Shown here: positions 1 to 64,000 of the stretch, in pieces
Layout of the letters: each line of letters begins with the position of its first letter
How positions within the stretch are numbered: position 1 is the first letter of the stretch
Origin: Niastella populi
Lineage (GTDB): Bacteria; Bacteroidota; Bacteroidia; Chitinophagales; Chitinophagaceae
Assembly: GCF_002078015.1 (NCBI RefSeq)
Contig: NZ_LWBP01000243.1
Span: 62,001-126,000, forward strand
DNA: 64,000 bases
Direction of reading: 5' to 3'
The notes under the pieces: model-generated
Told to the model about the DNA's origin: nothing
What the model saw: the letters and a program-made list of their open reading frames with translations, nothing else
Database searches by the model: none
Made by a program: the position numbers and the translations under genes

Positions 1-1124
1 ATATCTTTCATGTCACTGGCATCGAATTCATCAACAGCCGCGGTGGCTGCAATTGGGTTTTCAGCCGGTGTGGGCGCCTGGTTCTCCAAATACTTCTGCA
101 ACATTTCATCGCTGATGCTATCGAGCTGGGCCATCGGCGGCTGACCGCCTTTAGTTCCGGTACCTCTGTTGCTATAGAACCAGCCTGCGGTAATAATAAG
201 ACCGGCTGCAACTGCGGCTGCAGCATACCGTAACACCCGGCGGGTAACGCTTATGGATACCACTTTGGCAGGTTGTTGCGCTTTAATGGCTTTCATTACC
301 CGGCCCGGTAACTGATCAAAGTAACCGGCTGGAACCTTGTATACCATTATTCTTTTAAGCCCCTGCATCAATGGCGACAGGTTCTCCAATTCTATATTCA
401 CAAAATCGATTGCCTGCGCGCCTGCAATGGCATTCTCGCCAACTTCATTAAAATAACCGGCTGGTGTGCTGAAAGGCATTTTTTTACCTATCTGGCTCAG
501 CAGCGGCGATAATATTTCCAGTTCGTCAATAGCGCTATCCGCATCTGTGGCCTTAACCCTGTTCAGGATGGTTTCGGGTAAATTATCGAAGTACCCTTGC
601 GGAACAGTGTAAGGGTTTGTATTTGCCGGTTGTAAAACGGATGAAAGATCTGCTTTCTCAGCCTTTACCCGTTGCAATATATTACCAGCAAGGCCTTCAA
701 AGTATCCCTTAGGAACTTCATAAGGATTGTTGTTTGCCTGCTGTAAAGCCCTTGAAAGAATTACTTCCTCAGTTTTTACCCGTTGCAGCATATTATTCGC
801 CAGTCCTTCAAAGTATCCCTGAGGAACTTCATAGGGATTGTTGTTAGCCTGCTGCAAAGCCCTTGAAAGACTTACTTCCTCAGCCTTTACCCGTTGCAGT
901 ATATTATCAGCCAACCCTTCAAAGTAACCTTGTGGAACCTCATAAGGGTTGTTTGCTTTTGGTAAAACAGAAGCGGCGCTATCGGCTTTAACCAGTTGCA
1001 ATAACCGGTCAGCCAGCCCTTCAAAATACCCGGTAGGTACTGAATAAGGCGCCTGGTGACTGATTTCAGCTACAGCCGGGCTGATCTCCCTCAATTCTTT
1101 TAATATGTTTTTCCTGTTTTCCAT
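1..1124 (-). CDS. Anti-sigma-factor-like membrane protein with VPxGYF repeats (3' end cut by window start)
   Basis: The minus frame is open from the ATG at 1124 to the window edge, about 374 codons with no stop. The N-terminal part carries seven copies of a P(Y/F)xVPxGYF motif, each followed by a short amphipathic stretch such as ILQRVKA. Copies 2-4 are nearly identical and encoded by 111-bp tandem DNA repeats. A single membrane segment follows at about residues 300-320 (RYAAAAVAAGLIITAGWFY), then an acidic presumed periplasmic part. The start lies 34 bp after the stop of the ECF sigma gene, so the pair is probably one operon. The arrangement of a cytosolic repeat domain and one TM next to an ECF sigma factor suggests an anti-sigma or membrane sensor role (inference). 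I recognise the motif as common in Bacteroidota but cannot name a characterised family. Confidence 0.8.
   Translation of the reverse strand, partial: MENRKNILKELREISPAVAEISHQAPYSVPTGYFEGLADRLLQLVKADSAASVLPKANNPYEVPQGYFEGLADNILQRVKAEEVSLSRALQQANNNPYEVPQGYFEGLANNMLQRVKTEEVILSRALQQANNNPYEVPKGYFEGLAGNILQRVKAEKADLSSVLQPANTNPYTVPQGYFDNLPETILNRVKATDADSAIDELEILSPLLSQIGKKMPFSTPAGYFNEVGENAIAGAQAIDFVNIELENLSPLMQGLKRIMVYKVPAGYFDQLPGRVMKAIKAQQPAKVVSISVTRRVLRYAAAAVAAGLIITAGWFYSNRGTGTKGGQPPMAQLDSISDEMLQKYLENQAPTPAENPIAATAAVDEFDASDMKD
600..1050 (-). repeat. 111-bp tandem coding repeats
   Basis: The segment after the conserved TATTTTGAAGG-like codons recurs with an exact 111-bp step: the equivalent GAACxxC landmark is at 602, 713, 824 and 935, with a shorter, diverged unit near 1035. 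Units at 713 and 824 are almost identical. They encode a 37-residue repeat containing NPYEVPQGYFEGLA. Confidence 0.85.
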
Positions 1125-1158
1125 TGCACCCAATGAGACCTGATTTGTTAATTAAAGT

Positions 1159-1710
1159 TTAATGATTCAGGATATAATCCTCTATTTTTTTCACCGCATG
1201 GTGGTAGGAGGCCTTTAAAGCTCCCTCCGATGTTTCCAATACCTGGCTCATTTCCTCGTAGGGCATTTCGTCGTAATACCGTAATGAAAATACAATTCGT
1301 TGCTTTTCAGGCAATTGCTGAATGGCCAATTGTAATTTCCATTCCAGTTTATTGGGATCGAAATGTTTGTCTGCCTTGATCTTGTTTTCCAGTCCACTTT
1401 CTACATCGCTAAGCGAAACCGAGGTCCTTTTTTTCTGTTGTTCGAGGTACGTAAGGCATTCATTGGTGGCTATACGGTACAGCCAGGTATATAATTGTGA
1501 ATCCTCGCGAAAGTTCTCCAGTCCATTCCAAACCCTGATAAAAACATTTTGTAATACATCATTCGCGTCTTCGTGTTCAACCACCATACGACGAATGTGC
1601 CAATACAGTCTTTCCTGGTATTTTCGGATTATAGCCGTATAGGCTTTTTCTTTAGTGGCCGGATCGCGGAATTGCGTCAACAATTCGCTGTCTTGCATGG
1701 TCACCGACAT
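1159..1710 (-). CDS. ECF RNA polymerase sigma factor
   Basis: A 183-aa protein. Region 2 spans about residues 20-95, with YQERLYWHIRRMV, the DANDVLQNVFIRVW core-binding helix and the TWLYRIATNECL -10 recognition segment. Region 4 spans about 120-180, with the helix-turn-helix EQKxRIVFSLRYYDEMPYEEMSQVL. Length and layout are typical of the ECF family. A second in-frame ATG four codons in (1698) is an alternative start. The repeat-rich membrane protein immediately downstream is the probable cognate regulator. The target regulon cannot be told from the sequence. Confidence 0.93.
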   Translation of the reverse strand: MSVTMQDSELLTQFRDPATKEKAYTAIIRKYQERLYWHIRRMVVEHEDANDVLQNVFIRVWNGLENFREDSQLYTWLYRIATNECLTYLEQQKKRTSVSLSDVESGLENKIKADKHFDPNKLEWKLQLAIQQLPEKQRIVFSLRYYDEMPYEEMSQVLETSEGALKASYHHAVKKIEDYILNH

Positions 1711-1931
1711 AGGTTAGCTAGTTTTCTGTGATAAATATTGGAACCTGTCAAAGGGGTTTAGTTTAAACGCCTCAACAAATATATTATGATAAGGTATAAA
1801 TCAGTCTTTTAGGGCTGATATTAAAAAGTTTGTAATGTTAAATTCATAAAGCCTTCTTTCTTAATAGTTAAACTTCATCTGTGTAGGAAAAATCATTCTG
1901 AATATGTAGCATTGTGTGGTAAACCTATTTT

Positions 1932-2519
1932 ATGAAGAACCCGCAACCAACTCCCGGAGAAGATAAAAAAGAACCGTTTCTCCATGCAAAGGACGCCGAA
2001 ACGGCATTTATACAGTTTATAAGGCAACTTAATCAAAAACAGGCAAAAGGTTTTATCAGTGAAAGCGGGCAGGGAAAGATATTTTCCTTTGAGTCGTGGC
2101 TGCGCGAAAATGGCCATATGGCTGATGTAATTGCCGGGTATTGTGAATATGCAAAAACTGTTAATATGTTGGAGATGCTGGTACGAAAAAGACGGAAATT
2201 TTCCATCTTTAATAAGGAGTTTTTAAAAGTATTACTGTTTTTTACCGGGGTGCTGGTAGTGCCGGCTTTACTTATTTATTTACTGGCAGCAATGCTGTTG
2301 CCGATATTTGGTGTATCGTTGTGGAATGGCAAAGCTTTTCTTTCGTTTACAGGTATAGGAGTGGTAGTGATGTTTGTATTTTTTCAACTGAAACCCCGAA
2401 AGAAACAGGCGCAAAAAGGGCAAACGGATGCTGCGCCGCGACCACTGTTTATAATAAAATATTTCGATAACGAAGAGCTCGTATTTGCCAAAGCGAAGAG
2501 CAGGTTGTTTGTAGGATAA
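1932..2519 (+). CDS. Hypothetical membrane protein
   Basis: A 195-aa protein I do not recognise. The N-terminal 95 residues are hydrophilic and charged. Two membrane segments follow at about 97-123 (LLFFTGVLVVPALLIYLLAAM) and 133-152, then a basic linker (KPRKKQAQ) and a short C-terminal tail. It is divergent from the sigma factor operon and convergent with the transketolase gene, so it appears to be a single-gene unit. Codon use looks ordinary for the window. A link to the sigma/anti-sigma pair is possible but unsupported. Confidence 0.7.
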   Translation: MKNPQPTPGEDKKEPFLHAKDAETAFIQFIRQLNQKQAKGFISESGQGKIFSFESWLRENGHMADVIAGYCEYAKTVNMLEMLVRKRRKFSIFNKEFLKVLLFFTGVLVVPALLIYLLAAMLLPIFGVSLWNGKAFLSFTGIGVVVMFVFFQLKPRKKQAQKGQTDAAPRPLFIIKYFDNEELVFAKAKSRLFVG

Positions 2520-2531
2520 CGCTAAAATCAG

Positions 2532-2587
2532 AACGCTAAACGCCTAACACAATGCAGCTTTGCATTTAGCGTTAGGCGTTTAGCGTT
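2532..2587. terminator. Bidirectional hairpin between convergent genes (word-repeat family)
   Basis: Perfect 17-bp arms at 2532-2548 and 2571-2587 (AACGCTAAACGCCTAAC and its complement), with a small inner ATGCA/TGCAT hairpin. It lies between the stops of the hypothetical membrane protein and the transketolase gene. The same words recur at 18603-18750 and 33239-33283. Confidence 0.6.
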
Positions 2588-2604
2588 AAGCATCGGGCTT
2601 TTTA

Positions 2605-3564
2605 TTATCCTTTTCTTGCAATTACCTTACGAACTGATTCTACGATATTCTGTGTATCGAGACCATATTTTTTCAGCAATTGGGTAGGTGTACCACTTTC
2701 GCCAAATGTATCGTTGGTACCTATGTATTCGATGGGAATAGGGAAGCTTTTAGCCGCGGTTTGTGCTATTGCATCGCCTAATCCGCCAATGATATTATGT
2801 TCTTCAACAGTTACTGCGCAACGGGTTTTGCGAATCGATTTCAGAATGGCTTCGGTATCGAGCGGTTTAATGGTGTGAATGTTCACCACTTCAACGCTGA
2901 GACCCTGTTCTTCCAGAATGCGGCCGGCTTCTATAGCTTTCCATACCATGTGGCCACAGGCGAAGATAGAAACGTCTGTTCCTTCACTGAAGAACTGGGC
3001 TTTACCTATTTCAAATTTTTGATCGGCAGCGGTAAAAATTGGCCATGACGGACGGCCGAAACGCAGGTAAACAGGGCCTACATATTCAGCAACGGCAATG
3101 GTAGCGGCTTTGGTCTGGTTGTAATCGCAGGGAACGATCACGGTCATACCGGGCAGCATTTTCATTAAACCTATATCTTCCAGTATCTGGTGCGTAGCGC
3201 CGTCTTCACCGAGTGTTAAACCTGCATGGGAAGCACAGATCTTTACATTTTTGCCTGAATAGGCAACTGACTGACGGATCTGGTCATAAACGCGACCGGT
3301 AGAGAAATTGGCAAAGGTGGTAGTGTAAGGAATTTTTCCTCCAATCGTTAAGCCGGCTGCGATACCAATCATATTGGCTTCGGCAATACCCACCTGAACA
3401 TAGCGCTCGGGAAACTCCTTCATGAACTGGTTCAGTTTCATAGAACCAGCCAGGTCGGCTGTTAATGCTACTATATTCGGATTTTTACGGGCAGCTTCCA
3501 CAATTCCATCGCCAAAACCACTGCGGGTATCTTTTTGTCCGGTTACCTGTATTTCTTTCAGCAT
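2605..3564 (-). CDS. Transketolase, C-terminal (pyrimidine-binding plus C-terminal) subunit
   Basis: A 319-aa protein corresponding to the second half of transketolase. The pyrimidine-binding domain begins at about residue 10 (RSGFGDGIVEAARKNPNIVAL) and includes GIAEANMIGIAAGL, with the conserved glutamate that activates thiamine diphosphate. The C-terminal domain (about 190-319) contains VVNIHTIKPLD and VEEHNIIGGLG. Start chosen at the ATG at 3564: the TTG seven codons upstream lies inside a -7 box (TACTTTGC, 3582-3589). Split transketolases normally have the N-terminal, TPP-binding half next door, but none is present here, since galE lies upstream. Role: non-oxidative pentose phosphate pathway. 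Confidence 0.9.
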   Translation of the reverse strand: MLKEIQVTGQKDTRSGFGDGIVEAARKNPNIVALTADLAGSMKLNQFMKEFPERYVQVGIAEANMIGIAAGLTIGGKIPYTTTFANFSTGRVYDQIRQSVAYSGKNVKICASHAGLTLGEDGATHQILEDIGLMKMLPGMTVIVPCDYNQTKAATIAVAEYVGPVYLRFGRPSWPIFTAADQKFEIGKAQFFSEGTDVSIFACGHMVWKAIEAGRILEEQGLSVEVVNIHTIKPLDTEAILKSIRKTRCAVTVEEHNIIGGLGDAIAQTAAKSFPIPIEYIGTNDTFGESGTPTQLLKKYGLDTQNIVESVRKVIARKG

Positions 3565-3634
3565 GTTAAAAATTTGGTGGTGCAAAGTAAAGCCAAAATC
3601 ATAAGTTGGAAAAGTGTGAAGCGCAGAAAACGGA

Positions 3635-3682
3635 GAAAGTCTGAAAGAATTTTGCCATAATCCGGCATTCTTTCAGACTTTC
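3635..3682 (-). terminator. Hairpin after galE
   Basis: Perfect 16-bp arms at 3635-3650 and 3667-3682 (GAAAGTCTGAAAGAAT and its complement), just beyond the galE stop. There is only a weak T-rich tail on the minus strand. Confidence 0.5.
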
Positions 3683-3704
3683 CGCTTTAGCGGCTGTTTG
3701 GCCA

Positions 3705-4760
3705 TTAATTCAGGTCGGCCGGCCTGCTCTGGTAAAAGTTGGCATCGGCTTTCAACCGCTGCTCCCATTTCCAGGCGGTGGCCATCATATCGTCGAGCGT
3801 ATATTTTGTTTCCCAGCCGAGGGTATTACGGGCATGGTCGTTATTGGCGTAAATGGCGATAACGTCGCCGGGCCGGCGGGGGCCTATGACGTAGTTGAGC
3901 TTTACATTGCTCACTTTTTCAAAGGTTTTTATGGCTTCCAGTACCGAAACGCCATTGCCTGACCCCAGGTTAAATACTTCGCAGCGCTGGGTGCCTTTGC
4001 CTTCCTGTAAATATTTAATGGCAAGGGTGTGGGCGTGGGCAATATCGCTTACGTGAATATAATCGCGAATGCAGGAACCATCGCGGGTCGGATAATCGTC
4101 GCCATGCACATTCATTACCGGTATTTTGCCAATAGCTGTTTGGGTAATGGCCGGAACCAGGTTAGCCGGTTTGCCAATTGGCAGCTCGCCGATGAGGATG
4201 GAAGGATGCGCGCCTACCGGGTTGAAATAGCGTAACAGGATACATTTCGATGGATTCGCTTTTGAGAATTCGTTGATGATCTGTTCACCCATTTGTTTGG
4301 TATACCCATAAGGCGATTCAGCCGGTTTGGGTGGTGTTGCTTCCGTTACAGGAATTTGATCGGGATTGCCGTAAACCGTACAGGAAGAAGAGAAAACAAA
4401 ATGGGGAATATTGAACTCAGCCACGCATTTCAAAAGATTTATAAGCGAAAACATATTGTTTTCAAAATACATTAGTGGTTGTTCAACCGATTCACCCACG
4501 GCTTTATACGCTGCAAAATGAATGATGCCGGTGATATCTGTGTTCTCCTGAAAGATGGCAAACGTGTCATCAAAATCGCAGAGGTCAACCTTATAATTCT
4601 TTATTTTTTTGCCGGTAATTTTTTCAATGCCTTCTAAGATGCGGGGCGTTGACCGGGAATTGTCATCGACAGAAATTACTTCAAAGCCGTTTTCTATCAG
4701 GTCAACTATGGTATGAGATCCTATGTAACCACATCCGCCTGTAACCAGAATTTTGCTCAT
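3705..4760 (-). CDS. galE: UDP-glucose 4-epimerase
   Basis: A 351-aa extended short-chain dehydrogenase. The NAD-binding GxxGxxG is at residues 8-14 (GGCGYIGSH). The catalytic SS(C)TVYG and YxxxK are at about 124-155 (SSSCTVYGN, YGYTKQMGEQ). The epimerase segment LRYFNPVGAHPS is typical of GalE, as is the C-terminal RRPGD. It interconverts UDP-glucose and UDP-galactose for cell-surface polysaccharide. It lies 116 bp downstream of rmlA on the same strand, so the two form a nucleotide-sugar unit. The spacer contains a word-repeat. Confidence 0.95.
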   Translation of the reverse strand: MSKILVTGGCGYIGSHTIVDLIENGFEVISVDDNSRSTPRILEGIEKITGKKIKNYKVDLCDFDDTFAIFQENTDITGIIHFAAYKAVGESVEQPLMYFENNMFSLINLLKCVAEFNIPHFVFSSSCTVYGNPDQIPVTEATPPKPAESPYGYTKQMGEQIINEFSKANPSKCILLRYFNPVGAHPSILIGELPIGKPANLVPAITQTAIGKIPVMNVHGDDYPTRDGSCIRDYIHVSDIAHAHTLAIKYLQEGKGTQRCEVFNLGSGNGVSVLEAIKTFEKVSNVKLNYVIGPRRPGDVIAIYANNDHARNTLGWETKYTLDDMMATAWKWEQRLKADANFYQSRPADLN

Positions 4761-4795
4761 TGTATCGTTTTATTTTTAGATCGTGAATGTTTGGA

Positions 4796-4882
4796 GGTCA
4801 ATGGTGAATGGTCAATAGTGAATGCTATTCCGTGCATGCCACCCGATGCCATTTGCCGATTGTCAATTGCCAATGTCTATTG
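4796..4882. repeat. Intergenic stuttering repeat, TCAATGGTCAATTGCCAATG family
   Basis: The rmlA-galE spacer carries quasi-tandem words on one arm (GGTCAATGGTGAATGGTCAA) and related words in inverse orientation on the other (GCCATTTGCCGATTGTCAAT). The second arm runs into the last codons of rmlA. A related tract lies at 52299-52388. Confidence 0.6.
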
Positions 4883-5746
4883 GTTATCCTTCAGCACATT
4901 CATAAGATATTGTCCGTAACCGCTTTTCAACAGTGGTTGTGCAACGGTTATCAATTGCTCTTTTGTGATAAAACCTTTCCGGTAAGCAATTTCCTCAATA
5001 CAAGCGATTTTTATGCCTTGCCTTTGTTCAATAACCTGAACGAATTGGGAGGCCTGCATCAGGGAATCGAAAGTGCCGGTATCTAACCAGGCCGTACCTC
5101 TGTCGAGAATGGAAACTTTCAGTTTTCCCCTGCGAAGATATTCTTTATTTACATCGGTAATTTCATATTCACCTCTTGAACTGGGTTTCAGGCCCCGCGC
5201 TATGGCTACCACTTCATTATCATAAAAATACAAACCCGGTACTGCATAGCTGCTTTTCGGCTCGGCCGGTTTTTCTTCTATGGAAATCACCTTGTTGCTT
5301 TTATCGAATTCAACCACTCCATATCGTTCGGGATCGCTTACATGGTAAGCATAAACTATACCGCCATCGGGTTTATTATTCTTTGCGAGGTGCTCGCCCA
5401 GGCCAACACCATAAAATATATTATCGCCCAGTACAAGGGCTACATTGTCTTTACCAATAAAATCGGCGCCAATTACAAATGCCTGTGCCAGTCCGTTCGG
5501 TACTGCCTGCTCTGCATATGTAAAGCGCAAGCCCAGTTGTAAGCCATCGCCAAGCAATCTTTTGAACTGGGGAAGATCGTGCGGTGTGGATATAATAAGT
5601 ATGTCCTGAATACCTGCCAGCATTAAAGTCGACAGTGGATAATAGATCATTGGCTTATCATAAACGGGCATGATCTGTTTGCTGATAGCATAGGTTATTG
5701 GGTGCAATCGCGTTCCTGAGCCTCCGGCCAAAATAATTCCTTTCAT
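4877..5746 (-). CDS. rmlA: Glucose-1-phosphate thymidylyltransferase
   Basis: A 289-aa nucleotidyltransferase (also called rfbA). The N-terminal signature [15 protein letters not shown] binds the nucleotide. [29 protein letters not shown], and [10 protein letters not shown] (metal-binding Asp) follow, with [13 protein letters not shown] and GTAWLDTGT later. The full length matches short-form RmlA. It makes dTDP-glucose from glucose-1-phosphate and dTTP, the first step of dTDP-rhamnose and related sugars. rmlB, rmlC and rmlD are not in the window. The leader contains a short palindrome (TTACAAC-AAA-GTTGTAA) near 5774-5790. Confidence 0.95.
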
Positions 5747-5967
5747 TTCAACTATAGTTTAATAGAAATCTGGTTACAACAAAGTTGTAAGATTGCGTAT
5801 ATTATGCCAAAGTAGTAAGAAACGTTTGGAATTCAAAAACCAATGTAGAAAGTGATGCACCGCAATCGGATGTTTTGTGGTGAATTCTTTTTTGAACTGT
5901 ATGTTGAAAATGAAATGATAAAGAAAAAGAATGGAACTGAGGAGAGGAGCGTTGATGGGAATAGAAG

Positions 5968-6022
5968 GGAGAAGCAGGAAATCGAAAACAGGGTTGGTCC
6001 TATATCATAGTTCCTGCTTCTC
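5968..6022 (-). terminator. Hairpin after the PiT transporter gene
   Basis: Perfect 12-bp arms (GAGAAGCAGGAA at 5968-5979, complement at 6011-6022) just past the stop of the phosphate transporter. There is no strong T-tract. Confidence 0.45.
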
Positions 6023-6030
6023 TCATTGTA

Positions 6031-7101
6031 TTAAGCTGCGGGATCAATAAATTTCAGAATAAAATATATTAATGCGGCAAGTAGGCCACTTACAGGTATG
6101 GTCAATATCCATGCCCAAAGCAGGTTGATTGAAACGCCCCAACGTACGGCTGATAAGCGTTTGGTCATACCCACACCCATAATTGAACCGGCAATGGTAT
6201 GGGTTGTACTTACCGGTACGCCCAGTCCCTGCGATACACCATACAGGGTTACGGCGCCTGCTGTTTCTGCAGCCACGCCTTCCAGCGGAGTTACCTTGGT
6301 GATTTTGGTTCCCATTGTTTTTACAATACGCCAGCCACCCATCATGGTACCCATGGCTATACACACATAACAGGTAATAGGTATCCATTGTGGTACATGG
6401 CCGAAGGTGGTTTTACCATGTTTGTCAACCAGTACTTCAACCTGTGCCCAGGAAGGAATGGGCATTCCGGTTTGGGAAGCATACACGCTGAATACAACCA
6501 TGGCTGCGGTAATGATACCGATTACTTTTTGCGAATCGCTACCCCCATGCCCCAAACTAAAAGCGGCAGATGAAACCAGCTGCATACGCCTGAACCATTT
6601 GTCGGCCCGGTAGGGGTTGGCCCTTCGGCACAGGTTCACTATAAGCACCGTAATAAGAAATGCAATGAACATTCCTATAAACGGGGCCAGTACAATGAAT
6701 AAAACGGTGTCTAAGATCACCCTTTGGTTAATTACACTAAAGCTGCCGGCATGCGCAACGGCTGCGCCGGCAAAACCACCAATAAGGGTATGCGACGAAC
6801 TGGAAGGGATTCCAAACCACCAGGTGAGCAGGTTCCAGCAAATGGCAGCTATTAATCCGGCAAATATTACGTATAAATTAATGGCGTCGTTGTTTACCGA
6901 TTTGGCAACGGTATTGGCCACCTTAAGGTCAAATATCCAATAGGCAAGAAAGTTGAACAGGGCGGCCCATACAACTGCCTGAAAAGGTGTTAGTACTTTT
7001 GTTGAAACAACTGTGGCTATGGAGTTGGCAGCGTCGTGAAAACCATTGATCAAATCGAAAGCCAGTCCGAGTATGATAATAATAACTAATAATGTAAGCA
7101 T
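6031..7101 (-). CDS. pit: Inorganic phosphate transporter, PiT family
   Basis: A 356-aa integral membrane protein. The two PiT signature repeats are visible: GFHDAANSIATVVSTKVLTP near residue 21 and the C-terminal mirror GAVTLYGVSQGLGVPVSTTH near 295. Both contain the conserved Asn/Ser/Thr of the phosphate and cation path. About ten hydrophobic helices are predicted. It imports phosphate by cation symport. It is the second gene of an operon with the PhoU-like gene, 35 bp apart. No Pho-like repeat array was found upstream of the operon, which fits a housekeeping, low-affinity system. Confidence 0.95.
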   Translation of the reverse strand: MLTLLVIIIILGLAFDLINGFHDAANSIATVVSTKVLTPFQAVVWAALFNFLAYWIFDLKVANTVAKSVNNDAINLYVIFAGLIAAICWNLLTWWFGIPSSSSHTLIGGFAGAAVAHAGSFSVINQRVILDTVLFIVLAPFIGMFIAFLITVLIVNLCRRANPYRADKWFRRMQLVSSAAFSLGHGGSDSQKVIGIITAAMVVFSVYASQTGMPIPSWAQVEVLVDKHGKTTFGHVPQWIPITCYVCIAMGTMMGGWRIVKTMGTKITKVTPLEGVAAETAGAVTLYGVSQGLGVPVSTTHTIAGSIMGVGMTKRLSAVRWGVSINLLWAWILTIPVSGLLAALIYFILKFIDPAA

Positions 7102-7136
7102 TGCGCAGCGGTTAGGTAAAAAACAGGGCCTGTCTG

Positions 7137-7784
7137 TTACGCGTATTTAATAATGATGGATTCAATAACGTTACCGGCATCCTCACATTTATCGGTTACA
7201 ATTTCCATTACCTGATAAATTTCCCGCTTTTTTATCACCTCTTTGGCGTCGGGTTCGGTTTCGAACAGGCGATCGATGCTTAAATCGAATATATCGTCGG
7301 CCTGGTTTTCGATGCTGTTCACTTTAACCAGGGCATCGGTGATCTGGCGCATGTCGCGCATATCGCGCAATTGCAGTACGGCATTTTTAATTTGCTCGCA
7401 ACTCTGATCGATAAGATCGGCCATTTTCTGAATGCCCTGATCGTTGGGATTTACCTTATAGAAATTGATTTTTTTAGCCGAAGCGAAAATGTAATCGGCA
7501 ATGTCATCCAGTGCGCTGGCGAGGTAGTGGATGTCTTCACGGTCGAAGGGGGTAATGAAATTTCTGCCGAGCTCGGTAAAGATCTTGTGGGTGTAATCGT
7601 CATTTACATGCTCCAGGTCTTCGATCTGGGAAATCAATGCCGCCCTTTTGTCGAAGTCAGGTTCGGTAACTACTTCCTTCATCACTTTACCCATTTTAGC
7701 CACAGTATGGGCAACCTGTTCAAATAAGGAATAGAATATCCTATCCTTCGGCATGAAAATCTTCATTATAGAGTTTAAACCCAT
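7137..7784 (-). CDS. PhoU-like (DUF47) regulator of phosphate transport
   Basis: A 215-aa, mostly helical protein of the DUF47/PhoU-like family that accompanies PiT transporters. Visible landmarks: FEQVAHTVAKMGKVMKEVV, IEDLEHVNDDYTHKIFTELG, then FITPFDREDIHYLASALDDI (a metal-binding-type acidic helix), repeated more weakly as VNSIENQADDIFDLSIDRLF. Cytoplasmic; it presumably gates or tunes the PiT transporter encoded 35 bp downstream. A -7-like box (TATTTTTG) lies upstream near 7809-7816. Confidence 0.9.
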   Translation of the reverse strand: MGLNSIMKIFMPKDRIFYSLFEQVAHTVAKMGKVMKEVVTEPDFDKRAALISQIEDLEHVNDDYTHKIFTELGRNFITPFDREDIHYLASALDDIADYIFASAKKINFYKVNPNDQGIQKMADLIDQSCEQIKNAVLQLRDMRDMRQITDALVKVNSIENQADDIFDLSIDRLFETEPDAKEVIKKREIYQVMEIVTDKCEDAGNVIESIIIKYA

Positions 7785-8133
7785 TTACCTAAAAATTTGT
7801 CGCAAAAATAGAACTAATACCATAGGATAAAAAAAAGGGCACCTCGGTAATAATTACTTAACACAAAGATAATATTGGATGCGGTTAGGCGTGTGAATTA
7901 CTTAAATACCTGATTGTCAATATGTAAATAATTTACTGATTTGCTAATGAGTACAATGGATATAACTATGGCCCATTAATACTCAATTTCTTAATAAAAA
8001 TATTATACCAGTGTTGGGCAATTGGCCTGTAATGCGCTGGCCCTGGTTTTGAAGAAATAATCTTAAAATAATAATTACATAATAATGCTGCCCCAAAAAA
8101 ACTGCTATGCCTGGTACTGATCATTCCGAATTC
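7785..8133. other. Divergent intergenic region, PiT operon / porin
   Basis: An AT-rich 349-bp region between divergent transcription units. A -7-like TATTTTTG is seen on the minus strand near 7809-7816. I see no convincing 11-bp repeat array, hairpin or small ORF. Confidence 0.4.
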
Positions 8134-9432
8134 ATGGCTAAGGTTATTAAAACTGCCGTTTTATTGCTGTTGTGTGGTACATCGGATTTGCAGGCGCAAT
8201 TCCTTACTCAAATGATGGATACCAGCACCAGCGTAGGCAGAGGGATTTTACAGATGTACTGGAAATTCAACCGTATTTATTTTACCGGTTATTTGCAGCC
8301 CCAGTTTCAGTTTGCACAGGAAAAAGGCGCCCAAAGCTGGAATGGAGGCAATTTTGCTCCGGAGGTAAACAACCGGTTCATGCTGAGGAGAGGCCGCGTT
8401 CGCCTCGATTATGTGCATATGAATAATAATGACGAGATCTCCATATATTTTGTTTTCCAGTTCAATGGTACGGAGCGTGGAGTCGTTATCCGCGATTTCT
8501 GGGGGCGGGTATTTGAGAACGAATGGCAGGTTTTTAACCTTACCACCGGTATGTTCGCCCGCCCTTTTGGCTATGAAGTGAATTTGAGCTCGGGCGACCG
8601 GGAATCACCCGAGCGGGGCCGGATGTCGCAAATATTAATGAGAAATGAACGTGATCTGGGCGCCATGGTTTCTTTTGAACCCCGGCGCAAGGACCATCCA
8701 CTGCGCAATCTGAAGGTAGATGCGGGCTTTTTCAACGGCCAGGGTTTAACTGCACCGGGTGAATACGACTCATATAAAGATTTTATTACCCGGGTGGCCT
8801 GGCGACCTTACCCTATAAGTAAACATCTTTTAATTTCGGGCGGCCTCTCATATCTAAACGGTGGATTGTTTCAAAATACAAAATATACTTACAGGATGGC
8901 CAATGGCGCCAATGGAAAACAGTTTACCATTGATTCTGCGGATGATAATATTGGCCGTAAAGCGCCTCGCTATTATTATGGCGCCGATATGCAGTTAAAA
9001 TTGAAATATAAGAACGGGGGGGCGACAGAATTGCGACTTGAGTACTGGCGGGGAACCCAAACGGCTTCAGCCGGTACCAGTGAAACACCCACCGCTTTAT
9101 TAAATGAACCTTACTTTGTTCGTAAGTTTGACGGTGCCTTTATATATCTGCTGCAGCGCTTTAACACCCATCACCAGGCGGGTATCAAGTATGACTGGTA
9201 CGATCCGAATACCGACGTAAAAGGAAGCGAGATCGGGGAAAACAACAACAATTTAAACGCCACGGATATTAAATACTCAACTGTTGCTGTCGGATATAAT
9301 TATATAATCAATGAAAATGTACGTCTTATGTTATGGTACGACCTGATAAAGAACGAATCAACGTCATTGACCGACTATACCGGCGACTTAAAGGATAATA
9401 TCTTCACAGCAAGGCTGCAATTCAAGTTTTAA
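8134..9432 (+). CDS. Outer-membrane porin, phosphate-selective porin O/P type
   Basis: A 432-aa protein from the ATG at 8134, chosen because it opens with a signal peptide (AKVIKTAVLLLLCGTSDLQAQ). The ATG nine codons upstream (8107) would put charged residues before it. The mature part is beta-barrel-like: alternating aromatic strands, YFTGYLQPQFQFAQ, NRFMLRRGRVRLDY, FGYEVNLSSGDRESPERGRM, and a terminal aromatic residue (LQFKF). This matches the OprO/OprP-like porin family. Function in phosphate uptake is inferred from family and from its position divergent to PiT. No clear Pho array was found in its leader. Confidence 0.85.
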   Translation: MAKVIKTAVLLLLCGTSDLQAQFLTQMMDTSTSVGRGILQMYWKFNRIYFTGYLQPQFQFAQEKGAQSWNGGNFAPEVNNRFMLRRGRVRLDYVHMNNNDEISIYFVFQFNGTERGVVIRDFWGRVFENEWQVFNLTTGMFARPFGYEVNLSSGDRESPERGRMSQILMRNERDLGAMVSFEPRRKDHPLRNLKVDAGFFNGQGLTAPGEYDSYKDFITRVAWRPYPISKHLLISGGLSYLNGGLFQNTKYTYRMANGANGKQFTIDSADDNIGRKAPRYYYGADMQLKLKYKNGGATELRLEYWRGTQTASAGTSETPTALLNEPYFVRKFDGAFIYLLQRFNTHHQAGIKYDWYDPNTDVKGSEIGENNNNLNATDIKYSTVAVGYNYIINENVRLMLWYDLIKNESTSLTDYTGDLKDNIFTARLQFKF

Positions 9433-9523
9433 TTCCCGATAAACCCCACACCTGCAACACCTTACAATCATTATTGTGCCAATTTTCTTAGAATGTTCTG
9501 AGAGTCAGTGATTTAATATTTGG

Positions 9524-9561
9524 GTAACATTGACGAAACACTGGCGTAACCTTCCGTTAAC
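9524..9561 (+). promoter_or_regulatory. Distal Pho-box-like array (four 11-bp repeats)
   Basis: 5-mers GTAAC, GAAAC, GTAAC and TTAAC start at 9524, 9535, 9546 and 9557, exactly 11 bp apart. The array has no -7 box of its own and lies upstream of a second array that does. Confidence 0.6.
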
Positions 9562-9596
9562 ATTAGGGCCATTTTTTACCGTTACCCACAGGCTAG

Positions 9597-9652
9597 TTAA
9601 TAATTCCTTAACATACGGGTAACATAGCGATAACAGGCCGTGGATACTTTTG
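9597..9652 (+). promoter_or_regulatory. Pho-box-like promoter of the TonB receptor gene
   Basis: TTAAT, TTAAC, GTAAC and ATAAC start at 9597, 9608, 9619 and 9630 (11-bp steps). Exactly 10 bp separate the last 5-mer from a -7 box TACTTTTG at 9645-9652. Repeats of TTAACA-like words every 11 bp are the known geometry of PhoP/PhoB binding sites. Confidence 0.75.
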
Positions 9653-9673
9653 CCGCAAATAAACCCACTATTT

Positions 9674-12496
9674 GTGCGTAAAATTTTTGTTCTTGTAATT
9701 GCAACATTGATAACTGCTACGTTTTCGTATGCCCAAACCGGTAAGATAGCCGGTAAAGTGCTTAATGAGAAAAACGAACCACTTAGTGGAGTTTCCATTA
9801 AGATCGATGAGAGTGCTGCTGGCGGTGGCGTTGCCACAGATGTGGAAGGCAGGTTCCTTATAAAACTGAAACCGGGCAAATACACGCTTAACTTATCGTC
9901 GGTAGGCTATAATAGTAAAACCATTACAGACATTCAGGTTGATAATAATGGTTTACAGGAGCTCACCATTGTAATGCAGGCTAAAACCAAGGAGCTGAGC
10001 GCGGTGGTTGTAAGTGTTTCGGCACGCCGTGAAACCGATTTTGCCCTGCTGAACATGCAAAAGAACAATGCCAGCATTTCTGATGGCATTTCTGCTGAAA
10101 CAATAAAAAGATCGCCCGATAAAAATACCGGTGAGGTTTTGAAAAGGGTGAGCGGTACTTCAATCCAGGACAACAAGTTCGTTGTTGTTCGTGGTTTGAT
10201 TGACCGGTATAACGTGGCAACCATCAATAACGCCATGCTGCCAAGTACCGAGCCCGACAGAAGAGCTTTTTCTTTCGACATCATTCCTTCGAGCCTTATA
10301 GATAATATCATGATCTATAAAACGGCCAATCCCGATCTGCCCGGTGACTTCGCGGGCGGCGTGGTGCAGGTGTCGACAAAAGACGTTCCCAGTAAAAATT
10401 TCTTCAACATTGGCGCAGGCGTAAGCTATAACACCATTTCAACAGGTAAAGATTTCAATCCCGGTTATTTATCAAAAACCGATTACCTGGGTTTTGACGA
10501 TGGCAGCCGTGAATTGCCTAATGGTTTCCCTTCAAGAAAAGGATTTCAGGGGCAGGACTTCGATGCCCGCGCTGAATACTCTAAGTTGATGAAGAATACC
10601 TATGGCGATCGTTACAAAGGCAATGCACTGCCCAATCAGAGCTACAACCTGAGCTGGGGTAAACGTTTCGACCTGAAAAATTCCGGCGTAATTGGTTCCA
10701 TTCTCGCACTTACTTATCGCAATAGCCAGGCATTGGTAGAAGGTGTAAGATCTGAGTTTGATAACTCGAATGCCGCTGTGAATGGCGCTGCTTATTTATA
10801 CAGTGACTCTACTTATAAATTCACTACCAGCATAGGCGCTTTATATAATATCTCTTACAAAAAAGGCAAAACCAAAATTGCATTCAAGAACCTGTTCAAC
10901 CGGTTGTTTGAAACTTCCAACCTGGTAAGAACCGGTCCGCAGTATTACAGCAGCAATGCGGCTGTGTATGCACAGGGTAGTGAAACGGTGGTAAAAACAT
11001 TGTACAGTACCCAGTTGGAAGGTGATCATTCAATGAAGAATAAATCGAAGCTTACCTGGAATTTGAATTACGCGCTCACGCTTCGCGATAATCCCGATTA
11101 TAAATTCGCCCCTTTCATTAAATCAGAAGAGGATGCGGATAAAGCAGAGGTGCCTTATGAAGTGGTGCTGAGGGATACGTACCGGTTTTTTGCCAACCTG
11201 GAAGAACATGCTGTAGGTGGTAATGCCAATTACTCGCAACCGGTAAAATTATTTGGCGATAAAGCAAGCTCTATTAAGCTGGGTGTAATGTCGCAATACA
11301 AGTATCGCGAATTTTCTGCCCGTATTTTTCGTTACAACAAGTCACCGTACTCATCTTTCAATAATGATTTGTTGACAATGCCTGTTAAGACCATTTTTCA
11401 GGATGCAAACATGTACAGAGATGGTTTTGCTTTGGAAGAGATCACCAACCTTACCGATAAATATGATGCCAACTCCCTGTTGAACGCAGGTTATGTTATG
11501 TTAGACGCACACCTGACCGAAAAACTCAGGTTTGCAGGTGGAGTGCGCGTTGAAAGTTTCGGGTTTGAGGTAAATACTTCTGACTTTTCGGGTCTGAAAG
11601 TAAAAGCCAAAAAAGATTACGTTGACGTGCTGCCTTCAGTAAACTTTACTTATTCCCTGAACGCGCGCAGTAACCTGCGTCTTTCGGCCAGCCGTACGGT
11701 AAGCCGTCCTGAGTTCCGCGAAGTTGCCAACTTCTCGTTCTATGATTTCGTACGCAACGTACAGGTGCGTGGTAATACAAAACTTGAAAGGAGCCAGAAC
11801 ACCAACGTGGATCTTCGTTATGAAATATATCCTACTAACGGTGAAGTGATCTCTGCTTCAGTATTTGTGAAGCATTTCAACAAGCCCATTGAGCAATATG
11901 TTGACCCGGGCTCCAATCCGTTGAACATGATGTTTTCTTACTTCAACGCCAAATATGCGCTGAACTACGGTATCGAGGCCGAGGTTAAAAAGCGTTTGAG
12001 CTTTCTCGGAAAACAGGAATGGCTGGAAGACCTGTTTGTTTTTGCCAATGCAGCCCTCATTAGATCAACTGTAAATGTCGATGGCCTCGATGTGGCTGTT
12101 GCCGATAAAGACCGGCCTATGCAGGGACAGTCGCCGTATGTTATCAACGCGGGGTTGACATATGCAGGTAGCGGCAATACTTCTGCCAGCTTACTGGTGA
12201 ACAGGGTTGGCCAGCGTATTGAAGCCGTAGGTAACGATCCTAAAGGCATACCCGATATATATGAGAATGGAAGAACCATTCTTGATTTTCAGATAAGCCA
12301 GAAAGTTTTACGGAAGAAAGGTGAAGTAAAACTCAACATCTCTGATCTGTTGAACCAGAAATCGATTTTTTATCAGAACTACAGAATGGATACCGATAAG
12401 ATCTCAAAACGCTCTTATAAAGCCGGTGAAGACCGTGTTTGGGCCAGCTATCGTTATGGCAGCAGCATTGGCCTGAGCTTCACCTATAACTTTTAA
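9674..12496 (+). CDS. TonB-dependent outer-membrane receptor, predicted phosphate-regulated
   Basis: About 940 aa. I place the start at the GTG at 9674: the signal peptide (RKIFVLVIATLITATFSYAQ) begins there, and the TTG at 9650 falls inside the -7 box. Residues about 22-105 form a carboxypeptidase-regulatory-like beta-sandwich (GKVLNEKNEPLSGVSIKI). The plug follows, with VLKRVSGTSIQDNKFVVVRG and NPDLPGDFAGGVVQVSTKD. The remainder is a 22-strand-type barrel ending in an aromatic residue (LSFTYNF). It imports a substrate too large for porins using TonB energy. Its own Pho-like promoter and the co-regulated beta-helix lipoprotein downstream suggest an organophosphate or phosphopolymer ligand (inference). 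Confidence 0.9.
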   Translation: MRKIFVLVIATLITATFSYAQTGKIAGKVLNEKNEPLSGVSIKIDESAAGGGVATDVEGRFLIKLKPGKYTLNLSSVGYNSKTITDIQVDNNGLQELTIVMQAKTKELSAVVVSVSARRETDFALLNMQKNNASISDGISAETIKRSPDKNTGEVLKRVSGTSIQDNKFVVVRGLIDRYNVATINNAMLPSTEPDRRAFSFDIIPSSLIDNIMIYKTANPDLPGDFAGGVVQVSTKDVPSKNFFNIGAGVSYNTISTGKDFNPGYLSKTDYLGFDDGSRELPNGFPSRKGFQGQDFDARAEYSKLMKNTYGDRYKGNALPNQSYNLSWGKRFDLKNSGVIGSILALTYRNSQALVEGVRSEFDNSNAAVNGAAYLYSDSTYKFTTSIGALYNISYKKGKTKIAFKNLFNRLFETSNLVRTGPQYYSSNAAVYAQGSETVVKTLYSTQLEGDHSMKNKSKLTWNLNYALTLRDNPDYKFAPFIKSEEDADKAEVPYEVVLRDTYRFFANLEEHAVGGNANYSQPVKLFGDKASSIKLGVMSQYKYREFSARIFRYNKSPYSSFNNDLLTMPVKTIFQDANMYRDGFALEEITNLTDKYDANSLLNAGYVMLDAHLTEKLRFAGGVRVESFGFEVNTSDFSGLKVKAKKDYVDVLPSVNFTYSLNARSNLRLSASRTVSRPEFREVANFSFYDFVRNVQVRGNTKLERSQNTNVDLRYEIYPTNGEVISASVFVKHFNKPIEQYVDPGSNPLNMMFSYFNAKYALNYGIEAEVKKRLSFLGKQEWLEDLFVFANAALIRSTVNVDGLDVAVADKDRPMQGQSPYVINAGLTYAGSGNTSASLLVNRVGQRIEAVGNDPKGIPDIYENGRTILDFQISQKVLRKKGEVKLNISDLLNQKSIFYQNYRMDTDKISKRSYKAGEDRVWASYRYGSSIGLSFTYNF

Positions 12497-12510
12497 TAGT
12501 CGCATCAAAC

Positions 12511-12566
12511 ATAATATTGGCTTAACCGGCTGTTAATATTCTCTTAACGAACGTAATAGAATTTTG
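12511..12566 (+). promoter_or_regulatory. Pho-box-like promoter of the beta-helix lipoprotein gene
   Basis: ATAAT, TTAAC, TTAAT and TTAAC start at 12511, 12522, 12533 and 12544 (11-bp steps). Ten bp then separate them from GAATTTTG at 12559-12566, a -7 box with G in place of T. The predicted start of transcription is about 20 bp before the ATG at 12594. Confidence 0.7.
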
Positions 12567-12593
12567 CTAAAAATTAAACAAGAAATAATTTCT

Positions 12594-13925
12594 ATGACCA
12601 TTCAAAAGAAATTCCTGAGTATGTTAGCGATAGCGGCAGTTGTTGTTGCTACAGGTTGCTCCAAATCAGATGATGAAGACGAGGGAACAACGCCTACTAA
12701 CTCTGTACTTCAGGGAAACATTTCAGAGAGCAGAACACTTACAGCTGATAAGAAGTGGACACTGAAAGGATATGTATATGTAACTAACGGTGCAACTCTC
12801 ACCATCGAGCCTGGAACGGTAATCGTTGGCGATGTTGATGTTAAAGCTGCCCTTTGTGTTGAAAGAGGTGGTAAACTGATCGCTGAAGGTACTGCTGCAA
12901 AACCAATCGTTTTCACTTCTGGCAAACCAGCTGGTTCACGCGCACCCGGCGATTGGGGCGGTATTGTATTGTTGGGTAAAGCAAAAACCAACCGTTCTGC
13001 CACACCGGTAATTGAAGGTGGTCTCGATCGTCCTTACGGTGGTTCTGATGATGCAGACAACTCTGGTTCATTAAAATATGTAAGAATTGAGTTTGCAGGT
13101 ATTGCGGCTTTTGCCGGTAGCGAGATCAACGGCCTGACCCTCGGCGGCGTTGGTAGCGGTACCACACTGGAAAACATCCAGGTTTCTTATGGTAACGACG
13201 ATGGATACGAGTTCTTCGGCGGTACTGTAAGCGGCAAACGCCTGGTGACTTATGCCTGCTCAGATGATGATTTCGATTTCGATTATGGGTTTACCGGTAA
13301 GATCCAATACGGTGTTGTATTGAAAGATCCTAACACGGTTGATAACGGTGACGATAACAACGGTATAGAGTGTGATAACGACGGCAGCGCAACTACTGCT
13401 ACTCCGTTCACGCGTCCTAACCTGTCGAACTTCACTTTTGTTGGGCCCAACAATGCATCAAACAACGTTCGTCATAAATACGGTAACCGTTTCAGAAGAG
13501 CAAGCCGCTTCTCACTGCGTAACTCCATCATCATGGGTTACAATGCTGGTGGGTTCGTAATGGAATCTGATGCAACTGCACAGGCATACGTAGACGGTAA
13601 TTCTTTGTTCAAAAACAACCTGGTGCATGCCGTTGTTAAGCCTTACGTTGGTGTATCTGCTGTCATTTCCGATGCTGATGTGAAAACCAAAGCTGAATCG
13701 GAAGGCTGCATTACCTATACAGATGCTGCTGATATCAAATTAACTGCACCGTTCGCTATCAGTGCTCCGGATATCACGCCTGCAACAGGTTCTCCTGCTT
13801 TGGCCGGTGCCGATTTCGGCGGAATGGATTCATTCTTTGAAACTACCACTTTCAGAGGCGCTGTAGGTACTACAAACTGGATGAAGGACTGGACAAGCTT
13901 TACTCCAAAAACAAACAACTATTAA
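12594..13925 (+). CDS. Secreted beta-helix lipoprotein, predicted phosphate-regulated
   Basis: A 443-aa protein from the ATG at 12594. The upstream TTG at 12564 overlaps the promoter box and was rejected. It has a lipoprotein signal with lipobox cysteine (LAIAAVVVATGCSKS), then an acidic linker (DDEDEG). The body has the rung pattern of a right-handed parallel beta-helix: ATLTIEPGTVIVG, GGKLIAEGTAAKPIVFTSG, DWGGIVLLGKA, LEGGVGSGTTL-like turns, and an acidic DDDFDFDYGF segment that could bind metal. It lies directly after the TonB receptor gene but has its own Pho-like promoter. It could be a surface-exposed ligand-binding or hydrolytic partner of the receptor; no catalytic family is recognised. 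Confidence 0.8.
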   Translation: MTIQKKFLSMLAIAAVVVATGCSKSDDEDEGTTPTNSVLQGNISESRTLTADKKWTLKGYVYVTNGATLTIEPGTVIVGDVDVKAALCVERGGKLIAEGTAAKPIVFTSGKPAGSRAPGDWGGIVLLGKAKTNRSATPVIEGGLDRPYGGSDDADNSGSLKYVRIEFAGIAAFAGSEINGLTLGGVGSGTTLENIQVSYGNDDGYEFFGGTVSGKRLVTYACSDDDFDFDYGFTGKIQYGVVLKDPNTVDNGDDNNGIECDNDGSATTATPFTRPNLSNFTFVGPNNASNNVRHKYGNRFRRASRFSLRNSIIMGYNAGGFVMESDATAQAYVDGNSLFKNNLVHAVVKPYVGVSAVISDADVKTKAESEGCITYTDAADIKLTAPFAISAPDITPATGSPALAGADFGGMDSFFETTTFRGAVGTTNWMKDWTSFTPKTNNY

Positions 13926-13955
13926 TAAAATAGCGGTTTCAATTTTCTGCAAAAG

Positions 13956-13984
13956 CCCGTTCTTCAAAGAGCGGGTTTTTGTAT
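13956..13984 (+). terminator. Intrinsic terminator after the beta-helix lipoprotein gene
   Basis: The arms CCCGTTC and GAGCGGG flank a small loop and are followed by TTTTTGTATTTTT. It lies 30 bp past the stop. Confidence 0.8.
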
Positions 13985-14007
13985 TTTTCAGCCTAAATGT
14001 TATTTCT

Positions 14008-14463
14008 ATGCATAAAGCATACATCCTGTTTTTTTCGGTTACCCTTTTAATGATCACTGCCTGTGATTCCGGTGCTGCCGGTGAAGCTGCAAAAGCACCC
14101 GATTCAACTGCTGTTACTGCGAATACCGTGGCTGAGAAGCCCGGGCTTTCAAAAACCGATAGTATCGAACTATTACATTTTCCCGATCCCACCAATCAAA
14201 AAGTGTATCAGAATGTAATTATAAAAGATACTGCTTTTATCAGTCAGCTCACCAGCTCGGCATTAGCTGCACCCGTTACAAAAAATCCCTGTGCCCATGA
14301 TTATAAGTTGTACCTTTTCAGGAATGGCGATGTGTACAAAACAATCTATGCGGCAACCAGCGATTCATGCCGGTACCTGGCTTACGTGATCAATGGGGTT
14401 ACCCACTTTACCGGTTTGAACGATTCAACATTAGCTTTATTAAAAAAGCATACGAAGCGGTAA
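14008..14463 (+). CDS. Small lipoprotein, unknown function
   Basis: A 151-aa protein. Lipoprotein signal peptide with lipobox MITAC at residues 16-20, then a low-complexity Ala/Thr/Glu linker to about residue 50, then a compact domain with two cysteines (KNPCAHDYKL and SDSCRYLAYV) that could form a disulfide. I do not recognise the family. It follows the beta-helix lipoprotein after a terminator, so it may depend on read-through or an unseen promoter. Presumed inner- or outer-membrane anchored on the periplasmic side. Confidence 0.75.
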   Translation: MHKAYILFFSVTLLMITACDSGAAGEAAKAPDSTAVTANTVAEKPGLSKTDSIELLHFPDPTNQKVYQNVIIKDTAFISQLTSSALAAPVTKNPCAHDYKLYLFRNGDVYKTIYAATSDSCRYLAYVINGVTHFTGLNDSTLALLKKHTKR

Positions 14464-14483
14464 GTGTGAATACGATAGCGGAA

Positions 14484-14539
14484 TTAATCGTTCCTTAACT
14501 ATTGGGTAAACGTTTCATCATGTTGGCAAAATATCTTGC
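14484..14539 (+). promoter_or_regulatory. Pho-box-like promoter facing a gene-free region (RNA 1)
   Basis: TTAAT, TTAAC, GTAAA and ATCAT start at 14484, 14495, 14506 and 14517 (11-bp steps). Ten bp then lead to TATCTTGC at 14532-14539. No plus-strand gene follows. Confidence 0.65.
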
Positions 14540-14545
14540 AGCGGT

Positions 14546-14636
14546 TCCGTCCATCACTAAGATAACCGTCCATACCCTTTAATCAAAAATGTCCCTGACT
14601 ATAAGCCGTCCGGTGCCCGCCAGGCGGCTTTGTTTA
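14546..14636 (+). ncRNA. Predicted phosphate-starvation small RNA 1
   Basis: A transcript of about 90 nt predicted from the Pho-like promoter ending at 14539 to a hairpin with 8-bp arms (14603-14610 and 14623-14630, one G-U pair) followed by TGTTT. No credible ORF lies inside: the only ATG would run antisense into the neighbouring minus-strand gene. Boundaries are inferred, with the 5' end placed about 7 nt after the -7 box. Confidence 0.45.
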
Positions 14637-14646
14637 TGCAAAGCTT

Positions 14647-15861
14647 TTAATTCTTCTGGGGATTATATACATACATTACTTCGAAAGGCGTTTTCTTTAA
14701 TTCAGGAAGCAATTGACCAACCAGCAGGTCTTCTTTTTGTGGAGTAGGTTCACAAACGGTGTATTTGTTACCATTGTAAATGATCGGTTTGCCAACGGGT
14801 TTGTTGAACTGTACCGCTATTGTAACATGTTTGGGATATGATAGCACGATCATCGGCAGGTTATAGATCTCCTTTACCAGGCAGTAGAACAGGGCAACGC
14901 GGTCTTCGCAGTCGCTTTGATCGTATAATAAAGTTTGTTCGGGCGACAGGCGTTTTTCACTGCCGAACACCTGGGTATCGGGTTCGAACAGAAATGCGTA
15001 CCGGGTAAACCGCATCAGGTAATCGACCCCGTTCTTCACACTTAGCCCTTTTACGCTTTTCTTCAATAAGGGAATGAGTGAATAGTAGGTTTCCCGGCTC
15101 AGTGGAATATTGAGATATAATGAATAGTCAACTACAGGATAGTTGATAAAAAGCGTTTGGATCTGGTTGTTGAGCTTTACCTTATACTGATACTCGTTAT
15201 CATTATAGTTAAATCGCAGTTCCTTCACTTTATAATCGGTTGACCTGAATTCGGGCAGGTGGGTGATCTTGTAGGAGAAGCTGTTCTTTGCATCGGGAAC
15301 CACTAATTCTACTACTGAAAACCTGTTCTTCTGAAAGTCGATATTATTGCCATAGTCGTGGTAATTCAAACACACATATTGTTTGCCATTTACAACCCGG
15401 TTGGGGATGTTGTAGGTATTTTCCTCGCAATGGATGTAAAAAAGGATATAATCGCCCGATACGGCAAGGAGGGCATCGTAACCCGTGCGGGAAAGGAAAT
15501 ACCATTTATACAGGGTATACCGGTGATAATCGTCGGTTTTGGGGCTTATCTGCTGGGCCGTTTTCCTTATAAGCTGGTAAAACAGCCAGTCATTCGGTTT
15601 AAACTTTTCTTTATAAGCCTGCAGGGCGTTTATAACCACATCGTAATCGGCACCGTTCAGGTTCCGGTAAAACGCCTTTACCGATGTTTCGGTCGACAGA
15701 ACTGGTTCCGCAGGAACCAGGTTTTTGTTGAAATCAAAGCTGATGGGTTCGCCGCAAAAATCAAATTGAATACGGTTGGCCCGGGTGTCGATCGGGTAGA
15801 TGGCGCAACATGCGATGATCAGTAATATGGTTGTAATCCTGTTCACGGTTAATTTCCACAA
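14647..15861 (-). CDS. Secreted protein with transglutaminase-like domain
   Basis: A 404-aa protein with an N-terminal signal sequence (TTILLIIACCAIYPIDTRA). The N-terminal 270 residues have no family I recognise. At about residues 285-375 there is a transglutaminase-like core: SDCEDRVALFYCLVKEIYNLP supplies the cysteine at the helix start, and SYPKHVTIAV supplies the histidine on the next strand. A later polar residue (NKYTVCEPTP) could complete the triad. Such Cys-His domains act as amidases, proteases or peptide crosslinkers in the envelope; the exact reaction is unknown. Monocistronic between two predicted plus-strand RNAs. Confidence 0.7.
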   Translation of the reverse strand: MWKLTVNRITTILLIIACCAIYPIDTRANRIQFDFCGEPISFDFNKNLVPAEPVLSTETSVKAFYRNLNGADYDVVINALQAYKEKFKPNDWLFYQLIRKTAQQISPKTDDYHRYTLYKWYFLSRTGYDALLAVSGDYILFYIHCEENTYNIPNRVVNGKQYVCLNYHDYGNNIDFQKNRFSVVELVVPDAKNSFSYKITHLPEFRSTDYKVKELRFNYNDNEYQYKVKLNNQIQTLFINYPVVDYSLYLNIPLSRETYYSLIPLLKKSVKGLSVKNGVDYLMRFTRYAFLFEPDTQVFGSEKRLSPEQTLLYDQSDCEDRVALFYCLVKEIYNLPMIVLSYPKHVTIAVQFNKPVGKPIIYNGNKYTVCEPTPQKEDLLVGQLLPELKKTPFEVMYVYNPQKN

Positions 15862-15953
15862 TTAAAATACGAAAATTAACAATAAGGTAATATTAAGTTT
15901 TGCTGATTTGGGCGGTTATACTTATGAACAACTGGGTTCATGATCATAAATTG

Positions 15954-15998
15954 CTAACACTGCTATAACACCCCGCTAATAGTGGCCCGCTACCTTGC
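15954..15998 (+). promoter_or_regulatory. Pho-box-like promoter facing a gene-free region (RNA 3)
   Basis: CTAAC, ATAAC and CTAAT start at 15954, 15965 and 15976, with a weak fourth copy ATCAT at 15943. Ten bp then lead to TACCTTGC at 15991-15998. Confidence 0.65.
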
Positions 15999-16004
15999 AG
16001 CTCC

Positions 16005-16358
16005 ATGTATTTGTACCAGTGAGCCGGTTGCCAGGGGGCCGGGTTGCCGGGAGTTGTCTTATTAAGAAAATCCTGAATGAATATTTGTAAATAAAACAGT
16101 GCAATTGGTGTAAGAAATTAAATGAAGTCGGGTGATTTTTTGAAAATTGTAAGAAGAAAGTAAAATTCTATAAATAATAATGAAATTTCACGTTTACGGA
16201 AGTATCTTTAATCATCTTATCCTCGCCAAAGGCAAATTTCAGAATATCCCGCTCTGAACTTATTAATCAATACTATCAAGATTCTCTATAAAGTGAGAGT
16301 TTTATTTCTCTCATGTGACTGACGCCGTTCGATTTCTATCGTGACGGCTCTTTTTTTT
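16005..16358 (+). ncRNA. Predicted phosphate-starvation RNA 3 (or micro-peptide mRNA)
   Basis: The 566-bp gap between the transglutaminase-like gene and the glycosyltransferase gene has a Pho-like promoter at its left and a strong plus-strand terminator at 16324-16358, predicting a transcript of about 350 nt. It begins with a GC-rich near-repeat (GCCGGTTGCCAG / GCCGGGTTGCCGGG). The only coding candidate is a 25-codon ORF at 16180-16257 (MKFHVYGSIFNHL...). Its coding status is uncertain. Confidence 0.4.
16324..16358 (+). terminator. Intrinsic terminator, plus strand
   Basis: GCCGT/ACGGC and CGAT/ATCG pairings form a hairpin at 16324-16348, followed by a run of eight or more T. No annotated plus-strand gene precedes it, which supports a non-coding transcript. 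Confidence 0.8.
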
Positions 16359-16375
16359 ATACGATACATAAAAAA

Positions 16376-16403
16376 GTGCCACAACTAATAAAAGCAGTGG
16401 CAC
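16376..16403 (-). terminator. Intrinsic terminator of the PlcP-glycosyltransferase operon
   Basis: Arms GTGCCAC (16376-16382) and GTGGCAC (16397-16403). On the minus strand the hairpin is followed by TTTTTT. It lies 25 bp past the glycosyltransferase stop. Confidence 0.8.
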
Positions 16404-16427
16404 ACCTGGTAAAACGGAAGAACGCTC

Positions 16428-17462
16428 TTAATTGAAGATAAGGTCGGGGTAGGGTATGTCTAATGGTGATTTGAGGTCTGTACAGCGGTACATCAGAATA
16501 TTGATAATAGCTTCGGTAGAATAGCGGTACTGAACCGTAGGCGTATTGGGGTCGCTCACCCAGTTATTGAAGGTATCGGTAAAATCATCATCCAGTTTAT
16601 CGAGGGTGGTAACGCCGATCTTCTTCAGGGCAGCGGCATTACATTGTTGCTCATACTGTCCCTGAATAGGAATGGCGATCATCTTTTTCTTCAGGTACAA
16701 TGCTTCGGCAGGCGTTTCAAAACCGGCCCCGCACACAATGCCATGGCAACTGATAAGGCTGCGGTTGAAATCTTTTGCATCAACCGGGCGAAAGTTCATA
16801 TGATCTACAGTATAAGGCGTAACCGCCTGGCGGGAAAAAACTTCAAAACGATGGTCTTTGAAGGGTTTCAGCAAATCGATCAACTGTTTATCGCAATAAG
16901 AAGGCAGGTAAACGGTAATGTGCCCATCGTTGGTGGCTTCAGCTTTTAATATCTCTTCTTTGATAACCGGTGAAAAGATAAAATCATCATAGTTCTCGAA
17001 GTGCAGCCCGATATAATTGGTTGCGCGGGCATAGTTCTGCAGGATCCACTCCCCGGTTTTGTTTGGCTTTGCTGGTCGCGGCGTTTTATCTGATAAAAAA
17101 CTGGCCTGGTGACCAAAATTTACGCTGGGTACTTTTTTGCGGGCGCAGGCGAGGGCGGTGATACATTCAAAATCGTTGATCACCAGGTCGTATTTCTCAA
17201 CCGGCAGATCGCGCATTTCTTTCATTACCCTGAAGGGGGAAATGCCGCCAATGATCTTTTTGTAGTTTAGCTTGCCGTCGCAGGTATAAAAAAGGCTTAA
17301 CCCTTTGCTGCGGTATTTGACAGGCGCATTTAACGGCAGGGTGCTGTTGGCGCCGCTTAGGAAAATATCAACCGTGCCGAACTTCTGTAAGTAGGGGAGC
17401 AGCTCCATGGCGCGACTGATATGTCCGTTGCCTGTAGCCTGAATTGCATAAAATATCTTCAT
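16428..17462 (-). CDS. GT-B glycosyltransferase (MurG/GT28-like), probable glycolipid synthase
   Basis: A 344-aa protein with two Rossmann halves. The N-terminal loop GNGHISRAMELLPYL matches the acceptor-side glycine motif of MurG/MGDG-synthase-type enzymes. The C-terminal donor site HGIVCGAGFETPAEALYLKK followed by IPIQGQYEQQCNA matches the UDP-sugar site (GxGT..E, geQ..NA). It lies 24 bp after the PlcP-like gene, in one operon with a strong Pho-like promoter. In alpha-proteobacteria PlcP makes diacylglycerol from phospholipids and a glycosyltransferase converts it to glycolipid during phosphate starvation. This gene is placed to do the second step (inference; those Agt enzymes are of another GT family). 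Confidence 0.8.
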   Translation of the reverse strand: MKIFYAIQATGNGHISRAMELLPYLQKFGTVDIFLSGANSTLPLNAPVKYRSKGLSLFYTCDGKLNYKKIIGGISPFRVMKEMRDLPVEKYDLVINDFECITALACARKKVPSVNFGHQASFLSDKTPRPAKPNKTGEWILQNYARATNYIGLHFENYDDFIFSPVIKEEILKAEATNDGHITVYLPSYCDKQLIDLLKPFKDHRFEVFSRQAVTPYTVDHMNFRPVDAKDFNRSLISCHGIVCGAGFETPAEALYLKKKMIAIPIQGQYEQQCNAAALKKIGVTTLDKLDDDFTDTFNNWVSDPNTPTVQYRYSTEAIINILMYRCTDLKSPLDIPYPDLIFN

Positions 17463-17486
17463 ATCGAATAAATAAAACCTGGGGTT

Positions 17487-18317
17487 TTAAATTGCCAGTG
17501 AATTAATGTAGAAACTGATCTCATCTGTTAACACATTCACCTTGGCTGGTATGTCTATTGCCGTTTGCGGGAAATCTTTTTCGTTGTATTCAAAAATGTT
17601 CCATTCGTTCTGGCGGTATTCGAGCGCGGTAAGGTGTTCAACCCAGTCGCCTGAATTAAGATAAGTGACCTTGCCTTTTTCATTTTCTATCACTCTTTTC
17701 TGCGGCTGGTGTATATGACCGCAGATCACATAGTCATAATTCTTCTCAATTGCCAGCTCTGCTGCTATCTGTTCAAAGTTGTCGATCTTGGCCATTTTGT
17801 TAACCCCGGCCATTACATTCTTTGAGATCGACAGTTTTTCGCGGCCAAATGCTTTCAGTACAAAATTTACAAACCTGTTAAACAGGATCAGCGCCCCGTA
17901 ACCATTGCTTCCCAGTTTGGCCAGGATTTTTGCTCCACCCCTGGTAGTGTTGTCGAAAACATCGCCGTGAAAGATCCAGGTCATTTTATTATCGATCTCA
18001 AGCACCAGTTTATCGGTAAGGGTAAAATGGCTTAACTGAAAATCGCTGTAGCGGCGCAGCAACTCGTCATGGTTGCCTGTAATGTAAAACACGCGGGTGC
18101 CCTTTGTGATCAGGTTCAGTACCTCTTTTATTACGGCCATATGCGATGCCGGAAAGTATCGCCTCGAGAACTGCCAGCCGTCGATTATGTCGCCATTGAG
18201 GATAAGAATGTTTGGCAGGATGCTTTTAAGGTAGGCAACCAGTTCTTTTGCACGACATCCGTATGTACCTAAGTGTACATCAGATATAACAACCACATCT
18301 ACTGCGCGTTTTTCCAT
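17487..18317 (-). CDS. PlcP-like metallophosphoesterase (phospholipase C type)
   Basis: A 276-aa calcineurin-like phosphoesterase. The metal-site motifs are in order: SDVHLGTYGCRA (about residue 12), LNGDIIDGWQ (about 41), ITGNHDE (about 78), IFHGDVFD (about 111), CGHIHQPQKR (about 196) and SGDWVE (about 219). The SDVHLGTxGC, GDIIDGW and GDWVE signatures resemble PlcP, which strips head groups from phospholipids under phosphate limitation, more than LpxH. Start set to the ATG at 18317; the TTG at 18335 lies inside the -7 box. First gene of the operon with the glycosyltransferase. A UDP-diacylglucosamine hydrolase role remains the alternative. Confidence 0.8.
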   Translation of the reverse strand: MEKRAVDVVVISDVHLGTYGCRAKELVAYLKSILPNILILNGDIIDGWQFSRRYFPASHMAVIKEVLNLITKGTRVFYITGNHDELLRRYSDFQLSHFTLTDKLVLEIDNKMTWIFHGDVFDNTTRGGAKILAKLGSNGYGALILFNRFVNFVLKAFGREKLSISKNVMAGVNKMAKIDNFEQIAAELAIEKNYDYVICGHIHQPQKRVIENEKGKVTYLNSGDWVEHLTALEYRQNEWNIFEYNEKDFPQTAIDIPAKVNVLTDEISFYINSLAI

Positions 18318-18332
18318 TGACTTTGGGTTTAT

Positions 18333-18410
18333 CAAAATTCAGGTATATATATGACCCCAGTGTTACAGCATTATTAAGCCCCCGTTAGCCTTGTGTAAAG
18401 GAATTGTTAC
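18333..18410 (-). promoter_or_regulatory. Pho-box-like promoter of the PlcP operon (six repeats)
   Basis: On the minus strand, GTAAC, TTTAC, CTAAC, TTAAT, GTAAC and GTCAT follow in exact 11-bp steps (plus-strand positions 18406, 18395, 18384, 18373, 18362, 18351). Ten bp then separate them from GAATTTTG (18333-18340). It is the longest such array in the window. Confidence 0.75.
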
Positions 18411-18449
18411 GAACCGGTGTTTGGTAACTAAAACCGGCTGGGCGTAGAC

Positions 18450-18505
18450 GTAATCATTTGTTCACACTGTAGTAAGAATACGGTAATATTGACCCTGTAC
18501 CTTAG
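18450..18505 (+). promoter_or_regulatory. Pho-box-like promoter (RNA 2), divergent from the PlcP operon
   Basis: GTAAT, TTCAC, GTAAG and GTAAT start at 18450, 18461, 18472 and 18483 (11-bp steps). Ten bp then lead to TACCTTAG at 18498-18505. Together with the minus-strand array it forms a two-way control region. Confidence 0.65.
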
Positions 18506-18511
18506 TGTCCG

Positions 18512-18600
18512 TTTTATTGCTGTGTGTTATACATAAATAACAATCGTAGCAGTTTCTTAATGTTGACCGGCGGAGCTTTTTTAAGTTTCGCCCTTTTTAT
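18512..18600 (+). ncRNA. Predicted phosphate-starvation small RNA 2
   Basis: About 87 nt from the Pho-like promoter to an intrinsic terminator with a 10-bp stem (18569-18578 and 18583-18592, two G-U pairs), a UUUU loop and a CTTTTTATTT tail. No ORF fits. The DUF5690 gene starts only 200 bp beyond the terminator, so read-through could also link it to this promoter. Confidence 0.5.
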
Positions 18601-18602
18601 TT

Positions 18603-18750
18603 AATACGCTAAAGGCTCAATGCTGAACGCATAAGGCTTACTCGCGAAGTTTGATCAGTTCATACTGTAGCGCTTTCGCGAAGGCGTACTAATAGGGATG
18701 GCTCGAAATTGGTGAGCAGGCCTTCAGCGTTCGGCATTTAGCGTTTATTT
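18603..18750. repeat. Intergenic stuttering repeat, GAACGCTTAAG family
   Basis: The left arm (ACGCTAAAGGCTCAATGCTG...) and right arm (CCTTCAGCGTTCGGCATTTA...) are built of the same inverted words seen at 2521-2590 and 33239-33283, with about 85 bp between them. They lie between RNA 2 and the DUF5690 gene. Confidence 0.55.
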
Positions 18751-18804
18751 CCTTATTTTACGAGAGAAACGTTTTCACACAGCCATCATTAAAACTGCTT
18801 CCGT

Positions 18805-20094
18805 TTGTCGACAACCACGCCTGCTGCACCTGCCTTTTCAAAAAAGCAGATAACAGTTGCCTTATATACTGCCGCTGTTGCCTTTTTAACCTATGCATGC
18901 ATCTTCGCTTACCGAAAAGCCTTTACTGTTGCCACTTTCGAAGGACAATCATTCTGGGGTGTCAGGTATCAGACCCTGCTTATCATCAGCCAGGGGCTGG
19001 GTTATATGGCCAGTAAATTTTACGGCATCAAATTTATTTCCGAGCTCAAACGGCTGGGGCGCTGGAAAACCAGTTCGGTGCTAATAGGCCTTGCCTGGTT
19101 GTGTTTGCTGTTTTTTGCATGGGTGCCGGCTCCCTGGGGCATGCTTTTCCTGTTTGGGAATGGTTTTATGCTTGGTTTTATGTGGGGAATTATTTTCAGT
19201 TATGCCGAAGGGCGCCGGGCTACCGATTTTATAGGGGCGGCTATGGCGGTGAGTTTCGTATTTGCGGGTGGGTTTAGCCGGTCGGTGGCAGTGTGGCTGC
19301 GCGATAGCTGGCAGGTAGGGGAGCAATGGCTGGGTTTTACAACAGGGCTGGTATTTGCAGTGCCTTTGATCGTTTTTATGTTCCTGTTAGAGCGGGTTCC
19401 CCAACCCGATGCGGATGATGTAAAGGAAAGAAGTATGCGGTTGCCCATGACCCGGGAAGACAGAAAGAACTTTTTGCGGTTGTTTGGCGGTGGTGTGGTG
19501 GCCGTTGTTATTACGTACCTCTTCCTTACCATAATGCGCGATGTGCGCGACAATTTTATGGCCAATATGTGGAATGAGCTGGGCTATGGGCAAAAGCCCG
19601 CGATCTTTACAAAAACAGAAACCATTACATCGGTGGTGGTACTGGTGGTAATGAGTTTGCTGGTGATCATCAGAAAGAACATAAAAGCGCTTCGTTTGAT
19701 CCATTGGGTAATTGTGGCGGGTTTTTTAATAGCAGGCATTTCATCGGCCCTCTTCCTTACCGGCTACATGCCGGGCGTATTATGGATGCAGCTGGCGGGG
19801 TTGGGTTTGTATATGGGATATATTCCTTTTAACTGTATTTATTTCGAACGGCTGATCGCTGCATTCAAAATAACGGGCAATGTGGGGTTCCTGATCTATA
19901 TAGCCGATGCGTGGGGATATTTGGGCAGCATGTCGGTAATGCTTACAAAAGAAATAGTGGGTTTGCAGTTGACCTGGATCGAGTTTTACCCGGCCAGCGT
20001 AGTGATATTTTCTGTAATAGGGGTACTGGCCACCCTGTTTTCCCTGTTTTATTTCAGCGGCAGGTATAAACGAATGATGCCCGAAAAGGAATAA
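18805..20094 (+). CDS. DUF5690-family membrane protein, MFS-like
   Basis: A 429-aa polytopic protein with about 11-12 hydrophobic helices (for example VALYTAAVAFLTYACIFAYRKAF, MLFLFGNGFMLGFMWGIIFSY). Overall it looks like a major-facilitator transporter, and I recognise it as the DUF5690 type. The only start after the in-frame stop at 18790 is a TTG at 18805, so a TTG start is likely. It sits beside the phosphate-regulated PlcP operon and RNA 2, which makes a phosphorus-related substrate plausible but unproven. The central loop (residues about 195-225) is charged and cytoplasmic. Confidence 0.75.
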   Translation: MSTTTPAAPAFSKKQITVALYTAAVAFLTYACIFAYRKAFTVATFEGQSFWGVRYQTLLIISQGLGYMASKFYGIKFISELKRLGRWKTSSVLIGLAWLCLLFFAWVPAPWGMLFLFGNGFMLGFMWGIIFSYAEGRRATDFIGAAMAVSFVFAGGFSRSVAVWLRDSWQVGEQWLGFTTGLVFAVPLIVFMFLLERVPQPDADDVKERSMRLPMTREDRKNFLRLFGGGVVAVVITYLFLTIMRDVRDNFMANMWNELGYGQKPAIFTKTETITSVVVLVVMSLLVIIRKNIKALRLIHWVIVAGFLIAGISSALFLTGYMPGVLWMQLAGLGLYMGYIPFNCIYFERLIAAFKITGNVGFLIYIADAWGYLGSMSVMLTKEIVGLQLTWIEFYPASVVIFSVIGVLATLFSLFYFSGRYKRMMPEKE

Positions 20095-20102
20095 AAGTAA
20101 AA

Positions 20103-20124
20103 TGCGCCCGTTTTACCAGGCGCA
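20103..20124 (-). terminator. Hairpin between convergent genes
   Basis: Arms TGCGCC and GGCGCA. On the minus strand it is followed by a T-rich tail (ATTTTACTTTT). It lies past the stop of the T9SS protein gene. Confidence 0.5.
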
Positions 20125-20136
20125 CCTTAATATGAT

Positions 20137-21306
20137 CTACTGAACTATGAGTTGTTGAACAAATTGTTCCCGGGTGGTCTTGTTTACCGATTTCACCATG
20201 TAAACACCTTTTTCAAGCTCCTGTGCGGTATTTATTTTTCCGGTGAGTGCGTTTATAAAATTATAGCGCTTCAACAGTCGACCGCTTATGGTGTATACGC
20301 TCACTTCCCAATTGCTTCGCTTTGTATTGCTGAATAAAAGGTTGGTAGCACCTTTGGCGGGATTCGGATAAATTCCGGGTGGCGTTCCTTTTTTACTGCC
20401 CAGCCTCACTGCATTTATTATCGAAAATTTTGCAGCGCCGTTCTCTTCTACCTGTTTGATCCTGAAAAGAACGGTTTTACCGTTGTCGGTTGGTTGAACC
20501 GCGTACGAATAACTATAGGAGCCGGCCTGGGTTGTCTTTCCAGCAAACTGAGCAACGCCTCTAAAAGTTTTCCCGTCAGTACTTTTTTGTAATTCATATT
20601 TGCGATTGTTTTTTTCGTTTTGAGTGATCCATTTGATGTCAATAACAGCGTCATTAACTTTGCTGGCTTTGAATGAAGTTATATCGGCTGCGAGAATAAT
20701 CTGCGGACAATAAGTATATGTTATGTTAAAGTTTACCTCATCCTGTGCCGAGCCGTTGAGATTGTTGTTGATACTGCCCTGCGCCGCGGAATAGGTTGAA
20801 GTGGCATAATCGAACATAACTGTACCAGAACCAAAGAAATCGGCGGTATTTGATAATGTATAATTGATGTCATTCTTATTTAAAACGTACAAAGGGCCCT
20901 GTTGCGTATAATCTGGGCCAGAATCAGGAACGCCATCTGAACCGCCAAGGGTAAAATACCCATATTGCTTCTGAAAGGAGTTCGTGAGGGGCGACATCAG
21001 CGCATTACTGCTGATCTCATCATCACGGAACACCCGTACGCGATAATTGTTCACCGGGTTGGATTCCCCGTTTTCAAGACTGAAATTGTACACCAGCGTT
21101 ACTTTAGTGTTGATCTTTACCTCGGTAAGGGTGCCGAGCGTAGGGTCAAATTGCGGGAAAGTAAAGCTGTAAAGTGAATTACCCAATGCATTTACCGTAG
21201 TATCGTACGAAAGCGTACTTACATTGCCCGCGTCGCATTGTGCCTGGCTTTTAAATGCCAAAAGTAAGATCAGGGGTATTAAAACCGTCCGGTTCAGCAT
21301 TTTCAT
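20137..21306 (-). CDS. Secreted protein with T9SS C-terminal sorting domain
   Basis: A 389-aa protein with signal peptide LIPLILLLAFKSQAQ. Residues about 20-200 form a beta-rich domain of unknown function. Residues about 205-295 look fibronectin-like (IDIKWITQNEKNNRKYELQK, as in many gliding-associated adhesins). The last about 80 residues are a type A sorting domain beginning IYPNPAKG and ending in a Lys/Gln-rich beta strand. It is exported by T9SS and attached to or released from the cell surface. Position beside the phosphate genes may be chance: no Pho-like array precedes it, though a TACTTTGG -7 box is present in its leader. Confidence 0.85.
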   Translation of the reverse strand: MKMLNRTVLIPLILLLAFKSQAQCDAGNVSTLSYDTTVNALGNSLYSFTFPQFDPTLGTLTEVKINTKVTLVYNFSLENGESNPVNNYRVRVFRDDEISSNALMSPLTNSFQKQYGYFTLGGSDGVPDSGPDYTQQGPLYVLNKNDINYTLSNTADFFGSGTVMFDYATSTYSAAQGSINNNLNGSAQDEVNFNITYTYCPQIILAADITSFKASKVNDAVIDIKWITQNEKNNRKYELQKSTDGKTFRGVAQFAGKTTQAGSYSYSYAVQPTDNGKTVLFRIKQVEENGAAKFSIINAVRLGSKKGTPPGIYPNPAKGATNLLFSNTKRSNWEVSVYTISGRLLKRYNFINALTGKINTAQELEKGVYMVKSVNKTTREQFVQQLIVQ

Positions 21307-21443
21307 AGAAATTGGATTGCCAAAGTAACGGTGGGAATTATTACACAGTGATAGCGCCGGATCGGTATTCAGAACAATTAAATAGTTCTATTTAGCAAGG
21401 ACGGGGGAAGTGTAGTAAGTTGGTCCCGTTCTCAACCTGTATT

Positions 21444-21505
21444 TCATTATCACTCTCTTCCTGTATTTCATTATCCCATTATCAAATTATCACATTAGCT
21501 AATTA
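21444..21505. repeat. Intergenic stuttering repeat, GATAATGTG family
   Basis: The tract just past the phoR stop contains CCTGTATTTCATTATC twice, then words of the GATAATTTGATAATG type. Related tracts are at 22552-22648 and 30832-31001. Confidence 0.6.
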
Positions 21506-22549
21506 ATCCCTTTTCGCCTCTACCGTAAAACCAATGGTAGTGCCAACATCGGGGGTGCTGCGTACGTGAATGCTTTGTCCGTGCGCTTCAATAATATGTT
21601 TACAAATGGCGAGGCCGAGGCCGGTGCCGCCTTTATCGCGGCTGCGGGCGGTATCGGTACGGTAAAAGCGTTCGAAAATGCGGGGCAGGTGCTCTTCTTC
21701 GATACCAATTCCATCATCGCTGATTTCAACCAGCACATGCTGATCGTCGGTGTCGTAAATACTGGCGACTATATTCCCGTTTTGTTTGCCGTATTTGGTG
21801 GCATTTTCAACCAGGTTGATAAGTACCTGCTTAATTTTTTCCTTGTCGGCAAAAACCGTGATGGGCGCTTCGCAGCCTTTTTTGATAATGGTGCGAATGT
21901 TCTTACCCTGCGTTTTTATCGATAAGGAGTCGTAAACTTCGCGAATAAGGTCCTGGATGATGAAATTCTGTTTGGCCAGTAGTTGTTCGCCCCGTTCGAG
22001 CTTTGAGATCTCATCGAGGTCGTTCATCAGGTTCACCAGCCGGTCGACGTTCTTGGCGGTATTTTCGAGAAATCTTTTCCTGATCGCTTCCTCATTTACC
22101 CCGTCGAGCAGGGTATCTACATAACCCTGAATGGCAAATATGGGCGTTTTGAACTCGTGGGCAAGGTTCTGCAGGAATTCTTTGCGGTAAGCTTCATTCT
22201 GCTGAAGCATTTCAATTTCGCGGTTGCGGCGTTCGCCCCATTCCTCCACATCGGCCCGCACCTCATCGATGCTTTTTTGGGGAAGAATGTACTTGAAATA
22301 CATCTCTTCCTTTTTGGTGGCCTTGGTTTGATAAATGAGTTTGTAGATCAGTTTTATTTTGCGGTAAATAAACCTTTCCATGGTTACCAGAATAAGCCAG
22401 TACCCGCCGGCAAAAATGGCCACCAGCGAACCCAGGCCGGCTTTCCAGTTAAGCGTAAGGGCGAATATCCCTAAAGCTATAGGAACAGCTAATATGCCGG
22501 CTGTAAAAGCGGCTAACTGTCGTGGTGAGAGGTTTTTTGCTGAAGACAT
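21503..22549 (-). CDS. phoR: PhoR-like sensor histidine kinase
   Basis: A 348-aa kinase. Two membrane helices lie near the N-terminus (FTAGILAVPIALGIFALTL and LGSLVAIFAGGYWLILV). The H-box LAHEFKTPIFAIQGYVDTL carries the phosphorylated His. The N-box ENATKYGKQNG, G1 DDGIGIEEEHL, F-box and G2 GGTGLGLAICKHII are all intact. There is no PAS domain, so it is shorter than E. coli PhoR. Start set to the ATG at 22549, because the 24 codons of the longer frame are translated from the word-repeat spacer. It lies downstream of the PhoB-like regulator gene in one operon. PhoR identity rests on domain type and on the local phosphate genes. Confidence 0.85.
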   Translation of the reverse strand: MSSAKNLSPRQLAAFTAGILAVPIALGIFALTLNWKAGLGSLVAIFAGGYWLILVTMERFIYRKIKLIYKLIYQTKATKKEEMYFKYILPQKSIDEVRADVEEWGERRNREIEMLQQNEAYRKEFLQNLAHEFKTPIFAIQGYVDTLLDGVNEEAIRKRFLENTAKNVDRLVNLMNDLDEISKLERGEQLLAKQNFIIQDLIREVYDSLSIKTQGKNIRTIIKKGCEAPITVFADKEKIKQVLINLVENATKYGKQNGNIVASIYDTDDQHVLVEISDDGIGIEEEHLPRIFERFYRTDTARSRDKGGTGLGLAICKHIIEAHGQSIHVRSTPDVGTTIGFTVEAKRD

Positions 22550-22551
22550 AG

Positions 22552-22648
22552 AAAACCAATGTGATAATTTGCTAATGTGCTGATGTGCTAATGGAAAACC
22601 AGGCTCTTTGTAAATTAGCAAATTAGCTAATTATCTCATTATCACATT
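22552..22648. repeat. Inverted stuttering repeat inside the phoB-phoR junction
   Basis: Words such as GTGATAATTTGCTAATGTGC on one arm meet TTAGCAAATTAGCTAATTAT and TCTCATTATCACATTGTG on the other, with about 20 bp between. The element fills almost the whole spacer and touches the phoB stop. Confidence 0.7.
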
Positions 22649-23319
22649 GTGAATTTGTATCCAACTCCTTTAACGGTGGTGATACAATCTATGCCGAGCT
22701 TTTGGCGGATCTTCCTGATATGTACATCGATGGTACGGTCGCCTACGATCACGTCGTTGCCCCAGATCTGGTTAAGGATCTCGTTTCGCAGGAAAACACG
22801 GCCGGGTTTAGATGCCAGGAGGTAAAGTAATTCAAATTCTTTTTTAGCGAGTACCACCGCTTTACTATCGACCTTGGCTTCAAACTTAACGGGGTCAATT
22901 TCGAGGTTATCGATCTTGATCACTTTTTCTTCCGGTTCTTTGTTGATACGGCGGAAGATGGCATGTATGCGGCTTACGAGTATTTTGGGACTAACCGGTT
23001 TGCTGATGTAATCGTCGGCGCCGGTTTCGAGGCCCTTGACGTGCGAGCTTTCATCGCTGAGGGCGGTGAGGAAAACGATAACGGTATCTTTAAATGCCGG
23101 TTGGGCACGTAATATTTCGCAAACCTCCACCCCGTTCTTGCGGGGCATCATGATATCCAGGATGATTAGGTCGGGCTGACTTAACTTGGCTTTTTGAATG
23201 GCATCGTCCCCATTATTAGCCGTTACGATCTCGTATCCCTCCTTGTTAAGATTATACCGGATAATCTCAACTATATCAGGCTCGTCATCTGCAATCAGGA
23301 TCTTGCCTTTAGCATTCAT
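22642..23319 (-). CDS. phoB: PhoB-like response regulator (OmpR family)
   Basis: A 225-aa regulator. The receiver domain (residues 5-120) has the acidic pair DDEPD, the phospho-acceptor in LIILDIMMPRKNG, the Thr of VIVFLTALSD and the Lys of DDYISKPVSP. The winged-helix effector domain (about 130-225) has LAKKEFELLYLLASKPGRVF, the recognition helix region VGDRTIDVHIRKIRQKLG and the wing TVKGVGYKF. It resembles PhoB/PhoP-type regulators that bind 11-bp direct repeats, so it is the best candidate to bind the arrays at 9.5-18.5 kb. A -7 box TAGGTTTG lies at 23337-23344. Confidence 0.85.
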   Translation of the reverse strand: MNAKGKILIADDEPDIVEIIRYNLNKEGYEIVTANNGDDAIQKAKLSQPDLIILDIMMPRKNGVEVCEILRAQPAFKDTVIVFLTALSDESSHVKGLETGADDYISKPVSPKILVSRIHAIFRRINKEPEEKVIKIDNLEIDPVKFEAKVDSKAVVLAKKEFELLYLLASKPGRVFLRNEILNQIWGNDVIVGDRTIDVHIRKIRQKLGIDCITTVKGVGYKFTM

Positions 23320-24015
23320 TAAATTAAAAATTTTGGCAAACCTACTTGAAATGGTGCTTTCCTGTAAATGATAATATTGAGTTCACAATTTGTTAATATG
23401 AAGAAAGGTAAAAATAAGACAGAAAAAGCGGGAAATAAAATGGGGCAAAATGGCCACACAATGATGTACTGTATTGAATTTCAGCAGCGTAATGAAGCAG
23501 TTTGAATTGCTTTGCCGGCAACAGGTTCGAAAAGCTGCAACAGGCCGCAAGGTTCAGGCCAATGTCATTAATTGCAAATGATCAATAAGCTATCAATTGC
23601 CTCGTGTTCATTCTATGCATCAACCCCGTAACAGGTTCACACGGGAAGCTCAGGTCATGGAACCCGTTACTTAATCAGCCGCCTGACCCCGGGAAACCGG
23701 TGCCCTGAAATTTCTTAATTCCGGACCCTGGCTGTCAACTTGTTAACATCTCTTTATAGGGGCAGGCACTGCCAACCTTTCAACTTTCTTTACTACCTTA
23801 CGCCTGAAATCACTGTTTTTTTAATGTAGCAGCATGCTGACCTGGCCGGTAATGAACGGAAAAAAGGAAAAACAGACCGGCCGGTGTTTCATATAACCCC
23901 CGAACCAGGACAAAATGGCGTATATGGGTCCTGGTCGCATATCGGTTGAAAATGAAACCGGCCTGTACAACCCTTTGGTCATATTTTTGCTCTACCCCTT
24001 ATAGATGTGCAGCAT
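23320..24015. other. Divergent intergenic region, phoB / CHAT-like gene
   Basis: A 696-bp region without a credible gene. It contains the phoB -7 box (23337-23344, minus strand), a hairpin with ACCAGGAC/GTCCTGGT arms at 23904-23935 and a plus-strand -7-like TATTTTTG near 23984. The 23450-23750 stretch shows no feature I can name. Confidence 0.4.
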
Positions 24016-26223
24016 ATGAGGATACCTATACACTTTATTATACCTTTTTTACTTCTTGGGCAGATCGGTCTTGCGCAAACGGCAGTTTCATTGAAAGTGC
24101 CCATGGAACGCGAAATATGGCACGGCAATATCGATAAACAGCAAAAAAGAGTTATCCAGCTAAATAACCAGGGCAAGATCTCGGCCGATACCACCATCAG
24201 CCTGCAAATTCTCGATGCGCTGCAACGCGGTGTTGACGAGCTGCAGGCACAGGTTGAAATGGATTCCACCCTAAAAAGTAATGATAAGGTCAGGTACCTG
24301 CGCAGTATCGAGATCCTGCTGCGCGGATATACGGGTAGCCTGAACCGCCGCGATTTTCCCGCTTCGCTGGCGCCTGCCCTTATCAAAGCGTTCTCCCAAT
24401 GCATCGAGCTCGACAAACAAAATAAAAGTTTTGCAACTGTCATCGAAAACAATGATTACGGCGTAGCCAAATTGTTGCTCGATTGTTTTAAACAGTACCT
24501 CGATTCAAACCCGGGCATGGTTGCCTCGCGTACCATGCTGATGCGCAAATACCTTACCCTGCATCCCGAAATGATAATGCCCGAGCTGGCTAAAAATCCC
24601 AATGCTCCTTTTGCCGACAGCCTGATAAAAGTGGCGTTGAGCACGGATATTCGCAAGGTATATGATTATGCCCAGGCCAAGAACGCCCTGAGCGAACGCA
24701 TCCGCAATCACAGCGACTCTGCAGTACAACTGGTTGCCCGTATAGCTGCCAGTAAAAGCGGCCAGTTATACTTTCCCTTTCTCGATAACCTGTTGCGCGG
24801 CAATATCACCCTCGGCGCTATCGATAGCGTAAAAGATAATGAGCTGAGCTATTTCCGCCTTATGGTAAAAACGAGGATTGAATACGTACAACGCTCGTTA
24901 CCGCCGTATAACGAAACCGCCAATCAAATGCAGGCCCTGGTAGAAATGATGTCGCGCAAGGCGCGGGATTATTTCATCAGGGAGATCAATGCGCTGCACA
25001 GTGTTTCAAACGAAAACGTACGGTTCAAACGCCTTGAAGGATTGACCGCCCAGGAATTGTACTACCTGGCGGTATTGGGAGAAAATGAAATTTATACTTC
25101 CAGTTATACCCGCGGTGTATATCCCCGCATCTGGCAACGCATGGCCCACCCACGCGGCGATAGTTTGATCATGAGCGTGAATGGCGATTACTTCAGGAAG
25201 TTCATTAAGATGGCCGCCGGTTATAATGAACTGAACGACTTTTTGGGCAGAATGGATAAGCAGAATGCCGAAACGATGATGAAGGCCTTTGTGATCGGTT
25301 TGGAAAAGCCACGAAAAATGAATGACCTTGAAGATGCGGTTGACGTTGCCGATTCGTACAGCAGCATCATGGACAAGAATAAGGAACTGGCAGCATTTAT
25401 TTTGAATGAAGTGAATGTGAGCCATATCAAAAATGTACAGGATAATAATAAACGAGGTATGGTTATCTATAACCTCCTGCGCATTTTATTCGAGTCGGCC
25501 GATACAACAAAGAAAGTTGATCTGAGCACCCTACTGGGCATACCTTCCATTTATGGTAAAGATTACAGCAATCTTACCGATGATAGCGGCCGGGTTGTGC
25601 AACAGGTATTCTTTTACGGCGACGAAGATAAAGATGGTCAACATTCTTATGTCAGCTTTATGAGCCTGTTCCGCGGTAAACCGGGCTGGCGGGTCGACGA
25701 AAGAAAACCCGAGTGGACCACCATTACTTCTACCAAAGGCAAACCCGTTTTGATCTTTGCCAATAAGCCATTGTATGGCGAAGATGACCCCGATGATAAA
25801 GCGCAGAATAAATTAATAGAGTATATGCAGGGCCGTGACCTCACCCCTACCATGGTGGTGCACCGGGGGCACAGTTATCACCTGCCAACCACATTGCGCA
25901 AGCTGCCCGAAAGCGCACGCATTGTGGTGCTGGGATCGTGCGGTGGTTATAATAACCTGAATGAAGTGCTGACGGCTTGTCCCGATGCGCACATCATTTC
26001 TTCAAAACAGGTGGGCACCATGAACGTTAACGATCCCATTTTGCAGGCTATCAATGAAAGGTTGCTGACAGGCAGGAATATTGACTGGATAAATATGTGG
26101 CGTGAGCTGAGCAGAAAGTTTGCAACCGGAGCTGCCAAAGAAAAGTTCGACGATTATATTCCTCCATATAAAAACCTCGGTGCTATTTTCATTAAAGCTT
26201 ATCGTAAAGCGATGGGCGAGTAA
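24016..26223 (+). CDS. Secreted protein with C-terminal caspase/CHAT-like His-Cys dyad
   Basis: A 735-aa protein. The ATG at 24016 is preferred to the GTG at 24007, as it opens the signal peptide (RIPIHFIIPFLLLGQIGLAQ). Residues about 25-560 are almost wholly helical and low in Cys, resembling an alpha-solenoid. Near the end, VVHRGHSYHL (His about 619) and, 23 residues later, IVVLGSCGGYN (Cys about 642) match the clan CD peptidase pattern: a His after a hydrophobic strand, then a hydrophobic strand ending in a Gly-Ser-Cys. CHAT, gingipain and separase domains share it. The substrate is unknown. It appears monocistronic. Confidence 0.75.
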   Translation: MRIPIHFIIPFLLLGQIGLAQTAVSLKVPMEREIWHGNIDKQQKRVIQLNNQGKISADTTISLQILDALQRGVDELQAQVEMDSTLKSNDKVRYLRSIEILLRGYTGSLNRRDFPASLAPALIKAFSQCIELDKQNKSFATVIENNDYGVAKLLLDCFKQYLDSNPGMVASRTMLMRKYLTLHPEMIMPELAKNPNAPFADSLIKVALSTDIRKVYDYAQAKNALSERIRNHSDSAVQLVARIAASKSGQLYFPFLDNLLRGNITLGAIDSVKDNELSYFRLMVKTRIEYVQRSLPPYNETANQMQALVEMMSRKARDYFIREINALHSVSNENVRFKRLEGLTAQELYYLAVLGENEIYTSSYTRGVYPRIWQRMAHPRGDSLIMSVNGDYFRKFIKMAAGYNELNDFLGRMDKQNAETMMKAFVIGLEKPRKMNDLEDAVDVADSYSSIMDKNKELAAFILNEVNVSHIKNVQDNNKRGMVIYNLLRILFESADTTKKVDLSTLLGIPSIYGKDYSNLTDDSGRVVQQVFFYGDEDKDGQHSYVSFMSLFRGKPGWRVDERKPEWTTITSTKGKPVLIFANKPLYGEDDPDDKAQNKLIEYMQGRDLTPTMVVHRGHSYHLPTTLRKLPESARIVVLGSCGGYNNLNEVLTACPDAHIISSKQVGTMNVNDPILQAINERLLTGRNIDWINMWRELSRKFATGAAKEKFDDYIPPYKNLGAIFIKAYRKAMGE

Positions 26224-26400
26224 ATGGTTTGTGGTTTATGGTTTGTTGTTTGTGGTTGTCACTACCGGCAAGTTGTTGCCATTACCTGAAGTTCGCGAAT
26301 TAAAGAACTGCAAACCCGCTTTAACAGCCTGTTAAATATTTTGCAGACTGCAAAATTCAGGGGATAACAACAAACTACAAACAACAAACCCCAAACTAAA
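26223..26400. repeat. Inverted stuttering repeat, GTTTGTGGTTT family
   Basis: The left arm (TTTGTGGTTTATGGTTTGTT...) starts at the stop codon of the upstream gene. The right arm (AACAACAAACTACAAACAAC...) ends about 22 bp before the ABC exporter ATG. About 95 bp lie between. Confidence 0.65.
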
Positions 26401-26422
26401 ATCCTATTTTTGCAAACTCGTT

Positions 26423-28249
26423 ATGGCAGGAAAAAGTAAGGGGAAGATCATATTCGATTTGAGTTTACTGAAGCGGGTATTTCAGTATGCAAAGCCCTAT
26501 AAAACGAAATTCATATTTTCGGTAGTAATGGCTATCCTGCTGGCCGTTATATCTCCCGTACGGCCCTGGCTTATTCAGGTAACCATCAACGATTATGTTC
26601 AACAGGGCGTAACCGCCGGCGCAAAAACAACAAAACTATCTATTGAAGAAGTGATCATCTGGATCACCGTTCTGCAAATAGGGTTACTGTTGCTTGAAAC
26701 CGCTTTCCGTTTTTATTTCTCCTATTTAACGGCGTGGCTGGGTCAAACCGTGGTAAAAGACCTGCGGGTTAATGTATACCGGAAAATTTTGAAGCTTAAC
26801 CTGTCGCAGTTCGATACCACCCCCATAGGTACTTTAACTACCCGCACCATCAATGATATTGAAGCCATCAACGATATTTTTTCCGACGGGCTTATACCCA
26901 TTATCGCCGACCTGTTATCGATCATAGCAGTGCTCATTTTTATGTTCTGGGTCGACTGGCGGTTGACGCTTATCAGCCTGGCCTCATTTCCCTTTTTATT
27001 GATAGCCACCTATTTCTTCAAGGAAAGCGTAAACAAGTCATTCATAAGAGTACGCAACGCGGTAGCCAACCTCAATGCATTTGTGCAGGAACATATTACC
27101 GGTATGGCTATTGTGCAGGCATTTGCTGCGGAAGACAAAGAGTTCAAAAAGTTCAACGCAATTAATAAAGAGCACCGCAATGCCAACATCAATGCCATCT
27201 TCGCCTATTCGGTGTTTTTTCCCGTTGTGGAAATAGTGCTGGCGGTGGGCACCGGTTTAATGGTATGGTGGGCGGCAACGCATGCATTGGATATTTATAA
27301 AGACGATCCGGCGGCCGGCCAGGTGCTCATAGGTAAAATGTTCTCCTTTTTCCTTTGCCTTAACCTGCTGTTCAGGCCATTGCGGGTAATTGCCGATAAG
27401 TTCAATGTGTTGCAAATGGGTATGGTGGCCAGTGAGCGTGTATTCAAGGTGCTGGATAATAAGGATGTGATAAAGACTGAAGGCACCTTCGAGCCAAACA
27501 TGGTAAAAGGTAAGATCACCTTTGAGAATGTATCATTTGCATATGTTGAAGACCGCTATGTATTGAAGAATCTGTCTTTCGAGGTAAAACCCGGCGATAC
27601 GGTGGCTTTAGTGGGCCATACCGGCAGCGGTAAAACCTCTATAATCAGCCTGTTGAACCGGCTGTACCATATACAACAGGGTGCTATAAAGATCGATGAT
27701 GTAAAAGTGGAGGACTACAAATTGGAGGCCCTGCGCAGGCAAATAGGCGTAGTGCTGCAGGATGTATTCCTGTTCTCGGGTTCGGTGCTGGATAATATTA
27801 CCCTGCGTAACCCCGCCATTTCGCGGGAACAGGTGATAGCAGCCGCCAAAATGATTGATATGCACGATTTTATAATGCAGTTGCCGGGCGGGTACGATTA
27901 TAATGTAATGGAGCGGGGCGGAAGCCTTTCGCTCGGTCAGCGCCAGTTACTGTCATTTATCAGGGCTTTATTATATAATCCATCCATACTGATCCTCGAC
28001 GAAGCCACTTCGTCGGTAGACACTGAGAGCGAGTTGTTGATACAGCGGGCTATCGATAAACTGATCGCCGGCCGTACCTCGATCGTCATTGCCCACCGCC
28101 TGTCGACCATTCGCAAGGCAAGCAAAATAATCGTGCTCGACAAGGGCGAGATCAAAGAAATGGGCACCCACGACGAACTGATCGCCCACCAGGGCTTTTA
28201 TTTCAAACTTCACCAGATGCAGTTCGAAAAACACATTCCGGTTCCGTAA
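26423..28249 (+). CDS. ABC exporter, MsbA-like half-transporter
   Basis: A 608-aa fusion of a six-helix membrane domain (residues about 20-335) and an ATPase (about 365-600). The ATPase shows Walker A GHTGSGKTS, Q-loop VVLQDVFLFSG, signature LSLGQRQ, Walker B ILILDEATSS, and H-loop IAHRLST. The membrane domain carries the FDTTPIGTLTTRTINDIE elbow typical of lipid or drug exporters. It probably works as a homodimer moving lipid A-core, another lipid or a drug. No partner is encoded nearby. Ordinary length for the family. Confidence 0.9.
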   Translation: MAGKSKGKIIFDLSLLKRVFQYAKPYKTKFIFSVVMAILLAVISPVRPWLIQVTINDYVQQGVTAGAKTTKLSIEEVIIWITVLQIGLLLLETAFRFYFSYLTAWLGQTVVKDLRVNVYRKILKLNLSQFDTTPIGTLTTRTINDIEAINDIFSDGLIPIIADLLSIIAVLIFMFWVDWRLTLISLASFPFLLIATYFFKESVNKSFIRVRNAVANLNAFVQEHITGMAIVQAFAAEDKEFKKFNAINKEHRNANINAIFAYSVFFPVVEIVLAVGTGLMVWWAATHALDIYKDDPAAGQVLIGKMFSFFLCLNLLFRPLRVIADKFNVLQMGMVASERVFKVLDNKDVIKTEGTFEPNMVKGKITFENVSFAYVEDRYVLKNLSFEVKPGDTVALVGHTGSGKTSIISLLNRLYHIQQGAIKIDDVKVEDYKLEALRRQIGVVLQDVFLFSGSVLDNITLRNPAISREQVIAAAKMIDMHDFIMQLPGGYDYNVMERGGSLSLGQRQLLSFIRALLYNPSILILDEATSSVDTESELLIQRAIDKLIAGRTSIVIAHRLSTIRKASKIIVLDKGEIKEMGTHDELIAHQGFYFKLHQMQFEKHIPVP

Positions 28250-28731
28250 CAGGGAGCCATGCTTTTAAAACCTGTTAGTGATGGCATCAGCTATTCATAT
28301 GTTTATTTATTTCATATGAATGACTGTATGAATTTGTACAGGCCTTTTCCGGCCCTGAACAATAACTCGTTTTATTCAAACACAGACAAAGTGCACACCA
28401 AACGCAGACCAAGCCCAGACCAAATGCAGGCAAAATCAGGGGTATACACGGGTTTGGTTTGGGTTTGGCAACTGTTTAATATAAGTTTAAGTGAGATCAG
28501 ATATTGACCTGGTATGGCTAAGGGTAAGAGACAGGAGGCGGTAAATGGTAAAACACACCCCTGATTTTTAAGCAGAATTGTTATTTTCTGATATATGTGG
28601 TAAATAATAATATGATGTTTTTGAAGATATAAGGATTCAAAGGGGCTAAAATCCACCAAACACAGGACAGTACTGGACAGGTGTTGAATAAATTACTTTG
28701 ATTATTGGTGCGTTTTTGACTTTCCGCTACT
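28250..28731. other. Gene-free region upstream of the atp operon
   Basis: It holds the CCAAAC word-repeat at 28388-28472. Two short overlapping ORFs on opposite strands across the repeat (to 82 and 95 codons) look like low-complexity artefacts. No atpI- or atpZ-like gene is present. Confidence 0.4.
28388..28472. repeat. Inverted stuttering repeat, CCAAAC/GTTTGG family
   Basis: One arm reads ACCAAACGCAGACCAAGCCC, with GACCAAATGC following. The other reads GGGTTTGGTTTGGGTTTGG. The loop is about 30 bp. Confidence 0.6.
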
Positions 28732-28739
28732 TATCTTTG
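28732..28739 (+). promoter_or_regulatory. -7 box of the atp operon
   Basis: TATCTTTG, matching the Bacteroidota TAnnTTTG consensus, 19 bp before the atpB start. A TTGG at 28705-28708 with a 23-bp spacer could be the -33 element. Confidence 0.6.
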
Positions 28740-28758
28740 CGCAAAATTTAAAACAGGT

Positions 28759-30238
<1,480 letters not shown>

Positions 30239-30339
30239 TAGGTGGTCACGTAAAAACAGTACTGCATTCAATGCAAAGGGCGGCGAATGCAGTATTTTTC
30301 TCTAAAAAGCTATAACTATACCATAAATATCAATTTAAT

Positions 30340-30834
30340 ATGGAATTACTTACCCCCGGATTAGGCTTATTAGTGTGGAATTTAATCGCGTTTTTGATCC
30401 TTTTGATCATTCTGGGAAAATTCGCCTGGAAGCCTATTTTGAAGTCACTGAAAGAGCGTGAAACCGGTATTGCCGATTCACTGGCAACCGCTGAAAGGGT
30501 AAAAGCTGAAATGGCTCAACTGAAAAGTGAGAACGAGGCCCTGCTTGCCAAAGCCCGTGAAGAAAGAGCGCAACTGCTGAAAGAGGCCCGTGATACAAAA
30601 GACAGGATCATTGCAGAGGCAAAAGAGCAGGCGAAGGTAGAAGCCGGCAAGATCATCGCTGATGCCAATGTGGCTATTCAACAGCAAAAGATGGCTGCCA
30701 TCACCGATGTAAAGAACCAGGTTGGTGCGTTGGTAATTGACGTGGCTGAGAAAGTGCTGCGTCGCGAGCTTACCGACAAAGGACAACAGGAAAAATACAT
30801 TAAAGAACTGGCTGAAGAAGTAAAGCTTAATTAA
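30340..30834 (+). CDS. atpF: F0F1 ATP synthase subunit b
   Basis: A 164-aa protein. One N-terminal membrane helix (LLVWNLIAFLILLIILGKFAW) is followed by a long charged coiled coil (residues about 35-140, heptad-rich with AKAREERAQLLKEA) and a C-terminal delta-binding end. This is the typical architecture and length of the peripheral-stalk b subunit. It is separated from atpH by a 167-bp inverted word-repeat, unusual inside an atp operon. Confidence 0.95.
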   Translation: MELLTPGLGLLVWNLIAFLILLIILGKFAWKPILKSLKERETGIADSLATAERVKAEMAQLKSENEALLAKAREERAQLLKEARDTKDRIIAEAKEQAKVEAGKIIADANVAIQQQKMAAITDVKNQVGALVIDVAEKVLRRELTDKGQQEKYIKELAEEVKLN

Positions 30835-31001
30835 TTAGCTGATGTGATAATTCGATAATGTGATAATGAATACAAACTCATTGCACATACCGAATTACGC
30901 AAGGGCTGAAAAAATAGTTGTAAAAAGTGAGGTGTGGTAATAGTTAGCGGTCTCGAAAATTGGGTCATTATCGAATTATCACATTATCAAATTATCACAT
31001 T
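30832..31001. repeat. Inverted stuttering repeat between atpF and atpH
   Basis: The left arm (GATGTGATAATTCGATAATG and onward) and the right arm (TCATTATCGAATTATCACAT and onward) are nearly perfect complements over about 29 bp, with about 90 bp between. The right arm runs into the atpH start codon. Confidence 0.75.
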
Positions 31002-31565
31002 ATGCCAAACCCTCGTTTAGCGGCGCGTTATGCAAAAAGTTTGATTGACCTGGCCAACGAAAGGAACCAGGTTGAAACGGTGTATCAGGATATGCAGTTC
31101 CTGCAGGCGCTTTGCAAAGATAGTCGCGATTTTTTGGTGCTGCTGCGCAGCCCCATTGTAAAGGCTGATAAAAAAAGCGTAATTGTCGAAGCAGTTACCA
31201 AAGGAAGGATCAGCGACATTACCGCTGCTTTCAACCGGCTGCTTATTACCAAAGGCCGCGAATCGAACCTGCCTGAGATCATTGTTGCATTTATAGACCA
31301 GTACAAAAAGCAAAAAGGTATTCACACTATAAAGCTTACGACTGCCGTACCTGTTACCGAAGAGGTAAAAAAGCAGCTTATAAGCCAGATTCAGAAGCAA
31401 ACCAACCTGAGCAATATCGACCTGAAGGCTACCGTAAATGCGGATATCATCGGCGGATTTGTGCTTGAGATTGGCGATACGCTGGTTGATGCCAGCATTG
31501 TGTACGATCTGAACAAGATCAAGGCGCAATTCATGAATAATGATTTTATTTATAAGATAAGATAG
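31002..31565 (+). CDS. atpH: F0F1 ATP synthase subunit delta
   Basis: A 187-aa OSCP/delta protein. The start is the ATG at 31002, giving the conserved opening NPRLAARYAKSLIDLA. The longer frame from 30960 is translated from the repeat. The N-terminal six-helix domain spans about 1-105. The C-terminal part contains the family signature DIIGGFVLEIGDTLVDASI. It joins the peripheral stalk to the alpha subunits. Confidence 0.95.
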   Translation: MPNPRLAARYAKSLIDLANERNQVETVYQDMQFLQALCKDSRDFLVLLRSPIVKADKKSVIVEAVTKGRISDITAAFNRLLITKGRESNLPEIIVAFIDQYKKQKGIHTIKLTTAVPVTEEVKKQLISQIQKQTNLSNIDLKATVNADIIGGFVLEIGDTLVDASIVYDLNKIKAQFMNNDFIYKIR

Positions 31566-31599
31566 TTAACACACACTCAAAAACTATAAACGGTTATAT

Positions 31600-33180
31600 A
31601 TGGTAGAGATAAAACCCGATGAGATATCTGCGATATTGCGTCAGCAATTGAGCAACTTTAACGCTGCGGCCGACCTGGAGGAAGTGGGTACTGTATTGCA
31701 GGTGGGTGATGGTATCGCCCGCGTATACGGTTTAAATAATGTACGTTCCGGTGAACTGGTTGAGTTTGAGAACGGGGTACGTGCCATTGCCCTTAACCTT
31801 GAAGAAGACAACGTGGGTGTGGTATTGATGGGTGAAAGCGGTGATATTAAAGAAGGTGCTAAAGTACGCCGCACCGGCAAGATCGCGTCTATTAACGTAG
31901 GCGAGGGCATGCTGGGCCGCGTGGTAAATACATTGGGTGAGCCCATCGATGGTAAAGGACCCATCACCGGCGACAGATACGAAATGCCCCTGGAGCGTAA
32001 AGCGCCTGGTGTAATTTACCGTGAGCCGGTAAAGGAGCCACTGCAAACTGGTTTGAAAGCCATTGACGCCATGATCCCCATCGGCCGCGGACAACGTGAG
32101 CTGATCATCGGTGACCGTCAAACCGGTAAAACCGCCATCGCGGTTGACACCATCATCAACCAGAAAGAATTTTTCGCTGCCGGAAAACCGGTGTTCTGTA
32201 TATATGTTGCCATCGGTCAGAAAGCATCAACCATTGCCGGTGTGATGAAGACCCTGGAAGACAACGGTGCAATGGCCTTTACAACAATCGTAGCGGCTTC
32301 AGCCTCTGATCCTGCTCCGTTACAGTTCTACGCGCCATTTGCCGGTGCCGCTATCGGTGAGTTCTTCCGCGATACCGGCCGCCCGGCCCTGATCATTTAT
32401 GATGATCTGTCAAAACAGGCCGTAGCTTACCGCGAGGTGTCGCTGTTGCTGCGCCGTCCCCCTGGCCGTGAAGCTTATCCCGGTGACGTATTCTACCTGC
32501 ACAGCCGTTTGCTCGAGCGCGCTGCGAAAGTGATCAACGACGATTCTGTGGCAAAGAACATGAACGATTTGCCTGAATCGATAAAACACCTGGTAAAAGG
32601 TGGTGGTTCACTCACCGCATTGCCTATCATCGAAACACAGGCCGGTGACGTGTCGGCCTACATTCCTACAAACGTGATCTCGATCACCGATGGACAGATC
32701 TTCCTTGAGTCGAACCTGTTCAACGCAGGTATTCGTCCGGCCATCAACGTAGGTATCTCTGTAAGCCGTGTGGGTGGTAACGCGCAGATCAAATCGATGA
32801 AGAAAGTGGCTGGTACACTGAAGCTCGACCAGGCCCTGTACCGCGAAATGGAGGCCTTCTCCAAATTCGGTGGTGATCTCGATGCCGCTACCAAACTGGT
32901 ACTTGATAAAGGTGCCCGTAACGTGGAGATCCTGAAACAACACCAATACTCGCCTTTCGCCGTAGAAAAGCAGGTGGCTATCATTTACCTGGGTACGCAA
33001 GGTTTGTTGCGTGAAGTACCTGTTAAGAAAATGAAAGAGTTTGAAGAACACTTCCTGATGGAAATGGAAAACAAACTGCCAGATGTACTGGTTGAGTTCA
33101 AAAAAGGTAACTTACCTGATGATGGTATTAAGAAAATGGTTAATCTGGCCAACACCCTGATACCCCAGTACAAAGCATAA
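31600..33180 (+). CDS. atpA: F0F1 ATP synthase subunit alpha
   Basis: A 526-aa protein. An N-terminal beta-barrel is followed by the nucleotide-binding domain with P-loop GDRQTGKT at about residue 170. The family signature [14 protein letters not shown] lies near 384, and the arginine in this signature (VSRVGG) is the catalytic-site arginine. The helical C-terminal domain is complete. It starts 34 bp after atpH. A terminator follows at once, so the usual next gene, atpG, is not adjacent. atpD/atpC are also absent from the window, as is common in Bacteroidota. Confidence 0.97.
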
Positions 33181-33210
33181 CAAGTATTGTTATACGATAT
33201 ATTTGAAAGG

Positions 33211-33237
33211 GCCGCTCCGAATAGGGGTGGCTTTTTT
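33211..33237 (+). terminator. Intrinsic terminator of the atp operon
   Basis: GCCGCTCC (33211-33218) pairs with GGGGTGGC (33224-33231) with two wobble pairs, then TTTTTT. It starts 30 bp after the atpA stop. Confidence 0.85.
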
Positions 33238-33238
33238 A

Positions 33239-33490
33239 CTTAAGGCTGAACGCTGAACGCTTAAGGCTTAACGCGGAAAGCAGTTGATAAGTTGAAAGAG
33301 GTGATAAAGGCGAGTGGCAAGTAGTTAGTGGCAAGTAGGGAATTACAGGGTGCGGCGGAAAATCGCGAGTCACGATAAGCGGGTCATTGCCGATTCACAT
33401 CCTGCCCCGATGAAGTCGGGGATTACCGGAAAGAAACGGAGGTTCGAAATTAGGACACCCTTTCACGTTTCACGTTTGCCGTTTCACGGA
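33239..33490. repeat. Composite stuttering-word tract after atpA
   Basis: Two word families follow each other. AAGGCTGAACGCTGAACGCT... lies at 33241-33283. TCACGATAAGCGGGTCATTG and TTTCACGTTTCACGTTTGCC lie at 33370-33490. The rest of 33181-33736 holds no gene I can support. Confidence 0.55.
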
Positions 33491-33736
33491 TTAGTACCAG
33501 CGTAAAAAAAAATGTAAAAAAGTAATATTACTATTGCATAATCGAATTGCAGTTTCGATATTTGTGCATCGATCAGCGTTGCTGATATGATTCTCTCCCA
33601 ATCTCCTGTTCAGAACCGTACCTGTATCTTCCGTTTCTATTATTACCCCAATGTTCCGTGAAAACTATTGTTCCGGTTACCCGATTTACCTGTGAATTAC
33701 TTTGTTCCGGTCCCTTTTAAACGTATCTGTGCAAGC

Positions 33737-33937
33737 ATGTACCTTTTGAAACACATAAGTATAAGAGTTTATTCAGTATTCGATCAACTGATTGTTACAC
33801 TGGTTCTTACTACGTCTGCATGTTTGTTCTCATATACTACTTCTGCCGGTAGTGCTACACAATCGCCGGTAATGCCGGGGGCCGAAATAAACGCCAGTAA
33901 CGGCCATGTAAACACTAATTTGTTTTATCGTAATTAA
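33737..33937 (+). CDS. Possible small secreted or membrane protein
   Basis: A 66-codon ORF with a basic N-terminus, one hydrophobic stretch (FDQLIVTLVLTTSACLFSY) and a polar tail rich in Ser/Asn. It could be a signal-peptide micro-protein or the 5' remnant of a larger gene. Within it, the words AAGAGTTTATT and CGATCAAC resemble parts of the 66-bp repeats found 500 bp further on, so it may be decayed repeat-associated DNA. A hairpin GGTTGAA-ACAG-TTCAACC follows at about 33953-33971. No family is recognised. Confidence 0.3.
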   Translation: MYLLKHISIRVYSVFDQLIVTLVLTTSACLFSYTTSAGSATQSPVMPGAEINASNGHVNTNLFYRN

Positions 33938-34254
33938 AATATATATCAATGGCCGGTTGAAACAGTTCAACCAAAAGGCTTACTTTATTGTAATGTATAA
34001 GTTGAAGAATGATCTGAGCAAACCGGTAAATGCCGTTGTATTACCACCCAACCGAAACTGAACTGGTTACGTATTATAATACCGGTGAGGTTGTGCCGAA
34101 GTGACTGAAGGTTTTGAATATGTGAAATTGTTAAATGAGTGACGATGGATGCAACGGATCATAATGAAATTGTGTAATAAGTGATATGTATGTATAAAAG
34201 TACCCGATGGATAATTGTGCTACCTTAAGCAGTGCGCAAAAAGAAAAGAGATTA

Positions 34255-34320
34255 AAGAGTTTATTTTAAAGGGTACGATCAACAACGCCGTCCCGTTTCT
34301 ACGGGATGGTTCTTTTAAAC
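34255..34320 (+). repeat. 66-bp hairpin repeat, copy 1
   Basis: It begins AGAGTTTATTTTAAAGGGTA and contains a 9-bp stem (CCGTCCCGT / ACGGGATGG, one wobble pair, TTCT loop) followed by TTCTTTTAAA. Terminator-like on the plus strand. Confidence 0.85.
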
Positions 34321-34472
34321 GTTCCATTCCTATCTGAATACCTCAGCCGAAATTCAAGTATCTGAAGCCCTGCTTACAGGCGCTGTAGTTTAACCACCGT
34401 CGCTATTTTATTTACGGGAAAATCAAAAATTACATTTACTGCTCCGGCGTAAGCCATGGGCAGTTGATATAA

Positions 34473-34538
34473 AGAGTTTATTTTAAAGGGTACGATCAAC
34501 AACACCGTCCCGTTTCTACGGGATGGTTCTTTTTAAAA
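34473..34538 (+). repeat. 66-bp hairpin repeat, copy 2
   Basis: Nearly identical to copy 1, 218 bp downstream. One change (CACCGTCCC instead of CGCCGTCCC) and a slightly longer T-run. Confidence 0.85.
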
Positions 34539-34649
34539 TCGTAACCCTGGTATAACACACCAAATGATTATTACGGACCAGGAGGTAAGAACCGGGATCT
34601 TTTGCAGGCGCAAAAGGTCCTGCTCCCGGAACATTATATAAAGGAACAT

Positions 34650-34716
34650 AAGAGTTTATTTTAAAGGGTACGATCAACAACGCCGTCCCGTTTCTACGGG
34701 ATGGTTTTTTTAAAAA
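34650..34716 (+). repeat. 66-bp hairpin repeat, copy 3
   Basis: Nearly identical to copies 1 and 2, 178 bp after copy 2. The stem is identical to copy 1 and the tail is TTTTTTTAAAA. Confidence 0.85.
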
Positions 34717-35022
34717 GATCCAAAGAATGACTGCCCGCTCCCAGGGAAAAAGTTCATTGCCCATTGCATTAATATCCGCTGTTAGTGAATTACTAAAATT
34801 CCATTTCCTTTTACTGCTCCGATATCGACACTGATTGGGTAACTGTTTGTTTCTTGTTGCTCATCAGAAAAGCCTGTTTACTGCATTGTTTTACCTGATA
34901 TGTGTTTAAAATAACGTAACAGCATGCTGTTATGGCAGGCGGCTGTTTGTATGCCGCCCCTCCGGGAATTCCGCGTGCTTTCCTATGCGCACGCCATACT
35001 GTAACTATTTAAATTTTATCAG

Positions 35023-36342
35023 ATGGTCAACCTTTACCTCAAACCCAATCAACAATTGAATTTTCTGTTTGGCGCTATGCTGGCAATGACATGTATGCTG
35101 GTTTCACCTGTTTCATTACAGGCGCAGGGCCTTGAATTTAAAAATGCTTCATTGAAAGAAGGCGATGACGGCAGGGATGGCGCGGTATACCTGTTTCCCA
35201 ATGTAGCCGATAACGTAAATGGCTATATAAAGATCATTGGCCGTTCACATGCTGCGGTTAAATTATCGTCCATCGATTTAACCAGTACCGGTTTCAGCAA
35301 GGCTTTTCAGCCTCATATCGCTTATAAGAACAGATCGGCAGGTAAAAGCGAGCGTGACTGGTGGATGGAATTCGAGATCTCTTTTCTTTCTGCTATCGAC
35401 AATACGCCGGTAACCATTTCAACTATGGACCTTACAGCGCTTGATATAGACGGTGATGAAAATTATATTAACGAATGGGTGGCGCTGTATGGTTTTCAAT
35501 CGTACACAACTGAATATCGTACATCATTACAGGTAGATGATCTGCTGGAAAGCATTTTGAACGTCTTGACGCTTACCGGTAAAAAGTTTTCCGGCCCGCT
35601 TAAAGATTATTCAGGCATAGATACCAATGCTACCAGGTTGATGACTACCGCTAAATATGTCAATAAGAATAAGTTCAGGGTGCGCGCCGGCGGCCATAGC
35701 GACGGCCGCGACATCGATACTGAACGCATGTATGCCTTCTGGTTCAAATCATTTGCCTACCAGGCGCCTGTGAACAGCCCGTTACCGGTAAAACTGACCG
35801 CCTTCACAGCAAAGAAGAACGGCAATCAGGCATTGTTGAACTGGAGCACAGAAGTTGAGAAAGACGTAAGTCATTTTGTGATCGAGAGAAGCCTGAACGG
35901 GAAAGACTTTACCGATGCCGGTGTTATATTTACTGATGGCAACAACACCGTGAAGAAAGATTATAGCTTTAAAGACGATATAAAGGCCATCACTTCGGGA
36001 CTTGTGTATTACCGCCTGAAGATGGTTGATATGGATGGAAAGTACGAGCAATCGTCGGTACGTATTATCAGGATCGATGATGGTAATCCGGAACAAAGCA
36101 TAACCGTTTATCCCAACCCGGTAGCAAATGAAATAAGGGTAACACTGGCAAACAGCTGGCAGAATAGAACGGTGAACATTCAGATCATAAACGCCGGTGG
36201 GCAAAACATAAAAAGAATAAGCAATAGCGTACCCGGACAAACAGCTACCGTGAACGTGAGCGCGTTGCCGCCGGGATTGTACCTGGTGCAGGTGTCGGAT
36301 GGCAGGGAAACGGCCATTCAGCGATTTGTTAAGGTGAAGTAA
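35023..36342 (+). CDS. Secreted protein with T9SS C-terminal sorting domain
   Basis: A 439-aa protein. Signal peptide with hydrophobic core around residues 15-35, ending SLQAQ. Residues about 40-245 form a beta-rich domain of unknown family with repeated Asp (YLFPNVADNVNGYIKI, ALDIDGDENYINEW). A fibronectin-like segment follows (LPVKLTAFTAKKNGNQALLN, then VIERSLNGKDF). The type A sorting domain starts at IDDGNPEQSITVYPNPVANE and ends in FVKVK. Single gene after the repeat region. Confidence 0.85.
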   Translation: MVNLYLKPNQQLNFLFGAMLAMTCMLVSPVSLQAQGLEFKNASLKEGDDGRDGAVYLFPNVADNVNGYIKIIGRSHAAVKLSSIDLTSTGFSKAFQPHIAYKNRSAGKSERDWWMEFEISFLSAIDNTPVTISTMDLTALDIDGDENYINEWVALYGFQSYTTEYRTSLQVDDLLESILNVLTLTGKKFSGPLKDYSGIDTNATRLMTTAKYVNKNKFRVRAGGHSDGRDIDTERMYAFWFKSFAYQAPVNSPLPVKLTAFTAKKNGNQALLNWSTEVEKDVSHFVIERSLNGKDFTDAGVIFTDGNNTVKKDYSFKDDIKAITSGLVYYRLKMVDMDGKYEQSSVRIIRIDDGNPEQSITVYPNPVANEIRVTLANSWQNRTVNIQIINAGGQNIKRISNSVPGQTATVNVSALPPGLYLVQVSDGRETAIQRFVKVK

Positions 36343-36346
36343 GCAG

Positions 36347-36382
36347 TAAGTTGACAAGTAACAGGTTAACAAGCTGACAAGG
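36347..36382. repeat. Stuttering repeat, GTTGACAAG family
   Basis: AAGTTGACAAGTAACAGGTT and AACAAGCTGACAAGG follow in tandem directly after the T9SS gene. Related tracts lie at 59161-59195 and 62144-62245. Confidence 0.55.
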
Positions 36383-36513
36383 GGCCTCAAAAGGTCAGTA
36401 GCACCTGATTTATAACTTGAAAAGCTATTGATTATCGCTGGTTGTTTTTCAAGTTACATAAAGAACGGGACTTCCCCGGATTGTAAAAGCGCTTTAAAAC
36501 GATTTAAAAGAAG

Positions 36514-36558
36514 AAGTCCGAAAGCGGCGTTCGGTTAAGAGCGCCACTTTCGGACTTT
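36514..36558. terminator. Bidirectional terminator between convergent T9SS genes
   Basis: A stem of about 17 bp with one mismatch: AAGTCCGAAAG...GGCG pairs with CGCC...CTTTCGGACTT. A T-rich tail (TTTTATATTC) follows on the plus strand. Confidence 0.7.
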
Positions 36559-36584
36559 TATATTCTTCAGCCTTCCGGCCTGAA

Positions 36585-38936
36585 TTATTTCTTCAACAGT
36601 TTTTTCTGATAAACCTGTTCAGAACCTGCTTTCACGTCCAGCACATACATGCCTTTTGCGAGGCCTGCAGGAACGCGAATAAGAACTGAATGGCTACCAA
36701 CACTTAATTGTTCGGTAGTTGTATACACCTCTTTACCGAGGATATTGATCAGTCTGATGCGAACCTGTTCAGAAGTTTTTAATCTGATCTGAACGTTGAT
36801 ATCGCGCTCGAACGGATTTGGAGTAGCTTCAACAGTGAGGTCGTTGGCATTGAGCCTGATGATACCTGAATAATTGAAGCTGCCGCCTTTTTGATAAACC
36901 TTCAGGCGATAGTAGCGAACGGGAGCGAAGGTATGCTCGAGGTCAACGAACTGGTAGCTGTTGGCCGTAACGAGGTTAGTGCCTTTGCCGGCTACTTTGC
37001 CACTTGCTTTGAATGCGGTGCCGTTATCAGAGTATTCAACTTCATAATAAGCTACGCTTTCATCGCCGTTCATTGTCCAGTTCAATACAGATTTATTATC
37101 GTTCAGGCTGCCTTTAAATTTCAGGTTGTTCAAAGGCAGTACGCCATCAGAGTAGAAGCAGGTAGGTGTTTGGCCGATATTCGTGGGATCGCTTGAGTTT
37201 ACGAACATTACGTTACCGTCAGCATCGAGCAGGGTAATACGGCTTTGGTTACATACCTGTACGTTAGGCTGGGTTGCAACCCGGAAGGTCACCACAGCAG
37301 CATTAACTGCACCGGGTTTAACGATACCGCCGTCTTCGCCGAGGGTATTTACCAGGCGGCCGCCCGAAACAGCATATGGCATTACACCACCGGCAGCATC
37401 GGCAACCGGTATATTGTTCAATCTGGTTGTACCTGGCAGGTAAGTGGTGCTTGGTGGAATGTAATCGTACATGTACACACCGGCAGCGTTGATGTTACCG
37501 ATATTGGTAACTGTAATTACATATTCAACCGTATCGCCACCATTTACTGTTGGGCTGCCATTTATGTTGTGGTAAGTTTTGTCGGCAATGATAGAACTGG
37601 CCAGTACCGGGAAACCGCAGGAGCTATAGTCACCGGCATGATAAACGTTTGTAGTAGATGCGTTAACCTTTGTGGCTTGCATTGCTCCAAGGTCAATCCG
37701 GTATACGTCGTTATACACCCCGCCGATGTACACCTGGCCTGCAGCATTGATGGCCAGGGCGGCGGTATTTCCCGGCGCGTAAGAACCAACCGTACCCATA
37801 AAGGTGGCTACCTTGGTGGTTGGGTTGATCTTATACATGTTACCGCTGTTGGCGATCATATATAACTTACCTGAGCCATCGGCAAAAAGGTCGCCGCCGC
37901 CATCATTCAGTACGTCCCTGCTTCCATTGGTAGCAGCGTTGATGAGCGGCCCCATGCGGGTAATATGCGGCACATTGGAAGCGTCAACATAGAACTTAAT
38001 AAAGTCCTGGCAATTTGATGTAAGCGCGTAGCAAAAGCCATCAGAACCAAAGCCCATACGGTTTACGTTCCAGTCGTTACCGGTAGTTGTTTCCAGCGGG
38101 TAACCGGTAAATCTGTATACCCTGCCAGCGCTAAAGTTTAGGTCAACGTAACAAAGTGTTGCGGCGCTGCTGCTGGTATTATTTACGAAATAGATTCTAT
38201 TGGTATTTACATCATAAGCGATGGCTGCACTGTTACTAAGCAGATCAACCCCCGAACCGCCGAAGTGGCTAATGGTGGCATCTGTGAACGCGTCACGCTG
38301 AGGCATGGAGGTACCATTATAAACGGTGCCTGTTCCCTGCCCGTTACTGGTATTTACACTTCTTATGTAATTGAAACTGCCGGATGAAGTGTTAGATGGC
38401 GTTACCTGGTAAATAATGTTACAGGCCGACTCCTGGCTCAGGTTGGTTACAACGGTATTGGTAGCCTGAATGGTGGCAACACCGTTTTGGGTGGCATCGA
38501 TGGTAGCGTTGTTAAAGACGCTTCCGCCGTTAGCCGTAACGAGAACACGAAATACGACGGTACAGGATACACCAGGCGCAAGAATACCAACGCCAAAAGT
38601 TGGAGATCTTACATAACTGCCACTGGCCGCAAACGGCATTCTGCCGCTAACGTCAGCAAAAGGCGCACCGTTCATTGTTGTTGAGTTGGGTATATACGAT
38701 ACACCCGCAGGGATGTTATCGTACATCCTGCAGGCAACAAAGTTTTGAGCGGTCATGTTGGTGATATTGATGCGATAAATTAACTCGTCACCAACACCTG
38801 CTGTTGTACCGTCGCCACCAGTTGTGAAGTTTTCCACTGTTTTGGAAAAGATAATGTCCTGTGCCTGCATAACCTCAAAGCCAAATAGCAATAAGGTAAA
38901 AAGCAGGGCTCTCAAAGGGTAGAATTTAAAATTCAT
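36585..38936 (-). CDS. T9SS-exported protein with two DUF11 domains
   Basis: A 783-aa protein with a signal peptide ending VMQAQ. DUF11-type repeats lie at about residues 28-165 (DELIYRINITNMTAQNFVAC) and 450-580 (DTVEYVITVTNIGNINAAGV). Between them, residues about 170-440 have a beta-propeller-like pattern with repeated GxxYAL/GxxYxIxxxG strands. A fibronectin-like piece and a type A sorting domain (VEATPNPFERDI to KKLLKK) complete it. A large cell-surface or released adhesin-like protein. The two DUF11 copies are similar but not recent duplicates. Confidence 0.85.
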   Translation of the reverse strand: MNFKFYPLRALLFTLLLFGFEVMQAQDIIFSKTVENFTTGGDGTTAGVGDELIYRINITNMTAQNFVACRMYDNIPAGVSYIPNSTTMNGAPFADVSGRMPFAASGSYVRSPTFGVGILAPGVSCTVVFRVLVTANGGSVFNNATIDATQNGVATIQATNTVVTNLSQESACNIIYQVTPSNTSSGSFNYIRSVNTSNGQGTGTVYNGTSMPQRDAFTDATISHFGGSGVDLLSNSAAIAYDVNTNRIYFVNNTSSSAATLCYVDLNFSAGRVYRFTGYPLETTTGNDWNVNRMGFGSDGFCYALTSNCQDFIKFYVDASNVPHITRMGPLINAATNGSRDVLNDGGGDLFADGSGKLYMIANSGNMYKINPTTKVATFMGTVGSYAPGNTAALAINAAGQVYIGGVYNDVYRIDLGAMQATKVNASTTNVYHAGDYSSCGFPVLASSIIADKTYHNINGSPTVNGGDTVEYVITVTNIGNINAAGVYMYDYIPPSTTYLPGTTRLNNIPVADAAGGVMPYAVSGGRLVNTLGEDGGIVKPGAVNAAVVTFRVATQPNVQVCNQSRITLLDADGNVMFVNSSDPTNIGQTPTCFYSDGVLPLNNLKFKGSLNDNKSVLNWTMNGDESVAYYEVEYSDNGTAFKASGKVAGKGTNLVTANSYQFVDLEHTFAPVRYYRLKVYQKGGSFNYSGIIRLNANDLTVEATPNPFERDINVQIRLKTSEQVRIRLINILGKEVYTTTEQLSVGSHSVLIRVPAGLAKGMYVLDVKAGSEQVYQKKLLKK

Positions 38937-39699
38937 AGGTTCCGGATTTACACATGAAAGTTTTCTAATTTAATTCAGTCATCATAATTAAGAAACAGGC
39001 CTCGCACTGCTTCATAAATTATAACCTATATGTTTTCTATTTAATTTTCGATACTTATTCGTTTTGTTTCATTTGTTCGCGGTTTTTAAATGTTATCTAT
39101 AGTAATTGTATCAGTTGTTCAGTTTCAGGTCAGTCAATATTTATTATTCAAAGTTTTTATGAACGTTGATTGCTTATGGGTACACATGTGCTGTACCAGA
39201 GAATTATAACCGGGTAAACTTGTAGCAATGATGAAAGGATTATGCGTTGCAGGGGTTTGGGTTAATAAGAAAAAAATTTCCTTTAACCTTTGGGGTTTTT
39301 GCAGGGCAGGGCAGCCTGCTGGGGTCATGCGGCGGCTAAATACACCTAAATGAATAGATGCTATTGAAGGAGTTTTGATCCTTTTCATAGTTTACGGTAC
39401 GGATATAATCAATTAAAGACGAAAGTTGGCACCTTTTCGCCAATCGTACAACGCAAAAGCACGATGGATATTTTACGGGTAAATATGTACCCAATTTTGA
39501 GTGGATGCATTAATATTTATTCAATAGTGAAACAGTTTTTAAATCAACAAGTAACAAATAATGTATTGATTACATTTTATGCAAAAGCGAATTAACTTGT
39601 TGATAAACAATAAGATAATTAATTATAAGCACAAATTCCATTCCTGGGAGAATTGGGGATAAGTTCTGGAAATAATTTGGTTTATACTGTAAACTACTT
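38937..39699. other. AT-rich intergenic region
   Basis: About 760 bp between divergent genes. A minus-strand 84-codon frame at 39134-39388 has no family signature or signal and is likely fortuitous. A plus-strand promoter at its right end is listed separately. Nothing else is seen. Confidence 0.4.
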
Positions 39700-39707
39700 T
39701 ATGTTTG
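39678..39707 (+). promoter_or_regulatory. Promoter of the second TonB receptor gene
   Basis: A TTTGG-like -33 element near 39677-39681 and a -7 box TATGTTTG at about 39700-39707 with a spacer of about 19 bp, as in the Bacteroidota consensus. The ATG follows at 39726. Confidence 0.55.
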
Positions 39708-39725
39708 AAGTACAAATTACAACCA

Positions 39726-41996
39726 ATGCTTCCGATACTTCCACTGCTTGTGTTACTCTTATCCTTCCTGGCAGGTTCGGCCCAAACTGCAGTTTCAGGA
39801 AAAATAAAAGATGGAAAAGGCCGCCCCATACAGGGGGCCAGTATAACCATAAAAGATACCTATGACGGCGCTACCAGCGACTCACTGGGCGCTTTTCAAT
39901 TCAAAACAACCGAAAAGGGCGAACAAACCTTACTGGTAACATCTATAGGTTTCAAACTTCATGAACAAAAGATCATCATCGCCGGTACCGCCCTGCGATT
40001 TGATGTAGTACTGAAGCAGGAACCCAATGAGTTGACCGCCGTTACAATTACCGCCGGTTCTTTTGAAGCCAGCGATACCAAACGTACCACCGTGTTGAGC
40101 CCGATCGATATTGTTACCACCGCCAGCGCTAATGCCGATGTTACCGGCGCCCTTAAAACGTTACCGGGTGCACAGCAGGTAGGGGAGAGTGAAGGATTGT
40201 TTGTTCGCGGCGGTACCGCCCAGGAAACCAAAGTATTTATCGACGGTACCCTGGTGAACAATTTCTTTTTCAGCAGTGTGCCCGATATAGCCCAGCGGGG
40301 CCGGTTTTCTCCTTTTATTTTCAAAGGTACCGTATTCAGCGCGGGCGGTTATTCGGCATTGTATGGCCAGGCGCTTTCTTCCGCCCTTATCCTCGAGTCG
40401 GTCGACCTGCCCGATCAATCCTCTGCCAGCGTAGGCGTATCAACCGTTGCATTAAATGCCGGTTTTCAAAAGCTATCGAAGAAAAAGAACGCCAGTTGGG
40501 GTGTTAATTACAATTATGTGAACCTGATAGCGTCCTTTGCATTGATAAAACAACGTCCCGATAACTTTAAGATCCCTGAGTTTCATAACGCCGACTTTAA
40601 TTTTCGCGTTAAGACTTCCAAAACAGGAATACTGAAGTTTTATGGCTATTTCAATTATAACCGGCTTGGCGTACGCCGTCCCGATATTGATTCAACCATT
40701 CTGAAAAATGCTTTTGATCTTACCAACTTCAACCTGTACGGTAATTTGTCGTGGAAAGAAAAGCTGGGTAAAAAATGGCATTTGTACCTCGGCGCGTCTT
40801 ATAGCACCAATACCGACAAGATTGGGAACGAACTGCAGGACCAGCATAACCAGGTGGTAACGGCCGCCAGTGAACCGTACGATACCAAAAGCTTTCAGGT
40901 AAAGCAATACGGCGACCTGGCTACGATAAAAACAGTACTCGAGCGAAGATTGTATGGTTTAAGCGCCATTCGCTTTGGCGGCGAGTATATGTACTTTACC
41001 GATAAAAATGACTTTACCAATAAGTATACTACCAGTTTTATAAATGAGGCCGACGATCACTTTAAAGCTGCGTTTGCCGAAGCGGATGTTTACATAACCA
41101 ACGACCTGGCAGCTAAAATTGGCGGCCGCTTCGAGCACAGTTCCATAATGGAAAAAACGAACATTGTGCCCCGGGTGTCACTGGCGTATAAAGTAGGCAG
41201 TAAATCACAGGCTTCGCTGGCCTATGGCATCTTTTATCAGAAACCAGAGAAAGATTATTTCCTGCGCGGTTATGCCTTTAATGATCTTTTATATACAAAA
41301 GCCACCCATTACATAGCCAACTACCAGAAGGTAAGCAAAGATTACACATTGCGCATAGAAGGCTTTTATAAAAAGTACGAGCATCTGATAAAAACGTATG
41401 GCAACAATAACAGTGGTATAATAGACAGTATCGGCAATGACGGTTTTGGCGATGCCAAAGGTATTGAACTGTTCTGGCGCGATCGTAAGACCCTGAAGAA
41501 TGTCGATTACTGGATCTCGTATTCTTACCTCGATACAAAAAGAGATTACTTGAATTACCCGTATGCCATTCAACCTAATTTTGCCGCTACCCATACTGCC
41601 AGCCTGGTAGTGAAAAAGTTCGTTACCAAGTTAAAGACGCAGTTCAACGGTTCATATACTTTTGCTACGGGCAGGCCTTATTATAATATACGATATAACA
41701 ACAGCGCCGGTAAGTTCCTGATTGCCGATCAGGGAAAAACCATCGCCTACAACAGCCTTAGCTTTAGCGTTAATTATTTACCTAACATCGGCAATCCAAA
41801 AGCAAAAAGATTTGCGGTATGGGTGTTTTCTGTTAACAATGTTTTAGGCAGCGATCAGATATTTGGTTATAACTATTCTTACAACGGCTTGCGAAAAGAT
41901 CCCATTCTGCCAACTTCCCGGCGGTTCTTCTTTCTGGGATGTTTTCTGAGTTTTGGGGTCGACAGAAGTGATGACGTTATCAACAGCAATTTGTAA
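39726..41996 (+). CDS. TonB-dependent outer-membrane receptor
   Basis: A 756-aa protein from the ATG at 39726, which begins the signal peptide (LPILPLLVLLLSFLAGSAQ). A TTG seven codons earlier overlaps the -7 box. Residues about 22-105 form a carboxypeptidase-regulatory-like domain (GKIKDGKGRPIQGASITIKD). The plug contains GALKTLPGAQQVGESEGLFV. The barrel follows, with a C-terminal segment rich in aromatic strands, though the final residues (SNL) are not the usual aromatic. The ligand is unknown. It heads a same-strand cluster of four genes. Confidence 0.88.
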   Translation: MLPILPLLVLLLSFLAGSAQTAVSGKIKDGKGRPIQGASITIKDTYDGATSDSLGAFQFKTTEKGEQTLLVTSIGFKLHEQKIIIAGTALRFDVVLKQEPNELTAVTITAGSFEASDTKRTTVLSPIDIVTTASANADVTGALKTLPGAQQVGESEGLFVRGGTAQETKVFIDGTLVNNFFFSSVPDIAQRGRFSPFIFKGTVFSAGGYSALYGQALSSALILESVDLPDQSSASVGVSTVALNAGFQKLSKKKNASWGVNYNYVNLIASFALIKQRPDNFKIPEFHNADFNFRVKTSKTGILKFYGYFNYNRLGVRRPDIDSTILKNAFDLTNFNLYGNLSWKEKLGKKWHLYLGASYSTNTDKIGNELQDQHNQVVTAASEPYDTKSFQVKQYGDLATIKTVLERRLYGLSAIRFGGEYMYFTDKNDFTNKYTTSFINEADDHFKAAFAEADVYITNDLAAKIGGRFEHSSIMEKTNIVPRVSLAYKVGSKSQASLAYGIFYQKPEKDYFLRGYAFNDLLYTKATHYIANYQKVSKDYTLRIEGFYKKYEHLIKTYGNNNSGIIDSIGNDGFGDAKGIELFWRDRKTLKNVDYWISYSYLDTKRDYLNYPYAIQPNFAATHTASLVVKKFVTKLKTQFNGSYTFATGRPYYNIRYNNSAGKFLIADQGKTIAYNSLSFSVNYLPNIGNPKAKRFAVWVFSVNNVLGSDQIFGYNYSYNGLRKDPILPTSRRFFFLGCFLSFGVDRSDDVINSNL

Positions 41997-42050
41997 TAAC
42001 AGAACGATAATCACAAATGAAAAAAACGATAAAAACAAAAATCAATCATC

Positions 42051-42689
42051 ATGAAGAAAATGTTTATTGCGGTTCTTTCGGTTGCCATAGCTGCACAGGG
42101 ATTTGGGCAAAGCGAAAAGTTTACAAAGGCAATGACCGCCGCCATCGCTAAATGGGATTCGGCAAAAACCGCTGACGACATGCAGTCGATCTCAGCTACT
42201 TTTGAGCGTATTGCCGATGCTGAAAAAACACAATGGCTGCCCTATTATTATGCTTCGCTCAGCCAGGTAATATATGGTTTTATGAAAAACGATATGGCAA
42301 ACAACGATGCATTTGCCAGTAAAGCGGAAGCCCTGCTTACAAAGGCCGACGGGTTGCAACCGGATAATTCCGAGATCAGTTGTGTAAAGTCAATGATAGC
42401 AACAATGCGCATGCTGGTAAACCCGCAGGCGCGCTGGCAGCAATACGGCGCCACCATTCAAACAGAGCTGGAGAATGCAAAAAAGCAGGACCCTGCCAAT
42501 CCAAGACCTTATTATTTGCAGGGGCAGAACCTGCGCAATACACCCGAGCAGTTCGGCGGCGGCTGCAACAGCGCCAAACCTTTGCTTGAGGAAGCGGTGA
42601 AAAAATTTGAAGCATTTAAACCTGCTTCTGCCATAGCGCCCAGTTGGGGGAAAGCCGAGGCTGAAAAAGTGCTGGCTACCTGTAAATAA
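42051..42689 (+). CDS. Periplasmic protein of unknown function, TPR-like
   Basis: A 212-aa protein with signal peptide KKMFIAVLSVAIAAQGFGQ. The body is helical with pairs resembling TPR repeats (AISATFERIADAEKTQWLPY-like, ASKAEALLTKADGLQPDNSE, DPANPRPYYLQGQNLRNTPE). Two cysteines (SCVKSM, GCNSAK). It starts 54 bp after the TonB receptor stop and is probably co-transcribed. A terminator-like hairpin follows. It may assist the receptor, but no catalytic motif is seen. Confidence 0.75.
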   Translation: MKKMFIAVLSVAIAAQGFGQSEKFTKAMTAAIAKWDSAKTADDMQSISATFERIADAEKTQWLPYYYASLSQVIYGFMKNDMANNDAFASKAEALLTKADGLQPDNSEISCVKSMIATMRMLVNPQARWQQYGATIQTELENAKKQDPANPRPYYLQGQNLRNTPEQFGGGCNSAKPLLEEAVKKFEAFKPASAIAPSWGKAEAEKVLATCK

Positions 42690-42691
42690 GC

Positions 42692-42733
42692 AAAATGGTT
42701 CACACATCGATGCAACGGTGTGTGAACCATTTT
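42692..42733 (+). terminator. Hairpin after the TPR-like gene
   Basis: Perfect 15-bp arms (AAAATGGTTCACACA at 42692-42706, complement at 42719-42733) followed by CTTCT. Confidence 0.65.
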
Positions 42734-42797
42734 CTTCTATATAAACGCAGCGGCAACAGTTTTCGCCGCGCGAACATTTAACCAAGGTTCCTGTTAT

Positions 42798-43394
42798 ATG
42801 GAAAAAGAAACAAGTTTTTCGCACGCTGAAAGTTTAGCTCTTATTGAGTCTATGATCAACCGGGCTACCAACCGTTTTAATGAGGACGGTTTTTTGTATT
42901 TATTATGGGGCTGGGTGGTATTTCTTTGCAGCGTAAGCGAGTTTATTTTACTACAGGTACATTTCAAACAGCATTATCTGGTATGGTCGCTTACGTGGGT
43001 GGCGGTTATCTTTCAGATCTTCTTTCTGCGTAAAAAGCGGCGAAAACAAACCGTGCGAACCTATACCGATGATATTGTGAAATATGTATGGTTAACCTTT
43101 GTCATCATCATGTTCCTGATGGCGGTGGTCATTGGCTACATTCAGGGAAAGGAGTATTATAAGCTCATCGATCCGTTGTTCCTGGCTATATATGGTATGC
43201 CCACATTTTTGTCGGGCGTAATTTTGCGTTTTAAACCGTTGATGGCAGGCGGCATAGGTTGCTGGTTCCTGAGTGTTCTATGTACTATAATACCACTGGA
43301 ATACCAGTTGTTGCTGGTGTCGGCGGCTATGATAATCGCATGGATCATTCCCGGATATTTATTACGGATGAAATTCAGAAAAGCGAACAATTAG
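42798..43394 (+). CDS. Integral membrane protein, unknown function
   Basis: A 198-aa protein with a short cytoplasmic N-terminus (residues 1-27, helical), then about six hydrophobic helices in pairs: YLLWGWVVFLCSVSEFILL, YLVWSLTWVAVIFQIFFL, WLTFVIIMFLMAVVIGYI, and three later. A basic loop KKRRKQ lies between helices 2 and 3. I do not recognise a transporter family. In Bacteroidota such genes are often found beside a small winged-helix regulator, as here 54 bp downstream. Confidence 0.75.
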   Translation: MEKETSFSHAESLALIESMINRATNRFNEDGFLYLLWGWVVFLCSVSEFILLQVHFKQHYLVWSLTWVAVIFQIFFLRKKRRKQTVRTYTDDIVKYVWLTFVIIMFLMAVVIGYIQGKEYYKLIDPLFLAIYGMPTFLSGVILRFKPLMAGGIGCWFLSVLCTIIPLEYQLLLVSAAMIIAWIIPGYLLRMKFRKANN

Positions 43395-43448
43395 CGGCAC
43401 TGACCGTGTTAATATAAAGGCATCAATTAAAGGTTGAAAGGGATTGCA

Positions 43449-43745
43449 ATGGAGTTTAAAGATCTGGATCCGATATTACATTCCCAACTGCGGCTGGCGG
43501 TTGTTTCGCTTCTCATTAGTGTGAAGGAGGCAGAGTTTACTTTTATTCGTGAAAAGACCAATGCAACGGCCGGTAATTTAAGCGTGCAGATAAACAAACT
43601 GAAAGAGGTTGGATATATTGAGGTTGTGAAACAGTTTAAAGATAATTATCCGCAAACCATGTGTAAAATAACCCCGGCGGGTGTTGCCGCGTTTGATGAG
43701 TATGTAAAGAATTTACAAACCTACCTCGGGGTAAAAATAAAATAA
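43449..43745 (+). CDS. Small winged-helix transcriptional regulator
   Basis: A 98-aa DNA-binding protein from the ATG at 43449; the TTG five codons earlier is less likely. A winged helix spans nearly the whole chain: VVSLLISVKEAEFTFIREKT, recognition helix AGNLSVQINKLKEVGYIEVV, a wing with a DNYPQTMCKITPAG strand pair, then a dimerisation helix. It resembles the MarR/ArsR-type HTH family PF13601. It probably controls the adjoining membrane protein gene, with which it forms an operon. Confidence 0.85.
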   Translation: MEFKDLDPILHSQLRLAVVSLLISVKEAEFTFIREKTNATAGNLSVQINKLKEVGYIEVVKQFKDNYPQTMCKITPAGVAAFDEYVKNLQTYLGVKIK

Positions 43746-43773
43746 CCCCCACCTTTTTGCAAAAGCAGGGGTT
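43744..43773. terminator. Terminator between convergent genes
   Basis: AACCCC / GGGGTT outer arms and CTTTT / AAAAG inner arms. A T-rich tail follows on the minus strand (ATTTTATTTTT). Confidence 0.6.
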
Positions 43774-43793
43774 GCTTACCTGTGAAACCAAAT

Positions 43794-45206
43794 TTATTCT
43801 TTGATCAGTTTAACCATCATGCGTTCCTTGCTGTTGACCGTAACATCGAGCGTGTAAGCGCCGGGTTGCAGGTTGCTGCTTCCCTCCATTATAAAATTGT
43901 TGGCTCCTGCATCGGCTTTGGACGTTTTATTCATCACAATAGCGCCATCGGCATTTAATATCTTAAGGGCAACATAGCTGCTTGAATTCAACTGCGCGGT
44001 TACCGAAATATCATTCTTTGCCGGGTTGGGTGTAACACTCACCATTTTCACCGCAAGCGTATTGTACACACGCACTACCAATAGCCGGCTTGTTGCTACT
44101 TTACCATTAATATCAACCTGCTTCAACCTGTAGTACAGATCTTTTTTCAGTGCCGTATTCTTACCAACTTCGTCGTTGAACGAATATATTTTTCTTTTGG
44201 TTGAAACACCTTCCGATTTAATTGTTCCGGCGGTATGCCATTTGCGGCCATCGAGGCTTCTTTCCACCTCGAAGCGGTCGTTATTGAATTCGTAGGCGGT
44301 GGCCCATTTCAGCATTACATTACCGCCATCGTTATACAGCCCCGCGAAATCGTTAAGGCTTACCGATTCATCGGGAAAACTGAGCTTCACTTTTGCATCC
44401 TGTGAGCAAAGGCGGCCGTAACCGTTGTCGCAAACTTTATATGTAAAAGTGGTTGAGTTACCGCTAAAGCCCGGGTTGGGCGTGAATATAAAACTGCCAT
44501 CGCCGCGCAACTGCACTTTCCCATCGGGTGAATTGCTGATGAGGTAAGCGTTGAAATAATCACGGTCTGCATCGCGGTCATTTATGGTAACCTGTCCGGT
44601 TGCAGTACGATCGGGGAAACCGGTAAGCTCATCATTCACTGCAACAGGTGATGTATTGCAGCCTTCGCTATAGTGTAACCCGGCAGAAACAACCAGTTGA
44701 TCGATGGCAATGCGGGTATTGCCGCCGGTACCCTGGTAGTTCAGGAACACTTTATATACACCCGGTTGTAAGTGCATAAATGTTTTGTTGTAATTGTACA
44801 TCGATCTGGCAATGTTGGGGCATTCAAAGCTATCGAGCCGGTTTACGATGATATTGTTGGGATCGGTTAAATAAACCTTTATCCACCGGCGGGCGCCTTT
44901 TTCAAAAGGCTGATCGAATTGCCAGTTGAACGAAACGTTTACCTGATCGGTTACATCCAGTACCGGCGTATAAATACCGGTGCGTGCATTGGGCGAAATT
45001 ACCGGCCCCGGCACCAGCCAGCCATCGTTTTCCGCAGTGGCGCGGGTGATGTCGACGTCAGACAGTGACCAGCAATGATTTTGTAAGTATCCTTTCACTT
45101 GCGTGAGAGCAACACCGTTCCTGGTGTCGAAGTTTTCGGTAACCTGGGCCCTGGTTCCGGAAACCAGCAGACCGGTTACTATCAGTAGGCATGAGATGCG
45201 CTTCAT
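43794..45206 (-). CDS. T9SS-exported protein with cadherin-like (VCBS-type) domain
   Basis: A 470-aa protein with a signal peptide ending VSGTRAQ. Residues about 20-175 form a jelly-roll-like domain (DVTDQVNVSFNWQF, NTRIAIDQLVV). Residues about 183-280 match the cadherin-like/VCBS tandem-repeat pattern (SPVAVNDELTGF, then GSFIFTPNPGFSGNSTTFTY). A fibronectin-like stretch (WATAYEFNNDRFEVERSLDG) and the sorting domain (VSVTPNPAKNDISV to VKLIKE) follow. Extracellular, likely adhesive or matrix-binding. Confidence 0.85.
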   Translation of the reverse strand: MKRISCLLIVTGLLVSGTRAQVTENFDTRNGVALTQVKGYLQNHCWSLSDVDITRATAENDGWLVPGPVISPNARTGIYTPVLDVTDQVNVSFNWQFDQPFEKGARRWIKVYLTDPNNIIVNRLDSFECPNIARSMYNYNKTFMHLQPGVYKVFLNYQGTGGNTRIAIDQLVVSAGLHYSEGCNTSPVAVNDELTGFPDRTATGQVTINDRDADRDYFNAYLISNSPDGKVQLRGDGSFIFTPNPGFSGNSTTFTYKVCDNGYGRLCSQDAKVKLSFPDESVSLNDFAGLYNDGGNVMLKWATAYEFNNDRFEVERSLDGRKWHTAGTIKSEGVSTKRKIYSFNDEVGKNTALKKDLYYRLKQVDINGKVATSRLLVVRVYNTLAVKMVSVTPNPAKNDISVTAQLNSSSYVALKILNADGAIVMNKTSKADAGANNFIMEGSSNLQPGAYTLDVTVNSKERMMVKLIKE

Positions 45207-45676
45207 TATTGAAAGTTTCAGCGTTAAATAATAGATACGCCAATGCGGTTTGTAAATGAGCCGGCATGGGTATTCAAAGGCAATGCGTTGTTTAAAGGAT
45301 ACAAACGATCACGGGAGGGTAATACGAACACGAGGAAATTACGTAGGAATTGGAAAGTATTTATACGATAAAATGCAGTTCAAAGAAGATTAAGACCGTC
45401 GACTGTTTCATCTGAACTCTGCTATCATTCAAATAGTCAGCGGCTTATGTAGGTCTTTGGAATTTTTTGCAGGCAGAATTTTAATGATCTGCGGGCTACG
45501 GAATTGTCAGAGGATGTATAGGGACCTTACAAATGTAACTAACGGTTTTGTCTTTTGCAAGCAGGACCACATAAAAAAATATTTTGGTTAAATCGGTCTT
45601 AATAATAGCCGGTGCCAACTATATTTTTCAGGCCCGAACCAATTCGGGTTGTAATTTGTACAACTTATTAATACGT
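45207..45676. other. Divergent intergenic region
   Basis: A 470-bp region between the T9SS gene and the ABC-2 operon. I see no hairpin, repeat or ORF I can support. A TCTTTTGC near 45553 could be a weak -7 box. Confidence 0.35.
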
Positions 45677-46618
45677 ATGTCTGCGATCATAAATGTCAGT
45701 AATTTAAGCAAGCAGTATCGTGAGTTGAAGGCGGTGAATAATATCTCGTTCACTGTGAATGCAGGCGATATATATGGTTTTCTGGGGCAGAATGGCGCCG
45801 GTAAATCCACCACTATACGCATGTTGCTAACACTCATTGAGCCAACAGCGGGGAACATAGAATTGTTTGGTAAAAATCTATATTCCCACCGGAAGGAAAT
45901 ATTGCGTCAGATAGGCGCTGTAATTGAAAAACCCGATCTGTATAAATATCTTACCGCATATGAGAACCTTTCGTTGTTTGCGAAAATGAGTGGCGCAACG
46001 GTCACTGAAAAAAAACTGAATGATCAGCTTGAGCAGGTAGGGCTTTCGAAACGGGCGCACAGCAAGGTGAAAACCTTTTCGCAGGGGATGAAACAACGCC
46101 TTGGAATTGCGATTGCCCTCATACACGATCCGCAGTTGATAATACTCGATGAGCCAACCAATGGCCTCGATCCGCAGGGTATTGCAGATATTCGTAATTT
46201 GATCCTGCACCTGAGCAGGCACCAGGGAAAAACCATTCTGGTATCATCGCATCTGTTACATGAAATAGAATTGATAGCCAACCGCATGCTCATTATAGAC
46301 AAGGGTGAAAAGGTAATGGAGGGAACTGTTGCCGAACTGGTTGACCCGGCCAACACCATCGTGCATCTTGAAGTTACCAATGCACGGGAAATGATGGCCT
46401 GGCTGCAAAACAGCCGGTGGAAGGCAGGCCTGCAGGCACAGGAACAGAATAAAAATGTTATTCTGCTGCGTATGAATAAAGCGCAGGTGCCTGAGTTAAC
46501 AACCGAACTGGTAAATGCCGGCGCAAATATCATGTCGCTACAACCGCAGAACTCCCTGGAATCTTATTTTCTGTCATTAACAACCGAAAACCGGCATGTG
46601 GACACTTTTACAAATTGA
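45677..46618 (+). CDS. ABC-2-type transporter ATP-binding protein
   Basis: A 313-aa ATPase from the ATG at 45677. The 31 extra codons of the longer frame have no homology-like pattern. Walker A GQNGAGKST is at about residue 38, signature FSQGMKQRLGIAIAL, Walker B IILDEPTNGLDPQG, H-loop LVSSHLLHEIE. The C-terminal about 80 residues form the regulatory extension seen in bacitracin/antibiotic and Na+-type exporters. It overlaps the permease start by 23 bp, indicating translational coupling. Confidence 0.93.
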   Translation: MSAIINVSNLSKQYRELKAVNNISFTVNAGDIYGFLGQNGAGKSTTIRMLLTLIEPTAGNIELFGKNLYSHRKEILRQIGAVIEKPDLYKYLTAYENLSLFAKMSGATVTEKKLNDQLEQVGLSKRAHSKVKTFSQGMKQRLGIAIALIHDPQLIILDEPTNGLDPQGIADIRNLILHLSRHQGKTILVSSHLLHEIELIANRMLIIDKGEKVMEGTVAELVDPANTIVHLEVTNAREMMAWLQNSRWKAGLQAQEQNKNVILLRMNKAQVPELTTELVNAGANIMSLQPQNSLESYFLSLTTENRHVDTFTN

Positions 46619-47468
46619 GCTTTTCAAAATATTCAAACGGCCGCGTACTTATATTGCTTTTATTGCCATTGCCGCTATCGTTACGTTAATTCAGCTGGCC
46701 CTGTACCTCGATGGTAAAACCTATGTGGGTTTTATGCTTCAAAGCATAGAGCGCTTCAATGTGGAAGGCAAGATCCTCAATGGGTATTTTGTATGTTATT
46801 TTATTCTGCAAACGCTGCTTATTCATGTGCCGTTGCTGATAGCGCTGGTTGGTGGTGATATGATAGCCGGTGAGGCGAATATGGGCACCTTGCGCTTATT
46901 GATAAGCAAACCCATCAGCCGCTCCGCTTTGCTGGTAAGTAAATTCCTTGCCGCTTCCATCTATACTTTATTGCTGCTGATATGGATGGCCATTCTGTCG
47001 TTATTCCTTTCGCTGCTGATCTTTGGTTCAGGCGACCTCATGGTGTTCCAAAGCCAGGTGATCATTCAGATACCTGCTTCGGATGTATTCTGGCGTTATA
47101 TAGCCGCCTTCGGTTTTGCCGCCATTGCCATGACAACGGTAGCGGCCCTGTCGTTCTTTTTATCGCTGTTTGCCGAGAATTCAATTGGCCCCATTGTGGC
47201 AGCTATGAGCATCGTAATTGTTTGTACCATTCTTACCACAATGGACCTGCCATTGTTTTTAACAATGAAACCATACCTGTTCACATCGCATATGCTGGGG
47301 TGGAAGGGATTCTTCGATATTCAGGCAACCACCGGCAACAGTGCCGTGCCGGGCAGCATCCAGAACCTGCCGGGGATACTTCGATCGGCATCTATACTGG
47401 TAGTGCATATCATACTTTTTGTAACCGCAGCTGTTGTCATATTCAGAAAGAAGGATGTGCTTTCGTGA
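46596..47468 (+). CDS. ABC-2-type transporter permease
   Basis: A 290-aa membrane protein with six helices: TYIAFIAIAAIVTLIQLALYL, YFILQTLLIHVPLLIALVGG, a conserved DMIAGEANMGTLRLLISKPI segment (the amphipathic coupling motif of ABC-2 permeases), and further helices to the C-terminus. The start overlaps the ATPase gene. It forms the membrane half of an exporter of unknown substrate. Confidence 0.9.
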   Translation: MWTLLQIELFKIFKRPRTYIAFIAIAAIVTLIQLALYLDGKTYVGFMLQSIERFNVEGKILNGYFVCYFILQTLLIHVPLLIALVGGDMIAGEANMGTLRLLISKPISRSALLVSKFLAASIYTLLLLIWMAILSLFLSLLIFGSGDLMVFQSQVIIQIPASDVFWRYIAAFGFAAIAMTTVAALSFFLSLFAENSIGPIVAAMSIVIVCTILTTMDLPLFLTMKPYLFTSHMLGWKGFFDIQATTGNSAVPGSIQNLPGILRSASILVVHIILFVTAAVVIFRKKDVLS

Positions 47469-47471
47469 ACG

Positions 47472-47504
47472 ACGTGTGCCACACTTTCAAAGTGTGGCAC
47501 ACGT
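47472..47504. terminator. Bidirectional terminator
   Basis: Perfect 16-bp complementary arms (ACGTGTGCCACACTTT at 47472-47487, complement at 47489-47504) separated by a single base. It lies between convergent stops. The stem must open by a few pairs to form a real loop. Confidence 0.75.
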
Positions 47505-47507
47505 GTA

Positions 47508-49502
47508 TTATGTATTTTCGGCAATCGTAAAATGGAAAGTACTGCCTTTGCCGGCTTCCGATTCTACCCATATTGTGCCGCCGTGCAGTTCAACTATCTT
47601 TTTACAATGCGCCAGCCCGATACCCGAGCCTTCATACACCGAGCGATTGTGTAACCGTTGAAAGATGATGAATATGCGTTGCTGGTATTGTTTTTCTATT
47701 CCAATACCATTGTCGCGGAACCTGAAATGCCAGTGACTGTTTTCTTTCGATGTTGAGATGTCGATATGAGGGGCAACACCTGGTTGCTGAAATTTGATCG
47801 AATTGCTGATGAGGTTTTGAAATAATAGTTTCAACTCTGTTGGGAATGCGTTTACCACCGGCAGTTTCTCTGCGGTGATAACGGCTTTGTTTTCCTTTAT
47901 TACTTTGGCCAGATCGGCCGTAACTTCAGCGAATGCGGTATTGCAGTCGACCGGTTCAAATTGTTTTTCGCGGCCAATGCGCGAGTAATCGAGCAGGTCT
48001 TTGATCAGCGTTTTCATTCTATCCGAAGCCTGTATCACGTAATCGATATACCTGTTGGCGTTTTCGTCGATCTTACCGTAGTATTGTTTGCGAAGCAGCT
48101 CTACAAAGCTGGAGGTAGTACGCAAAGGTTCCTGCAGGTCATGCGAGGCTACATAAGCGAATTGTTCCAGCTCCTTATTCTTGATCTCCAGTTCGGCGGT
48201 TCGTTGTTTTACTTTTTTCTCCAGTGAAAGGTTAACGTCCCTGATCTCTTTTTCAAGGCGTTTCTTCTCCGAAATATCCCGAATGGCGGCCGTTACCAGT
48301 AAACCCTCTTCGGTTTCGAGCGGGCTTAAACTTATTTCCACCGGAAATTCTTGCCCGTTCTGGCGGCGGCCCAATAATTCAAGCCCAACCTCCGTTGAAC
48401 GAACGCCGGGAATATCATAAAACAATTTTCGTTGTTCGTTTGGCGCAGAGCGAAACCGTTCGGGTAACAATAACTCTACATTATAACCGATAAGCTCATT
48501 CTTTTTATACCCGAAAATAAGTTCGCATTTATTATTTACCAGTTGAATGGTGCCTTTTTCACCAACGATAAGAATAGCGTCGGGGGCGCTTTCAAGCAGG
48601 CCTTTGAATTTTTGCTGGGCCTGTTCAATTTCCCTGATGCTGCGTTCCAGTTCTTCGGCCATACTGTTGAAGTTATGAGCCAGGATGCCTATCTCATCTT
48701 TTGAGAATGCCTTTGCTTTGCGATTGAATTCTTTTTTTGCAACCGCCTTGGCCGATTGCAGAATTTCGTTCAATCCTTTCTGTATGTTACGGCTTACTAT
48801 AATAGCCAGTGTCAACCCTGTTACTTCAACCGAAAGGGCTATGGCAAATAGTAATTTCAGAACCAGGTTTTCGAGCCAGCGCGATCCTTCGCCCAGGGTA
48901 TAGGAAAAGTCATCTTCAAGTTTTGTAAGGCGGGCGTTCAACGGATCGATGGCCGCAATAATGGCGTTGATCTTTTCGGGCGAAGGGTTGGGCGAGTTGA
49001 TCTCTGCATGCAGTTGTTCACCAATGGGAACAAATTCGGCCACCAGCGGATCGGCCTTCGACCAGATCTCGATGGCTTTATTGATATACGATATACGGTT
49101 GAAGCGGGTGAAAAGCGTTATCATACCGTCTACATCTTCAGGATGGTTGCGGCCTTCTATAAAACCCTGGCGGGCAATATTCATGTCGGGGTTTGCTTTG
49201 GCAAGTTCAACCAGCGTTTTATGATCGCCGCCGGGCACCTTCATAAACTCCTTGAACTTCTCGTAATCGGCTTCATTATGCGTGCGGCTGTATGTTAACA
49301 GCTGGTACATGGCATCTTTTTGCGCTTTTGACCAAAGGCCTTCCCCGCTTACATATGCGCGTACAGATGAGAGCGTATGAATTGAAAATACAAGCGCACC
49401 TAACTCAAGGGCGATAAGGGTGGCCATCAGGCCCACCGTTAAGTATAATTTTTTGGCAATGGATATATCCTTAAACCACTTGAAAAGCGATCCCCCTTTC
49501 AT
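47508..49502 (-). CDS. PAS-containing sensor histidine kinase
   Basis: A 664-aa kinase. TM helix at about 15-40, periplasmic sensor of about 170 residues (helical bundle type), TM at about 213-235 (LLFAIALSVEVTGLTLAIIV), HAMP to about 290, PAS to about 420 (APDAILIVGEKGTIQLVNNK, then FGYKKNELIG), coiled coil, and HisKA with H-box YVASHDLQEPLRT. The HATPase has NLISNSIKFQ, RDNGIGIEKQYQ and GSGIGLAHCKKIV. No response regulator is adjacent, so it is an orphan kinase. The stimulus is unknown. Confidence 0.93.
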   Translation of the reverse strand: MKGGSLFKWFKDISIAKKLYLTVGLMATLIALELGALVFSIHTLSSVRAYVSGEGLWSKAQKDAMYQLLTYSRTHNEADYEKFKEFMKVPGGDHKTLVELAKANPDMNIARQGFIEGRNHPEDVDGMITLFTRFNRISYINKAIEIWSKADPLVAEFVPIGEQLHAEINSPNPSPEKINAIIAAIDPLNARLTKLEDDFSYTLGEGSRWLENLVLKLLFAIALSVEVTGLTLAIIVSRNIQKGLNEILQSAKAVAKKEFNRKAKAFSKDEIGILAHNFNSMAEELERSIREIEQAQQKFKGLLESAPDAILIVGEKGTIQLVNNKCELIFGYKKNELIGYNVELLLPERFRSAPNEQRKLFYDIPGVRSTEVGLELLGRRQNGQEFPVEISLSPLETEEGLLVTAAIRDISEKKRLEKEIRDVNLSLEKKVKQRTAELEIKNKELEQFAYVASHDLQEPLRTTSSFVELLRKQYYGKIDENANRYIDYVIQASDRMKTLIKDLLDYSRIGREKQFEPVDCNTAFAEVTADLAKVIKENKAVITAEKLPVVNAFPTELKLLFQNLISNSIKFQQPGVAPHIDISTSKENSHWHFRFRDNGIGIEKQYQQRIFIIFQRLHNRSVYEGSGIGLAHCKKIVELHGGTIWVESEAGKGSTFHFTIAENT

Positions 49503-49720
49503 TGTAATATCTTGTTTTTGTTACCCGTATATGGGTAGATCAATGGCAACAACGGAAAGAACACGCATTCTGTGCGTTCAATTTGCCTTTTTTGATTGGT
49601 TGAATGTTTGCCTGGGAATACAGTTCTGCTACTAAACGGAGCCCTGGCAGCGAAGCTGGCTGCCTGTTTGGGGAAGGTAAGAAAATTTTTTAGGACTGGA
49701 AGTCGATCGGGATTAAAAAA

Positions 49721-49760
49721 GCCCGGAAGCGTGTTCCTGAATAGGGAACTTCTTCCGGGC
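49721..49760 (-). terminator. Intrinsic terminator of the oxidoreductase-SUMF1 operon
   Basis: GCCCGGAAG / CTTCCGGGC arms with an inner TTCC/GGAA pairing. On the minus strand the hairpin is followed by TTTTTTAATC. Confidence 0.85.
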
Positions 49761-49786
49761 CGGAATGAAAAGCCTGCGTGTAATAT

Positions 49787-51139
49787 TTAGAACCCGTATT
49801 TGGTTACGCCGGGTATGGGAACCGGGTAGTAACCTTCGTCGTTGGGTAATATAGGTGGTGCTGCATTGAAATCATATGTCTGCGGTTGCAGATTAAGGGG
49901 TGAGTTCAATGCTTTTTCCCATTCAACTACCTGGCCCGTATATGTTGCCATACGGCCAAGTATAGAGGTCATGGTGCTTTTGGCACCCCATTCGGCATCG
50001 TCAAATTTGTATTCACCTTTGGCAATAGCCGCAAACAATTCATCGTGTTCTGTCTGGTACGGGTTGTTTTCGGTTTGCTGGTCGAACTGGTATAATACTT
50101 TACCCTTATAATCGGTGATCTTGCCTGCGCCGCATTCTATTTTTCCTTTGGTGCCAACGATCAGTTCGTCAACTTTACTCATAGTGCCCGGAATATGGCG
50201 GCACTGGCTGTTGAGCACGGAACCATCGGCATAGGTAAATTCAACATAATGGTGATCGAATATTTCGCCGTGTTCTTTGCCTTTGCGAACCTGCCGGCCG
50301 CCCATGCCCTGCGCTTTAACAGGCGTACCTTCCTTGAACCAGTTCACTACATCGATGTTATGAATATGCTGTTCGCAGATATGATCGCCGCACAACCACA
50401 CAAAATAGTACCAATTGCGCATCTGGTATTCCATTTCGGTTTGATCGTACTGACGTTTGCGAACCCAAACGCCGTCATTGTTCCACCAGGCCTGGGCCGA
50501 GGTGATATCGCCAATAAGTTTTTTACGTTTGAACAGTTCGCGGTATGAGTTCTGATAATGGCGTTGCAGGCCAACTACCACGTTCAGTTTCTTTTGTTTG
50601 GCTGCTTCTGCCGCTTCCAGCACTTTACGTACACCGGTGGGGTCGGTAGCCACTGGTTTCTCCATAAAAACATGTTTGTTTTGTTTTATGGCCTCTTCAA
50701 AATGAAGGGGGCGGAAACCGGGCGGCGTTGCCAGAATTACCACGTCGGCCAGGGGAATGGCTTTCTGGTAAGCATCGAAGCCGGCGAATTTTCTTTCTTC
50801 GGGAACGTCGATGCGTTCTGCCAGGTTGATGCCGCTGTTTTTTGAAGTTTCGGGTGCGGTTAAACGTTTATAACTTCTGTCTAAATTATCACGAAAGGCA
50901 TCGGCCATGGCAACCAGCTTTACATTTTGCTTGCTTAGCAGGGCTTGCATGGCAGCTCCGGTACCCCGTCCGCCGCAGCCGATCAGCGCAACTTTTATGG
51001 TATCATCGGCACCGGAAAAATAGTTAGCTCTCGAGAGAAGTGGAGCGGCAAGTAATCCTCCGGCCAGCCAGGTAGTTTGTTTTACAAACCGGCGGCGAGA
51101 AGCGGCAAGGTTGTTAGATTGTTCAGTGCTCATTTGCAT
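49787..51139 (-). CDS. Gfo/Idh/MocA-family oxidoreductase, Tat-exported
   Basis: A 450-aa protein. Tat signal with twin arginine (ASRRRFVKQTTWLAGGLLAA). NAD(P)-binding GxGxxG-type loop ALIGCGGRGTGAAMQALL at about residue 53, and the family motif EKPVATDP at about 162. The C-terminal half has the open beta-sheet of the family (GKEHGEIFDHHYVEFTYADG). It probably oxidises a sugar or cyclitol in the periplasm. Second gene after the SUMF1-like gene, 57 bp apart. A sugar-isomerase-like gene with its own Tat signal is divergent. Confidence 0.9.
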   Translation of the reverse strand: MQMSTEQSNNLAASRRRFVKQTTWLAGGLLAAPLLSRANYFSGADDTIKVALIGCGGRGTGAAMQALLSKQNVKLVAMADAFRDNLDRSYKRLTAPETSKNSGINLAERIDVPEERKFAGFDAYQKAIPLADVVILATPPGFRPLHFEEAIKQNKHVFMEKPVATDPTGVRKVLEAAEAAKQKKLNVVVGLQRHYQNSYRELFKRKKLIGDITSAQAWWNNDGVWVRKRQYDQTEMEYQMRNWYYFVWLCGDHICEQHIHNIDVVNWFKEGTPVKAQGMGGRQVRKGKEHGEIFDHHYVEFTYADGSVLNSQCRHIPGTMSKVDELIVGTKGKIECGAGKITDYKGKVLYQFDQQTENNPYQTEHDELFAAIAKGEYKFDDAEWGAKSTMTSILGRMATYTGQVVEWEKALNSPLNLQPQTYDFNAAPPILPNDEGYYPVPIPGVTKYGF

Positions 51140-51196
51140 CAGTTTTAGTATAACAAAATCAGGATCCCTATAATATGACGAGCTAACGCATGGGTG

Positions 51197-52159
51197 TTAC
51201 TCGTGGCAATATTTCTTATAAAAGGCTTCTGCTTCTGCAGCAGTAGGAGCCTGTAACGGGCGAACGACGCGGAAACCTACGGCCATGCCATCAGTAAGCC
51301 ACCATTTGCTTTTGGGCATCTGCGGGTCGCGTTTGTTCCATGACGGATCGGAGGCCCGCCGGGTTGCACATCGCAGCGCATCGGCCTTATCTAAATAGCC
51401 GCCGCCGCGAACTGCGCGGGGATACGTTTCCGTAGGCATTACCGTGGGGTTGAGCGCGGCATCTCCGATCGTAGAAAAATAATCTTCCCTGTACTGATCG
51501 AGTGTCCATTCGCCCACGTTGCCCAGCATATCATATAACCCCCAGGCATTTGGTTTTTTCTGTCCGGTTTTCTGGTACTTCCTGTTGCTGTTATCGGCGT
51601 ACCAGGCGTACTCTTTCAATTGTTTGACATCGTTACCAAAAAAATAAGCGCTGGTGCTGCCGGCCCTGCAGGCATATTCCCATTCAGCCTCTGTGGGCAA
51701 CCGGTAGAACACACCTGTTTTTTTATACAGCCAGCGGCAATACATCATAGCGGTATACTGCGACATACTGTTTACCGGGAAACCGCCCTGTTTACCCATA
51801 CCCCAACTGAGGTCGATATATTGCGGGGTTGGGCGGGTAACTGCATCAACTTCCGAATCGCGCGGTGTATTTTCATCGTTGAAGAACAACAAAAATTCAT
51901 CATAGGTAACTTCTTTGGCGCCCATCCAGAAGGCGTCGAGCTTAACTTGTTTAGCAGGGCCCTCTGCTGGTTTACGCCCCGCTTCCGAAGCCGGACTGCC
52001 CATGGTAAAACTGCCTGCCTGTACAGGCACCATATTAAATGATACCGAACTACCGGGGATCGACTGGTCATAGGGCGAAAAAGCATTTGAATTACTGGTT
52101 TGGGCAACGGCGCCGGCGCTACCCAACAACAAAGACATTACAATTTGTATTGATTTCAC
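51197..52159 (-). CDS. SUMF1/formylglycine-generating-enzyme-family protein, secreted
   Basis: A 320-aa protein with a signal peptide ending AGAVAQ. The whole mature part is the FGE-sulfatase fold: FNMVPVQAGSFTMGSPASEA, EVTYDEFLLFFND, RLPTEAEWEYACRAGSTSAYFF, NAWGLYDMLGNVGEWTLD, RAVRGGGYLDKADALRCATR, and AVGFRVVR. I cannot confirm a catalytic cysteine pair, so it may be a non-catalytic paralogue such as those in surface-assembly systems. It lacks the features that would make it GldK with confidence. First gene of the two-gene operon with the oxidoreductase. Confidence 0.88.
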   Translation of the reverse strand: MKSIQIVMSLLLGSAGAVAQTSNSNAFSPYDQSIPGSSVSFNMVPVQAGSFTMGSPASEAGRKPAEGPAKQVKLDAFWMGAKEVTYDEFLLFFNDENTPRDSEVDAVTRPTPQYIDLSWGMGKQGGFPVNSMSQYTAMMYCRWLYKKTGVFYRLPTEAEWEYACRAGSTSAYFFGNDVKQLKEYAWYADNSNRKYQKTGQKKPNAWGLYDMLGNVGEWTLDQYREDYFSTIGDAALNPTVMPTETYPRAVRGGGYLDKADALRCATRRASDPSWNKRDPQMPKSKWWLTDGMAVGFRVVRPLQAPTAAEAEAFYKKYCHE

Positions 52160-52522
52160 AAGGCGATCTTTTGATGAAAGAAATGGAAATTAGGAAATTA
52201 AAGCATTCCATTTACAGGTTGTACCCTGATTAGTTTTGGAAAACGTTTGCGAAAAGCGCTAAACATTTAAGCTGAATGGGAAACCCCAACGCAAAATGCC
52301 GAAGGTTTGTCATTGCCGCAGGCGCATTGCCCATTGGCTATCGTCACTTGTCCATTGCCTTTTGCTTATTGCTCCCTGCCAATTGATACGCCCTTCTTAT
52401 AAGTCGTTTAGACGGGCATGCACCCCTAAACCGTTACGCGGTGTTTATTTTTTTGTTTTATCAGGGCATTGCGCGCTGCTAAATATTATTATCTATAAAT
52501 TTAAACACTAAATGCGCTGATA
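52160..52522. other. Divergent intergenic region with a word-repeat
   Basis: It carries a stuttering tract at 52299-52388 (GTCATTGCCGCAGGCGCATT, then GTCCATTGCCTTTTGCTTAT) related to the one at 4796-4882. The remainder is AT-rich with no gene seen. Confidence 0.45.
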
Positions 52523-53455
52523 ATGAAAAGACGATCCTTTTTGCAACAAACTGCTTTCACCGGTGCCTCATTGATCACTGCTACCGGATTTAGCGCTGCT
52601 GCTGCACCGGTATATAAACAACCTGTTCCCGCTGCGGATAAACCTTTTAATTTGAACTATGCTTTTCATGATGGTATGTTTAAGAGCCATGCCGGTAATG
52701 ACATCATCGATCAGATAAAATTCGGGTACGACCATGGTTTCCGTTCTATTGAAGACAATGGGATGATGGGCCGCACTCCCGAAATGCAAAAGAAAATAGG
52801 CGATACCCTGCAAAAGCTGGGTATGAATATGGGTGTATTTGTGATCACTTCAGACAATTGGCACTGGAAAACCACCCTCACCACCGGCAAGCAGGAATGG
52901 ATCGATAAAATGATCAGTGACTGTAAAAAGGCTGTTGAAGTTGCCAAACGGTGCGGCGCCAAATGGATGACCGTTGTGCCGGGTAATTTCGACAGATCGC
53001 TTTCCCTGGATTATCAAACCGCAAACGTAATAACCGCCCTGCGTAAAGGCGCTGCCATTCTTGAACCGCACGGCCTGGTAATGGTGCTTGAAATGCTGAG
53101 CGACAATTCCGACCTGTTCCTTCGTCATTCCGACCAGGCGTATATGATCTGCAAAGCTGTGAATAGTTCTGCCTGCAAAATGTTGTTCGATATGTACCAT
53201 ATGCAGCGTAACGAAGGCGATATCATCAACAACCTTAATAAATCCTGGGATGAGATCGGTTATCTGCAAATAGGCGATAACCCCGGAAGGTATGAACCCG
53301 GTACCGGCGAAATGAATTACCTGAATATCTTCAGGCACATTCATAGCAAAGGGTTTAAGGGCATCCTGGGCATGGAGCACGGGAATTTTCAGCAAGGAAA
53401 GGAGGGGGAGATTGCTCTCATAAAAGCCTACCGCGATGCCGACAGTTTTCTGTAA
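52523..53455 (+). CDS. TIM-barrel sugar isomerase/epimerase, hydroxypyruvate-isomerase-like, Tat-exported
   Basis: A 310-aa protein. Tat signal MKRRSFLQQTAFTGASLITA. The xylose-isomerase-like TIM barrel spans about residues 35-305, with metal-site acidic residues suggested by MVLEMLSDNSD (Glu), CKMLFDMYHMQRNEGD (Asp and His), LQIGDNPGRYEPGTGEMNY (Asp) and GILGMEHGNF (Glu-His), the pattern of hydroxypyruvate isomerases and keto-sugar epimerases. Probably acts on the product or substrate of the divergent periplasmic oxidoreductase (inference). Confidence 0.88.
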   Translation: MKRRSFLQQTAFTGASLITATGFSAAAAPVYKQPVPAADKPFNLNYAFHDGMFKSHAGNDIIDQIKFGYDHGFRSIEDNGMMGRTPEMQKKIGDTLQKLGMNMGVFVITSDNWHWKTTLTTGKQEWIDKMISDCKKAVEVAKRCGAKWMTVVPGNFDRSLSLDYQTANVITALRKGAAILEPHGLVMVLEMLSDNSDLFLRHSDQAYMICKAVNSSACKMLFDMYHMQRNEGDIINNLNKSWDEIGYLQIGDNPGRYEPGTGEMNYLNIFRHIHSKGFKGILGMEHGNFQQGKEGEIALIKAYRDADSFL

Positions 53456-53505
53456 GGCTTCGTTAAATTCATTTGGGGCCGGGGGGCGAGTAGTAAATTT
53501 GCAGA

Positions 53506-54222
53506 ATGAAAATATTGGGTATGATACCAGCCTTTCCCGCCTGTTTATTGGTGCTGTTCCTGTTGCCTGCTTTTGCAAGCCGGGCACAGGACGCCAATGC
53601 CCTGATAACTAAAGTAAAAGAGAAGCTGGCGATTGTTACCGACTACCAGGCCGAAGGAGTAATGAAAACTGATGTTTCGTTTATGAAAGTGCCTGAGTCA
53701 AAGGTGACCATATATTATAAAAAGCCCGATAAATTCAAGATCAAAAAACAGGACGGTATTTCCATTGTTCCAAAGGGTGGGGGTAATATAAACCTGGCGG
53801 CTTTATTTGAAGGGAATAATTATACCGCCGTACCGGCCGGCAAAGGAACAGTGAACGGCGCAGCGGTGACCATCATTAAATTATTACCGCTCGATGAAAA
53901 AAGCGATGTTGTGGTTTCTACCCTGTATATAGATGAGAAAGACGCGCTGGTGAAAAAGGCTATCATTACAACCCGTGAGAACGGCACCTACGAAATGGAA
54001 ATGCAATACGGTAAGTATACCAGCCGCGGCCTGCCCGATACCATCACCTTCCTGTTTGCCACCAAAGATTATAAACTACCCAAAGGCCTTGCCTTCGATT
54101 ACGATGCAGGCGAACAAAAACCAAAAGCCAATACAGCGAACGGCAGTCAAAAAGGTAAAATTCAGATCTCCTATACCAGCTATAGCATCAACAAAGGATT
54201 GTCGAACGATCTCTTCAAATAA
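53506..54222 (+). CDS. LolA-like outer-membrane lipoprotein carrier homologue
   Basis: A 238-aa protein with signal peptide FPACLLVLFLLPAFASRAQ. The mature part begins DANALITKVKEKLAIVTDYQ and continues as a half-barrel beta-sheet (TIYYKKPDKFKIKKQDGISI), the pattern of LolA/LolB-like proteins. The C-terminal 40 residues are basic and Gly/Asn-rich. Such paralogues in Bacteroidota have no proven substrate, so a role in lipoprotein or lipid handling is inference. It starts 50 bp after the isomerase gene and may be co-transcribed. Confidence 0.75.
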   Translation: MKILGMIPAFPACLLVLFLLPAFASRAQDANALITKVKEKLAIVTDYQAEGVMKTDVSFMKVPESKVTIYYKKPDKFKIKKQDGISIVPKGGGNINLAALFEGNNYTAVPAGKGTVNGAAVTIIKLLPLDEKSDVVVSTLYIDEKDALVKKAIITTRENGTYEMEMQYGKYTSRGLPDTITFLFATKDYKLPKGLAFDYDAGEQKPKANTANGSQKGKIQISYTSYSINKGLSNDLFK

Positions 54223-54608
54223 GGTTTATAATAACATTCAACATGGATGTTTTAAAGTGCTATTGATTTATATCAAATAGTTTTTTGTTGATAAAATTCA
54301 TATTGGTGATTATCAGCCAGTTGATGGGTAAGTGCTATTCTTTATTATTTTTTAAGAGAAATAATATATTCAACACATGCGTTATATAAGCGCATTTTTA
54401 AATGTGAATAGTACACCTGAAAACTGAAAACATGTCTTTATTCCTGCGGCTCTTTCAATTACCCTCCGGTAATTATCATTCATTAAGTACCTGTGCTGTT
54501 GTTTCGGGAAGAACAGTTAAAGACTACAGATAGCGGGTTAAGTACCAGCATTCCAACTAAAAATATTCTCTTTCTATTGGCCCCGGATTAGATACCTGTA
54601 TTTGGCAT

Positions 54609-54821
54609 GATATCGTTGCTCTGATGCGTGAACTTACCGTTTAAACCTTAGCTTATGCGTTGCATAGATGGTTAACTAACCATTTAACTTATCAGCGAAC
54701 CTTGACCTATGTTTTTGCATGAAGAAATAGTTGCAATGACTGGCATCTTATTTCTTAAACCTTAGCTTATGGCAGAGATAGTTGCTCTTACCGGCAATCG
54801 TATTTCTTAAACCTTAGCCTA
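54609..54821. repeat. Three imperfect 47-48-bp repeats
   Basis: Copies at 54609-54656, 54724-54770 and 54775-54821. Each runs from GATATCGTTGC / GAAATAGTTGC / GAGATAGTTGC to TTAAACCTTAGCyTA. Copies 2 and 3 are almost adjacent. In one frame each reads as a short peptide tail ending at a stop (IVALMRELTV, EEIVAMTGILFLKP, AEIVALTGNRIS). Confidence 0.75.
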
Positions 54822-54843
54822 CTTGTCCTATCAAAATAAAAAT

Positions 54844-54867
54844 CCCTCCTGACTTTGGTCGGGAGGG
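54844..54867 (-). terminator. Intrinsic terminator of pdxA
   Basis: CCCTCCTGAC / GTCGGGAGGG stem with TTTG loop. On the minus strand it is followed by ATTTTTATTTTG. Confidence 0.85.
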
Positions 54868-54894
54868 TATTTTGTTTATTCGTTGTTCTTCATA

Positions 54895-55995
54895 TTATTC
54901 GTTGTTCGTATCTTCTTCTATCTTCTCATCTTCCACATTTGCCAGGATAGCGGGGGTAACTTTCTTCACCGGGTTGCGATGGCTTTCGAAGTAACCCTGA
55001 CGGCGATTGATGATATCAATACATTCGAAAATAGCGGTCAGGAATGAACTGTGATCTGCTTTGTTCTTTCCGGCAATATCAAAGGCTGTTCCATGATCGG
55101 GTGAAGTGCGTACAGCCGGTAAACCCGCGGTATAATTAACGCCTTCGCCAATAGCCAGTGATTTGAAAGGGATCAATCCCTGGTCGTGGTACATAGCCAG
55201 CACCGCATCGAATTTTTCATAGTGCCTGCGGGCGAAGAAACCATCGGCGCTATATGGTCCCATAGCCAGCATAAAATGACGTGCGTCTTTTATAGCAGGT
55301 TTGATTATCTCCTCTTCTTCACGGCCAATCAATCCTTCATCGCCGGCGTGCGGGTTCAAACCCAGTACGGCTACTTTGGGTTTATCAATACCAAAATCTT
55401 TAATAAGTGAATTATTGATGATGCTGAGCTTCGACAGAATATTATCGCGGGTAACATATTTGGCGGCTTCGCTTACGGGAACATGCTCGCTTAATAAACC
55501 TACTCTGAAATTACCGGCAACCATCAGCATCGCTACATCCTGTACGCCAAAAATATGTTTCAGGTAGGGCGTATGGCCTGTATAGTTAAATTCATTGCTG
55601 TGGGTATTCTTTTTATGAATAGGGGCGGTAACCAGCCCATGGATCTTGTTTTCCTTCAGCGCCTGAACCGCGGTGGTAAGCGATTTAATGGCATATTTAC
55701 CGCCAATATCGGAAAGCTGGCCGGGCGTAATGCCAACCTCTTCTTCCCAGCAATTGAAGATATTGATCTGTTTAATGTTCACGCGATTCAGTTCCTTAAT
55801 GCTTTGATAGCTGAAATTGATATCGGGTACTGATTTGCGGTAAAAATTGATGACCTTGTTAGATGCGAAAATAACGGGAGTACAAAGTTCGAGCAGGCGA
55901 TGGTCGTTGAGGGTCTTAATGACAAGTTCAGTACCAATACCGTTCAAATCGCCTATCGAAATGCCTATTATGGGTTTTTGTTGTTGTGCGTTCAT
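54895..55995 (-). CDS. pdxA: 4-hydroxythreonine-4-phosphate dehydrogenase
   Basis: A 366-aa protein. N-terminal ISIGDLNGIGTELVIKTL, substrate-site LVTAPIHKKN and HTPYLKHIFG (metal His), NPHAGDEGLIGREE, MYHDQGLIPFKSLA (metal His) and SPDHGTAFDIAGK are all in family order. It oxidises 4-phosphohydroxythreonine in pyridoxal phosphate synthesis (DXP-dependent route). The last 25 residues are an acidic extension (EDEKIEED). Monocistronic here; pdxJ and pdxB are not nearby. Confidence 0.95.
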   Translation of the reverse strand: MNAQQQKPIIGISIGDLNGIGTELVIKTLNDHRLLELCTPVIFASNKVINFYRKSVPDINFSYQSIKELNRVNIKQINIFNCWEEEVGITPGQLSDIGGKYAIKSLTTAVQALKENKIHGLVTAPIHKKNTHSNEFNYTGHTPYLKHIFGVQDVAMLMVAGNFRVGLLSEHVPVSEAAKYVTRDNILSKLSIINNSLIKDFGIDKPKVAVLGLNPHAGDEGLIGREEEEIIKPAIKDARHFMLAMGPYSADGFFARRHYEKFDAVLAMYHDQGLIPFKSLAIGEGVNYTAGLPAVRTSPDHGTAFDIAGKNKADHSSFLTAIFECIDIINRRQGYFESHRNPVKKVTPAILANVEDEKIEEDTNNE

Positions 55996-56432
55996 TGTGA
56001 GTTTACTATTGAAGCGGCTAATTTACGATATAATGTTCAAGGAAAACCGGAAGCTTACTGCTTCTGCCTTCAGCAGGGCAGCCGGTAAGCTACAAATAAA
56101 GGCATATCGTGCGTGCGCCAAAGTAATACATGCCACCCCGGTTCTGCGCAAAAGTGTTCAGGCCACATAGCTCCATATCTCTTTTTAACCCCTGTTTTTA
56201 GGTATTAATACCTACAATCCATGGGAAACCAATTATCAATACATGCCATTATATATTTATTCTATATGATTGTAATATAATGTTTTATACATTTGTTGTG
56301 ATCAATCGACCCTACTACAGAAACACTAAAAATTATGTATACCTTTTCCTTCTGAGCTGGCCAGTATGCGGATACCCGCACAGGGATTTTTGAGTAGTGT
56401 TGAATTGAGATTGAAGAATAAAATCCGATTGT
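55996..56432. other. Divergent intergenic region
   Basis: A 437-bp region between pdxA and a T9SS gene. I see no repeat, hairpin or supported ORF. Confidence 0.35.
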
Positions 56433-58409
56433 ATGAAAGTCCGTATTGGTGAAAACATTCCCTTGCTGCTGCTCCTCCTGAGCACTACCTGGGCACAGGC
56501 GCAGATAACCTCGCCGATCATCAGGGGAAAATTTGGTGTAGATGCCGATGTGCAGAACAACTGGTTCAATAATGGTGTGCTCACTGGCAATGACGACTGG
56601 TATTTCAGGAACGGCTCCTCCGGCAGCAGTGTTTTTGTGATAGATACTACCGGCGCTGCCGCCATTACAGCGAAATATGCCGCCGGCATAGAGCTTACCA
56701 CTCCTTTCTTTCGCAAAATGAATTATCCGGTACATTCCCAACTCGATGGTTCAAAGACATTGATAGACGCTATGTTTGTGCGCGACTATCATAATATTGA
56801 TTCAACCGTGTTTGCATCGGGTTCCAATAAGAACGGCATGAGCCCGGCAAGCTGGTCGTGCCCCCAATATCAGGGTATACCAAATAAGAACGATATTCTC
56901 GATGCCTATGTACATATACGACGCGAAGGCCCAACCTTATCAATAGCCGATACGCTCTGGATGTTTGGCGGTGTTGCCCTGGAATCAAACAATGGTAACC
57001 GCTATTTTGATTTTGAGTTATACCAGACCGATATTTTATACACCCGCGGTACGCAGGCTTTTACCGGTTATGGCCCCGATGCCGGGCATACTTCATGGAA
57101 ATTCGACGCTTCAGGTAAATTAACCCATGCCGGGGATATCATATTCTCGGCAGATTTTGGCGGTTCTACCCTCAGCTCGATCGAAGCGCGCATCTGGATC
57201 GACAGGGCCTCCCTGTCAATTACACCTTCCTCTTTCGACTGGACGGGCACTTTCGATGGCGCTCATTCCGGTTCGCAATTCGGTTATGCAGGAATACAAC
57301 CCAAAACCGGCGATCCTTTTTATTTTGGAACCGCCAATGCAAATACTACCTGGGCCGGCGCATTTAAACTGGTTAGAGCTGATAACAGCGTTGTAACGAG
57401 TTTTGAAACAAACCAGTTCATGGAGTTTGGCGTTAACCTTACCGTATTAGGGTTAAACCCGGCCACACTCATTGGAGTTAACAGTTGCAGTTTGCCCTTT
57501 AGTAAGATATTGGTTAAAACGCGTTCCTCCACTTCATTCAGCGCCGAGTTAAAAGATTTTGTCGGTCCGCTCGATCTGTTTCTGCCGCCGCCGGCAACCG
57601 CCGCCGCGGATATACCCATGTATTGCGGCGCCATTGGTATTAGTCAGCTTGATGTGGTAAATCCTTACTCAACGTCTGTTTATACCTGGACCACCAGCAA
57701 CGGCCATATTGTAGGTTCACATACCGGTCCGTCAATTGTCGTTGATCATCCGGGAACATATGTCGTTACCCAAACACTTGAAAACGGTTGCCCAATCTAT
57801 GCAACCGATACGGTAGTGATCACCCACGACCCGCATTGCACCGCTCTTGCCAATAATGAAATGACTTTTAACGGAACGGCTGCAAACGGCAATGTACAGT
57901 TGAACTGGTCGGTTACAAAGAACCACGAGATACAACATTTCACCGTTGAAAGAAGTATCGATGATGTTCATTTTACATTGATCGATACCGTTAACAGCCA
58001 TCCATCCACTTCGCGGTATGCTGCCTACAGGCTCGTCGATGATGTGCAGGGGCTGCGAACCTCGTATGCGTATTATCGTATAAAAATATCTGCACGCAAT
58101 GGCGAAGTGCAATATAGCAAAGTGATAAAAGTAGCGCTAAGCACTGGCGCCGTTACGGGTGTTACTTTGCAGCCGAACCCTGTACGCGACCGCGTACAGA
58201 TCATTATACATTCAATGGCCGATAGAGATGTTCGGGTGAAGATCTATGATGTAACGGGTCAGCTATTGAAGACGTTGAATACACAGGTGCAGCAAGGGTA
58301 TTCTTCCGTTAGTATAAATGATTTTCGCAGTTGGGCAAAGGGAGTGTATACAGTAAAAGTACTTGCAGGCAATGACGTGTTTATTGATAGAATGATACTG
58401 GTAAAATAA
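56433..58409 (+). CDS. Secreted protein with T9SS C-terminal sorting domain
   Basis: A 658-aa protein with a signal peptide (core LLLLLLSTTWAQAQ). Residues about 25-385 are a long beta-rich domain (GKFGVDADVQNNWFNNGVLT, DAYVHIRREGPTLSIADTLW). A PKD/Ig-like module with paired cysteines lies at about 390-475 (YTWTTSNGHIVGSHTG, ENGCPIYATDTVVITHD). A fibronectin-like segment (NVQLNWSVTKNHEIQHFTVE) follows. The type A sorting domain starts LQPNPVRDRV and ends DRMILVK. Extracellular, possibly adhesive. Confidence 0.85.
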   Translation: MKVRIGENIPLLLLLLSTTWAQAQITSPIIRGKFGVDADVQNNWFNNGVLTGNDDWYFRNGSSGSSVFVIDTTGAAAITAKYAAGIELTTPFFRKMNYPVHSQLDGSKTLIDAMFVRDYHNIDSTVFASGSNKNGMSPASWSCPQYQGIPNKNDILDAYVHIRREGPTLSIADTLWMFGGVALESNNGNRYFDFELYQTDILYTRGTQAFTGYGPDAGHTSWKFDASGKLTHAGDIIFSADFGGSTLSSIEARIWIDRASLSITPSSFDWTGTFDGAHSGSQFGYAGIQPKTGDPFYFGTANANTTWAGAFKLVRADNSVVTSFETNQFMEFGVNLTVLGLNPATLIGVNSCSLPFSKILVKTRSSTSFSAELKDFVGPLDLFLPPPATAAADIPMYCGAIGISQLDVVNPYSTSVYTWTTSNGHIVGSHTGPSIVVDHPGTYVVTQTLENGCPIYATDTVVITHDPHCTALANNEMTFNGTAANGNVQLNWSVTKNHEIQHFTVERSIDDVHFTLIDTVNSHPSTSRYAAYRLVDDVQGLRTSYAYYRIKISARNGEVQYSKVIKVALSTGAVTGVTLQPNPVRDRVQIIIHSMADRDVRVKIYDVTGQLLKTLNTQVQQGYSSVSINDFRSWAKGVYTVKVLAGNDVFIDRMILVK

Positions 58410-58551
58410 CGATGTGTTGTTTGTGGCGTATGCAACAGGCGATTAATTCATCGATCTTATAGAATTATACATACATAAATGTTTATTTTATCTTCCTGTT
58501 ACCAATAATTTTTTGAATGGTACGTTTATAGGTTCCGTAGATCCGTATTTT

Positions 58552-59019
58552 ATGAAGAACACCCTATTGGCTGTGTTGATCATAACTGTATGTTGTGAAC
58601 ATACACAGGCACAAAATAACCCACAGCGTTCGCCCGGTTATATCAAATACCAGGGTACTCAGCCGGCACAACCTGCCGGTAAGAGATCTTCAGCAAAATA
58701 TACTACAAATGATGGCGCGGTAACAACCGATAAACTTGCCAACGATATTTTTATTTCAAACATAACTGCCGATGGCACGGTAACGACCGATAAACTGGCC
58801 GGTGATATCCTTAATGTAATGAAAGGCGGTAACAGGGGCGTAAATGCCAATGCAGCCATTGAAAAGCTACCGGCTTCGGTTCCGTTATACAGTGCCGATG
58901 TAAGCAAAAGGCATTCCTATGCAGGGTATATGCAGCGGGTGATGTTGCAGAGCCGGTATGCTCAAAGCATTTCTTCAATTTCTAAAAGAACAGGATGGTT
59001 ACAATATAAGGTTGACTAA
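58552..59019 (+). CDS. Small secreted protein with VTTDKLA repeats
   Basis: A 155-aa protein from the ATG at 58552, which begins a signal peptide (KNTLLAVLIITVCCEHTQAQ). The 13 codons upstream from the TTG are not signal-like. The mature part contains two copies of DGxVTTDKLAxDI (residues about 55-90), a motif otherwise frequent in tail-fibre-like and T9SS repeat proteins. The rest is basic. No sorting domain. It follows the T9SS gene and could be its accessory, but no function is known. Confidence 0.65.
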   Translation: MKNTLLAVLIITVCCEHTQAQNNPQRSPGYIKYQGTQPAQPAGKRSSAKYTTNDGAVTTDKLANDIFISNITADGTVTTDKLAGDILNVMKGGNRGVNANAAIEKLPASVPLYSADVSKRHSYAGYMQRVMLQSRYAQSISSISKRTGWLQYKVD

Positions 59020-59160
59020 GGTTTAAGTTTCATGCGGATCAAGAAGAGGTACGGTTGTCTTTCATTCCTGAATGCAAACCCTGCCTCTTATTTTTTCCCC
59101 TCCCTCAAAAGGGAAGGCCTCGGGAATTTGATCGGAAATCGCAAAATTCGGGTTCCCCCT

Positions 59161-59195
59161 TATCAACTTGTAAACCCCGTCAACTTGTCAACTTC
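59161..59195. repeat. Stuttering repeat, inverse GTTGACAAG family
   Basis: TATCAACTTGTAAACCCCGT and CAACTTGTCAACTTC follow in tandem immediately upstream of the ksgA -7 box. Confidence 0.55.
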
Positions 59196-59199
59196 TTCG

Positions 59200-59207
59200 T
59201 ACTTTTG
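59200..59207 (+). promoter_or_regulatory. -7 box of ksgA
   Basis: TACTTTTG, only 4 bp before the GTG start codon, which predicts a leaderless or nearly leaderless mRNA. Confidence 0.6.
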
Positions 59208-59211
59208 CCCT

Positions 59212-59964
59212 GTGTATACACTCAAAAAATCATTGGGGCAGCATTTTCTGGTCGACGAAAATATCTGCCGTAAAATCGTGCAGGCCCTGCAACAACATCC
59301 GTTTCAACGGTTACTGGAGGTAGGCCCGGGCGGCGGCGCATTGACCAAATATTTACTCGGTTTGCCCGGTATCGACTTTAAATGCGTTGAGCTCGACGAA
59401 GAGAAAGTGAACTGGTTAAAGCAGCAGTACCCGGCTTTGCAAACAAAGATCATTCACCACGATTTCCTGACGGTTGACCAGCCTTTTAGTGATCCATTTA
59501 CACTGGTTGGCAACTTCCCTTACAATATTTCTTCCCAGATCTTATTCAGGGTGCTGGAATGGAAGGGCAGTGTAGAGGTGGTGATAGGCATGTTCCAGAA
59601 AGAAGTAGCACAGCGGGTGGTTGCGCGTGAGGGCAATAAAGTGTACGGTATTTTAAGTGTGCTGGTACAGGCGTTTTTCGATGTAGAATATTTGTTTGAA
59701 GTGCATGAGAATGCGTTCAACCCGCCCCCAAAAGTTAAAAGCGCGGTTATACGGCTAACGCCGAGGCAGGCCATACCCGAAATGAGTAGTGAAAGAAGGT
59801 TCTTTGTGCTGGTAAAAACTGCTTTCAACCAACGGCGCAAGACCTTGCGTAATGCGGTAAAAAGTTTATATACTCCCGAAGCATTGAAAGACCCCATATT
59901 CGATAAAAGGGCCGAACAATTGACGGTAAATGATTTTGCCCGGCTTACATTTACAATGAAATAA
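59212..59964 (+). CDS. ksgA: 16S rRNA (adenine1518-N6/adenine1519-N6) dimethyltransferase
   Basis: A 250-aa enzyme (also rsmA). The start is the GTG at 59212, giving the conserved opening YTLKKSLGQHFLVDENICRK. The 60 extra codons of the longer frame are repeat-derived. SAM-binding LEVGPGGGALTKYL, the acidic ELDEEK loop and the catalytic NFPYNISSQI are present, with NFPY in place of the common NLPY. The C-terminal RNA-binding helices contain FNQRRKTLRNA. It methylates two adenines near the 3' end of 16S rRNA. Confidence 0.95.
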   Translation: MYTLKKSLGQHFLVDENICRKIVQALQQHPFQRLLEVGPGGGALTKYLLGLPGIDFKCVELDEEKVNWLKQQYPALQTKIIHHDFLTVDQPFSDPFTLVGNFPYNISSQILFRVLEWKGSVEVVIGMFQKEVAQRVVAREGNKVYGILSVLVQAFFDVEYLFEVHENAFNPPPKVKSAVIRLTPRQAIPEMSSERRFFVLVKTAFNQRRKTLRNAVKSLYTPEALKDPIFDKRAEQLTVNDFARLTFTMK

Positions 59965-60035
59965 TTAAAGCTAATGGGTAGGTTACTGGCCGGCAGGCGC
60001 GTAGCTTACCCTGTGATATATTGAACTCCATTAAG

Positions 60036-60959
60036 ATGAAAAAAGTTATTATTACGGCCAAAGTACACGATTGGCTTTTAGAACAGTTACAGAAAAAAGG
60101 GTTTACCATACAACATGTTCCGGCTATCACTTATGAAGAACTGCTGGAAATTATTCATGAAGCGGAAGGGTTGATCGTTACCACCCGTATAAAGATCGAT
60201 AAAGCCCTGCTCGACCGGGCAACGAATTTGAAATGGATCGGCCGCCTTGGCAGCGGTATGGAATTGATCGATGTTACCTATGCTGAAAGCAAAGGGATAA
60301 AATGCGTAAGCAGTCCCGAAGGCAATCGCAATGCAGTTGCCGAACATTCACTGGGAATGTTGTTAAGCCTTATGAACCGCATGAACAGCAGTATGCAGGA
60401 GATCAGGGAAGGCAAATGGATGCGTGATGCCAACCGGGGTATCGAGCTTACCGGCAAAACGGTGGGTATAATCGGCTATGGCAATACCGGCAGCGCCTTT
60501 GCCCGTTTACTGGCCCCGTTCGATGTTACGGTGCTGGCCTGCGATAAATATAAATTTGATTTCGCAAAAGGCTATGTACGTGAAGCCAACCTGGAACAGA
60601 TAACCCGTTATGCCGATGTGGTTAGTTTACATCTTCCATTGACCGATGAAACTTTTCATTTTGCCAATGATGCTTTTTTCAATGCCCTTCAACGTAAACC
60701 GTTTTTTTTGAATGCGTCGCGCGGCAAGGTGCAGGAAACCGGAGCTATTATAAGGGCATTGCAGAATAATAAAATTGCCGGCGCCGGCCTCGATGTACTG
60801 GAAAATGAGAAGATCGAAACCTGGACCGGGGTTGAGAAGCAGGAGCTTGACTGGCTTTTGCAACAGCCCAATGTGTTGATTACGCCCCATATTGCCGGGT
60901 ATAGTCATGAGGCATATCATAAAATGGCCAGTGTGGTATTGGAAAAGCTGGGAATATAG
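60036..60959 (+). CDS. D-isomer-specific 2-hydroxyacid dehydrogenase
   Basis: A 307-aa enzyme from the ATG at 60036. Substrate domain 1-95 and 275-307. NAD-binding [16 protein letters not shown] at about residue 145 and the acidic residue ending the next strand (LACDKY). Catalytic Arg in LNASRGK, Glu in [10 protein letters not shown], His in [11 protein letters not shown]. This resembles SerA or glycerate dehydrogenases without an ACT domain. The substrate cannot be set from sequence alone. It follows ksgA by 71 bp. Confidence 0.9.
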
Positions 60960-61105
60960 AACTTTATTGTCAGGCCCGAACCGTGCCCTGAAGTTTTGTA
61001 TATGAATAGCCTGGAATCTAATGAGTTTTTAATGCCGGTACCATTTTTAACGGTTAGCCGGTTAAAAAATAAACCCCGGGATCTTAATCATTCTGAAAAA
61101 AACTT

Positions 61106-61113
61106 TATTTTTG
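61106..61113 (+). promoter_or_regulatory. -7 box of greA
   Basis: TATTTTTG, upstream of a terminator hairpin that lies in the greA leader. Confidence 0.6.
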
Positions 61114-61129
61114 TTTTATAACAGTAGTG

Positions 61130-61163
61130 CAACGCTTCAGCCCAGAGGCGTTGTTCTTTTTTT
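61130..61163 (+). terminator. Intrinsic terminator in the greA leader (attenuator or leader-RNA end)
   Basis: CAACGCTTC (61130-61138) pairs with GAGGCGTTG (61145-61153) around a 6-nt loop, with one wobble pair, followed by TTCTTTTTTTC. It lies between the -7 box and the greA start at 61216. Confidence 0.75.
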
Positions 61164-61215
61164 CTGTTTATAGCCGAACACCAAATTATATCTGGTTTAA
61201 AATAAGGAGGTTTTT

Positions 61216-61689
61216 ATGAGTAGTGTTTTATACGTTACAAAAGAAACGCTTGAGCAAATGAAAGAGGAGTTGTTGCGTATGCGTACGATTGATCGTCCGG
61301 CGGCTGCCCGGGCTATCGCAGAAGCGCGTGAGAAAGGAGATTTGAAAGAAAACGCTGAATACGATGCTGCCAAGGAAGCCCAGGGCATTCTGGAGGCTAA
61401 ATTAAAAAAGCTGGAAAACGATATTGCCAGTGTTCGTATATTAGATACTGAGAATGTAGATACCAGCAAGGTGTCTATTCTCACAAAAGTTACCATCACC
61501 AATCTTGCCAATAAGAAAAAGATCACCTATACCATCGTTTCTGAAAAAGAGGCCGATCTGAAACTGGGAAAGATCTCTATTACTTCACCTATTGGCCAGG
61601 GCCTTCTTGGCAAAGTTGTAGGCGACGTGGCGGAGGTTCAGGTGCCTGCCGGTACGCTCAAATTTAAAATTGAAGATATCTCTGTTTAA
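61216..61689 (+). CDS. greA: Transcription elongation factor GreA
   Basis: A 157-aa protein. The N-terminal coiled coil (residues about 1-75) carries the acidic tip in DLKENAEYDAAKEAQ, which reaches the polymerase active site to cut backtracked RNA. The C-terminal FKBP-like domain contains ISITSPIGQGLLGKVVGDVA. Full family length. The start is preceded by a rare, perfect Shine-Dalgarno AAGGAGG. The leader contains a complete intrinsic terminator, so expression may depend on read-through. Confidence 0.96.
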   Translation: MSSVLYVTKETLEQMKEELLRMRTIDRPAAARAIAEAREKGDLKENAEYDAAKEAQGILEAKLKKLENDIASVRILDTENVDTSKVSILTKVTITNLANKKKITYTIVSEKEADLKLGKISITSPIGQGLLGKVVGDVAEVQVPAGTLKFKIEDISV

Positions 61690-61758
61690 GTACAGCGAAC
61701 CATTCTCCCATTGGTTGCAATCTGCATTCAATCATATTAAATAAGAATAACCGGACGT

Positions 61759-62154
61759 ATGACCATTTTTTCAAAGATCATAGCCGGTGAAATACCGGCT
61801 TATAAGATTGCTGAAGATGATCAGTTCTTCGCATTCCTCGATATTTTTCCGTTAGTGGAAGGGCATGTACTGGTGATACCGAAACTGGAGATCGATAAGT
61901 TTTTCGATGTGCCCGACGACTACCTGAGCCGGATGCTGGTATTTTCGAAACCCATAGCAAAAGCAATTGAAAAGGCGTTTCCCTGTAACCGGGTAGGCCT
62001 GGCGGTTGTTGGGCTTGAGGTGCCGCATGCGCATTTACATTTGGTACCTATAAATGGCATCGATGATCTCAATTTTACCCGTGGCAAATTAAAACTGTCG
62101 CCCGAACAACTGAAGTCAGCGCAGGAGAAGATAGTTAGGGAGTTGACGAGTTAG
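61759..62154 (+). CDS. HIT-family nucleotide-binding protein
   Basis: A 131-aa histidine-triad hydrolase. N-terminal FSKIIAGEIPAYKI, ALDIFPLVEGHVLVIPK-type strand and the triad VPHAHLHLVPI near residue 90-100. The first His of the triad region and its spacing are intact. Typical HinT/HIT length. It hydrolyses nucleotide phosphoramidates or related adenylates. It follows greA by 69 bp on the same strand and is probably co-transcribed. Confidence 0.93.
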   Translation: MTIFSKIIAGEIPAYKIAEDDQFFAFLDIFPLVEGHVLVIPKLEIDKFFDVPDDYLSRMLVFSKPIAKAIEKAFPCNRVGLAVVGLEVPHAHLHLVPINGIDDLNFTRGKLKLSPEQLKSAQEKIVRELTS

Positions 62155-62412
62155 CATGTTGACAAGTTAACCGGGAGTTGAAAAGCTGATAAAGATGATA
62201 GCGTTAACAGAGGAAAGGCAGGGAGGTTGACAGGTTGACAAGGAATGCGAGCTTCGCGGGCGGGTTTTGTTAGGTATCATGATGGCCGGCAAAATGTGAA
62301 CCTCGCATTTGAACGACCCTTTCACGATTGCCGATTCACGCTTGCCAATTAATGCGCGGCTCGAGTTTGAACGACCCTTTCACGATTCACGTTTGCCCTT
62401 TCACGATTCACG
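62144..62412. repeat. Composite stuttering-word tract between HIT and ruvC genes
   Basis: AGTTGACGAGTTAGCATGTT, GACAAGTTAACCGG and GAGGTTGACAGGTTGACAAG lie at 62144-62245. TTTCACGATTGCCGATTCAC and TTTCACGATTCACG words lie at 62318-62412, including GTTTGAACGACCCTTTCACG at its end. GAACGACCCTTTCACGATT occurs twice. Confidence 0.65.
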
Positions 62413-62983
62413 GCTTCAACTTTATTCTGCCCGGATTTTTTGCAATAAAATCTTCCCAGCCCTTTAATTTTTTGCCTGCGCTTTTAAGCAGGGCGTTATC
62501 CTGAAAGTGATGACAAACCGCCACTGCAAGGGCGTCAGAAGCATCGAGGTGCTTTAAATTCGTATTGTTCTGAATGCTCAAAATGCGTTGCAGCATTTGC
62601 CACACCTGTTCTTTATCGGCATTACCGTTTCCGGTGATGGATTGTTTTACTTTCTTGGGCGAATATTCAACTACTTCCAGTCCGGCGCTCATGGCCGCAG
62701 CAATGGCCACCCCCTGCGCCCGGCCCAGTTTAAGCATACTTTGTACGTTCTTGCCAAAAAAAGGCGCCTCGATGGCAAAGCTTGCGGGTTTGTATTGTGT
62801 AATAAGGTCGCTTACTTTTTGATGAATAAGCTGCAGGCGTTCGTAGTTGTCTTTACGGGCGTTAAGCTTCAGCGTGCTCATCTCAAGCAGTTTTATTTTT
62901 TGAGAAGAAACGCCAATGAGGCTATAGCCCATGAACAAGGTGCCGGGATCTATACCAAGAATTATTTTTAAAGGTGTTTGCAA
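62408..62983 (-). CDS. ruvC: Holliday junction resolvase RuvC
   Basis: A 191-aa resolvase. The catalytic acidic residues are present: Asp in GIDPGTLFMGYS (residue about 11), Glu in FAIEAPFFGKN, and the pair in LKHLDASDALAVAVCHH. The arginine/lysine-rich C-terminus (KKLKGWEDF, GRIKLKP) is a little longer than in E. coli RuvC. It cuts Holliday junctions in recombination repair. ruvA/ruvB are not nearby. It is divergent from a membrane protein gene. Confidence 0.95.
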   Translation of the reverse strand: MQTPLKIILGIDPGTLFMGYSLIGVSSQKIKLLEMSTLKLNARKDNYERLQLIHQKVSDLITQYKPASFAIEAPFFGKNVQSMLKLGRAQGVAIAAAMSAGLEVVEYSPKKVKQSITGNGNADKEQVWQMLQRILSIQNNTNLKHLDASDALAVAVCHHFQDNALLKSAGKKLKGWEDFIAKNPGRIKLKP

Positions 62984-63021
62984 GGAGCGTTGGGATTGGA
63001 TTACTTTGTGAACTTATTTTG

Positions 63022-64000
63022 GTGACAACAAACAAAAATATCAAAATTCTGCTCAACTATGTGATTGGTCCGCTGGTGTTTTGCCTGCTGGCCTGGTCAA
63101 TATACCGGCAATTGTTGCGGCAGAATAACTGGCAGGCTTCCCTGAAGCACGCCTGGGAGGCAATGATGGGGGCCGAAGCCTGGAAAATGGTGCTTGCCGT
63201 GGTGCTGATGTTTGCCAATTGGGGGCTTGAGGCCCGTAAATGGCAGGTGATAATAAAACGGGTACAGCATTTGTCATTCATTCAGTCATGTAAAGCCGTT
63301 TTTACGGGAACTACGCTGGCGTTTTTTACTCCCAACCGGATAGGGGAGTACATGGGACGAATATTATATCTTGATGAAGGCGCCCGAATAAAAGCAATTT
63401 CTCTTACTATTGTATGCAGTATGGGGCAGTTGCTCATTACATGGTGGGCAGGAATTGGCGGAATTTTATATTTAAAGGCCTATGGGAATACAGAATTGCT
63501 TCATACGTTTGCAGGGCTTTGGTTGAACCTAGTGCTGTATTTTGCTGTGGGAGCTGCCGTGGTTTTAACATTATTTTATTTTCGTTTGGCAGGCCTGGTA
63601 AGATGGATTGAAAAGATCCCTAAACTGCAAAAACCCGTTTCATATATACGGGTTTTAGATAATCTTAACGCAACCATCTTATTCCGGATATTGTCTTTAT
63701 CAATACTAAGGTACAGCGTATTTATAGGGCAGTATTTTCTGCTGTTTGATGTATTTGATGTGCATGTGACTGCCGCACAGGTTGCGGGTTCTGTAAGCGT
63801 TATTTTCCTGGTTTTATCGATAGTACCAACTATAGCTGTTATCACCGAATTGGGGGTGCGATGGAAGATCGGTATAGAAGTGGTACAACTTTTTGATAGC
63901 AATATTACCGGTATACTGGCAACGTCACTGGCCATCTGGATCATAAACCTGGTAATACCGGCATTGATAGGAAGTTTGCTAATTTTAGGTATAAAAGTAT
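63022..64000 (+). CDS. Flippase-like integral membrane protein, LPG-synthase TM family (3' end cut by window end)
   Basis: Open from the GTG at 63022 to the window edge, about 326 codons. Hydrophobic helices: NYVIGPLVFCLLAWSIY, KMVLAVVLMFANWGLEARKW, a conserved TGTTLAFFTPNRIGEYMGR segment (the family hallmark FFTPxRxGE), LLITWWAGIGGILYL, VLYFAVGAAVVLTLFYF and others. It matches the lysylphosphatidylglycerol-synthase membrane region (UPF0104-like). Such proteins move or modify lipid-linked molecules; the function here is unknown. A -7-like TATTTTGG lies just before the start. Confidence 0.85.
   Translation, partial: MTTNKNIKILLNYVIGPLVFCLLAWSIYRQLLRQNNWQASLKHAWEAMMGAEAWKMVLAVVLMFANWGLEARKWQVIIKRVQHLSFIQSCKAVFTGTTLAFFTPNRIGEYMGRILYLDEGARIKAISLTIVCSMGQLLITWWAGIGGILYLKAYGNTELLHTFAGLWLNLVLYFAVGAAVVLTLFYFRLAGLVRWIEKIPKLQKPVSYIRVLDNLNATILFRILSLSILRYSVFIGQYFLLFDVFDVHVTAAQVAGSVSVIFLVLSIVPTIAVITELGVRWKIGIEVVQLFDSNITGILATSLAIWIINLVIPALIGSLLILGIKV

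Follow-up and report, generated by a model that had tools for sequence, protein, structure and literature searches.

An 11-bp repeat array before the Bacteroidota -7 box as a very probable phosphate-starvation switch

Six sites in the 64,000-nucleotide stretch of Niastella populi DNA analysed here (the window) carry arrays of TTAAC-like 5-mers placed at a fixed distance before a -7 box, and this motif is very probably the Bacteroidota on-switch for phosphate-starvation genes. We put at roughly 0.88 the probability that the six sites are PHO boxes for a phosphorylated PhoB-like regulator bound head to tail, with the last unit 10 bp before the -7 element, and that they act as a starvation switch. 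Geometry, gene association, recurrence and the published induction of counterpart genes therefore point to a PHO box joined to a Bacteroidota-type promoter. In addition, two small RNAs with no entry in a standard RNA catalogue appear to be switched on by the motif in this genome.

In the proposed mechanism, an 11-bp unit with a consensus of about CTTAACATTGn would be repeated three to six times per site, often four, and four units would probably hold two PhoB dimers. With the last unit 10 bp upstream of a Bacteroidota -7 element of the TAnnTTTG type, bound PhoB would occupy the position at which sigma otherwise reads a -33 element, and would recruit RNA polymerase. At the pho promoters of E. 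coli, PhoB recruits RNA polymerase together with a -10 box. Phosphate starvation would then turn on outer-membrane uptake through the TonB receptor of site 1 and the FII-like lipoprotein of site 2, membrane-lipid remodelling through the plcP-like gene and glycosyltransferase of site 5, and two small RNAs, RNA6 (about 90 nt) from site 6 and RNA4 from site 4.

A computable operator would make Bacteroidota phosphate regulons readable from genomes alone, and would give a phosphate role to TonB receptors and to lipoproteins of unknown function. The system could also serve as a clean test of a PhoB-type activator working with the unusual -7/-33 promoter of Bacteroidota, and RNA4 and RNA6 would be a concrete entry to the starvation-regulated small RNAs of the phylum. 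Bacteroidota are described as helping to mobilise phosphorus in soil and rhizosphere (PMC8115612).

Array geometry and the genes of the block

The original prediction had described arrays with an 11-bp period and a constant 10-bp gap before the -7 box, and both were recovered when computed directly. The TTAAC-like 5-mers keep an exact 11-bp register at all six sites, and the last repeat is separated from the 8-mer box by exactly 10 bp in every case. All boxes are of the TAnnTT type; the form proposed for them, (T/G)AnnTTnG, fits four of the six, the last letter being C at sites 3 and 4. No TTG was found 15-29 bp before the box at any of the six sites, and therefore no -33 TTTG element is seen, in agreement with the proposal that the array stands in its place.

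The minus strand carries genes for a PHO4-family (Pit) phosphate transporter (6031-7101) and a DUF47/PhoU_div protein (7137-7784), and the plus strand a gene for a porin O/P-like protein (8107-9432; 22.2 bits, cut-off 20.9). Between DUF47/Pit and the porin, an additional array (GTAAT, TTAAC, ATAAT; 7847-7873, plus) was read by eye in the intergenic region, with no -7 box at 10 bp. Site 1 (9597-9652, plus) consists of four repeats (9597-9634), the 10-bp gap and the box TACTTTTG (9645-9652), and is the promoter of a TonB-dependent receptor gene (9650-12496, plus; CarboxypepD_reg, Plug and OMP_b-brl_3), for which a GTG at 9674 is, by eye, a more likely start than the listed TTG at 9650. An auxiliary 11-bp array (TTAAT, GTAAC, GAAAC, GTAAC, TTAAC) lies upstream of site 1 (9513-9561, plus). 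Site 2 (12511-12566, plus), with four repeats (12511-12548), the same gap and the box GAATTTTG (12559-12566), is the promoter of the FII-like lipoprotein gene (12564-13925, plus; ATG at 12594 likely). This gene has no Pfam match and owes its label to position and gene order; its homologues (E <= 0.001) occur in 108 of the 119 genomes of the order.

On the minus strand, site 5 (18333-18410) has six repeats (18410-18351), the 10-bp gap and again GAATTTTG (18340-18333), and is the promoter of the gene for a PlcP-like metallophosphoesterase (17487-18335, minus; ATG at 18317 likely) and of a co-directional glycosyltransferase gene (Glyco_trans_1_3; 16428-17462, minus). Pfam matched the PlcP-like protein to Metallophos and its neighbour to the glycosyltransferase family; among NCBIfam models the LpxH-type ones lead, all below cut-off. 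PlcP-like matches in the order fall into two groups, one scoring above 180 bits and the other below 71. Genes for a PhoR-like histidine kinase (21503-22621) and a PhoB-like response regulator (22642-23319) follow on the minus strand, and upstream of phoB a three-repeat array (ATAAT, TTCAC, TTAAT; 23371-23397, plus), read by eye, points away from it.

The remaining sites, all on the plus strand, are site 3 (14484-14539; four repeats at 14484-14521, box TATCTTGC at 14532-14539), site 4 (15954-15998; three repeats at 15954-15980, a weaker fourth at 15943, box TACCTTGC at 15991-15998) and site 6 (18450-18505; four repeats at 18450-18487, box TACCTTAG at 18498-18505), each with the 10-bp gap. Thus all six arrays predicted as promoters are present, but sites 3, 4 and 6 have no nearby gene start (for site 3, no ORF of at least 90 aa begins shortly downstream), and these three are not ordinary protein-gene promoters.

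Comparison with five same-genus blocks (L191-L195) revealed the array before the TonB receptor in all five, even in L191-L193, where the receptor itself is just 39-40% identical. A counterpart of site 2 precedes FII in L192, L194 and L195, and in L191 and L193 FII comes directly after the receptor with no array of its own. The site 4 array and both sites 5 and 6 are present in all five blocks, and site 3 in one (L191).

Candidate RNAs behind sites 4 and 6

Downstream of sites 4 and 6 lie conserved candidate RNAs that end in terminators and look non-coding. RNA6 (18506-18602, plus) comprises the conserved CAATCGTAGCAGTTTCTTAATGTTGAC and a terminator hairpin (18569-18592) with a T-run. Five same-genus genomes carry it at 98-100% identity, which ends at the terminator. 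In RNA4 (16005-16358, plus) the 3' module, formed by a hairpin (16293-16314), CATGTGACT and a terminator hairpin (16324-16348) with a T-run, is conserved; the terminator hairpin is bulged and is missed by a simple terminator scan. A third, weak candidate, RNA3 (14546-14645, plus), would extend from site 3 to a hairpin and T-run at 14626-14645, with 85% identity over 67 nt in L191, that same-genus block only. Between 14400 and 18900 the scan returned seven terminator-like sites against 5.2 (sd 2.4) in shuffles, which is no excess. A search of 9400-23500 against Rfam 15 gave two matches up to E = 1, far below the gathering score, neither of them at RNA4 or RNA6.

Promoter, conserved core and terminator occur as a unit for RNA4 and RNA6 in genera g1 and g9; the promoter part is ambiguous for the RNA6 of g330 and g256, as it is for the RNA4 of L197, L199 and L200. 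The alignments comprised 13 of 14 RNA4 and 11 of 17 RNA6 sequences, with the RNA4 of the window and nearly identical copies of RNA6 left out. Because covariation is weak (pairs changed on both sides: 1/13 and 1/15 in the two RNA alignments), it is identity and the terminators that support the folds. Weak matches to the RNA6 model were also found outside the four genera, the best (45 bits, E 2e-6) in G028. RNA4 was also considered as a small-protein gene, with a 26-aa ORF in the window, and rejected, the frame being broken in two of six same-genus genomes.

Alternatively, sites 3, 4 and 6 could serve distant protein genes via long leaders, RNA4 and RNA6 being 5' leaders or attenuators. The DUF5690 gene, which starts at 18805 on the same strand about 200 bp after RNA6, fits such an arrangement, and in four of the five same-genus blocks and in L200 RNA6 likewise has an intact DUF5690 behind it. 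However, L193 has no intact DUF5690, no DUF5690 match follows RNA6 in G101 or L197, and other genes lie between in L198 and L199. Furthermore, the RNA6 terminator-like hairpin is the longest in the scan (10 pairs) and coincides with the point where same-genus identity stops, while RNA4 ends in its conserved hairpin and T-run and faces the 3' end of the opposite-strand glycosyltransferase gene. We thus regard leaders as unlikely, and site 6 as a DUF5690 promoter was set aside.

Small RNAs that would be transcribed from sites 4 and 6 and act in trans remain the preferred reading. We are somewhat inclined to a history in which one ancestral PHO promoter (CTTAACATTGn units, 10 bp, TAnnTTTG) is common to Bacteroidota/Chlorobi/Ignavibacteria. 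In one within-family lineage, PhoB would then have brought two novel small-RNA families (RNA4, RNA6) into the lipid-remodelling locus, as a post-transcriptional arm of a phosphate response operating without Pst-PhoU input.

The regulator and comparison with known Pho systems

The PhoB-like regulator at 22642-23319 is most likely the reader of the arrays. It reaches 235.9 of 296.2 bits and 223.3 of 270 bits with the NCBIfam PhoB models TIGR02154 and NF053854, below the cut-offs, and PhoB is its best match among 103 families. The kinase lies far below the PhoR cut-offs, with PnpS as best match. In Paludibacter, a PhoB-like gene 48% identical to that of the window carries an array, and alignment of the two regulators shows the recognition helix DRTIDVHIRKIR conserved in both; it resembles the recognition helix of E. 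coli PhoB. No PhoU was found in the own genome by a search whose control was positive in 13 of 14 genomes, and the best PstC score there is 57 bits (cut-off 196). This genome therefore lacks the usual Pst-PhoU input, which sets it apart from the E. coli PHO system, and with PhoU missing it becomes a question how PhoR senses phosphate. In B. fragilis, PhoB has been shown to bind the pstC promoter by EMSA; the available text gives no sequence motif, and the words 'motif', 'repeat' and 'consensus' are absent from it (PMC3547664).

A comparable set of genes has been described in F. johnsoniae. Its PHO regulon/phoBR operon holds gene kinds also seen in the window: an OprP porin, PhoR, PhoB, the FII lipoprotein, PlcP and a glycosyltransferase, and its TonB receptor has the same families as that of the window (pf07715/pf13715/pf14905), whose Pfam set matches Fjoh_0545 (PMC8115612). 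PlcP is an orphan there and the glycosyltransferase is pf04101 (PMC8115612); in the window plcP is paired with Glyco_trans_1_3. Low phosphate strongly induced the genes there that correspond to those of sites 1, 2 and 5, with FC values in Table 1, taken as log2FC after the term in the paper's text, of 8.02 for the TonB receptor, 9.91 for FII and 8.59 for PlcP, next to 3.06 for PhoB (PMC8115612). Within that cluster, no significant induction was seen for the OprP porin (FC -1.3) or PhoR (0.76); 'pho box' and 'motif' do not occur in the main text, and the available passages mention no small RNAs (PMC8115612). The window's genes would by analogy be induced at low phosphate.

In the E. coli PHO box, with its half-site CTGTCAT, the array replaces the upstream promoter element and lies about 10 bp from the -10; here, by contrast, the half-site is about CTTAACATTGn, there are three to six units, and the box is the Bacteroidota -7 box TAnnTTTG. 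The Bacillus PhoP box and the cyanobacterial Pho box, with half-sites TTAACA and PyTTAAPyPy at an 11-bp period, are similar in half-site and period but differ in downstream promoter type and regulon content. As is proposed here, the PHO box reviewed in PMC4415409 has two 11-nt direct-repeat units, a head-to-tail PhoB-family regulator and phosphate genes. In PlcP-glycosyltransferase lipid remodelling the phosphoesterase gene is followed by the glycosyltransferase gene, as at site 5, and Pho boxes have been predicted upstream of such clusters (PMC4796936). The glycosyltransferase of the window, for its part, is Glyco_trans_1_3. Searches of the open-access literature listed no paper that describes a PHO box of Bacteroidota or a small RNA under phosphate control.

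An 11-bp period is general among OmpR/PhoB-family regulators, and the arrays might belong to another member of that family, e.g., an envelope-stress or metal two-component system. The own genome indeed contains other 11-bp arrays, of the TTCTAAY type, one of them adjoining another two-component pair, so that the period by itself is no mark of PhoB. Further arrays of this type were seen by eye near genes resembling Usp and DUF202. In Riemerella anatipestifer, also of the Bacteroidota, DAP-seq of PhoP gave the motif TTTAACA, which fits CTTAACA here but was likened to ArcA sites and associated with aerotolerance genes (PMC9603813). Phosphate genes are not among the targets discussed in the available text, which makes no mention of an 11-bp array, a 10-bp gap or a -7 box ('box' occurs 0 times) (PMC9603813). 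However, the TTAAC-type arrays select, phylum-wide, PstS, Pit, DUF47, PlcP, porin O/P and a PhoB-like gene. Moreover, arrays and the block's genes recur in five other genera, with PhoB inside the syntenic stretch in four of the five. A different regulator is accordingly very improbable.

The original proposal of a Bacteroidota Pho regulon gains from the neighbourhood (Pit, DUF47, porin O/P, TonB receptor, FII-like lipoprotein, PlcP-like enzyme with glycosyltransferase, PhoB/PhoR-like pair), from the class-wide geometry and from the phosphate genes behind the all-genome scan, as well as from the F. johnsoniae induction (PMC8115612) and the missing -33 TTTG.

Recurrence of the motif across genomes

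The 5-mer matrix was trained on the window's six sites, so the score level is circular; the spacing test is not, period and gap not being built into the matrix. At a score of at least 17 with period 11 and gap 10, nine positions were found on both strands of the window, against a mean of 0.18 and a maximum of 1 in 60 dinucleotide shuffles, and the improbability by chance claimed earlier is borne out. Six of the nine are the sites themselves; the other three are site 5 in a shifted register, the auxiliary array before site 1 and a probable chance match at 30312 (minus). At the same threshold, other gaps at period 11 gave 0 to 7 positions, and no other period between 8 and 14 gave more than 2. 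Two loose patterns showed no excess in the own genome (228+247 matches against 232+234 for the reversed control, and 136+100 against 151+160). With at most one mismatch, the second occurs at 12 places, 3 of them within the block. The own-genome signal is confined to strong, full-geometry sites. Loose own-genome matches thus stay at control level, but in relatives the arrays do precede phosphate genes.

The grid maximum fell at period 11 and gap 10 in all five sets of upstream regions taken from plcP-like, FII-like and DUF47 genes of other genomes. In the order, 15 of 25 plcP and 13 of 28 FII upstreams reached the locus threshold there (13.59 and 14.59, set at the 99th percentile of the maxima in shuffles). 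At a fixed threshold of 13.6 the same was true of 18 of 35 PlcP and 9 of 11 second-group upstreams in the class, and of 13 of 29 DUF47 upstreams. All grid cells at other periods held at most three loci; gaps neighbouring 10 had lower counts, up to 10 loci. The signal was absent (shuffle p >= 0.3) from 2 of 25 (order) and 7 of 35 (class) plcP upstreams, from 6 of 29 DUF47 upstreams and from 11 of 28 FII upstreams. With the upstream of the FII loci L078 and L086 taken from a wrong start, both were scored as misses. Some FII genes are second in their operon. The order sets left out L031 and L061 (the window itself) and the short-contig loci L038, L040, L048, L059 and L076, of which L059 could have stayed. 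The class sets used 47 of 148 matching genomes (36 PlcP, mostly one per family, and 11 second-group; truncated L093 left out), and the DUF47 set 30 loci from 95 matching genomes (L360, with no ORF, left out).

A class pattern with at most one mismatch was found at 17 places in 16 of 395 genomes, one being the window's own site 2, and its reversed form gave 0 in all entries listed for the 395 genomes. An origin of the arrays in chance or in AT-rich repeats of low complexity, which the loose patterns no commoner than reversed controls might suggest, has negligible probability against these counts, the common grid maximum of the five sets and an exact geometry far above shuffles.

Among 84,980 species genomes the exact composite pattern occurs at 96 places, 88 in the Bacteroidota/Chlorobi/Ignavibacteria group, 4 elsewhere and 4 in records without a name; none of the 96 stretches is from F. 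johnsoniae. Downstream genes were annotated for 80 stretches (L288-L303 left out), and in 78 of these an ORF follows the box, at a median of 37 bp from box to start. Genes behind the 80 sites include those for PstS, Pit, DUF47, PlcP, porin O/P, TonB receptors and a PhoB-like regulator. Pfam matches in the 78 ORFs comprised 22 TonB plugs, 29 CarboxypepD_reg_2, 6 Porin_O_P, 5 PBP_like_2, 5 DUF47, 5 Metallophos, 3 PHO4, 3 response regulators and 1 Alk_phosphatase. The 76 control ORFs from the same stretches gave 2 PBP_like_2, 2 Metallophos, 2 CarboxypepD_reg_2 and 3 response regulators, with DUF47, PHO4, Porin_O_P and Plug absent among the 25 of 125 families listed. Array-bearing downstream genes with no obvious phosphate role encode MarC, VTT-domain and Atg22-like proteins, an aldose epimerase and a sulfate permease. 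Finally, a fourth repeat, which the pattern does not require, was found in register at 46 of 87 non-redundant sites, compared with 8 of 348 off-register.

Array geometry and gene context

Base-by-base reading bore out the original prediction of six TTAAC-like arrays in 11-bp phase, each 10 bp from a -7 box. Repeat spacing is exactly 11 bp at all six sites, and exactly 10 bp separate the last repeat from a -7-type 8-mer: TACTTTTG at 9645 (site 1), GAATTTTG at 12559 (site 2) and, on the minus strand, at 18340 (site 5), TATCTTGC at 14532 (site 3), TACCTTGC at 15991 (site 4) and TACCTTAG at 18498 (site 6). The proposed form of the box, (T/G)AnnTTnG, holds broadly, with a small departure at sites 3 and 4, where it ends in C. 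TTG is absent 15-29 bp before the box at all six sites. Scoring of the window with a 5-mer matrix trained on the six sites, combined with generic -7 scoring, returned nine positions at 17 or above (60 shuffles averaged 0.18), while period 11 with other gaps gave 0 to 7 positions and other periods at most 2. Since the 5-mer matrix contains no spacing, the 11/10 geometry was not built in.

Pfam assigned to this region a PHO4 (Pit) transporter with DUF47 (6031-7784), a porin O/P (8107, weak match), a TonB-dependent receptor (9650), a glycosyltransferase (16428), a calcineurin-like phosphoesterase (17487, plcP-like), DUF5690 (18805) and a kinase with its regulator (21503-23319), and left the lipoprotein at 12564 (FII-like) unassigned. 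PhoB is the best NCBIfam match of the regulator, yet the score is below the cut-off. In F. johnsoniae the phoBR cluster comprises the same kinds of genes (PMC8115612), to which the window's genes are matched by domain content and order. Table 1 of the F. johnsoniae study, in a column headed FC that the text calls log2FC, lists these values under phosphate depletion: TonB receptor Fjoh_0545 8.02, lipoprotein FII Fjoh_0546 9.91, PlcP Fjoh_4577 8.59, glycosyltransferase 5.42, PhoB 3.06, PhoR 0.76 and OprP -1.3 (PMC8115612). PlcP and glycosyltransferase are described as a known pair in lipid remodelling (PMC4796936). A second FII-like gene with 44% identity occurs in the N. populi genome (G000:C198:307025-308311), and genes for ATP synthase A, B, delta and alpha follow the block (28759-33180).

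Further arrays were observed. One at 7847-7873, between DUF47/Pit and the porin, has no -7 box at 10 bp; the porin regions of loci L138 and L200 carry an array plus TACCTTTG close to the porin start. A three-repeat array upstream of phoB (23371-23397) is oriented away from that gene, as in the same-genus block L191, and phoB autoregulation is possible.

Recurrence of the geometry in other genomes

The proposed Pho regulon was supported by comparative genomics, the geometry recurring before counterpart and phosphate genes, and on these grounds we regard the arrays, with high confidence, as putative Pho sites. Phosphoesterase matches (E <= 0.001) were present in 115 of 119 order genomes and FII matches in 108 of 119. 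Phosphoesterase matches were taken as orthologues only above ~180 bits, the background lying well apart at less than 71 bits, and the plcP order set was drawn from 30 such loci among the matches listed. Upstream regions were scored with the window-trained matrix per period and gap, and loci above the 99th percentile of shuffled maxima were counted. Both grids had their maximum at period 11/gap 10 (plcP 15/25 loci, FII 13/28), with cells at other periods not exceeding 3. The same peak was found in a PlcP class set of mostly one genome per family (18/35 upstreams) and in the class second group (9/11), as well as upstream of DUF47, the third gene tested (13/29), other periods reaching at most 2 in all three. 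Neighbouring gaps at period 11 scored up to 10 because there are several array registers and the box is short. The array signal was absent (shuffle p >= 0.3) from 2/25 plcP order, 7/35 PlcP class, 11/28 FII and 6/29 DUF47 upstreams.

The pattern TTAACn6TTAAYn6KTAACn10TAnnTTTG, with up to one mismatch, was located at 17 places in 16 of 395 class genomes, one being window site 2; the reversed pattern gave none among the rows listed. The genes assigned downstream of 15 of the 17 places included six TonB/CarboxypepD-type receptors, three FII-like lipoproteins, one PlcP, one PstS (TIGR02136, 258 bits) and four other families (MarC, VTT domain, Atg22-like and aldose epimerase). A related exact pattern occurred in 96 stretches across all genome contigs (87 non-redundant, some near-duplicates), 88 of them in Bacteroidota, Chlorobi, Ignavibacteria or Kryptonia and four elsewhere (Dehalococcoidia, Burkholderiaceae, Clostridiales and Patescibacteria). 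Because the -7 box is in its own right characteristic of Bacteroidota, this restriction is partly due to the box.

Among the stretches listed, 78/80 have an ORF within 350 bp downstream (median 37 bp). Pfam showed these ORFs to be rich in TonB receptors and phosphate genes, and sequence patterns identified five PstS, five DUF47, four PlcP and four Pit; no such richness appeared, among the 25 of 125 families listed, in 76 control ORFs taken from those stretches. Response regulators numbered three in each group. A fourth repeat, beyond the exact pattern, was in register at 46/87 sites versus 8/348 off-register. The unit consensus, approximately CTTAACATTGn, agrees with the Riemerella PhoP DAP-seq motif TTTAACA, which its authors, however, tie to ArcA-like sites (PMC9603813). 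The PHO box as a kind is already known; in the open-access papers searched we found no description of its phylum-wide form (three to six CTTAACATTGn units, 10 bp, TAnnTTTG), nor of small-RNA targets of a Bacteroidota PHO box.

In 20-kb stretches from five genomes (G113, G101, G081, G114 and G046), arrays scoring at least 15 preceded a TonB receptor in four, PlcP in three, FII in two and the porin in one. Gene content differs among them: phoB lies within four of the five, not in G113, and G101 has neither TonB receptor nor FII there. Across the same-genus blocks L191-L195, arrays at sites 1, 4, 5 and 6 are kept in 5/5, that of site 2 in 3/5 and that of site 3 in 1/5. In L191-L193 the receptor and FII have diverged (39-45%), yet the array before the receptor is retained.

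Candidate small RNAs

No ORF of at least 90 aa begins shortly behind sites 3 and 4, and from site 6 to the start of DUF5690 there are 300 bp. RNA6, the stretch downstream of site 6 (18506-18602), is closed by the longest terminator-like hairpin of our scan, although such sites are not in excess overall. A counterpart with 87% identity over 71 nt lies in G101, with no DUF5690 match nearby. RNA6 matched 33/294 family genomes at E <= 0.01, 17 of them strongly (E <= 1.1e-14): six of the own genus g1 (own genome included), one of genus g9 and five each of genera g256 and g330. The other five g1 copies show 98-100% identity over the whole stretch that begins right behind the -7 box and reaches the terminator. 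Clear arrays (score >= 14.5) precede RNA6 in 7/17, all g1 and g9, and none was found in g330 or g256; thus, from sequence, only g1 and g9 lend support to putative Pho control of RNA6. In 248 order genomes a covariance model found 16 matches at E <= 0.01, none outside the four genera scoring above 45 bits.

RNA4, after site 4 (16005-16358), has a 3' module (16293-16358) in which a hairpin is joined by a terminator hairpin with a bulge; this module is conserved in g1, g9, g256 and g330. RNA4 matched 22/294 family genomes at E <= 0.001, with second copies in some. The model matches twice in L196 and L198 (g330) and in G592 and G664 (g256); in the g330 pair the first copy directly follows an array. 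Arrays precede RNA4 in all six g1 genomes, G101 and two g330 genomes (L196, L198), and not in L197, L199 or L200. A 26-aa ORF in RNA4 was rejected as not conserved. Neither RNA matched Rfam, and covariation support for both folds is minimal. RNA3, after site 3, is a weak candidate.

Possible mechanism and phosphate input

On the model of E. coli pho promoters, the array would be occupied by PhoB dimers in head-to-tail arrangement, which would take over from the -33 contact and keep polymerase at a promoter with only a -7 element. Face-of-helix contact of this kind needs a constant 10-bp gap and 11-bp phase, as here. The input is unusual for a Pho-type regulon: PhoU (PF01895) was not found in the N. 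populi genome by a search whose control matched 13/14 genomes, nor was PstC above the cut-off. Phosphate sensing may therefore, as a conjecture, rest on DUF47/Pit or on PhoR alone, and DUF47-Pit may act as a stand-in. A second class of 11-bp arrays, of TTCTAAY type, was seen by eye in the same genome (L001, L005, L007, L009 and L020), also followed after about 10 bp by a -7-like box; that of L001 lies close to another two-component pair, and these arrays possibly belong to another OmpR-family regulon.
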